DNA of 64,000 nucleotides, from NCBI GenBank assembly GCA_003999685.1, contig CP021222.1, positions 1,674,001 to 1,738,000 of the forward strand, in the 5' to 3' direction. This stretch comes from Taiwanofungus camphoratus (Eukaryota; Basidiomycota; Agaricomycetes; Polyporales; Taiwanofungaceae). Below, one piece after another: positions 1-64,000 of the stretch. How positions within the stretch are numbered: the stretch's first letter is position 1; the number at the start of each line of letters is the position of its first letter. Position numbers and translations under genes: made by a program. The notes under the pieces are model-generated. The model had not been told where the DNA came from. It worked only from the letters and a program-made list of their open reading frames with translations, and ran no database searches.

Positions 1-73
1 GTGAGTCGCAATTCCACCACACGATTGGGACCTCATGGACGTTTTTACTGACTTTTCATCCATTAATTCACAG

Positions 74-217
74 GAATTCGCTTGCAACGGCACTCTCGTT
101 GACGATGAGGAGGCTGGTCAAGTCATCCAGCTTCAGGGTGATCAACGTCTCAAGATCTCTAACTTCTTAGTTGAAGAAGGCGTCCCGAAGAATACCATCA
201 AGATCCACGGTTTCTGA
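74..217 (+). CDS. SUI1: Translation initiation factor eIF1 (SUI1), last exon only
   Basis: Only the final coding exon lies in the window; bases 1-73 are the preceding intron (GTGAGT donor at base 1, CAG acceptor at 71-73). The 47 residues begin EFACNGTLV, continue with VIQLQGDQR and end NTIKIHGF, which is the conserved C-terminal half of eIF1. The family protein binds the 40S subunit near the P site and enforces AUG selection in the cytoplasm. The stop is TGA at 215-217. The 5' exons lie outside the window. Confidence 0.95.
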   Translation, partial: EFACNGTLVDDEEAGQVIQLQGDQRLKISNFLVEEGVPKNTIKIHGF

Positions 218-763
218 TTAGTATTGCATTGGGGCAAAGAACAGATAGAGAGCACTGGCTTTGTGCGGTCCACATTTTCCATTCTCTTTGCTGCGCTCTT
301 TCTCCATTTCATGTCACGTCTGTACGCATCGTTTTATGGTTCTCCGTTTTCCGTTTCCCCTCTGTACTACTTAGTGTCGAATGCTTATCGGACGCCCGTG
401 GCGTGTACCGTTTTGCGTGTATGCGGCGTGGACTCGGATACAATTGATCATCGGCAGTGCAATTGTATGCGTGAATTGTGCATAATTCACGACGGAAGAT
501 CAAAGTGTGGTAGCATACATACTTGCAAAGGCAGATCAGAAGTGATTGGATGGCACTCACTGAGCTCCATACGAACGTTCGTCCTAAACTATGTGGTCTA
601 CAGTGGTATCATCTTTGGCTCTCCGTCCTGTTCTTTCACGGACGGTAGTAGATCATAGCGGTACATCAACAAGGCACGACTTAACTGCAGCAGTCTGGTG
701 TCAGGCAAATGCACCGCAAAATAATTGCATAGCAAGCCATTCGACGGTGTGAAAGGCGGATCA
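218..763. other. Convergent intergenic region
   Basis: 546 bp between the ends of eIF1 (+) and the tri-snRNP gene (-), presumably holding both 3' UTRs and polyadenylation signals. ORFs here are short, overlap one another on both strands and show no family motif. Nothing else seen. Confidence 0.5.
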
Positions 764-1801
764 TTACTTGATCTTGTCCAACGGCCTGGTTGAAGAAGAA
801 TGTCACGACAACTATACAGAGCAATGAACACTGCATCTGACCTGTTGAAGCCTCCGCGTCTACAAAAGATCATCGTCAGTCTGACAATCAAGATACCGCA
901 GATGTAGAGGACCACGAACCGGTTCATGTACTGACGCCATGTACGCATCTTCTTTATCTGAGCAGCACCATCCTGGTTGCCTTCAACGTGTCTACCCTTT
1001 GAGGTCGACGGACGTCAGTCTCGCCAAGAACGGTCGCAATATCGAGTATGTGTATTACACACCTTCGTGGTGCCAAAGCCAGACAAGCCCATCATGGCCA
1101 TCATGGCGTCGTCGTCGCCATTAGTCGCATCCATAGCCTCACCCTCCTCTTCGCCCTCTGTTGGCACCGCAGACTCCTGTCGCGAACGATCATCCGGCAG
1201 CTCTTCAGACGCCGCTGGAGCTAATAGCAATTAGTCTATAGGACAGCTACATAACGTAAAGTAAAGTGCTCTCACCAGGACGCGAACTGCCCGCCCTGCT
1301 AGCCGGTTCGCCCGCGTCGTGGGGCCTGGCGTCCCGCTCGTGCGGACGGTCTCCCGGCCTCGCGTCCCTGTCTTTGTCTCGTTCCGGGTCTCGCGCCCGT
1401 TCCCGCTCCCTCTCTCGCGGCGGCAGAGGCTCCTTCTTGCCGTCTCTATCCCGGTCGTTGTCCCTCCTATCCCTATCCTCTTTCTGCCGGTCGTCGCGCC
1501 TGTCTCTGTCCCTCCTCTCGTCTTCCCTGTCGCGCCCAAAGTCTCTCCGGTCTGCAAACCAAGCATCGTCGACCAACACATTCAAGACACAATAATCATG
1601 CGGATGCAAGTACTTACGGTCGTCTCGTCGGCCTCTGTCGCCACCTCTTCCGCCGCCTCTGCGTGGTGGGCTCCTCGACCGGCTCCTCCGCGGTGCATTG
1701 CGATGCCTGCCGTAGCGCTCTCTGTCCCTGTCCCGATCCCTGTCGCGCTCGTCGCGCTCCCAGCTGCGGTCACGTCTTCTGTAGTCATGGCGTGAGGACA
1801 T
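764..1801 (-). CDS. SNRNP27: U4/U6.U5 tri-snRNP 27 kDa protein (SNRNP27 family)
   Basis: Pre-mRNA splicing factor of the U4/U6.U5 tri-snRNP, nuclear. Six exons: 1618-1801, 1276-1551, 1063-1220, 920-996, 842-859 and 764-785, giving 244 residues. The N-terminal two thirds is an RS/RD-type low-complexity tail (runs of DRDRDR and SRSRSP) that suits an SR-related protein. The short conserved C-terminus is split over four exons: MMAMMGLSGFGTTK, then GRHVEGN, then TWRQYMNR, then RRGGFNR, then PLDKIK and stop. This is the diagnostic end of the family. The 18-nt and 22-nt terminal exons are very small, but every junction keeps phase. Intron 1 (66 nt) is open in frame, so its retention would not truncate the protein. 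Confidence 0.9.
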
Positions 1802-2243
1802 GTCGCCTTGTTACTCGTGTGCTGGTCAATGGTCGTCAGAGGCGAGACTTTGCAAAGCACGAGAAACACGTGGCATAAGCGCCGCCTGTATGCGGGTTGG
1901 AGGTTGATATCAATCGCCTTGGTGAGAACAGTCAGCTATTGGTATTTATTTGATCATATTACGGATCCGAGCAGATTATTGTGACAGATGAATCGCATTA
2001 TAATGACTATACAATAGTGATACCTAAGTACGGTAGGAAGGAGCACGGGGAGGGGATTCGATGGATATTCGTGATCGGGAGAGGTACTCAATACAAGGAA
2101 CCCAAATCGGTTGGGAAGAGTCGAACAAGTGGGAGGGTGTCATCAGTGGAGAAAAGGGACATAAGGAGTAATGCAGTCGTAGCAGCCATCTCGTCATCAT
2201 CATCGTTGAGGAAGTTTTACGGGAGTGGGAAGTACATGGGGAA
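1802..2243. other. Intergenic region upstream of the tri-snRNP gene
   Basis: 442 bp between two tandem minus-strand genes. It should contain the promoter and 5' UTR of the tri-snRNP gene and the 3' UTR of the opsin-like gene. The part from about 1920 to 2040 is AT-rich. No conserved ORF seen. Confidence 0.4.
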
Positions 2244-3244
2244 TTACGCCGCACCCGCGCCAGCACTATTCTTCTCGCTCGTCGGCGCAACAGCTGCGAC
2301 AGTATCTGTGTACTTGCCCGACTGCAGGCCGAAAGTCGAGTAGTCGACGCTGCTCACATGCCAGAGGAAGTAGAAGAGGAACACGGGACCCGCGAGGAGG
2401 TCCAGGACACCGTACCAGATCATCTCAGACGTCGGCTTGATGACATTAGCTCCCTCGGAGCATGCCCAGCAGACAGGGTAGAGGATGAGCAGGAACGAGA
2501 GCCAACCCGAGGCCTGGAGATAGCCCGGACGCAGGGCACCGTTGGCCGGGAAAGTGGTGCGGGAGCCATGCCAGAGGAGCGAATACCTGAAATGTTGTCA
2601 GTAAAAGATGTTGCACTTCCAAAGTGAATAGACATACCAGACATAGAATAAGGCAGATACGCCAAAGGTGAAGTAGCCCCACTTATAGGTGCTGTGAACA
2701 AGGGCACCAACAAGGCCCGAGACGACGACCACGATGGACATGAACAGGGTGGTCAATATGTCGGAAAGGGAAAGGCCAGTGGCGAGCAGAACCTCAAGCA
2801 GCAAGAGCGGGAAGGTGATGAACCACTGGATGTAGCGCACATACTGATATAGGAAATCATCGATCAGTGGTACGAAGATGGACAGCGTGGAGTGGGGATG
2901 GCTTACCCAGATCTGCCGGGTGGGGTCGCTACCATGCCCGCGGAACTCGACCCGAATGGGTGTAGCGCCGAGGTCAGAGGCCATAGAGAAGTAGGAGATG
3001 GATGCCGTCGCGAGAACGATGATGGCGATCTGGTGGAAAAGACGAGTACCCCTAGGACGCTATGGATGTGTGAGGCATTGTGCAGACAACGCCTACCACG
3101 ACCACTTACCATAAAGTCCAATACAATCATGACCAAGAGGGAGCAGGCCATCACGGAGAAGACCGCCCACAACCAATCTGAGGCATGGGTAGAGATGTTG
3201 AGATCAGCGTCGGGAGGGTTGAGGTTCAAGGCGTGGTTGGCCAT
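2244..3244 (-). CDS. Opsin-like seven-helix membrane protein, HSP30/YRO2/ORP type, lacking the retinal lysine
   Basis: Four exons (3110-3244, 2907-3059, 2638-2843, 2244-2586) give 278 residues with about seven hydrophobic helices, as in microbial rhodopsins. Helix C reads VRYIQWFITFPLLLLEV. Against bacteriorhodopsin RYADWLFTTPLLLLD, the arginine (R82) is kept, the proton acceptor D85 is Q and the donor D96 is E. Helix G reads GVLDLLAGPVF: D212 is kept but the Schiff-base lysine K216 is G. It therefore cannot bind retinal in the usual way. Fungal opsin-related proteins (HSP30, YRO2, MRH1, ORP) also lack this lysine; they sit in the plasma membrane, and yeast HSP30 is stress-induced and tied to Pma1 control. 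A TATA box and a heat-shock-like element lie upstream. Family placement is firm, physiological role inferred. Confidence 0.88.
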
Positions 3245-3406
3245 GGCGTTGGAACAGGGAAATTGGACGCAGAGTTAGACGTTAAGTAGGGGTCGTAGGG
3301 GTCGTAATGGATTCGATGGCTTTAAGCCGGAGGGTCAGAGGCTGACTGGTCGAGGCTTACAGAAAAGCGCGCTGCTGACAATGTCGGGTGACGGGATGTG
3401 GGATGG

Positions 3407-3414
3407 CTTTTATA
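3407..3414 (-). promoter_or_regulatory. TATA box of the opsin-like gene
   Basis: TATAAAAG on the minus strand, about 165 bp upstream of the ATG at 3244. It is a full-consensus TATA element. Strong TATA boxes are commoner in stress-inducible than in housekeeping genes, which fits an HSP30-like product. Confidence 0.55.
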
Positions 3415-3502
3415 CAGGGAAGACAGCCCCATGGTCAGCGACCGTGTAAGCCCGACGGAGGAAGAGTTAGTCATGGGTCTGAGCGGTGGCAGCGTGTTTG
3501 GT

Positions 3503-3515
3503 GAATGTTCTAGGA
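3503..3515. promoter_or_regulatory. Candidate heat-shock element
   Basis: GAATGTTCTAGGA, i.e. GAA-nn-TTC-nn-GGA: two perfect HSF half-sites in alternating orientation plus a third with one mismatch. It lies about 90 bp upstream of the TATA box of the opsin-like gene. Function is inferred from pattern and position only. Confidence 0.35.
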
Positions 3516-4129
3516 CAGAGTGGGCAGCGTGCACATGATTTAGCGTCTCGACGCCTGCGCGCTTGTCCCAGCCTGGCAGGTGTTGCGTCATGCCAATGCC
3601 CATAAAAGGAAACAATCGACGCATAAGGAATGGGATCTGGGCGCCCGACGATCGCGCCGCCCACAGACCTTCTTTTCTTGCGATGGACCCTTCTCGGACC
3701 ATCTAGTCTCCTTCCTGGTCTTCTTTCCGCCTCTTGCCGAGAACCAGAGTGTGTCGTGAACAGGCGTGCCCTCCCTTCCAGAGTGTTCGATCCGGGGAGC
3801 ACGACGGCAACCTCTGCTCTCTTTCCCAATCGTGGTGAGACTTTCCGGACGCCAACAATAGCCCGCGAACATGGATGCGGAAGCGTAGGTGTCCACCAGC
3901 GCCCCGGTCGTGCCCTCGGGATGAGATATTTGGCGGTCGAGATGACTCACATCATCGCCTCGTTCTGGGAAACCCGAGTCCAAGAAGCAGCCCATGTTGC
4001 AAACGTGCGGCCGTCTTGGGGTGGCGTGCTCGGAAAGTCTCTTTCTGGGGTGCATAAATGCAGCCTCTTCGGGACCCAGCGTATACAACGTGTGGAAGCA
4101 GGTACACGGCCAAAACGGGCTGGTACCGG

Positions 4130-4151
4130 AAAATCATAGGACGAAAAGGGT
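4130..4151 (+). repeat. 22-nt direct repeat, copy A
   Basis: Begins AAAATCATAGGACG and ends AAAAGGGT, identical to bases 5566-5587. TACCG precedes both copies one base further out, and similarity fades after about 40 nt. Possibly the ends of related MITE-like sequences. Confidence 0.5.
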
Positions 4152-5565
4152 GGGAACGGTCAAAATGGTGGCGTGAATCGGGCCCACATAAGTCCCGTGT
4201 CTGTAATTTGGACACACTCCGGTATCGGGCCAGGTCAGAGTCATCGGAACGGCCCCGTATCTCCAGTGTGGTTTCGGGGCGTTGAACGGGTCGATTCCAG
4301 GCCGTGAGAAGGCAAATACGCCCAGATACTTCAGCCTGGCATGGCTGCTGCAGCCACGGCATTCATCACATGCTGAGCGTGCAATACCGAAGCAGTGCTT
4401 GTATGGCCCCCAATCAGCCCTCACTGCTGCCCGCTTCAGCCCGGGGGTTACATCATGAGATCTGCAGCTCATTGTAACGGAAAAGCTAGCACCATTCGTT
4501 GCACCGTGGCACAACATAAATTGTAATAATCTCATAATAAAGTAGGCAGTAACGGCTTTTGTTATATTTGTTGATAGTACAGGCCATTTGCCAGTGGGGA
4601 AGTCAGAGTGAGCAGAAACAAATGTGATCTCCATGGCATGAATTTATTTTCCAATTTGTACAGTAGTAATAAAATCAAAAGTCTTGTCGTGAACTTCAGT
4701 CTTTCCGTTACTGGTGAGCAGCCACTAAACATGCACAAATACAAGCACTTGTTCGATTCAAGTTCACCGTAACAGCGCAACAGCGATGTCTGGAATTCTG
4801 TCGCAATTCAGTCCATACATCCCAAGCATAATCTCTTGCTCTGACCTCTGGCAGGTTGATGCTATCCATTCCTTCTAATCTCTCTTGAACATCCTTTGAA
4901 GCTTCATCCAGTACTAGTGTTTTGACTTACTTACTACTCAACGCAGTTCACAAGGATGGTCACGCTCATGGACTAACACGGGAGGAAGATTATCTCAAAA
5001 TGTACGTCCAGTCTCTGCTTCGATGGCATTCAACTGACACACCATTATTTAGGTTCTTTACTGAAATTTTCCAGAACACTATTCTGCGTTGAATGATGCA
5101 GAGAGCCAGGCGTTGACAGTGGGTTGGCAGGTCGCAATTTAAGACCATTTCAGGTGGTCAATCCCTATCTTCACGGCTGAGCTCATCCACTGCCAGTGGC
5201 AGCATGTCGAACATCATTCCTGTATAATAATTACTGTCTGTTGTTTCATGCCATTATATGTTAATTTCATCTACTGGATGCTACTGTTGTGCTTCCAATG
5301 CTGCAATGACCCTGGAAAAAGCCTGTAATGTCACGAGAAAGAGCACCAGTGCCGGTATATTGGTAGTAAATAATGTTGTAGCTGCCTCGACCCTCGGTCG
5401 ATTTCCGGGACGCTGCAGTGCCATAACGGTATGCCAACCAGATGCTGGTTTCGGGCCTGCCTGCCTGCCCCGAAACGGGGCTGCATACGGGAAGTAACCG
5501 GCCTGTTTACATGTTACATCAACCATAATTTCAAGCACTACATAAGGGATTTACAAAATTACCGT

Positions 5566-5587
5566 AAAATCATAGGACGAAAAGGGT
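5566..5587 (+). repeat. 22-nt direct repeat, copy B
   Basis: Exact copy of 4130-4151 in the same orientation, about 1.4 kb away and about 210 bp upstream of the RRM-type gene. It is followed by a GC-rich stretch with inverted GAAACGGGGC/GCCCCGTTTC motifs (5472 and 5634). Confidence 0.5.
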
Positions 5588-5795
5588 AGTAATCATGACG
5601 GCTATGGGCCGTTACGGGGACCTCGCTCTGAGGCCCCGTTTCCATGCCGCAGAGTTCTGGCCGTGTAGACGAACGGTTGTATTCGGTGCGGCGTCGACAG
5701 AGACGAGGAGACATGTCACGGGAGCGCGCGCACGTGCTTAGTTTTCTCACGATCGAGCATCGAGCATTTCGGCCTCAGACTGCGTTCAGAGAGGC

Positions 5796-6698
5796 ATGGC
5801 GAGTGCAGTCCTGCAAGGGGCACAGAAAGCATCCGTGAGGTCCACCTTTCGGCGAACTGGTGCGCATTCCATTTCTCATGTGCATATATACATAGACCCA
5901 CCCGGCCCAGGCTCTACTGCGGACAGCAGTTCTACAACTCACATCGTACTTCGTAACCTGCCCCGCTCAGCGCTGCCGTCAGATATCCGAAGGCTGATCG
6001 CAAACGCAAAGGTGGAGAATGTCGCTGACGGTACGCTCGAATGTACACTCCGAGCCGTCACTGCCCCTGACCATGCGCACCCAGTTGCTCTCGACTACCG
6101 CCGTTTTGGTCCTACCGGCAAGGCATGGATCGAATTGACGAACCCCAACTTTGTAAACAGAGCATCGAGGGCTCTCAATGGAGGCATGGTTGGCGGCAAC
6201 CTCATCGAAGCCACCCCTGCCAAACCATTTGTGGAAGCGTCGCACCATCGCGTTAGGGGCGTGAAGGGCCGGCTGGAGGCAGCTGAGCGAGGCCTCATTA
6301 CTGGGAACGGGCCAGCCGGCGGCGTCAAAGACTCGGCGCGAGGTGTAGTCATCTGGGGTCTGCCGGGAAAAATGACGCCGGATTCCCTCAAGGACTACCT
6401 GAAGAACTTCAAGCTGGCAGGGCTGGAGGCAGGGAAGGTGCCCATCATAAAACTAGAAGTGTGCGTATGTTCTGCTCGGGTGTGGCTTTGCTTTTCCGCA
6501 CTCGGTTTCGGTGGGACGTGTCGCTGACCCACGCAACTTAGGGCCGACGCTCCAAAATTCGCTCTCAGATCCCGACACTACGTCTGCTTGGCCTCTGTAT
6601 CGGAGGCGCACCGTCTCGTGCGCAAATTGCACATGACATTCTATCGTCCGGAGGTACACGGTGAAAGATATTCCCTGCGAGCGCATGTTGTCTATTGA
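5796..6698 (+). CDS. RRM-fold protein, probable organellar RNA-binding protein
   Basis: Exon 1 is 5796-6460; an intron with GTGCGT donor and TTAG acceptor follows; exon 2 is 6542-6698 (273 residues). The basic, Ser/Arg-rich N-terminus (MASAVLQGAQKASVRSTFRR) could be a mitochondrial presequence. Residues about 48-140 look like an RRM: THIVLRNLPRSALPSDIRRL, then GKAWIELTNPNFVNRA and ALNGGMVGGN as RNP-like strands. A second, weaker RRM-like unit begins GVVIWGLPG and ends LRAHVVY. RNA binding is inferred from the fold; no specific ortholog was recognised. An alternative 3' end is possible, because a coding-like stretch ends at 6937 and could be a further exon replacing the last two residues. Confidence 0.7.
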
Positions 6699-7130
6699 GC
6701 GGACGCACCCAGGGTGCTCATCCACGTACACACTACCTTATTATTTCGCAGTCACGTTCATTCTGATTTTGCGAGACATTCATCCGTTCAGTATCGACCG
6801 AGCATGCGTCGCAATGGACGCCTGCTGGTCGTGATTCAGCACTGTCAGCCTCTCACTTCAGCGCCCGAGCGCTGAAGGCTAAGAAGGAGAAGCACACCCA
6901 GCGGTTGTCAGACGAAGATGTCATCCAGCAAGTATAGATGGATGCGTTGGATCGCACAAGCTCCACTATTCATTAAAGCGGCAGTATAGCCCCTTGTGGG
7001 TTCCTAACTTTCCCATGGCGGCACATCGAAACGAAATGAACTGAGTAAACACAATCAATCTGTGCCAATCATCCCCCTACAGTTTGACATTTTGATGTAC
7101 ACCTTAGCAATACAAGAACCAGAGTAAGCA
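6699..7130. other. Convergent intergenic region with a coding-like tail
   Basis: 432 bp between the RRM-type gene (+) and CBC2 (-). Bases about 6769-6937 stay open in one plus-strand frame and end in a lysine/glutamate-rich, coding-like sequence (SARALKAKKEKHTQRLSDE, then DVIQQV and TAG at 6935-6937). This may be an extra last exon of the RRM-type gene, reached from a donor near 6690 and an acceptor near 6768. The rest looks like 3' UTR. Confidence 0.4.
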
Positions 7131-8028
7131 TTACATTCGAGCATCGAATTCAGGATCCAGACGTGCGCGAGCGGCCTGGAAATAGCAACACGTGTCAGCG
7201 GGAGGGAAGATGAGTACATGGGCATAACGCACCGTTCTCGCGCTGTCGCCTTCGTCGTCTGGTGAACGCGCACGCTTGAGCGGGTTCTCATCCGCCTCCT
7301 TCCAGTCGCCGCCACCGCCGGCCACTGCACCGGGGCCCTCCTGTGCATCAGCGTACCGCTCCTCTACTTCCCTCCTTCTCTCGATCTCCAGCCTCTGAGC
7401 CTGGGCGCCCCACCCGCCGCGGCCGGGGTCGTAGTCCTGCCTATGTTCATCTCGCACCTAGACATGGCTATAAATGAGTGCCTCAAGAGGACATGAGTGG
7501 AGACCCACTTGTCCGCCACTCTTTCCTCTGCCGAACTGTCTGCCTTCTCGGTACCCCAGGTCGAGGTCACACCGGATGATGCGCTCGTCTAGCTTCGTCC
7601 CACTTACGTATCGCAAGCACGCCTCCGCCTCCGCGTGGCTATAGTATTCGACGAAGCAGAACCCGCAAGGGGTTCTATAGGCACAAAACCATAAATATAT
7701 TTTAGTCTGAGGAGCAGCTGTGCAGCGTATACCTTGTATTCCGGTCCAGGCCCATGATGATGCGCTTGATGCCTCCGCCTTCCTCTGGGCTGGTACATTT
7801 TGAGAAAAGCTCATAGATCTGTTCCTCTGTTGTGTAAAAACTTAAGTTACCAATCTAAAGCAGGGTGGGTCGGTTAATGTGCGGCAGCAAGAATGCCGGG
7901 AAAACAGGAGCAGTCACATAAAGCGTTGATGACTTTGCGAGAAGATCAGTTTGCTTCTGGCGGTCAAGGCGAACCTGGGAGTCCTTGTAGTTCGAGGGCT
8001 GATCAAGAGGGGTTACAACGTGGGCCAT
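7131..8028 (-). CDS. CBC2: Nuclear cap-binding protein subunit 2 (CBP20)
   Basis: Small subunit of the nuclear cap-binding complex; it binds the m7G cap of RNA polymerase II transcripts together with CBP80. Five exons (7918-8028, 7733-7854, 7509-7674, 7233-7457, 7131-7175) give 222 residues. It has one [18 protein letters not shown] (RNP2), [30 protein letters not shown] (RNP1), then the cap-site C-terminal arm with [22 protein letters not shown] and [15 protein letters not shown] run TSPEEGGG sits between helix 1 and strand 2, where animal and yeast CBP20 have a tight turn (KCGEIKR). The last intron (57 nt) is in frame, so two near-identical C-termini are possible. It shares a 172 bp divergent promoter with RPT3. 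Confidence 0.93.
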
Positions 8029-8200
8029 CACAGCAATACTCTTCCCAATCCAAGTCCGCGTTCGAAGTGTGGAGGATGGAACCCTATTCTAGGTGCCCCT
8101 CCAAGAACGGCGAAACCTTAACCTCAGGAGCGCTGGACGCGTCGATAGAGCCGCGTCAGCTCTTGTCGTGCAAGTGCGTTCACCTCGGTTGTATACGACC
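8029..8200. promoter_or_regulatory. Divergent promoter between CBC2 and RPT3
   Basis: 172 bp separate the start codons of CBC2 (-) and RPT3 (+). Both promoters and 5' UTRs must fit here, so the genes are probably co-regulated housekeeping genes. No TATA box or yeast-type proteasome control element was seen. Confidence 0.5.
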
Positions 8201-9853
8201 ATGGATGATATTGGCATTGAAATCCAAAAACAGGTATGTCACTTACATAGTTTGTTTTTTATCCATGATTTTCTCATTGCATATGCCAGGAACCGACCTT
8301 CGAGCATGTTGTGACGGAAAAGGCGGCTCTCTTTCAAGAACTGCAGGAGGAAGACTTGTACATCAAGTACAAGAAACTGGCGCGGCACCTCGAGATGCTC
8401 GACATCCAGGAGAGCTACATTAAAGACGAGCAGGCGAACCTCAAGCGCGAGCTCATCCGTGCGCAGGAAGAAGTAAAGCGCATTCAGTCCGTGCCGCTGG
8501 TCATCGGCCAATTTCTCGAACCTATCGACCAACAGACCGGTATTGTGGGTTCAACGACAGGTTCCAACTACGTCGTCCGCATCCTTTCCACGCTTGACCG
8601 CGAGCTCCTCAAACCTTCGTCGTCTGTCGCCCTTCACCGACATTCCAATGCGCTCGTAGACATCCTCCCGCCCGAGGCGGACTCCTCCATATCCATGCTA
8701 GGAAAGGACGAGAAGCCGGACGTCACATATCAAGACGTCGGTGGGATGGATTTGCAGAAGCAAGAGATACGGGAGGCCGTCGAGCTTCCTTTGACCCACT
8801 TTGACTTGTACAAGAAGATTGGTATCGACCCACCCAGAGGTGTCTTACTGTATGGCCCGCCAGGTATGCGAATTGCGCTCTGCTCGCGCGCAAGTGTTTA
8901 TGGATTCATTATTTCAGGTACCGGTAAGACTATGCTTGTGAAAGCTGTCGCCCACCACACCACTGCGTCTTTTATTCGCGTGGTTGGTAGTGAATTTGTG
9001 CAGAAATACCTCGGTGAGGGTCCTCGCATGGTCCGTGACGTTTTCCGTCTGGCACGAGAAAACGCGCCCGCCATTATATTCATCGACGAAATTGATGCCA
9101 TTGCGACAAAGCGATTCGACGCGCAGACGGGAGCGGATCGCGAGGTGCAACGAATTCTGCTTGAATTGCTCAATCAGATGGATGGTTTCGACCAGGGTAG
9201 CAACGTGAAGGTCAGCACGAGCCCTTGTCATGTTCCATCCGGCTGTTGTGAAGTTGTCCGCCTGCTCAGGTTATCATGGCGACAAACCGAGCAGATACGC
9301 TAGACCCGGCTCTGCTCCGTCCTGGACGTCTCGACCGAAAGATTGAGTTCCCACTACCTTCACGACGAGAGAAACGTCTCATTTTCCAGACGATCACGAG
9401 TAAGATGAACCTTGGCCCAGATGTGGACCTAGAGGATTGTATGTTGCAACCAAGAACCTCTGCCATGATGATGGCACTTATCACCACTGTAGATGTCTCT
9501 CGACCAGAACGAATATCATCCGCTGAAATTGCGGCGATTGTGCAAGGCGCTGGACTGCAGGGTAAGCTGTATGCTGTTTTGCCACTGATGAGGCTGGAAT
9601 GCTCATGATTATTTCTTCAATGTCCAGCTGTACGAAAGAACCGATATGTTGTGGTACCGGGAGACTTCGAGGAGTCGTGGAAAGTGAGTTGTTTGGATGT
9701 GTTTGGATGTTGTACGCGTCGGCTATAAATTCTGACCTTTTCTTCCCTATGACCAGCAAAACGTCAAACGTGTGGACGAAACGCTCGACTTCTGTATGCC
9801 TTTCCCTCTTCCCCTTCCGACTGATTTGCTCACTGTTCTTCTCAGATCGGTGA
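8201..9853 (+). CDS. RPT3: 26S proteasome regulatory ATPase subunit Rpt3 (PSMC4)
   Basis: One of six AAA+ ATPases in the base of the 19S particle; it unfolds substrates and opens the 20S gate. Eight exons (8201-8233, 8290-8863, 8918-9210, 9270-9438, 9493-9561, 9628-9683, 9757-9793, 9846-9853) give 412 residues. It begins MDDIGIE, matching MEEIGI of the animal ortholog. Then come an N-terminal coiled coil ([13 protein letters not shown]), the OB part ([19 protein letters not shown]), Walker A GPPGTGKT split by intron 2, Walker [10 protein letters not shown], and the second region of homology [20 protein letters not shown]. The last codons, in a tiny 8-nt exon, give FYR: the HbYX motif that docks into the 20S alpha ring. 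Confidence 0.97.
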
Positions 9854-10631
9854 TCAGGCCGTTATTATATCATTCTCGTAAGTAGCTTTTTTCTCATCTA
9901 TAAGCGCTTCGCTCATCATGGCTACACAGGTGTCTCATTGTACACTACTGGACAATTAATTCTTTACCTCATTTCGTCATCACAATGTGCTCATCGGCGC
10001 GATTCCGTAAAGCTCTATCACTTTAGCGTCCTACCGATATTCCCTACGGAGCGGCGCTCATTCTTCGGAGCGATATTTACGACGTTCGCGTCCATCTCGT
10101 TCTATTCTTTGCCTCTCCTTCTGCTGAGTCATCTTCGAGTGGGTCGGTCTCTGACTGCCTACATGGAGGGAGTGGTTCACACGCGGGATACATTGCGATG
10201 AGTATTGTTACTACTGTATTGCAACAGCAGCCACGTATAGGTTAGGTCATGCGACTCTGGATATACATATGTGAGTTCCTTGAATTTCGTCATTAATAGT
10301 TCGAACAGTTTTACAATAATAGATTTGTTTATTTGTGATTTTTGGTTCATCCTTTCGCTCTCCAACACTCTGGGTGACGTTGTTTATTCCCACACGTTCA
10401 TCCTCATTTTATGAGAGCAAGAAAATCATTTGCATCCTCAGGGTGCATTACCCGATACCTTGGCGATCTCTTCATTGTGACGTGATCGAATATGACCATC
10501 GGTGACATTAATTCGTCGCTATTCAATCATATCACTAGATGTTTGCATGTATCAAGCACTACCTACAATAAATTCATCCGTTAAATGTGATTTATGTATC
10601 TCGAGCTCAAAGACGGGTGAGTATTGTAGAC
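9854..10631. other. Convergent intergenic region
   Basis: 778 bp between the 3' ends of RPT3 (+) and P5CR (-). A GTAAGT...ACAG pair at about 9878-9929 could be a 3' UTR intron. The rest is AT-rich with no conserved ORF. Confidence 0.4.
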
Positions 10632-11868
10632 TCAGTGTTTTGCTGGCTGCCCTAACTCAGCCGCTCTCTCTGTAGCGACCTGAATGGCACGGGCGATGGT
10701 TGATCGCACACGGCCGTCCTCCATAGCGAGCAGCCCAGCAATGGTACAGCCTCCCGGTGCTGGAAAGCCACGGAGTCAGCAACGGCCCAGATCTGCCAGT
10801 CATGAAGTACATACTAGTGACGGCATCCTTAAGCTGGGCAGGGTGTGTACCACTTTGAAGGGTCATGCGAGCTGTACCTTGCAAAGCTGCACGAGAAGGA
10901 AGATAAGGGAGCAGCTACGATCAGGAACAGTCCACGTACTCTGCGCTGCCAATTCAAGTGCTTCTGCGCGGGGCAGACCCATCATGACACCTCCGTCTGC
11001 CATCGCTTCCAGGAAGATACACGCAAATGCCGGACCCGAGCCAGATAACGCCGTACATGCATCGAAGTGCTTCTCATCAAGGAAGCGACAGCGTCCGATG
11101 GACGAAAAGATGTTCAGGATAATGGAGCGGTCAAGCTCAAGAGACGAGGACGAGGGCAGGGTACTGACTACGGTCATACCCTCGCGTATCTAGAAGATCA
11201 GACATTGCACGCCTGTTCGTCGGAAGTTTTCACGCAAGGGAAATCCATAATGCACCTTGCAAGGGGTATTAGGCATTGCGCGAATGACTTTTGTGGAGGG
11301 GAGGACCCATGCCTGAATTTGCGATATTGTCACGCCGGCTAGGATACTGATGAGGAGTTTGCCATTCAGAGCCTCCTTCATCCCTTGCTCATTTAGGATG
11401 ACATGGGCCAGCTGGGGCTTGCAACTAGGTAGAGTCGGCTGATCACAAAGACGGATCAGATCCCATGACACCTGAGACACTCACCAGAGCAAGATCACAT
11501 CCGCCTCCTGCACGGCTTGTACATTCTGTGACTTTGATACTTCTACCGTGTACCCGAGAGAGCTCGGAGAGCGGTAGATATCCCTCAGCCTGTTGACGGT
11601 CTCCTCTCTACTGACACACGCAATGAAACGTGATGGAAGTGATTTGTCCTCAAGTTCATGACTTTGAGGTGTAACCGTCCCCGGCGTGTGAGACTCCCAT
11701 TTGGCGGTTTGGCGGGTAGGCACTGCTGCCTTGGAGTCCAAACTCGCAAGGACGCCTGATATGACAGCGACGCCCATAGTCCCGCATCCTGGTCACCTGT
11801 CCGTATCAGCATATCGCTTGAGGTACGCGGGGAAGTGAATGACCTAGAACGCAAAGAGTGTATCCCAT
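10632..11868 (-). CDS. PRO3: Pyrroline-5-carboxylate reductase
   Basis: Last step of proline synthesis: pyrroline-5-carboxylate + NAD(P)H to L-proline. Six exons (11844-11868, 11485-11788, 11256-11424, 10940-11189, 10815-10877, 10632-10759) give 312 residues, slightly longer than the usual 270-290. The N-terminal Rossmann motif VLGCGTMG is split by intron 1. The family signatures AMPNTPC, FTALSGSGPAF-like (DACTALSGSGPAFACIF) and the C-terminal HPAQLKDAVTTPGGCTIAGL all follow in order. The extra length comes from a loop around residues 22-65 (TPGTVTPQSHELED). Intron 1 has a weak donor (GTCATT). The start codon is 93 bp from that of ALG13 on the other strand. Confidence 0.93.
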
Positions 11869-11961
11869 GCTGAGTGGCGCCGGGGAGGTAGTGATTAAAT
11901 TTTCAGGGTTCTGCGCAGGCCTTAAACAGCTGAGAACGTAAGGAACAACATTGAGGATGCC
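11869..11961. promoter_or_regulatory. Very short divergent promoter between P5CR and ALG13
   Basis: Only 93 bp separate the two start codons, so core promoters and 5' UTRs must overlap or run into each other's coding region. No TATA element seen. Confidence 0.45.
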
Positions 11962-12689
11962 ATGTCTCTCAGCCCATCCCCAGCGTCCGAGTCAGTCTCA
12001 GGCCCAGGCTCGACCGAGTCACCTCCTAGCACGCAGAAGCTTGTCTTCGTGACCGTAGGCTCTACTCGCTTCGACCCTCTCGTGCAGGCCGTCCTTTCAG
12101 ACACAGTGCTAAACGCCTTGCGCTCAAAAGGATACTCTAAGGTCATCGCGCAATGTGGAAACTCTGAGTTGGACACAGAACCACTGACGCAGACGAGTGA
12201 GGGATGGCTTTGGAAAACAGGCCATAGTATGGACATTGAGATATGGAGGTTCAAACCTTCCCTGCAGGAGGAGTACGAAAGAGCGGATCTGGTCATAAGC
12301 CATGCAGGTACTTGGCAGTTCCAGCAGACTGGATTGATTCCCGAGAACTGAACATAATTTGCGTTTAAGGGTCGGGCACCATTCTCGACGTCCTTCGCCT
12401 CGGTAAACCGCTCATAGTCGTTCCCAATCCGACTCTGCTCGACAACCACCAGGAAGAACTCGCTGCAGCTCTCGCGTCGCTGGGCCATCTGAAGGCTTCC
12501 ACCGTTTCGTGAGCTCAGCGATATTCTTCCATCGTGTGCCTCTTATCCACATGTTCCCATGATAGTGATTTACAAAATGCTGTCGAGGCGCTGGACGACT
12601 CAAAGTTGGTGCCGTTTCCTCCATTCAACGGGAGTAGATTTCGGGAATTACTGGATGAGGAAATGGGCTATATCGAGTCGGACGATTGA
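11962..12689 (+). CDS. ALG13: UDP-GlcNAc transferase catalytic subunit Alg13
   Basis: Soluble catalytic half of the Alg13-Alg14 enzyme that adds the second GlcNAc to dolichol-PP-GlcNAc at the cytosolic face of the ER (N-glycan precursor synthesis). Three exons (11962-12307, 12370-12508, 12566-12689) give 202 residues, the normal size. It is the C-terminal half of a GT28 fold: [18 protein letters not shown] at the start, then ADLVISHAG joined over the intron to [20 protein letters not shown], and [10 protein letters not shown]. No membrane segment, as expected; Alg14 is the membrane anchor. A Ser/Pro-rich N-terminal extension of about 25 residues precedes the domain. Confidence 0.92.
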
Positions 12690-12805
12690 GGCGCAGGAGT
12701 CGTACTTACTTTTCTTCCCCCACCCGCTCTGTGATACCCCGCTCAACTGTAGCATAGAAGACAACAACACTATAATACTAGTAGGAAGTTTGGTGAACTT
12801 ATACT

Positions 12806-13927
12806 ATGCCTACTACTGCCGTTACTGCCGCCACTGTGTCCAATAATCCGCTAGTGTATGAGGACGAGCATGTTCATGCAATCTACGACGAAATCGCATC
12901 TCATTTCTCATCCACTCGTTACAAGGTGCACGGACCCCCTGCTTGACTTTTTCTGCTACCGGGACTTACTGTCTACCCGGTCTCTCAGCCATGGCCCCTC
13001 ATCGCACAATTCCTATCCTCCCTTCCCAGCGGCTGGGTCGGGCTTGATTCGGGTACGGGTAACGGCAAGTACCTCCCATTACCGCTCGATCGCCCAGGTA
13101 GTGTATGGGCCGTCGGGCTTGATAGGAGTAGAAAGCTGCTGGAGATCGCGCGGACCGCCGGCGGTGGTTCTGAACTCAGGGAGGTAATCTGGGGCGATGT
13201 ATTGGACAGGCCATGGAGGGCCGGTGCGTTCGTTCGTGCGCTATGTCCTTATTTAATCTTTGAGATCCCAAGCGTCAACGATGTACGATCAGGACTACGC
13301 CATCTCAATCGCGACAATACACCATCTATCAACGCACGGACGGCGTAAAATAGCAGTACAGGTGAGTGAACTTCACGCAGAGCAGTCACGCATGGCACTC
13401 ATTCGTAGGCTCTTTTCTCATAGCGATTACTACAATCTATATCGCCATCGCACGGTCGTGCTCTCATCTATGTCTGGGCTGTTGAACAAGACGAACTCTC
13501 AAAACGCAGCATTCCATCCGAGGACGCCGGTCCCAACAAAAGCACGCGAAAGCAGGGACAGGACGTCTTTGTGCCCTGGGTGCTCTCATCCCAAGCTCCC
13601 CAAAGATTGAATATCAAAGCTAAGAAAGATGAAGGTAGTACTGGCGTATCAACACAAGTTCTTTCCAATTTTTCAGACTCGATCAAGATTGAAGACCGCC
13701 GGACGAAAGTCCTGAACCGATATTACCACATGTTCGCAAGAGGAGAGCTGTCAAGCTTAGTTTGCGAGGCAGCGAAGGAACTGGGCTTGATCGTTGGCAG
13801 CCATTCCCAGCTGGTAGGAGGTGTGGTGCAAGGGGAGCCTTCAAACAAGCTGAAAGGAATAGAGATTGTGCAAGAAGGATGGGAGAGATCAAATTATTAT
13901 GTTGAGCTTAGATGTTGGGAACATTAG
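12806..13927 (+). CDS. TRM9: tRNA (carboxymethyluridine-34) methyltransferase, Trm9 type
   Basis: SAM-dependent methylation of wobble cm5U to mcm5U in tRNA, the step after Elongator; acts with Trm112. Exons 12806-12925, 12989-13231, 13293-13361 and 13424-13927 give 311 residues. Motif I is GLDSGTGNGKYLPL, followed by AVGLDRSRKLLEIA, FDYAISIATIHHLST (split by an intron), GRALIYVWAVEQDE and VPWVL. The C-terminal signature NRYYHMFARGELSSLV is characteristic of Trm9/ALKBH8 methyltransferases. Family members usually have DVGCGNGKY at motif I, so this version is slightly divergent. A 42-nt stretch at about 13632-13673 has GT...AG borders but is in frame and was kept as coding. It starts 117 bp after ALG13 ends. 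Confidence 0.88.
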
Positions 13928-14107
13928 CAGCAGCAGATCGATGTTGGCGTGATGCAGTCAGATATAACGCGAGCAGAACTCAGGTGCCCCGATCGAGCTT
14001 AGGTGCGGCTGCAACGTGAAAAGTTTTGTTGTAGACCCCGATACCGGGATGTTTTGGATATCGAGCGCTGCGCAAAGCTAATATACACTGAGACTGAGAG
14101 ATCAAGT

Positions 14108-14854
14108 TCACTCGCTCGCGGCCATGACTGACAAAGCGCAATCAAATTAGATCCATGGTGCAATGTAAGCAGGAACACACTCACTAGCGTTGATAAGATC
14201 GCCCCCACTCTCTTTCAGCACGCGTACCGCCTTCGCGCGCGAGCAACTCACTTGCTGCATAACGAGCTCAATGTCCTTTGGCTCCACCCCAGTCTCATCC
14301 ACGGGTCCATCCTCGACCGCCTCCAGCTCTGGGATGTCATCCTCATCATCATGGTCACCACCTGCGCCCGAGCTCTCGAGGTTGGGGACCCCGCCAGCAC
14401 TCGCACCGCTCGCGAGCTGCTGAGCAGCAGAGAGCTGTGCTTGCGAGTTCATATCCTCAATCTATATATGCAAATGAGCACGAAGGTCGCATCAAAGTCT
14501 GGAAGACATGCCTTAGCCTCTCCAAAGACGATGTAGCAGTCATTGTTGGGCGACTTGTACACGTCGGGTGTCGCGATCACGAATAGCACCTGGCATGTCG
14601 CGTGCTGCGTTAGTCTTCAGTAGCTCTGCATATCAAGGAATACGCACATTCTTCGGCCTTCGGAGGGTAACACGCGTGATGCCTGACACCTTCTTGAGGC
14701 CAAGGCCTAGCAGCGCCTTCCTGGCTTTGCGCTCGGAGCGTGACTGGATCTTGTCCAGGGCCGCCTGGGAAGTCGGATCTTCTTCATGGTCGTGATCGTG
14801 GTCGTGGTCGTGGTCAGAGTGGTCAGAGTGAATCTCTTGAATGCTGGCAGACAT
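14108..14854 (-). CDS. EGD2: Nascent polypeptide-associated complex subunit alpha
   Basis: Ribosome-bound chaperone subunit that shields nascent chains at the exit tunnel together with NAC beta. Four exons (14648-14854, 14512-14589, 14185-14461, 14108-14127) give 193 residues. The NAC domain runs from about residue 40: [57 protein letters not shown]-terminal UBA domain follows ([37 protein letters not shown]). The N-terminus [14 protein letters not shown] carries a His/Asp run. Intron 2 (14462-14511) begins GC rather than GT (AAG|GCATGT). The last exon is only 20 nt. Confidence 0.95.
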
Positions 14855-15101
14855 CTGTTCGCGCGGCGATGATCAGCATGCAAATACATCCAGGACGAGA
14901 GCTCGCCATCCATCATCTTCACGACAACTGCATTGTCGTTGACGATAACATAAAGCCCGGAATCATCAACAGAGTACTTACAGTGACTTTTGTGAATAAA
15001 AAACCTGGGGAGACCGAGCTCGATGCTATTAACGATGGCGGACGGCGTGTCGAACCCTAACCTCAGGAATAGCCTCCGTGGGCGTTTATCCGAAACAGTG
15101 C

Positions 15102-15110
15102 CATACTGTC
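15102..15110 (+). repeat. Putative target-site duplication, left
   Basis: CATACTGTC, identical and in the same orientation as 15834-15842, directly bordering the inverted-repeat element. Confidence 0.55.
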
Positions 15111-15833
15111 TGAGTATACGGTCGATGGTTCGATTGGCGCCCTACCGGCGCCTAAGTCACGTTTTTGATGAACCAGGTCACTGTCACTACGGCAGGCAAC
15201 CGGAGCGGCGGCTCAGGCCGACGACCAAGGGAGCGAACACGCCCTTCTGTATGGTATTAAACCTAGCAGGTACATGGTGAATGCAACATAAATATATACT
15301 ACTATTTGATAGAAAACTGGACAGTACCCACAGTAAGGTGAACCTGGATATTAAAACAAGGCCGCTGGTGTTCCAGGAAAGTGCACGCTTCGCAGTGTCC
15401 GCATAATATTCGCAAGGTTGTTGTTGATGGTTCAAATACGGATGCAGAGACCAAATAACCGGTATTTTTTAGAGCAAATACATCAACATATATATCAGGA
15501 GCAGCAACGGTATTTCCATTTCCTGGTAAACGACGTTGAGCGCGACATCGGACACAGCGACGACACGGGCGCCGCACTTTCCTTTTTTGGAACACCAGCG
15601 GCCTTGTTTTAATATCCAGGTTCACCTTACTGTGGGTACTATCCAGTTTTCTATCAAATAGTAGTATATATTTATGTTGCGTTCACCATGTACCTGCTAG
15701 GTTTAATACCATACAGAAGGGCGTGTTCGCTCCCTGAGCCGCCGCTCCGCCGTAGTGACAGTGACCGGGTTCATCAAAAACGTGACTTAGGCGCCGGTAG
15801 GGCGCCAATCGAATCCGAACCATCGAGTCCCCT
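15111..15833. mobile_element. Non-autonomous DNA element with about 260 bp terminal inverted repeats
   Basis: The left arm (about 15122-15395) and right arm (about 15568-15826) are near-perfect inverted copies. Landmarks are GGCGCCCTACCGGCGCC on the left against GGCGCCGGTAGGGCGCC on the right, AAACTGGACAGTACCCACAG against its complement near 15640, and GCCGCTGGTGTTCC against GGAACACCAGCGGC. The arms differ by small indels. The central 170 bp spacer has no coding capacity. The nine bases CATACTGTC stand directly outside both ends (15102-15110 and 15834-15842), as a target-site duplication. Long TIRs with a 9 bp duplication fit a Mutator-like MITE. The outermost 7-11 bases of the arms do not match, so the exact ends are approximate. 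It sits about 250 bp upstream of NAC alpha. Confidence 0.7.
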
Positions 15834-15842
15834 CATACTGTC
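15834..15842 (+). repeat. Putative target-site duplication, right
   Basis: Second copy of CATACTGTC at the right border of the inverted-repeat element. Confidence 0.55.
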
Positions 15843-17370
15843 AGTGACAATGCTTAGCCCACTAAGTACTGATCGAAATCCATCACGGCAGACATAGGGC
15901 AATTGACGAGGGTCAGATAGTCTTAGCATACTTATTTAAATATGCTCAATGTGTAGATCAGTCTGGAAGGCTCATAAATCCCTTCGAAAGTTAGGCCAAT
16001 CAGAGCACGAGATTGGAATATGTAAGGCAAATTTGGCAACCCTCACAAATTCTTTGACATACTGACCATATTTCAATCAACATTTTACGGCTCTTTTACC
16101 CTCACCGATTGGGCCATGTCTGCCGTGTATGGCTCCATTAGCTCCGACAACACGTCAAGATTACCTTTCCTTGCAACGCTCGCATATTCATTTGAAGGAT
16201 TGAAATTCATCTGCTACTGTACCAAGTCGTCTACTACCATTGGCAGTTTCAGCGAAGGATTGTTATTCGAAGGTCCTCGTCAGTAGTTATATAGTCATTA
16301 CCTGATCTCATATAACGACCACTGCTACCCGCTAAAAATTGCGTTCCAAGAGCAATACTATGCGTACTGGTAGAGTCCACGCACTCCCTCAGCCGGCACT
16401 TAGGGTCTCGACTAAGAAAGTTTTCGGTATTTGCGAAAGCCATCAAAAAAGACGAGCTTTTGACCAATCAGAAGCAATTGCCAACTGAATCAGGCTGCCG
16501 ACTCCACCAGTAGGCATAGTAGACCTGGTCCTATGGACTTTTTGGCCACTGAGTTGCTCCAACGGGAACTCTGCTCATTGAATTTATTCTTCAAGAGTTC
16601 GCTTAGGCTGCTGTATCGTATGATCTACCTTACTTGTTCCACATGAACACTATCAAATGTTTAAATAACGACTCGTACCTGCTTATCTCACTGTGGTTGG
16701 ATCTCGACTTTCAACTGTGCTCTCACACTCTCCCGATGCCCGTGACTACTTTTTGAGACAGCATTGGCCAATTCTCCAGATGCACCTTCAAGTAGACATG
16801 TTATTAAGTCCTTTGCTGTAAGCTGACTCACCAACGCTCGCGACCAAATCTCACATTGACACCCTTTAACAATACAGGAAATGAAATCAAGAAATCACTG
16901 TGCTGGTCAATTCCCTGCACGGCAGTGAACACTGCAAAAACATAAGCTCCCTCCATCAGCATCCTATGCTCCTCTTCTTCACTCGTACGTCCTCATTATT
17001 CAGAATGCATATTCAAGGCGATTTAGGCAGGACTACACGCGAAACGTGAATGTGCACCCCTGCTGTTTGCACTTCTCGCATGAACTTGCATCAATGTGTT
17101 ATACATGAACCTTACTCCATAAAACTGATATCAAGTCAAATGGTGTTGAGATACCATTTCAGGGAAGGAGACAAATATATCCAAGTTGACACCGAACTTC
17201 GGACAAGGAGGATGCTGCGCACAATCATGGAATATGGATAGACACGTGAAAGTATAGCTGAGACAGAGGTAGCAATACAGGCACTATTCGCCATATGCTA
17301 GCGACCATCTTCAGGATGCGGTATATCGCCTACGCTCGCGGTGTAGACACTAGAGTGTAAGAGTGTATTT

Positions 17371-17455
17371 GCAGAGACCTAGGTCACGCCCAAAAAGAAA
17401 ATTTTCTTACGTTTCTGTCACCTGATTGGCCGATAACCGAGACCTAGGTCTCTGC
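17371..17455. repeat. 15 bp perfect inverted repeat with a nested palindrome
   Basis: GCAGAGACCTAGGTC at 17371-17385 is repeated as its exact reverse complement at 17441-17455. The 55 bp loop contains the 14 bp palindrome AAGAAAATTTTCTT (17396-17409). It lies 175 bp upstream of the Red1-like start codon. It may be a regulatory hairpin, dyad binding sites or a tiny MITE; the sequence alone cannot decide. Confidence 0.55.
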
Positions 17456-17628
17456 AAAACTGAAAGCTCAGCATAGATCAAGATAACGCGATCGAGATCG
17501 ATCTATGTCCGTATATGGTTAAACATATGTAAGCAGACGTCAGGTACTTATGTGCCAGTGGTAACACTGGCCTCCCAGTTTGTCTCTGATCTATTCGTCT
17601 CATTGCCCCGCTTTACAGATCAGATTAA

Positions 17629-20600
17629 ATGTCGAAATTTGATACTGAAGTTTCCTCTTTGAAGAAAGTGATATCGAGGTATAAAGGCAAGGGGAAGAAG
17701 AGTTATTCGGAAACCGTTGAACAAGTCTCATCGCATCTTATCTTAATTGTGAGTCTTGCCGCTGCACCTTCTGTTTTAATCTTGAAACTTACGGAAAATT
17801 CCATTTTCAGAACTCTTCAGTTATCTCTTCACAAGCGTCGCAAAAGCTTGTCAGGTGCCTTCGTCAACCGCTTGTTTCACTCTACGCAACCTTTCCTCTC
17901 GTGTCTCTGCAGTTTTCAGCGTCGATATTCTATAAAATATATCATGAAAAAGTTCTGACTGCATTCGGAAAACATCTTGTGGAGCAGAAAATATTATGGG
18001 AACTGGTTTTGAACTCTCTCCTCTCGGGTGTTCTGGTATGTCACCGTTCTGTCCCGTCTTGCCCGATTGCCAACTCCTTTGTCAGGACTATCTCGATGAA
18101 AACAACACCGGTACGTTCGTGACGTTCATATATGCGAAGCATGTAGAGTTTACATCTTCTCATGCATGCCTTAGACAAAAATAAACAAACGGTCGCAGAC
18201 GTGCTTTATCCTGCACTCTGTGATATCTGTTTCTCCCTCACGGCACCAATGATGAGTGTAGACCTCAGGTACACGGTGTGTATTGGTTTAATCATTAGAA
18301 TCGGATCCCTATATGCATGTTTTCTTCCCATATATGCATAATTCCTTCGCTATAAGGTGGTCTGCTGACTTGTTCTCTGCGTCTCCAAGGCCTACACTCT
18401 TCTTTCCGACTCCGCAGTCGCGCATATAGCCAATCAGCAAAAGCTGCGTCAAGAGAATATTCTAGGCGGGTAAGTGTATGGGTACCAATTAACTCGACTA
18501 CTCACTCATCGTCGGTAGTGAACGACTTGGGGCTCTCATATGGCGCACGAAAGGTGATTACCTTTTGTTTCTGATATCTTAAAGAGTTGACATACATCCT
18601 GTTGCATCTTATCTTAGACTTTCTTGTCTTGGAGGCCCTCCTCAATCTATTTGCTCGTATTTTGCCATCCACAAAAAACTCGGTTTCGGGCAGAGCTAAA
18701 CGCACCGCATTCATCCAATCAGTCTTCATGTCCTCCCCGCCTCCAGAATCTGCGAGTGCTGGCCATCAGGTGGCGGATCTTCTCGAGCACATTGCCGTAT
18801 CTGAGTGGGAAGAAATGGCTTCGAAGATCATTGCGATCATGGCAGAGTCTAATATTTCTTTGTACGTTCCTCACGCATGCATATTCTCCGATGAACCACG
18901 AGAATGTCATGCTCATCTTGCCGTATCTTCTACCGTAGCCCGCAGCCGTTCGTGGTGAATGAGGTCATTGCTTGTGGTCAACGAAAGCCGTCAGATAGGT
19001 TGTACATAGACAGTAAAGCAATCGTTGTGAACATATTGATAGGGGTAAGTCCGCGCATTTCTAAGACTAAATTCCAGCGAGGGGATTCTAGCTGACTACA
19101 TTCCTATCTCACAATGGCCCACCCTGACCTGTTAACTCTAGAATGATCAATGTGAATCATTAGATGTCTTGTATACTACTATTCGCAGGATAGAGATCAT
19201 GCCCCAGCACTCAAGGGAAGACAATAGCGTCTCCGAGATCATACTCCACCTAACGATACCGCCTGTCCTTGGGAAGGAAACCGTCGTGGAAGAGCCTTGC
19301 AGCTCCAAATACGAATCTCCCAGAGTCATTTTCGGTATTAAGAAGGACAATATGTCACATTTCATCGGCTCACTTCAAAACAGGGGTCTAGTGAGTTTCA
19401 GCACGCATATATTTCAACGAAATTCTGTATATACTGAATTTGTGTTATGTTTGTATTACGAATTTCGTGGCTTTAGAAATACTACCTGAAAGAAGTCGCC
19501 CTTGCAAAGCTCTCTATTGCCCAGTTGCCGACTACGCTAAACTTCGACAGCAAAGGCAATCCAATCAAGGAATTGAGTCAAGACGAGGTCGGTCATTTAG
19601 AAACATCGTCATGCTTTACCGTTCCTAGTATATGCTGACCCAGCATCCTTTGATCCATACTGCTTTACAGAGAATCGAGAACTTGACGCAATGTAAGCTT
19701 ACAGACTTGCGTCTACTTCTACTGGAGTCGTGTCTATCGCATCATTCCTGACTATGTCCTGATATAATTATCACACAGTTTATCATACAAATCAAAGCAG
19801 TGATGACCCGCCCCAGGCTCCCGTTCTCGAAAACGCAGAACCTGGAACGCCAATGCAATCTGCGGTTGTCACAAGTGGAAATGATCCCCAGAAAGATCAC
19901 ACCAGTTCAAGATCCAACAATGCTATCGTCCAAATGCGGCGTAAGGCTCTCGCGAACTCACAACATGATTCCTGTCTTATTTTCCCGCCTGTCGACATAG
20001 CTACTGGTTCCGATCGCAGTTCAGCCTACACACGTCCTGTCTCAATTGGAGGGCCTCGACCTCTAGGCACTACTTTCCTACCTAAGAATCGAACAAGTCA
20101 GAACTTACGCGATGCTGTCTTTGGCACGAGCGATGAAGAATTGTCCGAAATTTCCGACCCTGAATTCCCTCCTCTCACATCAGCAGAACTCAAGCCGTCT
20201 TTTGATACTAAGATGAAGGTCTCTAACATGGCAAAGGTGTCTCATGCTAGAGCACCAGCGACCAAGACTGTGGCTGTCAGACGAATTTATGATTCCGATG
20301 ACGACATTCCTTCCCCCAGACGGACTCCCTTAGCTAACGGTGATAGAGTGAAGGACACCAAAGCCAAGAAGATGGTTCGTAATGTCTCTAATAGCTCGGA
20401 TTACGAACTGGGTAACGACGTCGGAAATCCCATCTCTGGTCATAAAGATACATCTCTGGCTCCTGTGACACCTACAAAGGAATCTAGAGAGAAGGCCGGG
20501 GATACTTACGTCTATGCCAATGAGAAGACCACAAGCCGTGTTTGCTCCCCTCTCAATGTCACGAACAAGGAAGTCTGTTCTATTCCGGCCAGCGTTGTCG

Positions 20601-23282
20601 AAGATGAACCTGCGGTCCCAATCAAAGCTTTGACTGAAAAATCTGTTTCTTTGCCTAAAGCTATTGACACCCAAAATACTGGTACTCGCTTCACGCTGTC
20701 CTCCGATCCGCACAAGAACATCTGCGATCACGATACTGCTAGTTCTGGTCTTGTTGCTGGTCTACAATCTGTGTCTGCACCCTTGAAACCTTCGAGCGTA
20801 AGGGAACGCGAGATGATTGCGGCGTCTATACGTCATCCGAAACGAATGGACGACACTTATACTGCTGATGGCAAACATCAGACCAATACTAAGGACGGTG
20901 AATATTCGTGTTTCGACTATTTCTCGTATTGTCTAACCTCGGAGTAGTCCACTACAGTTCGTCGCCTGTAACCGCAGTCAAGAATAAGCATAAGTCAGTC
21001 AAAGCCAATTTGCGGAAGAAGGACTGCACTGCTCCTGATGACCTCAAAAAAGCATCTCACGTCTCCGCATCGAAGAGAAAGCGATTATTAGTCAAGCAGA
21101 GCAAGGAAGATTTAGATATACTTGCAGATCCTGATATAGAATATCGGCATAGCAAACGGCCTCGTAGGACCACCGCCAATCATAATCCCGAGCCAGCAAT
21201 TCCTTCGGAAAGGACAGAATCTCAAGTTCTGAGACCGCGAGCAACGGCGGCAACACGTGCCACGAAGAAATATCGCGGCAAGAAAGAACAGCCGTCGTCA
21301 CTCGCCGATATCGTCTCCAAAAAGATCGATTATGACGAATTGCCCACCAGTTCACCCAGAACGGGAACTCGAAACGGTTTATTACCTTCCCATGAAGCAC
21401 GAACGCGGGTTCGAAGATTTATAGAAGCTAGCACGACACCAACTGCTCCGGAGATAGGCGGCACTGCATTGATGATTAAGGCAGAACCACAAATCAAAGT
21501 CGACACAAAGGACTCGCCCAAGTTGTTGGCCATAACAGTGGCGGAACGTAATGACGGCGATGCCTATAGTAAACAAGCCTCTGATTTATTCAACGTATAC
21601 TGCGCGCTTTTAGATTTAACTCCCTCTGCTATATACTCACAAGATTTGGATATACAGACAGCAAATGTCAGCGACGTAAAATCGACCCAGTCAATGAAAG
21701 CAGTCGCTACGGAGCCATCTCAAAACGGCTCAAAGAAGGTGAGATGCGTTGCAAGACGGACCTTACGGAACACTCATCGACTTTTAAGCCGCCAAGGGAA
21801 TATTCATCGAAGCCTTCTAGCTTGAAAAAGCCCCATTGTGCCCCTCTCACAAATATTCATATTCCCCAATTATTGCAGAGGAAATCCATCAATCATATCC
21901 AGGCTTTTGAGGAAGATATGGCGGAAAGCCCCACGGAAGTCATTCCAGTTAGAAAGCGCCATCCGCAAGATGCTGATAAACTTTCGCTGTTGAACGAACC
22001 TCGTGTTCATCATGGCCCTATTTCGGACGATGATGATCTTACTCGAGTGGAAGACGTGATCACTGAAACGATCACAACGGTCCACGATACATTGGTTAGT
22101 TGCTTGGTTTGTTTCTGACATGACCAAGTGGTGTATAGCTGATTTTCGCAGGATGAGGGATTACTCAAGAAACATCGACTGCCTCAAACACCATTATTGG
22201 AGACGGTCGGTATCAGACCTTGGCGGCACGAGCGAATTGCTGATAGTCTTTCCCTGTTTCAGAATGCCGCAGTTGTATCGAAAGCAGCAGTTTCAGCCAA
22301 TAACACCGTTATTGAGACCATTGACCTTACCCAAGATGATTCACCGATAAAATCGAAGGCATCACTTATACTCACCAGCCCGTCCTCTCCTGTCCGCGAC
22401 ATCACTTGCAATACAGTTAACTCAATGTCCCCTCTTTCATCCTCTACCCCTCTCCGCAAATCTGCCATTCGAGGTGACCGCCTATCGTCTCACTTATCTG
22501 CTGTTCCATCTTCTCGTCATTCAGTCACTTTCGCACCGACTGTGAACGAACGAGAATTATCACCCCTCGTTTCTTATCTTAACGTCTCCATCCCAAATGC
22601 GGAGGGTGAATTTTTGACCAAAGACACGACGTTGTATGGTATGTGGTCGGCGGTGTCAGTGAGCAAAATATCTCCTCAATTTATCTCGCAGGGTCCTCTT
22701 CGATTTTCAAGGGAAGTGGGAATCAAAGACACGAGATCAAGTCTAAGATCGGTCAGAGGGCCAAGCGCAGTCCAGCAAGTAAGCCTCCTGTTATGCAAGA
22801 CATTGTTGACGTCCTAGAGCAAATCCATCAAGTAACTGCATTTTCATGAGTGGCGAAATGATCACCCGCGAGCGTACTAAAACATCTAATCTAGGCTATA
22901 TTCCTAAAAATCTCATCGAAATTTGAAGGGGTGCGAGACGACATCCGCACCGGTCGCGATGCGCTCCTTGCTGAAGCAACTGCAGATCTATCGCAGATGC
23001 GTGCTGAAAGGTCTTTTCTATGACTTCTTGCAGCAGATAGATCCACTCATTTTGAACAGCGTAACCCAATTCAACCAGCTTATCGATCTTGAAGCAGAGT
23101 ACGCCAAAAGTGGACGGGCGGTTGCAAACGGACTCGAGGACGCTCTGAAAGTGAACCAATACTTGTGCGGTGAATTGACAAAGATTATCGAAGGGCATGA
23201 CCGCCACACAATGTCAAAGAAGATGCCCGCCTGCATTGCCCCTCCTGTCCCTCCTATGTACAGCTCTCGTGATGGAAGATGA
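17629..23282 (+). CDS. Putative meiotic chromosome-axis protein, Red1/SYCP2-like
   Basis: Eighteen exons, all in phase, encode about 1,497 residues. Exon starts: 17629, 17811, 18086, 18175, 18390, 18519, 18618, 18939, 19142, 19477, 19671, 19779, 20948, 21789, 22152, 22692, 22895, 22986. Residues 1-310 are helical and repeat-like (LVRCLRQPLVSLY, LVLEALLNLFARIL, VADLLEHIAV). About 313-430 is a beta-rich unit (RRIEIMPQHS, SEIILHLTIPPVLG, SPRVIFGIKKDNMSHFIGSL). A very long Ser/Lys/Asp-rich disordered part follows, with a SUMO-interaction-like IDLTQDD near 1235. The end is a predicted coiled coil (DIVDVLEQIHQ, QQIDPLILNSVTQFNQLIDL). ARM-like plus PH-like N-terminus, disorder and C-terminal coil is the layout of SYCP2 and Red1. 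Homology is inferred from architecture, not from a recognised signature. The last intron (22931-22985) is open in frame upstream and could be partly coding. Confidence 0.6.
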
Positions 23283-24003
23283 ATCCTTTATCCTTAAATC
23301 CGATTCCCCCTCAATGTTGTTCAGTCCCCGTAACGGAGCGGGCACAATTCACTGCTCTACGAACAGTAGTAAATAGATGCAAGTTTTCATGTCACTTCTG
23401 CGGATCATTCTTTGATTCCGTCTTTAATGTGCAAGGCTTTAAATGTATTGGTGAAGAGCACAACAGTTACGATTTCGGCCCTTTCACGAAACAGTGAGCA
23501 ATCGGACATTACAGCCATTGGCATCAGGCATGAGATGGAAATTTCATCGACTGTTGAGAAGGAGAAGAGCAGTGATGCGACACGAGGGTAGTCGTCGCTG
23601 TGCCTTCTAGTGCCCTCTTGTGAAGTACATGCAGCGTGACAGCCGAACACGCCTACGACACAACTGGCAACTACAATCGTCTACCGCGCGCATATCTACA
23701 CTCTGTATCATCACACATGGCGTAATTGAGACTTCGCTCGACGAGATGGAAATTACAAGTATGTACTCGTAAGGTCGAATGAGAGTAGCTACCATCTGCC
23801 TTCGGGAGACCAAGCAGTGTGGCTCTTCCTGAATCCTAAGCTCAACGGCCGCCATACTCCAGGCTTCTCAATGGACAAAGTTTATAGCATCGATGATGTC
23901 GGAGAGACGTCATGAATATCGTTCTGCTCTATAAGAACTCCTAGCTATGCTGGACTCTACCCGTCGGCACTCTTGTCAATTCTCTCGTCGTTCCCCATAC
24001 ATC
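23283..24003. other. Intergenic region, 721 bp
   Basis: 3' UTR of the Red1-like gene and promoter of the DUF1264 gene. On the minus strand, bases 23607-23855 are open from an ATG (MAAVELRIQEEPHCLVSRRQ), and a small intron-containing gene cannot be excluded, but no family is recognisable. Confidence 0.35.
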
Positions 24004-24927
24004 ATGAACGAAGAGACGAAAAAAACCACATACCATTCTGCGCCCTACATGGCCGCGGGGTCAGCTATGATGACCTTTAAGCCCATCAACGCTATCCACC
24101 AGCATCTATGTGCATTCCACGTCTACTCGTGAGTTTCATGGTCTAACTCGTGAACTTGTACCAACCCTTGGTCTAGACAAGATCGAACTGGGCACCTCGA
24201 GGCCCACCATTATTGCACTCACCTCTCGCATGATTTCCACCAGTGCATTATCTATGACTCTGATGAGCCGACCGCTAAGCTGATCGGGATTGAGGACATA
24301 GTCTCGGAGAAGGCTTGAGAGTCTCGATCGATGGAACACTGCGCAAAGATTTGGCAATTTCATGTCTTCGCAGGTCTTCGATTCCCTGCCTGTCGAAGAG
24401 AAGAAGTTCTGGCACTCGCACAAATATGAGTCAAAGTGCGCGCCAGAATACGCAAAGTGCGCCGTAATGCTCAAGTCTTGCTTGGCCAGGTCGAAAGTGG
24501 CTTCCTACAGATGCAAACGAAGAGCCTTGTGCCGGGTACGGCTTGCATCCCGCAGCCGATACGTGATACTGACCGCATACCAGGATCCGTAGCGGACGCA
24601 GCGGAACAGCCCGTCATCCTTGAGATTCACAAGACATACGGCAAGACGATCCATACCTGGCCCGTCGACACGTGTCCAAACCTCCCACTTGGCCCGCCGA
24701 ACCTCATGATATCGTATACGGACGATGGCCAGGGTCCTCCACCAGAGATGGTGAATCTGCGTGACCAGCGGTGCGGCATGGATACGGCGGCGAAGAGGCA
24801 GTTGAGAGCGGGATATCTTCCTCCGTACGAGAAAAGGGCAGACACGGATCAGTGGGAGGAAACGGGCAAGGCACTTGTGTTCGAGGTAAAAGAAGTGGAT
24901 TACAAGCCATATCCCGGCACGGTCTGA
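24004..24927 (+). CDS. DUF1264 / oil-body-associated protein (OBAP) family
   Basis: Family proteins are found in plants (lipid-droplet associated) and in fungi and bacteria with no settled function. Four exons (24004-24128, 24177-24312, 24374-24430, 24490-24927) give 251 residues, the usual size. Conserved blocks: PINAIHQHLCAFHVYS, GHLEAHHYCTHL, HQCIIYDSD, AKLIGIEDIVSEK, LPVEEKKFWHSHKYE, then YGKTIHTWPVDTCPNLPLGP and LMISYTDDGQ. The MNEETKK start was chosen as the nearest ATG to the conserved part; an in-frame ATG at 23947 exists. Intron 2 begins GC (AAG|GCTTGA). The junction after WHSHKYE does not fit GT-AG: the in-frame join (GAG to GTC) would need an intron beginning TC, while the nearest GT-AG pair shifts frame by one. 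Either an unusual intron or a one-base change. Confidence 0.82.
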
Positions 24928-25072
24928 GCGTTTGCGCCTGTCGTTAAACGTTAGAACATCCGATAGAAATACAGGAGTACGCCTCGAAGTGAATGTCAGG
25001 ATGCAAACAGCGTACATGCCAGACACGCGCCGACTGCGACGCGTGAATCCTTGAAATGAGGTGGGCGTCTAC

Positions 25073-28000
25073 ATGAAGACGGCCATGATGTCGGCCATGT
25101 CCGCAACAGACGTCGCCCGCCCCCTCCGCGCCCTCCTCGAGTCTGCGCCCGACGCCCCTCCCCTCCCCTCCCTCCTTGCGATCGCCGACTCCGTCGTCTC
25201 CGTTCTTCGCACCTCCTCCGCACCAGGGCCTCTTCTGCTATCCCTCGAGGATGAACTGCAGGCCGTGTACGACGATGTCATCAACCATGCCGTGCCCGCG
25301 CAGGGTGAGATCTTTCTCGCCGTGCTGCACCGCCTGCGCCCGGTGTTCCCGCCCGCGTCGCTGATCGAGACGTGGTTTGATCTCGTGTTACGTCCTGCGC
25401 TGCGCGAACCGAGGCTCGCGGCACCGGCCGCGGACCAGGCGAAGGAGCTCATCCTCGCGGCACTTGATCCAGATAATGGCATTCCTGCTGGATTGCTCTC
25501 TGGCGCGGAAATGGGGGCAGAGGTACCCGAGGAAGAGCGCGACAAACAGAGAGACAAGGTAGGCAGGTTCAGACGGAGGCTGATGGAATTATATCTGTTG
25601 GATGCGTTCAATGAGAGCTCGGGTGACGATGTGCTCGAGTGGGCTAAGCTGGACTCAAGCCAGCGCGAGAAGAAAGCGTTCTGGAAGGCGAACCTTGAGG
25701 ACGTGCTGGTCAGGCTTGGGCTCGAGCGACCACAGGTGGGTATCGTGGCATTTACTATACTATCCAGTCTATAATCCAAGCATATTTATTGTGCGTGAAG
25801 GACTTCTTGACCGAGGTTTACCACTGCTTTGTGTCTCCCTCTTCCCGCCTACAGCTCCTGGTTCTCCTTAACACCTATACCTCGCAGCCGACCTTCCCCG
25901 ACTACGCCCCCGCGCTAGCGGCGCACACACTCACGACCAGCCTACTGCATTCCCTCCTTTTCGACGGCTCGTCCACCGTCGCGGTCATCGCGCTGTCCGT
26001 AGTCACGAAGCTGCTACCCATCTTCGCAGTCCGGGCGAGCGCATACTTGAAGCGCCTGCTGCCGCTGCTCCTCGCAATCCTTGCGCGCATCATCTGCTGG
26101 CGCGAACGTGAATTGAGCACGCCTCCTTCTGAGCGAGATCCTGATGTCGAAGATGATGCCGCCGCCGAAGAAGACAAGAAGAGGTTAACCGAGAGCGTGT
26201 ATGCTCCGCCAACCCGGGATGACATAGAGTGGGAACGGCTCGAGCAGGCGTTTCATGGGGCCACGTCCTCAACACCGTCTGCACACAGATATTTCACCTT
26301 TCTGTACTATTTGTTCCCATGCAACGTCATACGTTTCCTGCGCTTACCAGTGCAGTACCTAAAGGACAACGGCCTAGATAGCCCATACACTATCGACTGG
26401 GACGATGTACTGGATGAGGACAAAATCAGAAGCAAGAGCGAGGTACGCCATCTGATTCGCGATTCTCGAACTGGGAGGCTGATGCTTAACACATACATGT
26501 AGGTACTGCTGCGCGGGCACGTTCTTCACCCGCTCTTGATATGGCGTAACCCGACTGAGGAGTTGTCCGAGCCTGATTTCTGGTCCCAATACGATATTGC
26601 GCGGATTGTGGGCGATTGCTCGATGCTGGACGTGCGCAACGCTTCGCTCATCGCCCGCCAGCGCCCCTGCCCAGACACTTCCGACGACGCCGATATCATT
26701 GCACAATACCCTGTGGCGCCTGTACCCGCGACTTCCTTGCCGCCCGGTCATGAAACACCTGCCGCGCGCGAGCTCGCGTCGCCGACGATTCAGCCCGCCT
26801 CGCCACACTCTGAAAAACCACGTGTCTCGCTGCAGGACATGATCGCAGCGTCGGTCGCGCTCAAGTCTGGGCTTGACGTTGAGGTCGTCCCGCCGTCCTC
26901 CGCGTGGTCCGCGGCGCTCTTCCTGCAGCCGCGCACCCGCTCCCCGTCACGTTCGGAAATGGGCGATGCCGAGCCCGCGGCGTCCCCGTCCTCGGAGCGC
27001 GCTTCTAAAGGCAAAGACAGGGAAGAGGAGACGGACGTGGAATCGATGCGACCCGTGTCGGAGCGCTCGCGCGTGCAGGTGGGCGAGCAGGAGGACGTGC
27101 CCTCGCATGTCGCGCAGGCGCTCTCGGGGCTCCAGCGCGAGGTGCTGCTGTTGCGCAACGAGCTTAACTTCGAACTGTGGAACGCGAGAGAGAACGTGCG
27201 GCATATTGGGCGGCTGTACCAGGACCGCGTGCTGTCGAAGACAGCCGAGATCGAGCGGCAGGCACTGGTGCGTTTCCTTCCCTTCGTGATATCTGGGCAT
27301 TGTTCTCCTTGTAAATGTGAGAGAAAAAAGCTGACGGACTCTGCGCGATAGCACAACAAGTTGCGGGAGTACAAGCAGGAGGTACTCCGCCTGCAGCGCG
27401 AGCTGAAGAATCACAAGGCACACGCGTCGGCAGTGAAAACTCAGTATGCAGACTGGAACCAGAAGCTGCAGGATACGCTGAAGGATTTCAGGCGCAAGAA
27501 GGCTGCCTGGGAAGAAGAGGCTGCAGCAATGCGACTTGCAGACAAGGAGGCCAAGGTGCGTGATTCGTCTACAGTATCGTCGCCTAGCAGCATATTCTGA
27601 AGGTGTTGTAGGCCACGTTTGAGGCGCGGGAAAAATTGCTTGCACAGGCAGTGCAGAAGGTGTTCCAGCTAGAGACGAAGATCAAGGAGAACGCACACAA
27701 GGTCGACAGGTTGCACGACTACGAGCAGCAAATAGACCAGTTGATCAAGCTACAGCGACTGTGGTGGGCGTTTGTCTGTTTCTACTGCTATAGGCAAAAT
27801 CTGATCGCCAGCTTGCGTTGACACAGGGAGCTTGATGTGCAGAAGCTGAACGAGCAGGCGGAGTACTTGCAGGTATTCACGAGCAAGTACCGCAAGATGG
27901 AGTTGAGACTCGAGACTTACGAGAAGACGCAAGTTGAGATGGAGCAGGATGTACAGTAAGTTTCATTCAGAGTTTCCCCCACGAGCCTTGTTTCCGATAC

Positions 28001-28298
28001 GTCCTGCAGAAACTACCGCAGACAGAACAAGTCTCTGGAAGCCCGACTAGTCAGCTCGCAGCGACAGCTGGAAGGAGCACGAAAGAGTGCCTCGCTGGCT
28101 AATCTGTCGACGGCGCATGTGGAGATCAGTAGACTGAAACAAACAAACCAGAGACTAAGGGATGAGAATGCGGAATTGACAGACGAGGTTGAGGAGGTAA
28201 AGGCGATGGTGGAACTTTTGAAAGCACAGGTCAGCGAAAGGCGAGGACGTGCGTCAGAAGGTGGTCGTTCCTCGAGCGCGGTGGGTGAAGGGACGTGA
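25073..28298 (+). CDS. TSC1: Hamartin homolog, TSC complex subunit 1
   Basis: Scaffold of the Tsc1-Tsc2 complex, the GAP brake on Rheb and hence TORC1, on lysosome/vacuole membranes. Seven exons (25073-25735, 25801-26442, 26503-27267, 27352-27555, 27612-27763, 27827-27955, 28010-28298) give 947 residues; fission yeast Tsc1 is about 900. Residues 1-430 are the helical HEAT-like core (ARPLRALLESAPDAPPLPSL, LIETWFDLVLRPAL, YFTFLYYLFPCNVIRFLR, the last typical of hamartin). A variable middle (SLPPGHETPAARE) follows, then a long C-terminal coiled coil from about 590 (LQREVLLLRNELNFELWNAR, ENAHKVDRLHDYEQQID, NQRLRDENAELTDEVEEV), also as in hamartin. In-frame ATGs at 25085, 25088 and 25097 could also serve as start. 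HSP90 follows 344 bp downstream on the same strand. Confidence 0.85.
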
Positions 28299-28642
28299 GG
28301 CGATGTTTTGGGAATATGTATCCTGGGGGACCTGTATAGTAAGTAATTGTACCGGTGAGGGAATTGTATGCAAGGCAGGAATATACGGGGGACCGAATAA
28401 GGCAGGTGCTGTGGAAGGAGATGGAAGGGAATGGAAGGACAGCGAATACGGGCGAAGGACAAGGCGCCGTGAGAACTCGTTCCCCGGGCGGTCGCAAGCA
28501 GAGTCGAAGGTTCCAGAATTGAAGACGCGGCAAAGTACATAAACCCTTCTCTTTCCTTTGCGCCTCTCCCGTGCTTCAATAATTACCTCCATCATCTCCT
28601 AACCCATCTACCTGCTCCTTCACCCGTCCCACACCGCGCAAA
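28299..28642. other. TSC1-HSP90 intergenic region
   Basis: 344 bp holding the 3' end of TSC1 and the HSP90 promoter. The 80 bp before the HSP90 start is pyrimidine-rich, as is common in front of highly expressed fungal genes. A consensus heat-shock element lies at 28506-28518. Confidence 0.6.
28506..28518. promoter_or_regulatory. Heat-shock element upstream of HSP90
   Basis: GAAGGTTCCAGAA is a perfect three-unit HSE (GAA-nn-TTC-nn-GAA), 125 bp upstream of the HSP90 ATG. Trimeric HSF is known to bind such alternating repeats, and HSP90 is a classical HSF target. Confidence 0.75.
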
Positions 28643-31042
28643 ATGGCAACAGAGAGCTTCGGGTTCCAGGCTGAGATTAGCCAGCTCCTGGACTTGATCA
28701 TCAGTGAGTCCGATTGACTCGTCGCGCGTCGATCCCGAGTCTCATTCTCTTTTTCAATCCTTCATAGACACCTTTTACTCGAACAAGGAGATCTTCCTTC
28801 GTGAGCTCATCTCCAACGGCTCCGATGCCCTCGACAAAATTCGCTATGCGTCCCTCACCGACCCCTCCGTGCTCGAGACCGGCAAGGAGCTCTTCATTCG
28901 CATCGTCCCCGACAAGGAGAACAAAATCCTCTCCCTCCGTGACACGGGTATCGGTATGACCAAGGCTGACATGGTCAACAACCTCGGTACCATCGCCAAG
29001 TCCGGCACAAAGGTAGGAAGCAAATTTAGGTGATGTGGCGCAGTCGCAGAAAAGCTGATCATCACATTATCCAGGGCTTCATGGAGGCGCTGAGCTCCGG
29101 TGCCGATATTTCCATGATTGGCCAGTTTGGTGTCGGTTTCTACTCCGCTTACCTCGTCGCCGAGCGTGTCCAGGTCATCTCAAAACACAACGATGATGAG
29201 CAGTACATCTGGGAGTCCGCAGCCGGTGGCACCTTTACGATCACCCCCGACACCGTTAATCCTTCTCTCGGCCGTGGTACCGAGATCCGCCTTTTCCTCA
29301 AGGAGGACCAGCTCGAGTACCTCGAGGAGAAGAAGATCAAGGATATCGTCAAGAAGCACTCCGAATTTATTTCGTACCCCATTCAGTTGGCGGTGACGAA
29401 GGAGGTCGAGAAGGCAAGTGGAACACTCCCGTGATCAAGCATTACGTGGATACTGACCACATTCGATATTCAGGAGGTCGAGGATGACGAGGAAGTCAAG
29501 GATGAAGAAGAGGAAGGCGAGAAGCCCAAAATCGAGGAGGTTGATGACGAGGAAAAGCCTAAGAAGACGAAGAAGATCAAGGAGAAGGAGGTTCAGAATG
29601 AAGAGCTGAACAAGACGAAGCCCATCTGGACGCGCAACCCTCAGGACATCACCACTGAGGAGTATGCTGCTTTCTACAAGAGCTTGACCAACGACTGGGA
29701 GGAGCACCTGGCTGTCAAGCACTTCTCCGTCGAGGGTCAACTCGAGTTCAAGGCCATCCTCTTCGTTCCTAAGCGGTAAGCATACTCGTGGCGTTGCAAT
29801 ACTTAAGTTTCTGATCGTCTTTTGTAGTGCGCCCTTCGATCTCTTCGAGACCAAGAAGAAGCGCAACAACATTAAGCTCTACGTTCGCCGGGTGTTCATC
29901 ATGGACGACTGCGAGGACCTTATCCCTGAGTATCTCAACTTTGTGAAGGGTATTGTCGACTCGGAGGACCTTCCGCTCAACATCTCGCGTGAGACGCTGC
30001 AGCAGAACAAGATCCTCAAGGTCATCCGCAAGAACATCGTGAAGAAGTGCATGGACCTCTTCAGCGAGATCGCGGAGGACAAGGACAACTTCAGCAAATT
30101 CTACGAGGCGTTCGGCAAGAACATCAAGCTAGGTATCCACGAGGATGCCCAGAACCGCAGCAAGCTTGCTGAGTTCCTGCGCTTCTACTCGACCAAGTCG
30201 ACCGAGGAGCAGACCTCGCTCAAGGGTACGTGCTAATTATCGCCGTCGCCTAAGTTTCTGTGTTGACTGTTGATCGTTTTCCAGACTACATTACTCGTAT
30301 GCCTGAGGTCCAGAAGAACATCTACTACCTCACCGGCGAGTCGCTCTCGTCCGTCAAGGACTCACCGTTCCTTGAGGTGCTCAAGAAGAAGGGCTTCGAG
30401 GTACTCCTGCTTGTCGACCCCATCGACGAGTACGCCATCACGCAGCTGAAGGAGTTCGATGGCAAGAAGCTCATCTGTGTCTCGAAGGAGGGCCTCGAGC
30501 TCGAGGAAACCGAGGAGGAGAAGAAGGAGCGCGAGGAGGAGGCGAAGCAGTTTGAGGACCTCTGCAAGGCAGTCAAGGACGCGCTCGGGGACAAGGTCGA
30601 GAAGGTCGTCGTCTCGAACCGCATCAGCGATTCGCCGTGCGTGCTCGTCACGGGCCAGTTCGGCTGGTCATCGAACATGGAGCGTATCATGAAGGCGCAA
30701 GCGCTGCGCGACTCGTCGATGTCCTCGTACATGGCGTCGAAGAAGACGCTCGAGCTCAACCCGCACAACCCGATCGTTAAGGAGTTGAAGAAGAAGGTCG
30801 CCGAGGACAAGGCGGACAAGTCAGTCCGCGACCTCACGTATCTCCTCTTCGAGACCGCGCTCCTCACCTCTGGCTTCTCATTGGACGATCCCACGTCGTT
30901 TGCGAAGCGTATCCACCGCATGATCTCTCTCGGTCTTGACGTCGACGAGGAGGAGTCTGCACCCGCGGCGTCTCGCAGCAGTGATGATGCTCCCCCTCCA
31001 TTGGAGGGTTCGTCTACATCGGCGATGGAGGAGATTGACTAG
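28643..31042 (+). CDS. HSP90: Cytosolic heat-shock protein 90
   Basis: ATP-dependent cytosolic chaperone for kinases, steroid-receptor-like clients and others. Six exons (28643-28703, 28768-29012, 29075-29413, 29474-29775, 29828-30225, 30285-31042) give 700 residues. N-terminal GHKL ATPase: [36 protein letters not shown]-type helix, [34 protein letters not shown] Glu/Lys-rich linker ([14 protein letters not shown]) joins the middle domain ([38 protein letters not shown]) to the dimerising C-terminal domain. The C-terminus is MEEID instead of the near-universal MEEVD, the TPR co-chaperone docking motif. Intron 3 (29414-29473) has a textbook GC donor (AAG|GCAAGT). Confidence 0.98.
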
Positions 31043-31366
31043 ACGTCGGGCGGGCGTTTAGATGTTGCTTTCCTTGTTCTCTTATTTGTATCATCATTGT
31101 TACTCGGTGTTGGGCACTGCTGTCTTCGCATCTTACGATTCCTCATACTGATACTATAGTACATAGCATGACTCGCAATCAAAATCAAAATTCTTTGCAT
31201 CTCTAGATACATCTTCCATTGAAAGTAGGTATGTGTCCGTGACCGATGTTGTGACATTGGGACACAAATCATTCATAATCGACTTGAGACAAAGGGCTGG
31301 CAAAAATAGTGGCTCATTACACGAACCAGTCGGTCCGGCAAGGCTGTGCTGTCTGACATATTTGAT
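31043..31366. other. Downstream region of HSP90
   Basis: About 320 bp, AT-rich, presumably the HSP90 3' UTR and terminator. No conserved coding potential apart from the tail of the F-box relic on the minus strand. Confidence 0.4.
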
Positions 31367-32002
31367 TTACCAACGAGGCAGAGCAATAGATCTTGAAGAG
31401 CAGAGCAATCCAGGATGGTCATCCATTCGTACATCTGGATAAGGTTCCTTGAACAGGCGTGAAAGCTCTTGATCCGATGAAAAAGTGGTCTCAATACGCA
31501 AGCTACAGTACATGAATTTTTTGTGCAGGTTCCCAACGAATATGTGGACGAGTGCAGATCTCGAGCGCCGGGAGAACTCCTTAGCCCATCTCCTATTAGC
31601 GGGGGAAATGGTGGTCCAGAGCCTGAAGTCATCGAGTGCAATCGTCCGCCAAAGGTGGCAAATGTGGGGCACTGATACTATATCAGCGTACCTTGTTTTG
31701 TTGTAGGTCACAAGTCAGAATACCTCGACAAGTAATTCGTGAGGTAGCCTGTGGATCGGAGACACGGAGTTCAGAAATGCATTCAACGATACACTGAGGA
31801 TCCTATTCACGAAGTGCTGAAGGCGTTGCCTTTTCGTATTAATTACACAGTACTGACTAGGCAAAGGTAAAGCCACTGCAGCCGTAGAGTCTGAGGAGAC
31901 CAATTCGCGCATTTCTTGTTCGTCATCCTCTTGAATGGGATCATGGGAATCCTCAGATATAACCATCCTAGAACAATACTCAAGGAAATGAATAGAGCTC
32001 AA
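31367..32002 (-). pseudogene. F-box protein fragment, probably broken
   Basis: A leading frame (MSSIHFLEYCSRM, later LPHELLVEVF) carries the first half of an F-box helix pair. It meets a stop, and an overlapping frame goes on with VTYNKTRYADIVSVPHICHL, WRTIALDDFRLW, TTISPANRRWAKEF and RRSRSALVHIF. Together they match the fungal F-box layout in which a LPxELLxEIF helix is followed by VCRxWRxIAL and LW. No GT-AG intron restores the frame between the halves, and the substrate-binding C-terminus is missing, so it is best read as a relic of the large basidiomycete F-box family. Intact members recruit substrates to SCF ubiquitin ligases. Confidence 0.6.
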
Positions 32003-32252
32003 GATCGCAATAGGTCCATTTTACCTCGCAACTAGTCCACGAACGGGCATTGGTGTTGGGCAGTAATCAGAGGATGGTACCAGTTGTTCAACAGTTGTCC
32101 AATGTCACCTTGTTGAAACTGGAAGATGAGAGAGACAGTTGCAAGAACGGCCATACAGCACGTGACCGCTCCCCATCTTCGTCAACACAACGCAGATCTA
32201 AACATATCTTACAATTCTGCTCAGAAATTTATACACACAATGCGCCACCCAT

Positions 32253-33296
32253 TTACTTCTTGCGCGAGATGACCACCAAGGTCCGGTACGGGTACTCGAA
32301 TACGCCCTGCGCTTCGTCCACCCACACAAACCCATCCTTCCTGTCCAGGATGCTGTGTATGTCCTGCACGACCTGCGCCTGCTCCTGCGCGGGGAGCACT
32401 GCGATGTAGCTCTTGCTGAGCGCGCGGTCTACGACGATATCACGCGTGCCTGTGAGCGCGTACGCCCACGTGTGCTCTTCGGGCGGCTGAAACGCCGCGG
32501 TGTAGGACGACGTGGAGAAGGTCGCACGCCAGAGACCGAGGCGGAACTGCGGCGTGCCCTGCTCGTGCCGCTCGATGCGGTCGCGCAGCTGGGCGACCCA
32601 GGCGGCGCCGTCCCTGGAGAAGGGGGTTGAGTAAGTGTCCCCGGAGAAGATGCAGGTCAGTCACACCTGTCCTCGAGGTTCCAGACGAAAACGACGATAC
32701 CCTCTGGCTTGAGGATGCGAGCAAACTCGGCGGAGGCTTTGTCGTAGTCTGGACACCAATGGAATGCCTGTCGTGGACAGGTCAATAATGTGGTGTCACA
32801 CGTCACAAAGTAGATGATACCTGGGCGATAATGACAAGGTCTGCCCACCCGTCCTCTACCCCGGTGGTGTCAAATGTACCTTCGGATGCAGAAACGCGCT
32901 GGTCGTTCACTGTTTTTGTGAACACTTCACGCATGCCCTCGCTGGGCTCAATGGCTTTCAGGTGTTTCACCGATAAAGACCAGTCGGGGTGAGCGAGAAG
33001 TGCGCGGGTGAAGATGCCGGTGCCCGAGCCGATTCTGAGGCGGGCTGGGTGATTTGATAGAGCAATATGCGACCGAAACACCTACTCGACGACGTTGAGA
33101 AGCGTGGACGCATTGACTGCCTTCCGGATATGCGAGAGTGCGGCTGGTTGGTACGAGGGACGTGCTCTTGCGACGTTCAAATGCCTGATCAACCAATGCC
33201 GCAGTAGACGCCTCTTTCTTACACATACCGATCATAGAGCTCATTCGTCCCAGTACCGAACCCGGCTTTCGCTACGTTGTGCACCGTAGCAGCCAT
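32253..33296 (-). CDS. SAM-dependent class I methyltransferase, Methyltransf_11 type
   Basis: Five exons with in-phase GT-AG introns, roughly 290 residues. It starts MAATVHNVAKAGFGTGTNEL, then YDRARPSYQPAAL over the first intron. Motif I EIGSGTGIFTRALLAHPDW spans an intron. The post-I acidic residue lies in LKAIEPSEGMREVF, motif II in GWADLVIIAQ, and AFHWCPDYDKASAEFARILK with IVVFVWNLEDR gives the typical post-II region. This layout is that of small-molecule methyltransferases such as yeast Crg1 and related fungal proteins; the substrate is unknown. It is divergent from sphingosine kinase across 525 bp. Confidence 0.8.
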
Positions 33297-33821
33297 GTTG
33301 CTTGTAGCTCTGAAGAACACTGCAGGGGGGAGAACAGAAGGCGTTGAAAACAAGGAATCGCAAAAGTGGTGGTCATATCATGGCTGCGATAATCTAATAT
33401 GGTGTGATAGATATAGTATTACAGCGCGCTATGTTGATTTCCATGGTCATGCATATCGTTCATGCCGACGGTCCTGCGACTCAACATTTCAAGGCCAGTG
33501 ACCTACGGAGTCGGCCGAAACTCCGCGAAACATGTTTTATCGAGAATTAGCCCGGGTGCAATATTTATTACGTAATATTACGTATGCAAGTGAGCGGGAC
33601 CGATGCACGCGGCGGCGACAGACAAGTTGGGACTTGCCGAAAATATAATGCCCAGCGGGCCCGGAGAGCAGCCGGAGGTCCTGGGCCCATGATGGTATCC
33701 CCTCGCCGGCGCTGCTCTCGCCGTAAATAATGCTATCGTAGTAATACCCGGCCACATCCTCGAGCCCGGCTGGCACTTCATCTTCTCCCTCGTCGTTGAA
33801 TCTACCGCGCTTTCAGTGTCC
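33297..33821. other. Divergent promoter region
   Basis: 525 bp between a minus-strand methyltransferase and plus-strand sphingosine kinase. AT-rich near 33550-33590 (TTATTACGTAATATTACG, a small palindromic run). No ORF of note. Confidence 0.4.
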
Positions 33822-35867
33822 ATGGCGTCGGCCTCATCCACCACGCTCACCGTTGGAGGCACAGGTGGTAAGCCTACCACGTTCACCCTTACCAACGACT
33901 CGCTCGTAGTGCGTGGGGGCGACAGTGAGTCGTGCTTGTTGCGTCGTAATCTGCGTACGACGCTCAGGCATTCAGGTTCAGAGAAATGGCCGGGGCTCGA
34001 GACAACGGTCCGACATGTCCTGTGGGCAGAGCTCAGCGGGGATACGCTGCAGATCTCCTTCCTGGCCAGAAGAAAAAAGAGGTCCCCGCTTTCGCTCGTT
34101 CATATCACTGGTAAAGTCAATGAACAGGAGGAGGAACTCGCAACTTCTTTCACCACGAATCTTATGGACGCCGCATACACTGGCATGTGATATCCATCCC
34201 GAGTGTCATTTCACGTCATGAACCTGAAATCGCAGGGGTGAAGCGCCGAAGAAGGCTCAAGGTTCTCGTCAACCCGAAGAGCGGCCCTGTACGCATCACT
34301 AAATCTTTTCTGTAATTGCGCGTCTTCATCGTCATATCAGGGTAATTCTGTATCACATTACATGAAGAAAGTCGAACCGGTCTTTCGGGCAGCGCGCTGC
34401 GATATAGACCTGACATGTACGCTTACTTACACCCTTCACCTGCCGTTCCAAACCATCATTTCATTTCCGCCTAGTGACTACTCATTCGCAACATGCCACC
34501 CAGCTCATGAAGGAACTTCCCCTTGACAAATTCGACGCGATTGTCACGGTGTCCGGAGATGGCCTAGTGCATGAAGTCGTGAACGGCTTTGCCGCTCACG
34601 AAGAACCTGCAAAGGCGTTTCGTACACCTATTATGCCTGTACCGAGCGGTTCGGGCAACGGTCTTGCAGTGAACCTCCTTGGAGTACAGGTTCGTTCTGT
34701 TACGCTAGTATTTGTCGGCGCCTTACTCAGAAGGTAACAGGACGGCTATGACGTCTCTGCTGCAGCACTCAATGCTATCAAAGGTGTGCTACAAGCGTTT
34801 CTGACTGTCTCAGGAATGTTATTGGACTGAAGTGCCTGCTACCAAGGCCGCCCAATGAGCGTAGACATTTGTTCTGTATCGCAGAAGGACACGAGAGTCT
34901 TGTCTTTCATGTCGCAGTGTGTGGGTCTCTTTGCAGATGTGGACATTGGCACTGAGCATTTGCGCTTCATGGGCCCAAGGTTGGTCAGATTACGATGTGC
35001 CCTGTTACTTCTACCCCTCTGACCGTTACCATTTTTTCTCATCTCAGTCGTTTTGTGCTAGGATATATTTATGGAAGTGAGTATATCCAGTCCTCCTTTA
35101 TACAAACAAGCTCAAGCCGATCATACCTGTGTTAGTCATGAAGATGAAGGCCTGCCCTGTCAAACTCTCCCTCAAAAATCCAGAATCCGACAAAAGGAAG
35201 ATGGTGGAAACACTCAAGGCATACCACTCAAAAGCAAAGACACAGCAGCAACAAATAACACATAAGGCCAGTAATCTCACTGATAACGATTCAACGATGG
35301 TATCGCCTCTGCCTGAGCTGAAGCACTCTGCCGCTGACGGTGAGGGCTGGATCACATTCGACAAGCCAATACTGTACATCTACGCGGGCAAGGGCCCGTA
35401 TGTCTCGCGTGACTTTATGCAGTTCCCGGTCTCTATGCCGGACGACGGCCTGATTGATGTCGTAGTGCACGAAGTGGTGCGCGCTTCTGTGCAGGCTTCA
35501 TTGTTCGAATGGGGACTTATGCAGGTTGTCAGTCGACGCGACGCGAGATGCTCGGTGCCATGGATGGCTCTGATCGCGGACAACAGTATTGGATGAAAAC
35601 CGTGCGTAGAGCCACTCGAATATCCCATTGTTCTCACGCCGGTCCCGGCATACTGATCCACACGTATTCCTTACGTGCTCGCAGCAACATTACTTCAAGG
35701 CCCAGGCATACCGCATTGAACCGTATTCGCCGAAGGGCTGTCTCGCAGTTGATGGGGAGGAGTATCCGTTCGAGACGTTCCAGGTGGAAGTCCACCAGGG
35801 CCTCGCGACCCTGCTGAGCCCTTGTGGATACTACAAAGCAGAGTTCGGCTTGCCCGACAATGCCTAG
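33822..35867 (+). CDS. Sphingoid long-chain base kinase (sphingosine kinase)
   Basis: Phosphorylates sphingoid bases to their 1-phosphates (yeast Lcb4/Lcb5, human SPHK), a sphingolipid signalling and breakdown step at internal membranes. Multi-exon gene, start MASASSTTLTV at 33822, stop TAG at 35865-35867. Diacylglycerol-kinase-type catalytic motifs appear in order: RLKVLVNPKSGP (C1), VTVSGDGLVHEVVNG (the SGDG nucleotide loop, C2), PVPSGSGNGLAVNLLG (C3), CVGLFADVDIGTEHLRFMG (C4), and C-terminal CLAVDGEEYPFETFQVEVH (C5), ending GYYKAEFGLPDNA. An N-terminal PH-like region precedes C1. The intron between AAYTG and VKRRRR (34183-34235) starts GC (TG|GCATGT). Exon borders in the middle (34700-35080) were not all resolved. 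Confidence 0.87.
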
Positions 35868-37340
35868 ATAGACGTAGATGTATATGCTATGACACTGACT
35901 TTGTCTCTACCGACCATAGGTATTCGTTGTTATATAGTATTGTATTCTTGACTGTATTACTTTGGAGGCGATTTCACTCTGTAATTTACACGTTGATACC
36001 CACTACTCAATTGGTTCTTCAGTACAACCTGTTCTCGATGAGTGGAAACTCGCGGACGGTCTCGCGATCACTTCAACTTAGACGGAGGGTGAATCTGAAA
36101 TATAGCTTCATCTATATAATCTGGGCATAAGCCCTGCAGCAGCTTTCCCCGTAAGAGTCGATAGACTACTATCGTGTGACACCACTTTGAGAAGGACCCA
36201 GTGTTTGAGAATGGCTTATCGCAAACTCTCCCTGGGATATTCTCAAGATCAGACGGTATCTAAAATAGTCTAGAAAATCATGCAACACAACTGTGTTCTC
36301 CGATTTTAAAGAGAGGGAGTGTGTAGAGAACAAGTTCAATATGAGTGTCAGAAAATCTATTAATTAGGCCGATCGCCGTTCTTCTACCCTCTCGCCTCAT
36401 CCCAAACCATGGCCGCTTAGTTCCTGCACTTGTGTCTAACTCAAGCACACCATAACATGCACTCTCCCAATTTTTCCGAAGCTTATCGTGGGCGCAATGA
36501 GTGTACAGCAGCAAATGTGTTGCTGTGCGTTACAATCCATGAGCAAGAGTGACACTTCCTCAATCTGGATTTGAACTCCGCCAGCAGACGCACTTCGTTG
36601 TCATTGCAATGCTGCAGGCGGATGCCCAAAAGCCACGTCGGAGCTTCATTGTGGCACTGTCCTGGTATGGTGACTCTTCGTGACATTCCTCGGAAAAATC
36701 GTCAAACACTAGTCCCCTCCACCGGAACGTCCTTGGGCACCTCACTATGAAAATAATTAAAAAAGTAAGTATATGGCCATGTAGCCAAGATCCATAACCA
36801 CAAAATGACACTGCTCCGAGAGCAATCCATTCAGTCATTGTGGAGCTAAAAATCGAATGACGGAAATCTTCAAACACTGGTCAAATGATAGTATATTCTA
36901 CGTTCGCACTCGTGCCTCGCGCTCGCTTAGAAGTCGACGCCTATATAAAGTACCGAAGGATATGAGTGTGTTGAAGCCGGATATGGGGATGCCGACCAAG
37001 GCATAGTACCACCGACAGTGACACTCCAGATCCTCAACAGGGCAGCCGTGCACCGCCCCATCATGCTTGAGTAGAGGCAGTCAGCCCAACATTCAGTTGT
37101 GACAGATGTAGTATCGCATTATTGTGCACCAGATATCTAGACTATGGCACGAAGAGTATATAAGCGAGTGTCGCAGCGACTAAATCGCAAGTACAATGTC
37201 CATCACAAACACAGTCCCGAGATCTCCTAATGAGTTGCCAATGAAAGATAATATAGAAGTCCGTATGCAGATACCAAATCTAGAGAACTCATGTGTGCTA
37301 GTCGTAATCATGGACGTGCTGTGGAAGAGACAAATAAGTG
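35868..37340. other. 1.5 kb convergent intergenic region
   Basis: Between sphingosine kinase (+) and the glucan synthase (-). Short ORFs on the minus strand at 36278-36877 (for example WRGLVFDDFSEECHEESPYQ) show no recognisable family. Bases 37180-37340 stay partly open on the minus strand, but the glucan synthase frame stops earlier. Confidence 0.35.
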
Positions 37341-40300
37341 TCAGACCAACGCCATTATACGGAAAGGAAAGTACTGACCGAGTTGTTCCTTGCGGTAGAA
37401 CCAGAAGTATCCAACGACAATAATAAGTTGACAAATAAGGGCGACCCAGAAAGGCGCAGATGCTAAGGGACTCCCTGATAAAGATATTGACTGAGTTGAC
37501 CAAGATGAAGTCAGTAACGAAGCTATACTTACCCTTCAGGCCATCCGAGAAACTCCAATCGGCGGCGTCAGGGAATACACTCTCTGGACCTATTGTATCT
37601 GGAGCAGTGGCACGTGCAACCATCACACAAATGGATCCTATGATCTGTGCGAATGCTAGTGTTGCGCAGACGTGCAACCGTGATAGTGTCTGCGGGCAAG
37701 TCAGAGGGAACGAACGAGGAATGCAGTATCAAAATTATGCACCTGAAGGAGGATCATACCAAGTCCCACACCCTGAATGGCATCAAGGACACCTAGCCAT
37801 AGCCACAAACAAATACCAAGGTATGGACCAGCTGAACCGGCCCATGGGATGTACAATGCCAAAGACGAAGTGCCCCATAACATCTATAGCGCAGATATAT
37901 CAATGAATCTTTCTTGAAGAGGAGACAGTATTGCGTACTTGACACCATCTTGGTGCTCCCAATCCTACTGCGAAAACCGGTAATAGCCAAGTATGAGTTT
38001 TACTCATTTGAGTCAGCCCAACCATCAGAATTGCCCAGACTCCAACAAAGAAGGCTACAGCAAGCAGGGCAATCTGCCACTTAGGAATAGGCACATTCCA
38101 CAGGAAACTCCAATTTCGACCATATGGCTATTAGGGGTAATGCGTGGTTAACAAAGTATGGTGTAATAACTGGAGGCTGATGGACTCACGCCACTGAGCC
38201 AGTAATCACGCAAAATCTCGGAGCCAAGGAACCTGAATGCTTTAGGTAAGATATTCAACTATCCTTGCACAATAGATTGCTCACCAAAGAACCAGTTTGC
38301 GTCGGAAAAGCGTCCTGATGAAATGCGGGACCTTGGGAGGAGTTTGGCGGTAATAATCTATGTGGGCTTAGAAGGCGGTTCCAGTACTCAAGACATGAAA
38401 GACCGACCTGGCAAGCCATAGAGCATCAAATACGCGAACACAAGACTGATAACAGCAAGTGGCCAGACTATAAGAACGATCCACCATGGCATCATGTGAC
38501 CAGATCCAACGTCGTCTAATTCATATCCCCAATACCACAGGGCAGCAATCCAAATTTGTTGCGATCCTTGAACAATACAGGCTCTCGTTGTCCACGTCTC
38601 TGTTGCTGCTCCCTGGAGCAATACTCATAAATCACATAGACGCAATGCAAGTGAAAGTGCAACATACCGCTTCCTCTCCGAAATTGAGTCCAAAGAAGAT
38701 GAAAGCTGCTGCTGAAGCTACTGCATATGCCCACGTAGCTGCACTTGAAAGAGCGTAATGAGCGGGATGAAGCGCAGGTGTCACTGAAGGCAACCCGATT
38801 AGGAAGAATGCGAGGGCGAAAAAGACCCAAGGAAGGGAGAGGACATAGACTGAAGGTTTCAGGCGGAATAGAGGATACCAGACCGCAGAAGACGCCAGGA
38901 AGACGCCACCAAGTACATAAAGCTGAAGGTTAGACTGTGTATTGCTGCCAGTTAGCAGCGTTATTTGGAAACTAGTTGCACTAATCATCTAGGAATTATT
39001 TGAGTACATAGAATCAGAACGATGATGCGAGATAAAACATACCTGGCCGAGAGCAATTATGATTGTATAAAGGGGCCAACCAAAAAGCTCTCTTGACATC
39101 GCAATCTGCAAGCCGGTCATGATGACTACGTCATTTCCGTGAGGCAATGGACCACTATAATCGTCAAGCTGCGGGGCTTCTGATGCAAATGGTGCGAATG
39201 AATGCGCACTAGGAGCTGGAAACAGGTTGTTGATATTAGTGCGAACGCAGAGTAACGGAAAGACTAACATGAGGGACGAGAATGATCGAATGTAGATGGA
39301 GCAGGCGTTCCCCAGATGGAATCCCGTCGTGATGATCTGATACTTGCTGCACTTGAAAGCCTATCCCTTTTGACCTTGTCAAAGAATGCTTCCTCACTCT
39401 TCGTCAGGAATTTTTCAATAGATAGTTCTCCTTTCGAGTTGTGAGAATTGAGCAATTGCAATTTCTGCACAAACTCTTGAGCGACCCCGCCATCAGCATC
39501 AGTAAACTGAAGAAGAAACGAAGTGTAAGCATCACAAAGATAAAGTTTCGTGAAGCACGAACCGATGCAATCGCCTTATTCAGGGGCGAATTTTGCTTTT
39601 CATCGACTATTGAAGCGATTGACTCCACAGACGACACCCGAGAATGGACACCGAATGGTCTTGTTGGGGCAGCGTCCAAGAACGGGTCTGGAACATGTTT
39701 TTGGTCGCGAGCAATTGTGCGATTGGCTCTCTCGAGGAAGTTTCCGAAATCTTGTCGTACATCTGGACTACCTGGAGGATGAGAGAAGTAATCACCTTCA
39801 TTCTCGGAAACATCGGTACTAAAAGAGCCGCGACGCCCATCAGGTAGAAGACGAGGCGGCGCAGCAAGATGACCTTCGCCGCCTGGTGTCAAGGTCTCCT
39901 GGCTCCATTGTCCGGGTGATCCAGGCACGGTTCGCGGACTCTCGTTGATACTCCGGCTGTCCCAATCTGGCTGCGAAGGATAATTTTGATGCACAGGGTC
40001 CCAGTCGTCAGTTTCAGCAATCACTCGGCCCCCATCCGTATTGCCATCCGAATGACGCCAAGCGTTAGTGCCAGCAAGATCGCGGCTCATCTGTATACTG
40101 CGCTTATGAAAGTCTTCCATACGCTGACGCCATTCAACAACAGGGAAACGTTGCACAGCAGAACGAGCACGAAGCATTGCCCTCTCTTCTTCTGTCGATT
40201 TCAGGGCCATTTTTATGGTCTTTGTCAACTGGGACATCATGTGTTCGGCCGATGTCGACTCAACGGGGAACCACTGGAGAAGTATTAATACGATCAGCAA

Positions 40301-43300
40301 TGCAGAAATAGAAGACTGGCAACAATACGTACCCAACCGGGCATTAGACCGAGACCTCCAAGACGACTACCGACACCTAAAGCACCCTTCCTTCCGAATT
40401 CAACAGCTACTAAACCAAACGGTTCGTCACGAGACGGGATAAGGGCGAAATCAGCACCACTGAATAGATAAGGTGGGAGGGCGGTGAATTCTGGCTTGGA
40501 ATAAACACGATCGGGGTACAACTCCATAAGTCGCGCCAGTTTCTCTGCGGCAAACCGCCCGTACAAATCAATGACTGGGCCGACACAAATAAGTTGGATC
40601 GAAGGGCGCTTCTCAAGTCTAAAAAATGTTGGGTCATCGGGAAAAGATCAATGCCTAGACGAACTTACAAGGACGGCATGACATCCGCAATAAGATCAAC
40701 ACCTTTCTGCTTTGACCAACGGCCGACGAATACGAACAGGTCGGCATCGGGATCTTGCTTGATACCAGCCCATTCTTGAGCCTGACGCTTGTGCTCTGGC
40801 CGCTGAGCTTCGGCTGCCTCATCAATCTGTATGTCCCGAACAGACACAGGATTCTCATCCAGCGCTGCAATATCCGTAGGGTCGGGATTCGGCAAAGAAT
40901 CGACATGCTTGAGGGTCCACAGCGCGGGATATCGTGCCCAACTGCGTTTGCCATACTTATCAGAGACACCGGCGACGCCAATACTTTTTTGGTGAGTGCT
41001 GATGAACGAGGCAGCCGCATGGAGTAGATTAAACGTGTTTCCAAATTGAACATACTTCGTACAATGCTCCTTGCTGATGTTAAAGGCTGAACAAACCTCT
41101 TTCATTTCCTCTTTCGTACGGAGCGGCCAGAGACCCTGAAATTCGGCATTGTGGAGAGACAAACAGACAGGCAGGACCTTGGGCAACAGGTAAATCGGAG
41201 CAAGGGCACCATGGTAATCATTAACGTGGTAGATGTCAATATCAGGGTGTCTGCGGACTGTAGCAGCGATGGCTTGATTCCAAGTAGAGTAAAAGATCGC
41301 GGAGCTTAAGTCATCCATGCGAGCTGGGTACGGATCCGCTTTAGTCTGTGCACGGAACACTGGACTGTCGAGAAGAACATAGGTGATGTTGTCCAAGACG
41401 TGTGTCTCGACTTCAATAAGGTATGGCTCGCCGAAAATGATGACTTCAACGGGCTCAGCTGGATCGCCAGCAGGATACTCTAGATCCTTGACCTTCGGGC
41501 ACACCCAAATAAGATCGACATCGGTCATAGCTTTCCCCATGAGACTGGACATGACACCCAAACCACCAATCTTCACTTTCAGCTTCCAATCGATAATCTC
41601 GTATTCCAATGTGGCAATGAGAACTTTGCGACGCTTGTTCTTGTCTTCAGGCCAACCAATGATTTCAGAATTATGCTTGTGCCCAAACATCTTCTCCGCC
41701 AAAGGCGTATGCGGCTCCTGAAGGTCGGACTTCGACTTGTTTCCCAAGCTACCAATGATAGGGAAGTAGTTACTGTGGTCCTTCTTAGGCTTCACACCCC
41801 ACTGGTTATATTTGATACCGTAGAACGACCACATGAAAATGACCACGGCCAATGAAGCAGTGATGAAGGGGATGGTGAGGAGTAGAGCAAAACAGATAGC
41901 TCCAACGGCGGACTCGCCCACGGGCTGCAAGTACCACTGCATGGTAGAGTCATCGACGATTAAGTTCCAGGCAAGATGAGGGTGCGGGGGAGCAGACAAG
42001 TTCAGGTAGTTGGGCGAGAGCGTATTTGGTGGAAGCCGGTCCATAACACCATCGCCGTCAACATCTCCATAATAGTAGTTGTCGAAACCAAAGACATTGA
42101 GCTGAACGTAGGAAGGCCATGTGGCCATGATCTCGAGCTGCCAACGGCCTTGATCATCTTGGCTCATCTGATAAGGAAGACCTTTGTCGTAACCCCACTG
42201 ATTGAACGGGCCGCGAACGAGGAATTGAGGGACACGTCGGGGAGTGCTATACCCATGATCAGAGTGTACAACGTAACTGGACGACTGGATTGCATAACTC
42301 CAATCTATGGCGGACGTTAAATCAGGTTCACAAGGCTAGACGTTGCGACAAACTTACATTGAACCATCAAATGTTGTCCTTTCCAAAAATTCTCGGAGTT
42401 GTCAAAGAGGTTCGCATCCATTGTTGTCGTGTCCTCCCAGTTCTGCCATTGGGTCCAGTTTTGGCCAAAATTCCACGACCATCGGAACATGTCTGCACCA
42501 TAGGCCTTATGCGTATACGTGTACTTCCCATCGCTGGACTGGAGACCACCATTATCATAATCGGAATCTGGAAAGACGATGACATTCGTGGAAGAACCCT
42601 TGCGGACCAACAAACGGTCTGTGCTCTAGAATTCACGAACATCAGCTGAGCGTTAGTGATGAAAGACGCGGTACTCACTCCCGTTGACGCAGTACCGTCA
42701 TTCGTTGTCGGATTTTTCGCTATAATCGTTAAGATGCCATCGGGAACATTCTGGAGAGTCGCCGACCATGACCACACAGAAGTTGAGACCCCGGAGACCT
42801 GAATTGGCTCAGTGCCGGTCACCGCTGCACACTTGATTGATGACTGGTCGATCGTCGGTGTCGTTCCATTGCCAGAAGAAGACATATTCAGAGTCAGGGA
42901 GTTCGTTACGCTGTCGCAGCTCATTTCGACGTTGAACTCGAGCGAGATGTCCAAAACGGTCGCGTTAGTTTGGCCGGCCTCTGCAGTGATACGTGCATCG
43001 TGCCCAGGCGAGAATCTCGTCAGCGCCGGTGGGGGTGCAACCCATTCATTGACCGGAACGAGGGCCTTGAAGCCGAAGGGTGGCATCGTGACATTGTTCA
43101 AACAGCCGTACCAAGGAGCCTTGCTGTCATTGTAAAACGAAGAGCCAGAGTCCTGGAGGGTGTATTCCTCATATGGTGCCAACAAGTTCCTGACCGTGGT
43201 TCCAGACTGGTAAGGCGAAGAAATCCACAATTCACTCATGCAATCATAGCTCCAGCTCTGAGTTGAATTCTCGTTCGAGTAGAGCATCCAAACTTGATCA

Positions 43301-45524
43301 GTGTGGTTTCCGCTAAGGGTCTGGACCCCCTCAATAGAAGACCTGGATACGGACCACAAACCCATTTCGGTAAGGGTACCGTTGGATCCAGGACGATCGA
43401 TGAAGTATGTCCAATTTCCACGCTGAACAAGGTTGAAACCATCCTGAAGTGCACCGTAGACAGTACGCAGGTACATGAAGTGAGCGAACATGCGGCGCGA
43501 GTCGCTGGTCGGGTCGAAGTGATCCAGCGAATTCCAGTCATCCTGACATCCAATAAGTGACTTTCCGAGAGGAACATTGAAATATTGTTGGGATCCGAGC
43601 ATGTAACATCCGTGACGTTGCCATGCCTTGGTACTCATCATAGTTTGACGTCTAGTAGGATCTCAGAAAAGAAATTCAGTAATGATGACACGGCCACACT
43701 TACCCATAAAGATAGTTGGCGGCTGTCGTGTCGTACAGGTACAAATTCTGTTCCTCGCCATAGTACAACTAGTAACTGGTGTATTAGTCTGATGACAAGA
43801 TAGAGACTGAAACTACTTACCAAGGGAATACCGGGCATTACCAGAGACGTGATGAAGGTCGCTAGGACACTGCGCTCAGTTCCGTTCTCCAAACTCGGCC
43901 AGCGAAAAACATCGAAGTTACTCGTCCCGAACATGTGCTTCGGGTCGACCTTGCCAGTATTGGGATTCAGGAAATCGTTGTCCACAAACATCTGGTTCCA
44001 CGCAGTGACGAAGTTGGTCGAGATATCGTATGCGACCTCTAAGTTACCATCCATGCCGAGGAAACGCGTGAGCGAGCGATAGATGGAGTAGTGGAATGCC
44101 ACTCCGTCGAGGCCATTATTGGGAGCAGTACGGATAAAATACTGGTTGTCGGATTCCGTCAGATTGGCCGCCTCTAAGAAACCATTAGGCAGTTGAGTGG
44201 GAGTACGGCCACGACCACTGCATACTTGTCAGCACCATAACGCAATCTTGAGCGGTGATGGACTTACTAATAGAGCGACCCGAAGGTGTCACCACCAGTG
44301 ACCTCGCCACTGATATAAAAGTTCTTCTTGCCAAGTTTAGTTGCGCAGCTCCTGGTCGCAGTAGTCCACTGAGACAGAGCCTCCACCGTGATCTGGGTCG
44401 ACTTGTCGATACGGATGGCATCGAAATCGAGGGCAGTGATCGCCATACAGGCGAAGGTCTGCAACTTGGCCATGACCTCGGGTCTCCACTCTCGGAGACG
44501 GTCCTGGACTGAGGCGAACTTCGCAAGCTGACGTTGCCAGTCTGGGTGGACACCGAAGGCTTCCATATCGCCGTATTGATCGAACTCGGACTCATAGCAA
44601 CCGCCACTCCAGCTGACGTTTTGTTGAGACCCGTCGTCGTTCCAAAAGACAGGTAGCTGGCATGAAGAGTTATACGTGTTGTCAACCTGGGTAAAACAAC
44701 GTTGGCATAAGCCTGAGTAGCAGCGGAAAATGCAGCTGATAGGAAAACATACAGCGAAGTCTGCGTATTCCTCGAAACCCCATGGAACATACAACGGTTT
44801 CTTCCATACACCTTCATATTCGCTGAGAGAGAAGGGCGCAGACGCGTTTACGTAACTGTAAAGAGCACGTCGCTACCGTTCAGGATGGACTCATGAAGCG
44901 ATGGTCAGGACCTACCCTTGGAATCCAACTAGATCACTCATGGTCCCCACAGTGAAGTCGACCATAACATACATGCCACGACTATGGATCTCGTCGATGG
45001 TCTGCTGCCAGTCATTGATATTACCAAAATGAGGATCGAGGACAGAGAAATCGAGAGGCGAATAACCTGATCGAATTAGTGCGTACGAGCGCTACACGCG
45101 AGTGAGATTGTTGGCACTTACTGTCCGCTTCCCAGATCATATTAACCCACGGCGTGCCAGAGATATAGATGCCCTGCATGCCCATCCCTTGAATGTAGTC
45201 CAGCCTGGCCACGAGACCTTTCAGATCGCCGCCAGCGCGGAGCTGGGTTTCCCGCCAGTCCCACTCGTACGTGGTGCCAAAGTAGTCGTTGTTGGACGGA
45301 TCGCCATCTGCCAGCTTGTCCAGGAGAACGGTGTAGAAGGGGATGGCACGCCAGTTGTCAGGAGAGGGCGTGTAAGACGAGCGGGGGTTGGTCGAATACT
45401 CGGTGGGAGACTGGGCGTTCTGGTTGGTGTTGAGGTTGTAGTCAACGAGGTCTGCCCTGTATGGCGAGGCTGTGGCGAGGTGGGCGAGCGACAGCAGCGT
45501 CAGGAGTGCTGTCTGCACCCACAT
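37341..45524 (-). CDS. AGS1: Cell-wall alpha-1,3-glucan synthase (Ags1/Mok1 family)
   Basis: Giant plasma-membrane enzyme that makes the alpha-1,3-glucan of the fungal wall; estimated 2,300-2,400 residues, many exons. The start was set at a signal peptide ([20 protein letters not shown]). An extracellular amylase-like domain follows ([37 protein letters not shown] with the RID nucleophile, [19 protein letters not shown]). After a membrane segment comes a cytosolic GT5 glycogen-synthase-like domain: [63 protein letters not shown] with the EX7E pair. A Ser-rich linker leads to a multispan C-terminal domain ([32 protein letters not shown]) ending [10 protein letters not shown]. The stop at 37341 is the first in frame after that motif; both the start and the C-terminal exons are less certain than the core. 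Confidence 0.92.
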
Positions 45525-47815
45525 GACGGAGAAGAGACGGATCGGCGTGCGCGGTGAGTGGTTGGGAAGGTGATGATGGTAGTAGGAGTGCGTAGGATGA
45601 GGGTAATCGTGGTAAATCGACCTGTTAAGGGAGAGGGGGGGAACGAACGAACGAAAGGAAGGGGCGCTGTACCCTCGCGAGATGATGGGAGGCAAGCGGG
45701 CTGGAGGGGAAAGTTGGACACGAAGCCGGCAGGCGCTGAAAGGAGGTAAGAAATTCGTCGCGGCCTCGTTTTATTTGGGCGTTTCACGCGCCGGGGTCGA
45801 GACGCCGATCGGCACTGCCAACTGCCCCTTCCAAGAGTTTCTTGCGCATTTATTCGTTACTGACTACTTACCGCCCCACGTCCAGCACGTCTCCTCTCCC
45901 CGACAGCAAGACGCTGTCGCCCAGCACTTTGATAGATTGACACCACTTTCTTCGTACGCTACGCCAGCCAACAAGGAATATACTAACACCGCCTTGTCCA
46001 CATGCCGCCCGGGGACGCCTTACCAATCTCCTGAGCGTAAGTCGGCATCACAAGCGAAACAGCGCGTGTGATTACTCGTTCAAGTATCTAGACGACCTCC
46101 CAAAGCCGCAGGATAGTCGGCGCGGCCCCTGATCGGATCGGCTAGCAGGCCAGCAAGCAGCACCATTGGCTAGGAATCAGCGAGACGCCCCTCGAGAAGC
46201 TCAGAATTGTTGTGCGCTCTGGCCTCTGGGCCTCCAAGGTGGACTCGACACTGCGATAAGGTGGGCAAAAATCACTCGATCGTGATCAGTGTCGGGCTCA
46301 CTTTGAGCTGCCAGTACAGAGCTGCAAGACCAAATGCTACATTGGCCATTCTCGAGCACGTACAGACTGACTTGACTGGTCACTCAACGGCGACCTGTGG
46401 CCTGCCGAGCTAGCTCCTGCAGTCACATGCTCATCATGTCAGATCTGGTTGATGAGATATTTCAAGAAAACATTCGTGGTAATATCCTCTGCACTCCGAA
46501 GAGTTTTGCCGAGAGGCCGAAACACCGCACCATGACACCAAGGTCCAACGTCAATCCGACAGACGACAAGACCCAAGGGAGTACAGTGAGGTGAGCTAGA
46601 CTTTCCTCCTTTCACCTCAAAGACCCCTGTGGTGGAGAAACCGTGGTCCGAGATCTATCCGACAAGTCACTGGGCGAGGAATGTATCTGCGTCAGTTGCC
46701 AAAGTGACGTATAGCTCACCTTGCTGCTGTGCACCCCATCTTGGATTTGCAGGACCGGTAGGTTCGGTACAAATTTCTCGGTCGCTCATAGTTCCATAGT
46801 CCTCTCGAAAGGCCATGGGACTACCTGTCACTTGAAGGAACCTTCACCGTTCCTTTCGCCCCTTATCCCAAACGGTCGCGAACAGTAGTTGAAATATCAT
46901 AAGCATCCTCGAGCAGTCTGGCTGTTCCTTCTTGAGGGTACCGCGTTATCCCCGCCCGATGATATTAGATTCAGAGCGGCCACAAGGATTCCTTATCAAA
47001 CCCATCAGACCCTTTATAAGTCCTTCTAGCATGGGATAGAATGAGAGACATAATATTCTCTATCACTGATGGAAGCAGAAGAGTACAGGTGGTAACTATG
47101 GTATCGTAAGGATACAAAGGCCGACTCGTCTTGGATGACGGACGGTCTGACGAGATTGACAGCGCGCGCCGTCTTACTGGCGAAGTCATAGACTGTCTCA
47201 TGGTCCGGGGATGTTGTGAGCTGTCCCACATTGGGCCCTAGCACGGGTGACAGAAATGAGAGATGGACACCGTATCCGCATGCGCCATAGCAGGCAAATC
47301 GGTGTGAATGACCTGGGAACAGACAAAGCTGCAGCGCTGGTCTAGGATCTACAGCAACGAGCACAGTTCCCCCTCCTCGACACGTTGGTATGGTGTTGCC
47401 AATCAGCGTGTATCGAGCGTTCATCAACGAAGACGGCGCCGACATCGGATATCAAAACATCCAGGATGATAATACCATGTCGCCAGCTGTGAGCCAGGAA
47501 GCGTGACTCTCACGAGCGTTGCTCGACGCGCGCCCACTGCCAGCCATTGTTCTCGACTCTGTACTCTGTACTCTGCCCAAACTCTACCGCCTGTGGCGTA
47601 CACAAAGTCGTCGTTCCCTTGTTCTTTGTTGTGATATGGATTTCAACTATCTATGATCCAGACACCCCGCCCACACTCAGACTTTGCGCACGTTTTCAAG
47701 GTAACTACGCGACCAGCCAGACGAACACCGCCTTGGGTGACGAACTGCAGCAATCCTCACGCGTATTCGTAGTGCGAGAAGCCCCCAGGACTATCTGGCA
47801 CATTGTACTTCTATA
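45525..47815. other. 2.3 kb divergent intergenic region
   Basis: Separates glucan synthase (-) from the MAPKKK (+) and should hold both promoters, which can be long for wall and mating-pathway genes. The 200 bp before the glucan synthase start is pyrimidine-rich on the coding strand. A 139-codon minus-strand ORF at 47026-47445 and smaller ones are unsupported. No repeat or RNA gene recognised. Confidence 0.4.
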
Positions 47816-50800
47816 ATGACAGCCACAGTCGCGGGCAGCAGTTCCCTGCAAGTGCTTGACGATTCCCCACAACCGGCCTCGCAGGCCTCTTCTCCTACTT
47901 CGCCCACGTACCCTTCGCACACCCACTCTTCGTCCTCGCGTGCTGCCAACCACCTCAATGGCACCGCCCCCTCCACAAACGTACCTCATTTCGGCGCTTC
48001 GACATTTGCACACAGCGTCTCGCTCGAGCTTCCGCCTGGAATGTCGTATGCAGAGTTCCTCCGCACCTGGACAGACGCACACGTCGCGCGCTGGCTCTCC
48101 GACATCAAGTGCGGCCAGCACGCCGTGACGTTCAAAGCGAACGACATCCGCGGGGACGTGCTTCTCGAGCTGGACCAGGTCACGCTTAAGGAGATGGGCA
48201 TGGCTAGCGTCGGAGACAGGCTCCGCATCGTGAACGGCGTCAAGTCTCTCCGGCAAAGGTGCTCCTCTGGCACCGCCGCGTTTGCATCGATCATGAACCG
48301 CCCACGCATCGCCGACCATGGCCGTACTCCGAGCATGAACGGGGACATCGGAGGGTATCACACGCGGACTGGCTCGCGCCGGCTCGAGAGCGGTCGTCCA
48401 GCGCCCTTGCACTTGACGCCAGCCGGGGGCTCCCCAGACCTCCCTCGAATCATCCGCGACGGCCAGGATTCGGCGAGGCACAACAATATCCGGCCTCTTC
48501 CACAGCCAAGCAGTGGATCGACGCACAGCACTCCGACCACTGCTCACAGCCGTACAAACCTTCCGCCCCTTCCGCCCCCACCACGGGGCCAGCCGCCCTT
48601 GCCGCCTGTGGCACCAAATGCGCGAACCCTCCATCCACCACTTAATGCCCTGTCGGGACGGCGCACGCCTATCCAGCCCGAGTCGAATTTGTTCCCCCCA
48701 CAGCAGCCTCATGCATCGAATCTGTTGACTCCCACGTCTCAGTCTCAGGGACGGACACCGGGTCGCTCACAGTCGCCACTACCATTCCCAACTTCGCAGC
48801 CCGCTAGCCGTAATCTCACCCGCTCAAATAACGATAATGGTTCACACAGCAGGAACGGCTCACATTCAAATTCGGCGCCGCCACAGCCGCCTAGCAAGCC
48901 TGTCCCGCGTCTGCCCACAGGTAATCCCCCTCACCCGTATGCGTCGCATACGTCGCCGCAGCATGGTCTTTCGCCGATCGCGGAATCGTTCGTGACCCAG
49001 CGCAGTAATGCGGGGACGCCCTCGCCCCCTACTGGGCTCTCGCACAGGCTTGCCGCTGGTCTCTTGCGCCCGGACACGCCTCCGCGCAATAATCCCTCCC
49101 TGGACGACCTGCGCAGGAAGCTTGTGAGGTTCGCTCTGCCAGACGAGGGCAAGTCCACCACCATCAACGTTGCTGATTGTGTGGGTGGCGTCGAGGTTCT
49201 TGTGAAGGCGCTAAAGAAGTTCGGAAAACTTGGCTCGAGGGGCGACTCCGAGGGCATGGAACATGTTGAGAGCGAGGATGGCGGATTGAGCGTTGACGGA
49301 TGGGGCGCTTACCTGCACTACGGGCACGAGGATTCACCAGGTTGTTTTGTTCTTCCATTATACTAAAATTGACTCATCTGAATCTGTATGACAGGAAATC
49401 CTCTGACGGAGGCGCAACTTCTTGCTATCTGTCATGCCCCGCCAGATGAGCCCTCTCGCGAGCACGGGCTGACACTACGCATGATCGGAAAGACGAAGCG
49501 GTCAGTGAGGGAGGCAACCCCGAGCCCATCAAGTCCTGTATTTGCGACGCCAAGCCATGATCAAGACGAAGACTCGCTCTCGCCAGAAAGGCTTCCCAAT
49601 ACGCTGCAAACTCCTGCAACTACAAAGAGTATGAAGCGCGCCAGTTCCGTTAGCATCCTTAGTGGGCTCGGTGTGCCCATGCCCGAAAATGCTCTCGAAG
49701 GAGCGGCGGTCACTTCTCCTGCCGAAAGTCCCAAGGAGAGCATTCCCTCTGCTACCAGGCGGCCATCAAAGCTGCGTAACTTCTTCGGACAGAGGCCGCC
49801 CAGCGAGCTTATCACTACTCACCTGGCGGAGTACTTCCCGTTCACTGAGAAGAAAGTACTGGAGCGTACTAGAAGGCAGAGCATGATGCGTGCTGCAGGC
49901 GGGCTCGACAGGCGAGATAGCACCATTTCATGGAACCCCTCATCGCAGTCAAGATTCAGCGTTAGTACACTAGATTCACAACGGAATGCATCGCCAAGGG
50001 TTTCTGTATCGTCGGCGTCGACCGTCTTGTTCCCTGAGAAACCCTCCCCTCTACCACCTCTCCCTACTGATACTAGCAAGCCAGAGCAGCCTCCTCGACT
50101 GTCGCTGTCTACCGATAATGGCAACGCTATCGAGCTGTCTACGAAGGAGGAAGATCAAGCTTATAAGCGACTATCCAGTCCCCATATCCTGCCGCCCGTG
50201 GCGTTCCCGTCAGAGTCCCTGTCTGAATCGTTGAATCTCAACTCAAGTCAGTTGGGTGCGCGCCCCCTTTCCAGAACGATGTCGACTGCTTCGAAAAGGA
50301 TGAGTTTCATCACTGAGTTGAGGAGTAAGCGGGACCGGTCTGACACTGCGAGTCTGATGACAGTCGACGAGATCACCGCAGAAGTGGAAAGCCGCCGCGA
50401 GAGTGCTGATGTGAAGCTTGATCCAGAAAGTACAGAGGAGTGGACCAAGGTTGACGTAGGAGATGACATTGAGAAGGAGAGTATCAAGGAAGTCGCTGAG
50501 GGTGAGAGTGAGAGTGAGGATAGCGAAGAAGAGGACGACGATAATGCCGCTGATGATGACGCAGTTACTGATGAGGATGAGCCTGGCAAGGCAATCACAT
50601 CAGCAGGTAGTAAGTTGGTCAGTACTTATCAACTGCAGGCTTTGAGGCTAATCTTCCGTTCCTAAGGCGAGAGAACTATCAAGTGGATCAAAGGTGCTTT
50701 GATCGGCGCTGGGTCATTTGGAAAAGTCTACCTTGGGATGGACACAGCGCATGGTTTGCTTATGGCGGTGAAGCAGGTGGAATTACCCACAGGTTCAGCA

Positions 50801-51674
50801 CCGAATGAAGAACGCAAGAAGAGCATGTTGAGCGCACTCGAGCGAGAAATTGAATTGCTTAGAGACCTGCATCATGAGAACATTGTCCAGTATCTTTGTA
50901 CGTCGGCCTTGTTTCTGGGCCAGTCTCGGCTCTGATCTTTATTGATGACACCTAGCTTCCTGTATTGATGATGACCACCTGAACATTTTCCTGGAGTATG
51001 TCCCCGGAGGCTCCGTGACATCTCTGTTGCGAAATTACGGTGCCTTCGAGGAACCTCTTGTGCGCAACTGGGTCCGACAGATCCTACAAGGCCTCAACTA
51101 CTTGCATGAACGGGATATCATTCATCGCGACATCAAGGGTGCAAATATGCTTGTCGATAACAAGGGCGGCATCAAGATTTCAGATTTCGGAATCTCAAAG
51201 AAAGTTGAAGATAGTAAGTGGTTCCAGTTTCTTGACGGTTTATGATCAAAATGGCTGACAAGCTGCTCAGATCTGCTACCGGGGCATCGGGCCCATAGAC
51301 CTTCACTTCAGGGTTCGGTCTTCTGGATGGCTCCAGAGGTGGTGAAGCAGACTGCATATACTCAAAAAGCTGATATATGGAGCATCGGATGCCTGGTTGT
51401 GGAAATGTTGACCGGTGAACATCCTTGGGCACAATTGACTCAGATGCAGGCCATCTTCAAGGTTTAGTGCCTCTATATACATTTGTCATGCACGGGCTGA
51501 TTGTGGTCTCAGATTGGTTCGTCAGCGAAGCCCTCTATTCCGGCTGACATCTCCTCAGAAGCTGAAAATTTCCTCCAACTGACGTTCGAGCTCGACCACG
51601 AGGCACGGCCTTCAGCGGCAGAGCTGCTCAAGCATACTTGGATTGTAAATCAGCCCTTACCACTTGGTCGCTGA
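47816..51674 (+). CDS. STE11: MAP kinase kinase kinase of the Ste11/Byr2 type
   Basis: Relays pheromone and/or osmotic signals to a Ste7/Pbs2-type MAPKK. Six exons (47816-49340, 49395-50606, 50667-50897, 50956-51213, 51271-51461, 51513-51674) give 1,192 residues. The SAM domain at about 85-150 ([36 protein letters not shown]) mediates Ste50-type adaptor binding. A Ras-binding-like ubiquitin fold lies at about 425-540 ([29 protein letters not shown]). Long Ser/Pro- and Asp/Glu-rich spacers follow. The C-terminal kinase domain starts at about 910: [70 protein letters not shown]. All catalytic residues are present. The SAM-RBD-kinase order separates it from Bck1. Confidence 0.93.
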
Positions 51675-51798
51675 GCTTCGCATCCTCGCGTCAGTATATT
51701 CAATGTACGTGCATCTATACAAAGAGCTCCATTGGGACGGTTTCGTGCAGGGACAGTCGGTACACATTTTAGTTAGTCAATCCATAGCATAGGTGTGA

Positions 51799-54238
51799 TT
51801 ATTCATCGTTTCCGTCGCGTTTTCTTTTCCTCGAGCTAGCTTTTGTGCCAGGACCCCAGTGTGGAGTGGGGTTGGTCTGATACCGAACGAGCTTCACTTT
51901 GGAAGATGGTGTCACCGATTGTGGGTGCCGCTTGAAATTGGCTTCAGTTCTGTGGGTGGCTCTGTGAGCATGGATGAACAAGGCAGTAGAAGCACAACCC
52001 ACTTCGCTTCTTTGCTTAGTAGATGATGCGTGGGCGACGTATCAGACACCTTGTCCATTCTCACCGGATGTAGCTTCACCCACGAGCGAAACACATCGTG
52101 TACGTCTGCGCGTGTAGCACTAGTCTTCAACGAGCCAGCTAAAGCATGCGAACGTGATATTTGGTGCCCCGCGTGAAGTAGTGCAGAACTGGGGAGAGTC
52201 AGTCAGCTTGAGGACCACGCGAACGGCGAGCTGCTTACGCCACTTCATCCAGCGTCGGACATGTGCAGTGGAAGCTTCCAGCAATTTTAGCGGGAGTGAA
52301 GTAGAATGGCACATCGAGTTCCTGCAGGCGATCAGGTGATATCCTGGAGATTGACTCGTCGCATACCTCTTTGGCCACAGTCAGCATTCCCTTCATTCGT
52401 GCGAAGGTCCCGTAGCTATCCTCGCTCGCTTCGACGTGTTCCAGCACTTTTGCAACGAAACCAGGATCGTGCATCGGGCCTGACCACATGGGCCCGGATA
52501 CCTGGAGGCAGGTTTAGAGAGGAATGAATGTTCTGCTGGATGATGGGCTCACATGCAAAGCAAAATTGCACTCGGGGCATTTGTTGGGCATAGTCGGGCC
52601 TGTATGCGCCTTAAAGTGCAGATTAATATTACCGCTCGTTTCGTGAACATTTTCGACCATCCGGCCAAGCGGTTGGCTATAAAACGACTGACATCCGCTG
52701 CAAATATAGTACATGGATGTCTTGCTGTAGAGCAAATTGTCAGGATACCTCCCCAACGTGGTTGACACTACACTTGCCTGAAAGCTTTTTTGACTTCATT
52801 AGGAGATGTATACACCCGGACGAACAGACGGACGTAGAAATCAATGGAAAGCGACAACAGAGGTTGGATGTATCGCCCGTATCTTGCTGCAGACGTTGAT
52901 ATTGTGTGAAGAACCAGGCGAAGAGCCTGATATGAACATGTCAAAGGATGTCATAAATGACTAGCTTGCAGCTTACCGCTTCATGACAATATTCCGCTTT
53001 TACGGGGACACCGCCATAATTCGAAAAACTAGACGAGACTATCGGTGAGGCAGTCTGCACTGAGCTAAAAGGGTATGGTGTTACCATTTTTCTGGATAAT
53101 TCACTGTAGCCAACACCGAAAGGTCGGTACATGTGACACATAGCAGGCCTTGAATATTGAAAACATTAGCAAGGTTATTGACAAACGCTTGCTCACGAAC
53201 TGACCTCCGTCGTTGACACACTGGACAGCAGCATCGATGAAAGGCGCTGCAGTGCCATAAGGATCGAGGTCTACAATGTCGACCCGCTCTCTTTCTGTTC
53301 GATGGTTGTACATCAAAGCACTAGCTGTTATCAGGTCATGTCCCTCTGCATGGATTGCTCACAGTGACACACCAAGCATCACTCTCATTGACTCTGACCT
53401 TGGCTAGTCTGGATTTACTGCTTTCAGATTTCGTAGATTCGGATGGTCCATCTTCGCTCGGCATATCTTGAGCTCCCAACCCATTGATATCAATATTTCT
53501 CCGCATGGCTTCGACTGCAGCAGGGGAATTGTCATTCGCGATGACGTACCTGCACATCAGCGAAGGTAGGAGATTTAGCCTAAAAGATACTGGTAACGAT
53601 GCAGAGATACGAACTTCACGAGGGGGATTTCTTTTGCATAACGTATTGAACGCAGCCCAGTGGCAGATAGAGCCTCTAGTACAACACTTTTGTATGGCCG
53701 ATACTAGCAAGCGAGGCACATTGGCATAGCTGGGGGGGATCTGACCAGTAAAAGTCGTACCTCCTTTTGCTTTTGAGAAGCGGACAAAGCTGAAGGCAGC
53801 TTCTTCGGCATTGTAGACTCCTCTCCTTGTAGAGGGACATCCTCTGTCGGCTCTTCAACGATTGCCGTCTCAGCCTCCTGTCTGTTCGCAGATGCCGGTG
53901 CAGTAACATCGCCATCCGCTGCAAACAAAATCTGAACGCGTCCATAAGCGCTATATCCCTCAATCGACCATAGACTTACTCCTTGTCCGTTTAGCTTTCG
54001 GACTGCTACCGCTTTCCAGCTTCTTAGCCCTTCTCTCCTGAGCCTGTTTCCATTTATTTTCCTTTTCCTCGTTGAGCATCTCACTCCATGTCCGGATGCA
54101 AGCCACGCTCAGGTCACGATTGAACTCCTGCACGGGATTGAGAAACGCTTGGTTTCCGGGCGGGAGGAGGATATGCGAAGTATTTTCTGTATGCAGAGTG
54201 AAGCCCTCCGGGACTGTAATGGGGGCTTCAGTGGCCAT
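51799..54238 (-). CDS. TRM1: tRNA (guanine-26-N2)-dimethyltransferase
   Basis: Makes m2,2G26 in nuclear and mitochondrial tRNAs. Multi-exon gene on the minus strand, from [20 protein letters not shown] to a stop at 51799-51801. Signatures: [20 protein letters not shown] near the N-terminus, [19 protein letters not shown] (SAM fold), [20 protein letters not shown] (the catalytic DPYG motif), [14 protein letters not shown]-type strand, [18 protein letters not shown], the zinc-binding CSGC...CPEC pair, and C-terminal [14 protein letters not shown] typical of Trm1. An in-frame ATG at 54394, upstream of the chosen start, would add about 52 residues and could supply a mitochondrial form, as in yeast Trm1. 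It starts 124 bp from the 3' end of the MAPKKK gene (convergent). Confidence 0.93.
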
Positions 54239-54394
54239 ATGCGCGAGTAGACGATATCCCAGTTTGCGTTGATTTTGGAGGCACAAAGGCCTGCCGGCAC
54301 GCGAGAGGAACAGTAGTAGCAGCGTGACTCGAGAATTGTCGATGCAGAACTGAAATTCGGACGCTTGGCAGAGCGAAACCGTAATCGACCACAT

Positions 54395-54816
54395 GAATTA
54401 CGTAAGCATGTGATCTTACATAGGGACACCAAATAGGAAGGTCTCTCGCGAATCATGACCACTGATTCCTCTGAACCAGTTACGGTCTTGTTTCGATATT
54501 GTTAGTGGATTCTCGAAAATATAGCGCGCAGTTCACACATAGATACTTACACTGAGAAAATGGTATATTCACGCTTCCACTCTATCCAACACCAACCAGC
54601 TCGTACGTACAGTGCATTGTGCCTATGTCTAAGGAATATTGGCTGTGTCATAAAGATGCATAAGAGATACAATTCGGGTCCGTGCTTGACGACAAATACT
54701 GTAAAATACTACGAAGATGTCCGGGTCCAGGTAATTAATACGGAACCAAGGAGGGTCACAACAAACGATGCCTTGATAATGGTCGGTGCAGAGGGAAAGA
54801 TAGGACCATACGACGA
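54395..54816. other. Intergenic region between TRM1 and the ferric reductase
   Basis: 422 bp between two tandem minus-strand genes: promoter of TRM1 and 3' UTR of the ferric reductase. No coding signal. Confidence 0.4.
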
Positions 54817-57800
54817 TCAGTATTCAAAATCTTCCGACACGAATGCAATAGATCCGCGCATATCCCCATGCCGTATTCGCTCGGGGCTGATCTGCGCCGC
54901 AACGGCCTTGCGCATCACCGCATTCAGTGAGGTGGGACCACAACCTGCAAAACGCAACAAGTCAGAGGGGCTACGATGAACGCAGGATGTTTACGTTTGC
55001 TTACAACCAACAATGATCGGACCCTTGGCCCTCTCTACTTCATCGGCAAGAATACGATCCAGCTTCGGTTTCCCGGGGCGTGCGTGTTCGGCTACAATGC
55101 CCACATCCTGCAGCTCCTGCTCATCGTGCTCGAGTCTAAGCTGTTCTCCGCTTCGGCCCGCCTCTCCCTCTGACACAAGCGCCGCAAGACTGTGTACCTC
55201 GGACCACCCGCTCATTTGCGAGTAGGACGACGCAGGACGGGAAATCGTTGTTGGAGGACCGGGCGGACTTGCGGGGCCTACAGGGTTCAAAGAACCAGGA
55301 ACATCTGGGCTAGCTTGTGAGAAAGGCAATTTCGAGGACTCACCAAGGAGAGGGACGGCACTAGTGGGCGTACGAGAAGAGGAAGGCGAATACATATTAG
55401 TGTCGAACTTCGACGGTGACGAATCAGGATGATAGCTCTCGTCCACCGGCTCAAGCTTCTTTCCACTCATCAGCTGTGTTGACGGCCGATCTCTGTGTAT
55501 TTGACCCTCCACACGATCCTCAAGCTCCTGCTTCGCGGAGATCACCGCACTCCGTCTCTTCGTATTCGCCCTCCTCAACTTCCCTTCCCTTTTCACCTGT
55601 GCATTGAACTGTGTCTCCCCGGGCAAAGCAGTATCATCGTCACCTTCGAAATTCGTCAGGTCCAAGACGTGTTCCTCGTGGCCGAGCTCGCCACGGTCCT
55701 CGACATAATCGCCGGTGTAGTACGACAAGTCGACAAAGCTGTCGTTCTCCGCGTCGCTGTCATCGGTAGAAGACACCGAGTCAGAGCGCACGTGCGCGTG
55801 GGACTGCTGCCTCTCTGGGCGGCGCGACTCACGGGCGAAACGCGGTGCAGGCGGGGTGAGACTTTCGGAGGAAGGTGAGGACTGTTTGAGGGCTGAAAGT
55901 GAGGGCTTGGGTTGAGGTTGGGTAATGGGGGAAGGCTTGATGTTCGTCACAAATATGTCTACTTGGAGCTCGGAAGGAGGGACCATCGCCATGCATTGGC
56001 GAAGGAGAGATGCACACCATTGAATATGACCTGGAAGCTAAAATCAACATCTACCTTAACTTTCCAATTGATAGGATACACACCAAACTCGCGTACGAGC
56101 CAGATAAATCGGACCCTCCTGGTCCTGAAGCCGGGTTGCCCCCAGCCTCCGCCGTGCCCACCCAAATACCGCCCATGCCGCCCTGCCAGACACATACACA
56201 CATATTGCAAGACCGACAACCCAAAGCTGACCCCAGAACCCCCTGCCACGAGCATCACGCTCTGATAGTCCTCCCATCGTGCCCTCGCCGCCGAGCCGTA
56301 CGGGCCATCCACATGTGCGCGCATCAGGACACCCCGCACTGGCACCTCGCCCCTCGGCAGCCGTTCACCCGGCGCACAGCTCAGCCCCCGCGCAGCACAC
56401 AGCGCGGCCATGTCCCACAGGTCCTTCGTCCACCCGTTCTTCGCACGCACCAGGAACACGAGCTCGCGCCCCCCGCTGCCCGTCTGGGCGTCGCACACGG
56501 ACGCGCTCGTGAACGGGTGGCTCGTGAACCGCGAGATCGCGGGCACGCGGAGGAGAAAGTGCTGCCCCGGCGCCCAGGGCAGGTAGCCCGGCGTGATGAG
56601 CCGCAAACGCACGGTGCGTCCCGGGAGCAGCTCTACAAGCGCGTACCCTGGTGGGGGCACGTAGCGCCCCGCGCTGAAGGATGCGACCATTTGTGAGCTA
56701 CCCTGCTCAGACGTGGACACGGATGGGAAGACGTCCACTCGGAGCGTGGGCGTGGACGGGGTGGGTTGTGAGGCGGGACTGTCTATGGATGGACGGGGCT
56801 TAAGTCGCTTCGGATTGCTGATCTCTTTCATCTGCCACGCCTCCGGCTTGACGGGTATACTGCGCGAGTAAGTCTTGTATAGCTTGTTCTGCGAGGGGTA
56901 CGCCCGCATGCCGCCAAAAAACCCATTCGCATACAGATACCAGATCAGACGATACAGCCGCTCACCTACCCACAACGCGAGGGCTGCCCAACACCACCAC
57001 CAAACGGGCGGATGGTGCAGTGCGGACATGATGAGAGTAAGGGGAATGAGGAGAACATGCAGAAAGTAGAACGCTTCATAATGCGCTTGTCGGATGGGCC
57101 GAAAGGACAGGACAACGAGAAGAGTCATGACACCAAATGCCTGATGTCAACAAGGATGACAGTCAACGTGGACATCACACATCTTGTTAGGGCACTCACA
57201 ATCCACCCGTAGATAAAGTTCTGGTACTCCCACGCATACGTATATACGACCTTACCGGTACTGTTCCTACGCTCCACTAGGAGCTGGACACTCCAGAGGA
57301 CTACATGCAGAAACGTGAAGAACCAGATCAAACGACCCGACCAGCGGTGAATAAACGCAAGTTTGTCAAAATGCAGCTGCAAAACGAACGGAAGCGCGAA
57401 GACGGCGAACGGAGGTGCCTTGAGAGCTACTGCTACGCAGAGTGGGAAGAGCGCAAACGCAATGAGGCCTGTCCTATTACCGGAAGTCCACCATGCCTTC
57501 GGGATGGTATACTTTGGCACATACTGGGCGAAAGTAGAGGCGTTGTACGTCGCGCGGCTCGCAAGCGAAGAGGAGGGGGATTTGTTGACATTCCAGAGCA
57601 TGGCACCTGGAGCGAAGTAGTCGGGGCCGGCGAAAGACACGAGTAGCGTGGCAATTGCCAGGACGGTGAGCGTCAGAAGTTGGGCATTAGACGGTAACGA
57701 GTACGGCTGCCGATGGGGCTCGCCATTGCGCTGGGCGACTCGGAGCGTGTGTTTCTTGCGCCATGTTCTCCGCCGAAGCGACCACTTACTCCATAACGCA

Positions 57801-58027
57801 CCTATATACCCGCCCCTGAGCCGCGCAAGGTGGAGCATGGAATAGACGGCGATAATAACGGCTAGCGCGAGCCAGAATATGTAGGCATAGACCATGCTCT
57901 CGTCGCTGAGAACATGGATGTCGAGATAAGCTGTGATCCATTCTTGGTCGCTGGAATAAAAAGGAGTGGTGGGATAGGCAGTCAAGGCCGATGTGCTGGT
58001 GGTAGCTGGTGCGTCGAGCGAGTCCAT
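54817..58027 (-). CDS. Ferric reductase (FRE family) with a large insertion in the NADPH domain
   Basis: Plasma-membrane flavocytochrome that reduces Fe3+ or Cu2+ outside using cytosolic NADPH. Four exons (57200-58027, 56084-57140, 55008-56030, 54817-54944) give 1,011 residues, against 600-700 for most FREs. It has an extracellular N-terminus, several membrane helices with heme histidines (LAFIHRWSGRLIWFFTFLHV, HYEAFYFLHVLL), a FAD domain (PGQHFLLRVPAISRFTSHPF, in which HPF is the FAD signature) and an NADPH-binding start (LVAGGSGVSFGLSVLQY). After PPSELQVDIFVTN about 280 residues of Ser/Pro/Asp/Glu-rich disordered sequence intervene (for example SSTDDSDAENDSFVDLSYY). The fold then resumes with RAKGPIIVGCGPTSLNAV and ends IAFVSEDFEY. 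The reading frame is continuous and each junction is in phase, so the insertion is real coding sequence. ATX1 lies directly upstream. Confidence 0.88.
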
Positions 58028-58569
58028 ACAGTTGGCTATGAAGCCAGCTGTATCGCTGCGCGTTAAAGTAGCGTCCGCAGAGTACAGAAAATCAGGTTAC
58101 TTTGGAATAACGAGCCCTTGATTTCGGAAATCCTTTTGCCGGCGAGATCTAGACAAGCGTAGAGAATCCCAGGCACCGCCTGGCCCGTATGCACAGATGG
58201 CTTGAGCGACGGTTACAATATTGGCAGTGATGGGGCTGTAGACAAGTTGATGCAAACAGCCGGGGTACCTGTGAACATGAGGGGAGGAGAAAGACCACGG
58301 AGGTGGAAAATATGGGACCTCCGGCCTGGTAAACTTAAGACGGCTGCGGCGAATTTAGCAGTGCCGTTAGCCTTGGCCACCGTCATACCACGCTGTACGT
58401 TTACCGGCTCCGAGATCCATCTCTGAGTTATTTTTATATAATTATTTAAATTTACACGACATTTCCATTTCCACTCTACCATCGATGTCCACGACACGTC
58501 TCGCCGTGTTCTTTCAAGCTCACTCGCAAAATTACAACCTAGTTGCCATACACGGAAACGACGACCTAT
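58028..58569. other. Ferric reductase promoter region
   Basis: 542 bp between two tandem minus-strand genes. A 30 bp AT-rich block lies at about 58428-58457 (TTATTTTTATATAATTATTT). No conserved ORF. Confidence 0.45.
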
Positions 58570-59021
58570 CACGCCACAGTCTCACCAGAGCGGACCTGCA
58601 TTTTAACTTGTTATGAGCTGGAACTTGCCCAAGCACAAGCACACGCACCTCCTTGCCCGTCTTCTTGATCCGCTCCAACAGCGTATCGTATGGAATCGAG
58701 CCCTTCACGAGCACCGACTGATTCTCCAGGTTCACTTCATATGAGTTGACTCCCAGGCCTTCACGACCAAGGCCGATCAGCATCTTTGCACTCATACACC
58801 AGTCGTTTGACACACCTTCTGTCTCTGCTTTCTTCAGGGCGCGCTCGACAGCGCCAGAACAGCCCTTACAACTCATCTGCCGTTGTTGGCATCAGCTTCC
58901 TATCACCCAATCTTACGATACCATGCATACCTTGACATCAAACTTGTAGGTATGCTCAGCCTAAATCATTCGTTGATTGAGCCCTGTTCTGCCCGATCTC
59001 CGGATTCAAAAGACGTACCAT
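58570..59021 (-). CDS. ATX1: Copper metallochaperone Atx1
   Basis: Cytosolic Cu(I) carrier that hands copper to the Golgi P-type ATPase Ccc2, which loads multicopper ferroxidases. Five exons (59019-59021, 58931-58960, 58816-58876, 58649-58758, 58570-58596) give 76 residues, the normal size. Sequence in order: MAEHTYKFDVK, MSCKGCSGAVERALKKAETE with the MxCxGC copper site, NSYEVNLENQSVLVKG, LLERIKKTGKEV, RSGETVA. It has the ferredoxin-like beta-alpha-beta-beta-alpha-beta layout. The first coding exon is the ATG alone, followed at once by a GTACGT donor. The neighbouring ferric reductase suggests a shared role in metal uptake. Confidence 0.93.
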
Positions 59022-59570
59022 GCTCGATTACTGATGGACTGTTACGTTGGTGAACTAGACTAGCACACCGATGAGTTCCTTCCGGGCGGAGCGCTACGTC
59101 GAAAACAATAAACACGACGTACGAAATGAAGGAAGGGCAGACGTAGTTATGGTTTACAGTATAGAAATGATCTAGACACCATAGCAGCCTTTATACACCC
59201 GTTCTCCAGTAAATCGCGCAATTGGAGTCAGGCCTCGGCTTTGTCAGCTTACAGAGCAACAGCAACACGCTTCCATAAATGGGTGACTGCCCAAGTCTTG
59301 CCCTGAGGATTACACGTCCCTTCCGCGGTATTCACGCGTTAGATCGGACTCGCACGACATAGGGAACGCAGCCTGCTTAGCAGCACCACCCAACATACAT
59401 CAGCGTCACCATGAAGGCCCGAGACGGCCTTTGCATTCCCCCGACATTAAGTGAAACTAATCTACGTGAGAGCGCCCCCCTCCTCTCTACGGAAAACGGT
59501 AATTGGAATGGCACGCGGAGACTGGTGTATCAGGTCGTCGTGGGCCCTGCATGACAAAATCTGAGAAAGA
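59022..59570. other. ATX1 promoter region
   Basis: 549 bp between ATX1 and the permease, both on the minus strand: ATX1 upstream sequence and permease 3' UTR. No conserved ORF. Confidence 0.4.
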
Positions 59571-62102
59571 TCACGTAGGAGACGTCCGTGGTGGCCCGGC
59601 CATCTCCAGCCCCTCATCACCCTCGGTCGCCACTGCCTCCCAGCCTGAGCCGGGGGCTGGCCTGCCTCGTATCCTCGCGAAACAGTTGATGAAAACAGCT
59701 GATGAAGAGACCGCATAAGTAGGACCGTCCCCAGCGCTGAACACCGGGCGAATTGCTCACAAAGAATGCTTGGCGTTGGCGCCGTCGTTGCTGCGCTTCT
59801 TTGTGTGATATAATACACGGGAATGCCCACCAGCACAAATCCTGAGAGGACAGAACGACAGTCAGCACATTGGTGTCATGACACATGAATAAAGCAACTG
59901 ACCCAGGACCGCCATGGCTTCCAGCGGTGCCGCAATGACAGGCATGCACAAGAGGAACAGGCAAAGCTATAAATTGAGGATGAACCGGGACTGGATCTAT
60001 CATGGCGTATCAAATCACATACAGCACAGAATACCAATGGCGTCGTTATCCACGTCTTATACGGCCTATCCGCTCGATTAGCGGCGCACCCTGGCGTTTG
60101 AAATTGATGACCAACCTTTCAAGCATGGGCTCCTTGACCCGCAAAATGACTAGTCCCAACACCTAGAGATAGCACCAATATTAGTCTCCGCCATCACATA
60201 TAGCACTGATACGGGCGCACGGTCAGGAAATAAAATGCCCACGACGCGACAACAGCGAAGTTAATGAGAGACCGAAATCCGCCCCCAATCACAATGAACG
60301 CGATCGTTAGAGCCGCTTGCAGACACATCGCGTTCAGCGGCGTCTTGAGTGACTTATTGAGCCGTCCGAACATAGCCGGGAGGTACCCCTCGCGTCCCGC
60401 GACATATATCAGCCGTGAGGAAGTAAAGAACGAGCCTGGGGCAAAGAGGGAAAATAATAAAATCAGAGTGAAATAGTCCTGAGTCTTCTTTCATGGTCGA
60501 GGATGGCGACGAGGTGACGGACCATTTAATGCACCGAAGCAAGAGACTGCGACCATGAGAGCAAATACAATTCCTCCTGCAGGTCCAAACAAAGCACGAC
60601 CAAAGTCGAGTGCGACTGTGTTGCTCAGGCCGACTGTTGCCTGTGGCAAACGTTATATACACCGTAAGTTCTATGAATGTGCTAGCACCGTACCTTGTCT
60701 AACACTGCAAAGTAAGCTAAGTTTGCGAGCAGGAAGAGTATCTACTGCCAACATTAGGATCATTTCTCGAACATGGTGTATTGCGCACGCACTGTGACAA
60801 TGAACATGCTCGCGTGGATCACTCGCGGGATATTCTTCTCCGGATTCTTCATTTCACCAGCTACGTAATTCGCCTGGTCCCATCCGTCGAACGCCCATAA
60901 TCCGGAGTATAGCGCCAAGGCGTAAGCTGATGGGCTAGTACTCGAACCTGCGAATAGAGGTTCGGTTAGAGAGGTCGATGCGCGACCCCTGGCCAATTGA
61001 ACAAGGCCCAGGATAGTAATAGAGATCTAGGGAGGACAAAACCATTGATAAGTCTCAGCAAATTACGCCCTAAAACTTCGGTGCATACCAAAGCTGCTAC
61101 CTGAACGTTCCCCATTAATTGAGACTGTTCCACAGATGATTGGCTTACTTACTTTTATCGTGGTGAACACCACTGATGCGCGGGGGCCGAGAGTTGGCGT
61201 CGCCACACAGATAATTGAGACCACAAGGACTGCCGCAGTCGCAGTGAGTTTGATAGCCCACTGTGGAATATCATCCGGCGATACCTCAGCATTAGTACTA
61301 TGCCAGAAGAGCCGGTTTAGATACTCGGCGAAAATCAAGCTTATTACAGCATTTCCGCCTAGAGGACACTTCGTAAGCCGATCCGGTATATTGGCTTGCG
61401 AGTGTCGGGACAAGTTGGTGACATACCTGGTTTGAGAGCAGATATAGCTGTCCAGGCGAATAAATACGAGACGAGGGGCCCATATGAGTATTGAAGGTAC
61501 GCCTGCGCCCCTCCATTGACGGGTATCGAAGACCCTAATTCTGCAAAACTGCTGGCGCCCGTCCAACCTAGCAGCCCCGAAGCCAGCCAGACTGCAAGAC
61601 TTGCACCCACGCTCTGCGTATTGGCAACAACGACTCCAGGAGAGGAGCTACATGCCCGTTTAATATGCACTGCCGACCTAATGGAAGGAATAGCTCACAA
61701 GATCCCGGAACCTATCTGCAGTCCGACGACGAGTGCGATGCCTTATAACATTCGTAAGCCGACAGGCGTGAGATGCAATGAGACGAGCATACCATTAATG
61801 ATGCCTAAGCTCTTTTCGTGAGATTCCCCTCGAACGCTCTCTGGTTCGCTCAAGCTTGCACTTAGAGGTAGAAGGTCCCGTTGGAAATCAAAGCCTGAAA
61901 TTGAATACGACCGACCCCGAGCGGTCCTTGGTGTATCTGCAAGGAGAGGCCCCTCTGATATTTCTAGTGCTCGTAAAGAATCGTCTGAATCGTGAGAGGA
62001 ACGAGAACGTGATGACATAGAATAGGCTTGATTCTGAGAGCGTGGACTCAATGGCGATTTCAGAGCATCGAACAACTCGGCTTTAGTGGCTGAGGAATCC
62101 AT
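59571..62102 (-). CDS. Amino-acid permease of the APC superfamily (LAT/Mup1-like)
   Basis: Plasma-membrane transporter with about 12 helices. A cytosolic Ser-rich N-terminus (MDSSATKAELFDALKSPLSP, then SESVRGESHEKSLGIINGI) leads into helix 1 with VVGLQIGSGI and FSSPGVVVANTQSVGASL, the unwound Gly-rich substrate site of the family. Next come GASSFAELGSSIPVNGGAQA, YLQYSYGPLVSYLFAWTA, ALYSGLWAFDGWDQANYVAG, EMKNPEKNIPRVI and SSRLIYVAGREGYLPAMFGR, all typical of LAT-type members (yeast Mup1, animal SLC7). Many introns. The last intron (GTGAGC donor after TPSIL) was chosen because the following exon ends naturally, GWEAVATEGDEGLEMAG. Substrate inferred: neutral amino acids, perhaps methionine. Confidence 0.87.
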
Positions 62103-62522
62103 TGATCCCTTCTGTCAGGACTGCACGAGATGGAAGGTACAGTTCCTGCCCAAGGCCTGTGCGTGGCATGCAAACCGTGAAGAGTGTGATCTTACGCGGA
62201 GAGCAGCCCTTGCAATATATAGCGCCCGCTCCTTTCTCGTCGCGTCTTCTCCTTCAGAGCACGAGGTTTTCAAGCAATCCTAATTCCTGTTTACATAAAT
62301 TCTTACTTGTAGCAACATAATCATGTGACAGTGGATGGCAGGTTCTGCCCTAGTGGAAAATTAGGAGCTAGAGGTAACAATCTTAACACTGAGCAGCAGT
62401 CGACTATTAGACTACGAGCACTTGAGTAGCTGCGACCACTCCCTGGCTAGTGAGATGCTCAATTTGGAATCTAGTACTCGCCAATAATCTTCAAGTCGAC
62501 GCTTAAGCATCAGGACATAAAA
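62103..62522. other. Permease promoter region
   Basis: 420 bp between two tandem minus-strand genes, holding the permease upstream region and the MTR3 3' UTR. No conserved ORF. Confidence 0.4.
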
Positions 62523-63592
62523 TCAAGTCAATTGAGCGCTGTCCAAAAGGGCTTGGGCTACTACGGAATGTATGTCTACACAACGTTCTTCGCATTTGCC
62601 CATACACTGTAGAAGATGAGCACATCGTCAAAGGACGAAAGGACGAGCTCCAACACTTACTTGTATTGCCTCTTCTGGTGTTAACCGACCAGCCTGCCAG
62701 ACGTTGGTGACAGTTCCTAACGCTGGCATACCAGCCAATATCAGACTACCTGATGCTGCCCGTGCCTCATCTTCTGTTGGATCGAGCCAAATATCTTTGC
62801 CTATGGTGGACTGAACTCGCCGTGAGGGTCGACACATAATTCATCTCAAAATGACTCACAGCCGCACACGAGACAACCAGACCTAGCATTTCTATTCCCG
62901 CATCTGCGAGTGCCGCACTGGCAGCCACGGTGCCTGAAGCTATGCAACCCTCAATCCCGTCATTCTCGATGATGGTGAGGAAAATATCGATCGTCGACTT
63001 CGGTAAGAGCTCTAACCTTACGGAAGGCAGTAGAGCTTGATGTATCTGAATCGCAACTGATCTGTCTTCTGCATCCTATTTAGAAATGTACTCAGTTGGT
63101 CTTATGTAGAATCTGGAGGACTTACACGTATGGGAACTCTTCTGCGGGTGCACGAAAAAGGAACGAATTTGACTTCTACGTTCAGTCGTCCATTCTCACT
63201 GTACACTGTAGTTTTGGACTGTCTTGGGCCATAGCTGCCGGCGTAGACGCTCGAATAAAGTTGACAATCCTAAGAAATGTAGAGTACCGACACTGCACAG
63301 GCAATTTTTGTCCTCTCTGTCTCTATGTATGCAGATCCATTTGCTTGGTTAATGAGCCCTGCCTTCAAGACTTAAGAGCCGTAACGAGAGTAGTCTGAGT
63401 CACTAGATGTCAATGAATAGAAAACTGGGCTGCCGCACAGATAGGCCGAATGTCCCCCGGGGCTCGCCCTAAGCGTGACTTTCCAAGCCGCCACCTAGTG
63501 CTCGCATCTACATCTTCATTCGACTCGAAAATAAGGGGGAAGCTCTCTTCAGGGCCATTAATTCGTCTGCGGTCGAAATTGCTTTGCGCCAT
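62523..63592 (-). CDS. MTR3: RNA exosome core subunit Mtr3 (EXOSC6-like RNase PH fold)
   Basis: One of six inactive RNase PH-like subunits in the nine-subunit exosome ring that threads RNA to Dis3/Rrp6, in nucleus and cytosol. The first exon starts MAQSNFDRRRINGPEESFPL and has the RPI motif (DIRPIC). Further exons give a YGPRQSK-type block, NGRLNVEVKFVPFSC, DRSVAIQIHQALLPSV, LELLPKSTIDIFLTII, NDGIEGCIASGTVAASAALA, ADAGIEMLGLVVSCA, DIWLDPTEDEARAASGSLIL and RLTPEEAIQ, ending LLDSAQLT. The order is that of Mtr3/Rrp41-like proteins; the lack of an obvious phosphorolytic arginine pair favours Mtr3, though Rrp46 or Rrp43 cannot be fully excluded. Divergent from the NSRP1-like gene by 92 bp. Confidence 0.82.
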
Positions 63593-63684
63593 AAAAGCAG
63601 TAAGGGAGAATGTCTAACTGCCATAAGAGGAAATTGCTTTGAAGTTTGAACCAAGACCCATGCCCGCTTACGTACACTATAACC
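63593..63684. promoter_or_regulatory. Short divergent promoter between MTR3 and the NSRP1-like gene
   Basis: 92 bp between start codons on opposite strands, serving two nuclear RNA-processing genes. No TATA element seen. Confidence 0.45.
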
Positions 63685-64000
63685 ATGAAGGTCTCCTTCT
63701 CTCTTACAAACAGTAAGACAAAGAGTGCAAAGCCGGTTGGAGAAGCCCCATCTCTCAAACGATCTGCGGCGTTTGCATCACTAGATGACGAAGAATCCAT
63801 CGAGGCCGCTCCCACAGCCTCGAATAGCGAAGCAGACGCGAACAAGAAGCTCGTCGCACAAAATGTTGAACTATCGAAATCGATGCAGAAGCGGATGGAG
63901 GCGGAAATGAAGGTTGACTCTACGGTCTTCGAGTACGACGAAGTGTGGGACAAGATGCAAGAGGCAAAACTGCGACAGAAGGAGGCTAAGGAGGCAGACG
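63685..64000 (+). CDS. Nuclear speckle splicing regulatory protein 1-like (DUF2040), 5' part
   Basis: Open from the ATG to the window edge (105 residues). It begins MKVSFSLTNSKTKSAKPVGE, followed by acidic Ser-rich sequence, then KRMEAEMKVDSTVFEYDEVW, DKMQEAKLRQKEAKEAD. The block in which a basic helix is followed by ED/VDSTVFEYDEVYDxM is the N-terminal DUF2040 signature of NSRP1/CCDC55, a coiled-coil splicing-associated nuclear protein. Fungal members are uncharacterised. The rest lies outside the window. Confidence 0.85.
   Translation, partial: MKVSFSLTNSKTKSAKPVGEAPSLKRSAAFASLDDEESIEAAPTASNSEADANKKLVAQNVELSKSMQKRMEAEMKVDSTVFEYDEVWDKMQEAKLRQKEAKEAD

What the first reader, a model, noticed from the sequence alone, without database searches (positions are those of the whole stretch)
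17629..23282. Candidate basidiomycete meiotic axis core protein of the Red1/SYCP2 class
The 18-exon reconstruction gives about 1,497 residues with a helical repeat N-terminus, a beta-rich PH-like unit, a very long charged disordered middle and a C-terminal coiled coil. That order and length match SYCP2 (about 1,500 residues) and, more loosely, fungal Red1. These proteins are poorly conserved and usually missed by simple searches, so this could be an undescribed axis protein. The match is by architecture only.
Basis: partly seen in the sequence, partly recalled or inferred. Interest (0 to 1): 0.75.

Follow-up and report, generated by a model that had tools for sequence, protein, structure and literature searches.

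The report
Mushroom SYCP2-type meiotic axis protein
An unnamed gene in a medicinal mushroom encodes what is very probably the mushroom version of SYCP2/Red1, the protein that forms the backbone of chromosomes in meiosis; its predicted fold matches mammalian SYCP2 and it keeps a short segment like the one that in mammals captures a meiosis regulator.

The parts
17629..23282 (+). Whole gene (AcW1_005724): 21 exons, 20 introns, 1,439-aa protein, ATG to TGA
   Evidence: Letter-for-letter spliced mapping of P0001; exon list
17629..18850 (+). ARM-like helical repeat domain, residues 1-273
   Evidence: AF2 model of orthologue P0012, helices 2-270; match to SYCP2 5IWZ and to other ARM-type folds
18943..19390 (+). 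PH-like (Spt16M/SSRP1-like) barrel, residues 279-395
19501..19566 (+). Candidate HORMAD closure motif, residues 404-425 (LAKLSIAQLPTTLNFDSKGNPI)
   Evidence: Conserved block right after the PH domain; its profile ranks the closure-motif region of SYCP2 first in 11 of 18 vertebrate proteins tried
19796..22789 (+). Middle region read as disordered, residues 446-1313, with short conserved motifs
   Evidence: pLDDT under 50 in P0012 433-1108 nearly throughout; composition; motif islands
20120..20158 (+). Conserved acidic motif FGxSDEELSEISD, residues 534-546, partner unknown
22317..22340 (+). SUMO-interacting-type motif TIDLTQDD, residues 1174-1181
   Evidence: IDLT aligned in 24 of 27 members; that IDLT is a SUMO-interacting type is recalled
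22790..23207 (+). C-terminal stretch read as coiled coil, residues 1314-1415
   Evidence: Present in 25 of 27; no proline over 1316-1405 in 23 of those 25; heptad bias in two of three thirds, weak

Best explanation
The gene encodes the Agaricomycete member of the SYCP2/Red1 axis-core family. Inferred working: the ARM-PH domain docks on meiotic chromosomes (cohesin or chromatin). The segment at 404-425 is held in the safety belt of the Hop1 HORMA domain and so places Hop1 on the axis. The C-terminal helices associate into oligomers and filaments that line the axis. The long flexible middle, with its SUMO-binding-type motif, tethers recombination and synapsis factors. Shown here: gene structure, conservation, predicted ARM-PH fold of an orthologue, closure-motif-like sequence in the right place, IDLT motif, one copy found by search, and HORMA and kleisin matches (plus a weak Spo11-type match) in the same genome. 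Inferred: every interaction, filament formation and meiotic timing.
Against: Foldseek's own superposition is loose: rmsd 11.6, TM-score 0.52 by target length, 0.20 by query length. ARM-PH sequence homology alone is not significant: hhalign probability 2.6%, 3 of 100 block-shuffled decoys score as high, though none aligns as many columns. No Pfam SYCP2 or Red1 match; NCBIfam, a prokaryotic library, also none. The closure-motif match is weak outside mammals: in six reptile, frog, shark and fish proteins 2 to 56 of 1000 permutations reach it, four of them score below the best shuffled window, and in 7 of 18 proteins (4 fish, 3 that I class as SYCP2L) another window is best. In mice, loss of this motif stops HORMAD2 but not HORMAD1 loading and leaves axes intact (PMC13396342, abstract), so it need not matter for axis building. 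The Hop1-tail resemblance is not specific. Heptad bias of the coil is weak (33, 40 and 360 of 1000 column shuffles) and the coil was not modelled. The Spo11-type match is just over its cut-off (26.8 against 26 bits, 20 positions). No expression or binding data. The folded protein was an orthologue, not the window's own.
Confidence: 0.86

Rival explanations
1. A true SYCP2-type protein by descent, but now working outside the meiotic axis, for instance at centromeres or kinetochores, as the kinetoplastid KKT17/KKT18 and vertebrate SYCP2L do.
For: Tromer 2021 shows the family was recruited to kinetochores in kinetoplastids and cites centromeric SYCP2L (PMC8131943, passages and section 9).
Against: Searches of this genome found only this one copy, so if it had left the axis no recognisable SYCP2-type protein would remain there; it keeps the closure-motif-like segment, which was not the best window in the 3 proteins that I class as SYCP2L; a Hop1-like HORMA gene is present.
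Confidence: 0.08
2. An unrelated chromatin protein that combined an ARM repeat with a FACT-type PH barrel independently, so that the likeness to SYCP2 is convergent.
Against: 5IWZ stands ten Z units above the next entry and aligns 311 residues against at most 224 in any other printed row; the closure-motif match sits at a similar distance from the domain.
Confidence: 0.05
3. The gene is not functional in this species: a relic in a lineage whose meiosis is failing, as conjectured for this mushroom.
For: The genome paper raises the conjecture of defective pairing or synapsis because collected basidiospores may be inviable (PMC8865532, passages).
Against: The reading frame is intact over 21 exons and the conserved N- and C-terminal blocks are kept; selection itself was not measured.
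Confidence: 0.01

Closest known systems
SYCP2 (vertebrates; mouse structure 5IWZ)
   Same: ARM-PH fold over 311 aligned residues; closure-motif segment of similar sequence right after it, clearest in mammals; about 1,500 residues (PMC6349405, passages), C-terminal coil.
   Different: 11% identity in the aligned domain; no Pfam SYCP2 match; no SYCP3-like partner found by single-sequence search, which does not exclude one.
Red1 (yeasts, Sordaria)
   Same: N-terminal domain, closure motif directly after it, disordered linker, C-terminal coil (PMC6349405, passages); SUMO-binding motifs towards the C-terminus (PMC4030836, passages).
   Different: Longer: Red1 is 827 aa in yeast and 839 aa in Sordaria (PMC12758814, passages); Pfam Red1 does not match; no Red1 N-terminus was among the PDB rows printed.
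SYCP2-3 gene family as surveyed by Tromer 2021 (PMC8131943)
   Same: The family defined there by late ARM plus PH plus C-terminal coil; the survey reports members in a wide variety of fungi.
   Different: The searched main text has no word beginning basidio- or agaric- and names only Ustilaginomycotina, as lacking it; supplementary tables could not be read, so a mushroom member may already be listed.
ASY3 (plants)
   Same: Axis-core role with closure motif and coil (PMC6349405, passages).
   Different: Seed-plant ASY3 lacks the ARM-PH domain; this protein has it.

Membership tests
SYCP2-type axis-core protein | N-terminal ARM repeat followed by PH barrel in the SYCP2 arrangement | tested here: met
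SYCP2-type axis-core protein | Significant sequence-profile similarity over late ARM plus PH (criterion of Tromer 2021, E below 0.01) | tested here: inconclusive
   hhalign P 0.018, collinear 147 columns, 3 of 100 decoys as high; no Pfam SYCP2 match
SYCP2-type axis-core protein | Closure-motif-like sequence directly after the ordered N-terminal domain | tested here: met
   Best window in 11 of 18 vertebrate proteins tried; 0 of 1000 permutations in five mammals, 2 to 56 in six others. Sequence only
SYCP2-type axis-core protein | Physical binding of the segment to the HORMA domain | not testable with these tools
   No complex prediction or binding assay available; Hop1-tail resemblance weak
SYCP2-type axis-core protein | C-terminal coiled coil | tested here: inconclusive
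   Present in 25 of 27, 23 of 25 proline-free; heptad bias reached by 360, 33 and 40 of 1000 column shuffles in three thirds; not modelled
SYCP2-type axis-core protein | Oligomer and filament formation | not testable with these tools
   Needs purified protein
SYCP2-type axis-core protein | Meiotic expression and axis localisation | not tested
   No expression data held; supplementary files could not be read
Red1 (Pfam PF07964) | Match to the Pfam Red1 model | tested here: inconclusive
   No match listed at E<=10 for the window's N- and C-terminal pieces or among the 13 families listed at E<=1 for 27 members; genome search empty but rang in no control
Red1 | SUMO-interacting motifs towards the C-terminus | tested here: met
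   One IDLT-type motif aligned in 24 of 27 members; yeast Red1 has two. Sequence only

The most novel reading that the evidence does not exclude
The HORMAD-capturing closure motif of SYCP2 is itself homologous between mushrooms and mammals, so Hop1 recruitment by a SYCP2-type protein dates from before the fungus-animal split; and Agaricomycetes build the axis from this one protein without a SYCP3 partner, combining SYCP2's domain and motif with a Red1-like SUMO hub in one chain.
Probability: 0.45. Interest if true: 0.62.

Novelty: new member of a known kind. Interest (0 to 1): 0.5.

Why it matters
Synaptonemal complexes form in Coprinopsis (Coprinus), a classical mushroom model (PMC4132317, passages; PMC2944786, passages), yet the words Red1, Rec10, SYCP2 and SYCP3 do not occur in the main text of its meiotic expression study, nor Red1 or SYCP2 in that of a 2026 study of meiotic entry in Cryptococcus that lists HOP1 (PMC13321354, passages). 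A concrete candidate makes the mushroom axis testable by knockout, tagging and peptide binding. It also gives a lineage in which to ask whether SYCP2's closure motif is ancestral and whether SYCP3 is dispensable. For T. camphoratus, whose meiosis has been conjectured to fail (PMC8865532, passages), it shows that this axis gene's reading frame is intact in the sequenced strain.

Tried and rejected
Exon model of 18 exons with last intron 22931-22985: rejected, since the annotated protein and its relatives support 23011-23059.

Pfam and NCBIfam for a name: nothing relevant. PDB by sequence: nothing relevant for single sequence, full profile or coil profile. Pfam SYCP2_SLD, SYCP2_ARLD and Red1 over the genome: no match, but these models rang in no control genome, so this says nothing. 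Mouse SYCP2 as a single sequence against the family profile: no significant match, P 0.22. Protein search repeated with the 27-member alignment: 26 proteins, no new one; P0023 dropped out. Both of these family searches scored only the 7,987 candidates sharing most words, so the family is wider than 27 for all I know.

SYCP3-type partner: the coil as single sequence found only the gene itself. Not a proof of absence.

Hop1 C-terminal tail as a second closure motif: a 14-column profile from the axis family picks KIKISVGPAVDLGD as best of 5,929 windows in the Hop1 locus, and 3 of 1000 column permutations reach it in the tail. But of 1,243 stretches of the family, seven others match the tail better than the closure-motif stretch at 403, the best at residue 505. 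Left as a weak hint.

Rows and choices: the closure-motif scan used 18 of the 120 proteins listed, out of 316 found. I class 15 as SYCP2 and three (P0072, P0076, P0097) as SYCP2L; this is my sorting, and at least five of the 15 (P0040, P0047, P0048, P0052, P0082) bear the name 'synaptonemal complex protein 2-like' in the listing. In 11 the top window is the closure-motif region; I count P0077, whose window lies at 304, by its sequence. In four fish proteins (P0059, P0064, P0066, P0082) and the three others it is not. The permutation control used only those 11. The vertebrate profile used 33 proteins plus the mouse chain, before a gap filter.

VIA-align list: families not in it are not excluded; ranges give first and last aligned residue only, and few rows cover the PH part.

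Literature on a named basidiomycete Red1/SYCP2: six searches returned 49, 0, 92, 702, 48 and 126 papers, of which 20, 0, 20, 12, 10 and 12 were listed; none of the listed titles and abstract starts names one. Only the held open-access library was searched, and no supplement could be read.
Full report
WHAT IS THERE. The window lies on contig C3 of a 33.2 Mb, 15-contig genome. A protein search with my spliced 1,499-residue model returned 27 proteins, the first being AcW1_005724 of Taiwanofungus camphoratus, 96% identical over 100%, from a contig of 3,365,326 bases, the length of C3. That protein maps letter for letter onto 17629-23282 with 20 introns. So the gene exists and is annotated as a hypothetical protein. 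An 18-exon, 1,497-residue model can be reproduced but differs in four places: three introns of 60, 63 and 57 bases that can also be read through, and the last intron, which belongs at 23011-23059. The latter matters because it restores the stretch VRDDIRTGRDALLAEATADLSQMRAES, conserved in the family.

FAMILY. The 27 proteins (this gene included; only the 7,987 candidates sharing most words were scored) come mostly from Polyporales, the order of T. camphoratus (the orders of the other polypores are recalled), with Leucogyrophana (Boletales), Sanghuangporus (Hymenochaetales) and Crassisporium (Agaricales). Names in the listing read hypothetical, uncharacterized or unnamed. Conservation is highest in residues 81-320 and 1321-1400, with 401-440 close behind, and low in between save for short islands. 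The N-terminus is present in 27 of 27, the C-terminal stretch in 25 of 27.

SEQUENCE TEST OF DESCENT. Mouse SYCP2 alone against the family profile is not significant (P 0.22). A vertebrate profile gives a best local match of 147 columns, 186-355 against 198-362, P 0.018; 3 of 100 block-shuffled and 0 of 60 column-shuffled decoys score as high, none as long. This is suggestive, not proof. Pfam finds no SYCP2 or Red1.

CLOSURE MOTIF. Right after the barrel the family has a conserved block, about PKLSLAxxPAxLExDxxGxPV. A profile from its 22 columns was run over whole vertebrate proteins. In 11 of 18 tried the best window is KQGISVAKTSVHILFDASGSQI or its equivalent, the closure-motif region that West 2019 mapped to SYCP2 395-414 (PMC6349405, passages). 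Scores are 14.7-17.3 bits in five mammals and a frog, 8.2-12.2 in the other five, against 11.7 for the best of 80,066 shuffled windows. Column permutations reach the score 0 of 1000 times in each of the five mammals, and 2 to 56 times in the six others. In the reverse sweep the dog region picks residue 404 among stretches from residue 240 on. The position relative to the folded domain agrees within about three residues. In mice, deletion of this SYCP2 motif stops HORMAD2 loading on axes, but not HORMAD1 loading or axis assembly (PMC13396342, abstract and passages). The motif is not the top window in four fish proteins and in three that I class as SYCP2L.

OTHER FEATURES. IDLT followed by mostly acidic residues is aligned in 24 of 27. 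IDLT is a SUMO-interacting type (recalled). Yeast Red1 carries two SIMs in its C-terminus and binds SUMO chains (PMC4030836, passages). FGxSDEELSEISD at 534-546 and a basic stretch at 881-905 are conserved without a known partner. The 1316-1405 stretch has no proline in 23 of 25 members; heptad bias is weak.

GENOME CONTEXT. The same genome has HORMA matches at two loci; the one on C3 is followed by a PHD-like cysteine cluster and further open frames, as in Hop1 (my reading). It has a TP6A_N (Spo11-type) match just over the cut-off (26.8 against 26 bits) and kleisin N-terminus matches at two loci. Searches with the N-terminus and with the coil found only this gene.

MECHANISM. From these parts I infer: ARM-PH docks on the chromosome, 404-425 captures Hop1 by the safety-belt mode, the coil builds the filament, and the flexible middle with its SUMO-type motif tethers other factors. 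In Sordaria, loss of Red1 removes Hop1 and Spo76/Pds5 from axes (PMC12758814, passages), which is what this model predicts for mushrooms. All steps of function are inference.

NOVELTY. The family is known (West 2019; Tromer 2021). Tromer's figure legend notes co-loss of SYCP2-3 and HOP1 in Ustilaginomycotina (PMC8131943, section 9), which suggests that other basidiomycetes were seen to have it, but a search of the main text found no word beginning basidio- or agaric-, and the tables were out of reach. The Coprinopsis meiotic study discusses hop1; Red1, Rec10, SYCP2 and SYCP3 do not occur in its main text. The listed parts of six searches of the held library showed no paper naming a mushroom axis-core protein. 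So: a new, unnamed member of a known kind, with the shared closure-motif segment as the freshest point.

Noticed in passing
17370-17460: GAGACCTAGGTCTC, a 14-base palindrome, and a near copy about 70 bases away, some 170-260 bases upstream of the start codon (seen by eye).
   Followed up: no
24430-24927 (+): Open frame with a DUF1264 match (Pfam E 1.8e-19), next downstream.
   Followed up: no
25699-26502 (+): Long open frame with only a sub-threshold hamartin (TSC1) match (E 0.98).
   Followed up: no
47741-51644 (+): SAM domain, a sub-cut-off Byr2-type Ras-binding match and a protein kinase match at about 50958-51644 (converted from C3 coordinates): looks like a Ste11/Byr2-type MAPKKK gene (my reading).
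   Followed up: partly
8269-9303 (+), 30254-31042 (+), 40665-42335 (-), 57125-58096 (-): Proteasomal-type AAA ATPase, HSP90, starch-synthase-type catalytic domain and ferric-reductase matches.
   Followed up: no
L011, 1266-3950 (contig C3 about 3.030 Mb): Hop1-like gene with a HORMA match, a PHD-like cysteine cluster and a C-terminal tail KKIKISVGPAVDLGD that weakly resembles the axis protein's closure-motif segment.
   Followed up: partly
residues 1240-1245, 22515-22532: Conserved RHSVTF-type motif; in one relative KVKF fits the PP1-docking RVxF pattern (recalled pattern; alignment).
   Followed up: no
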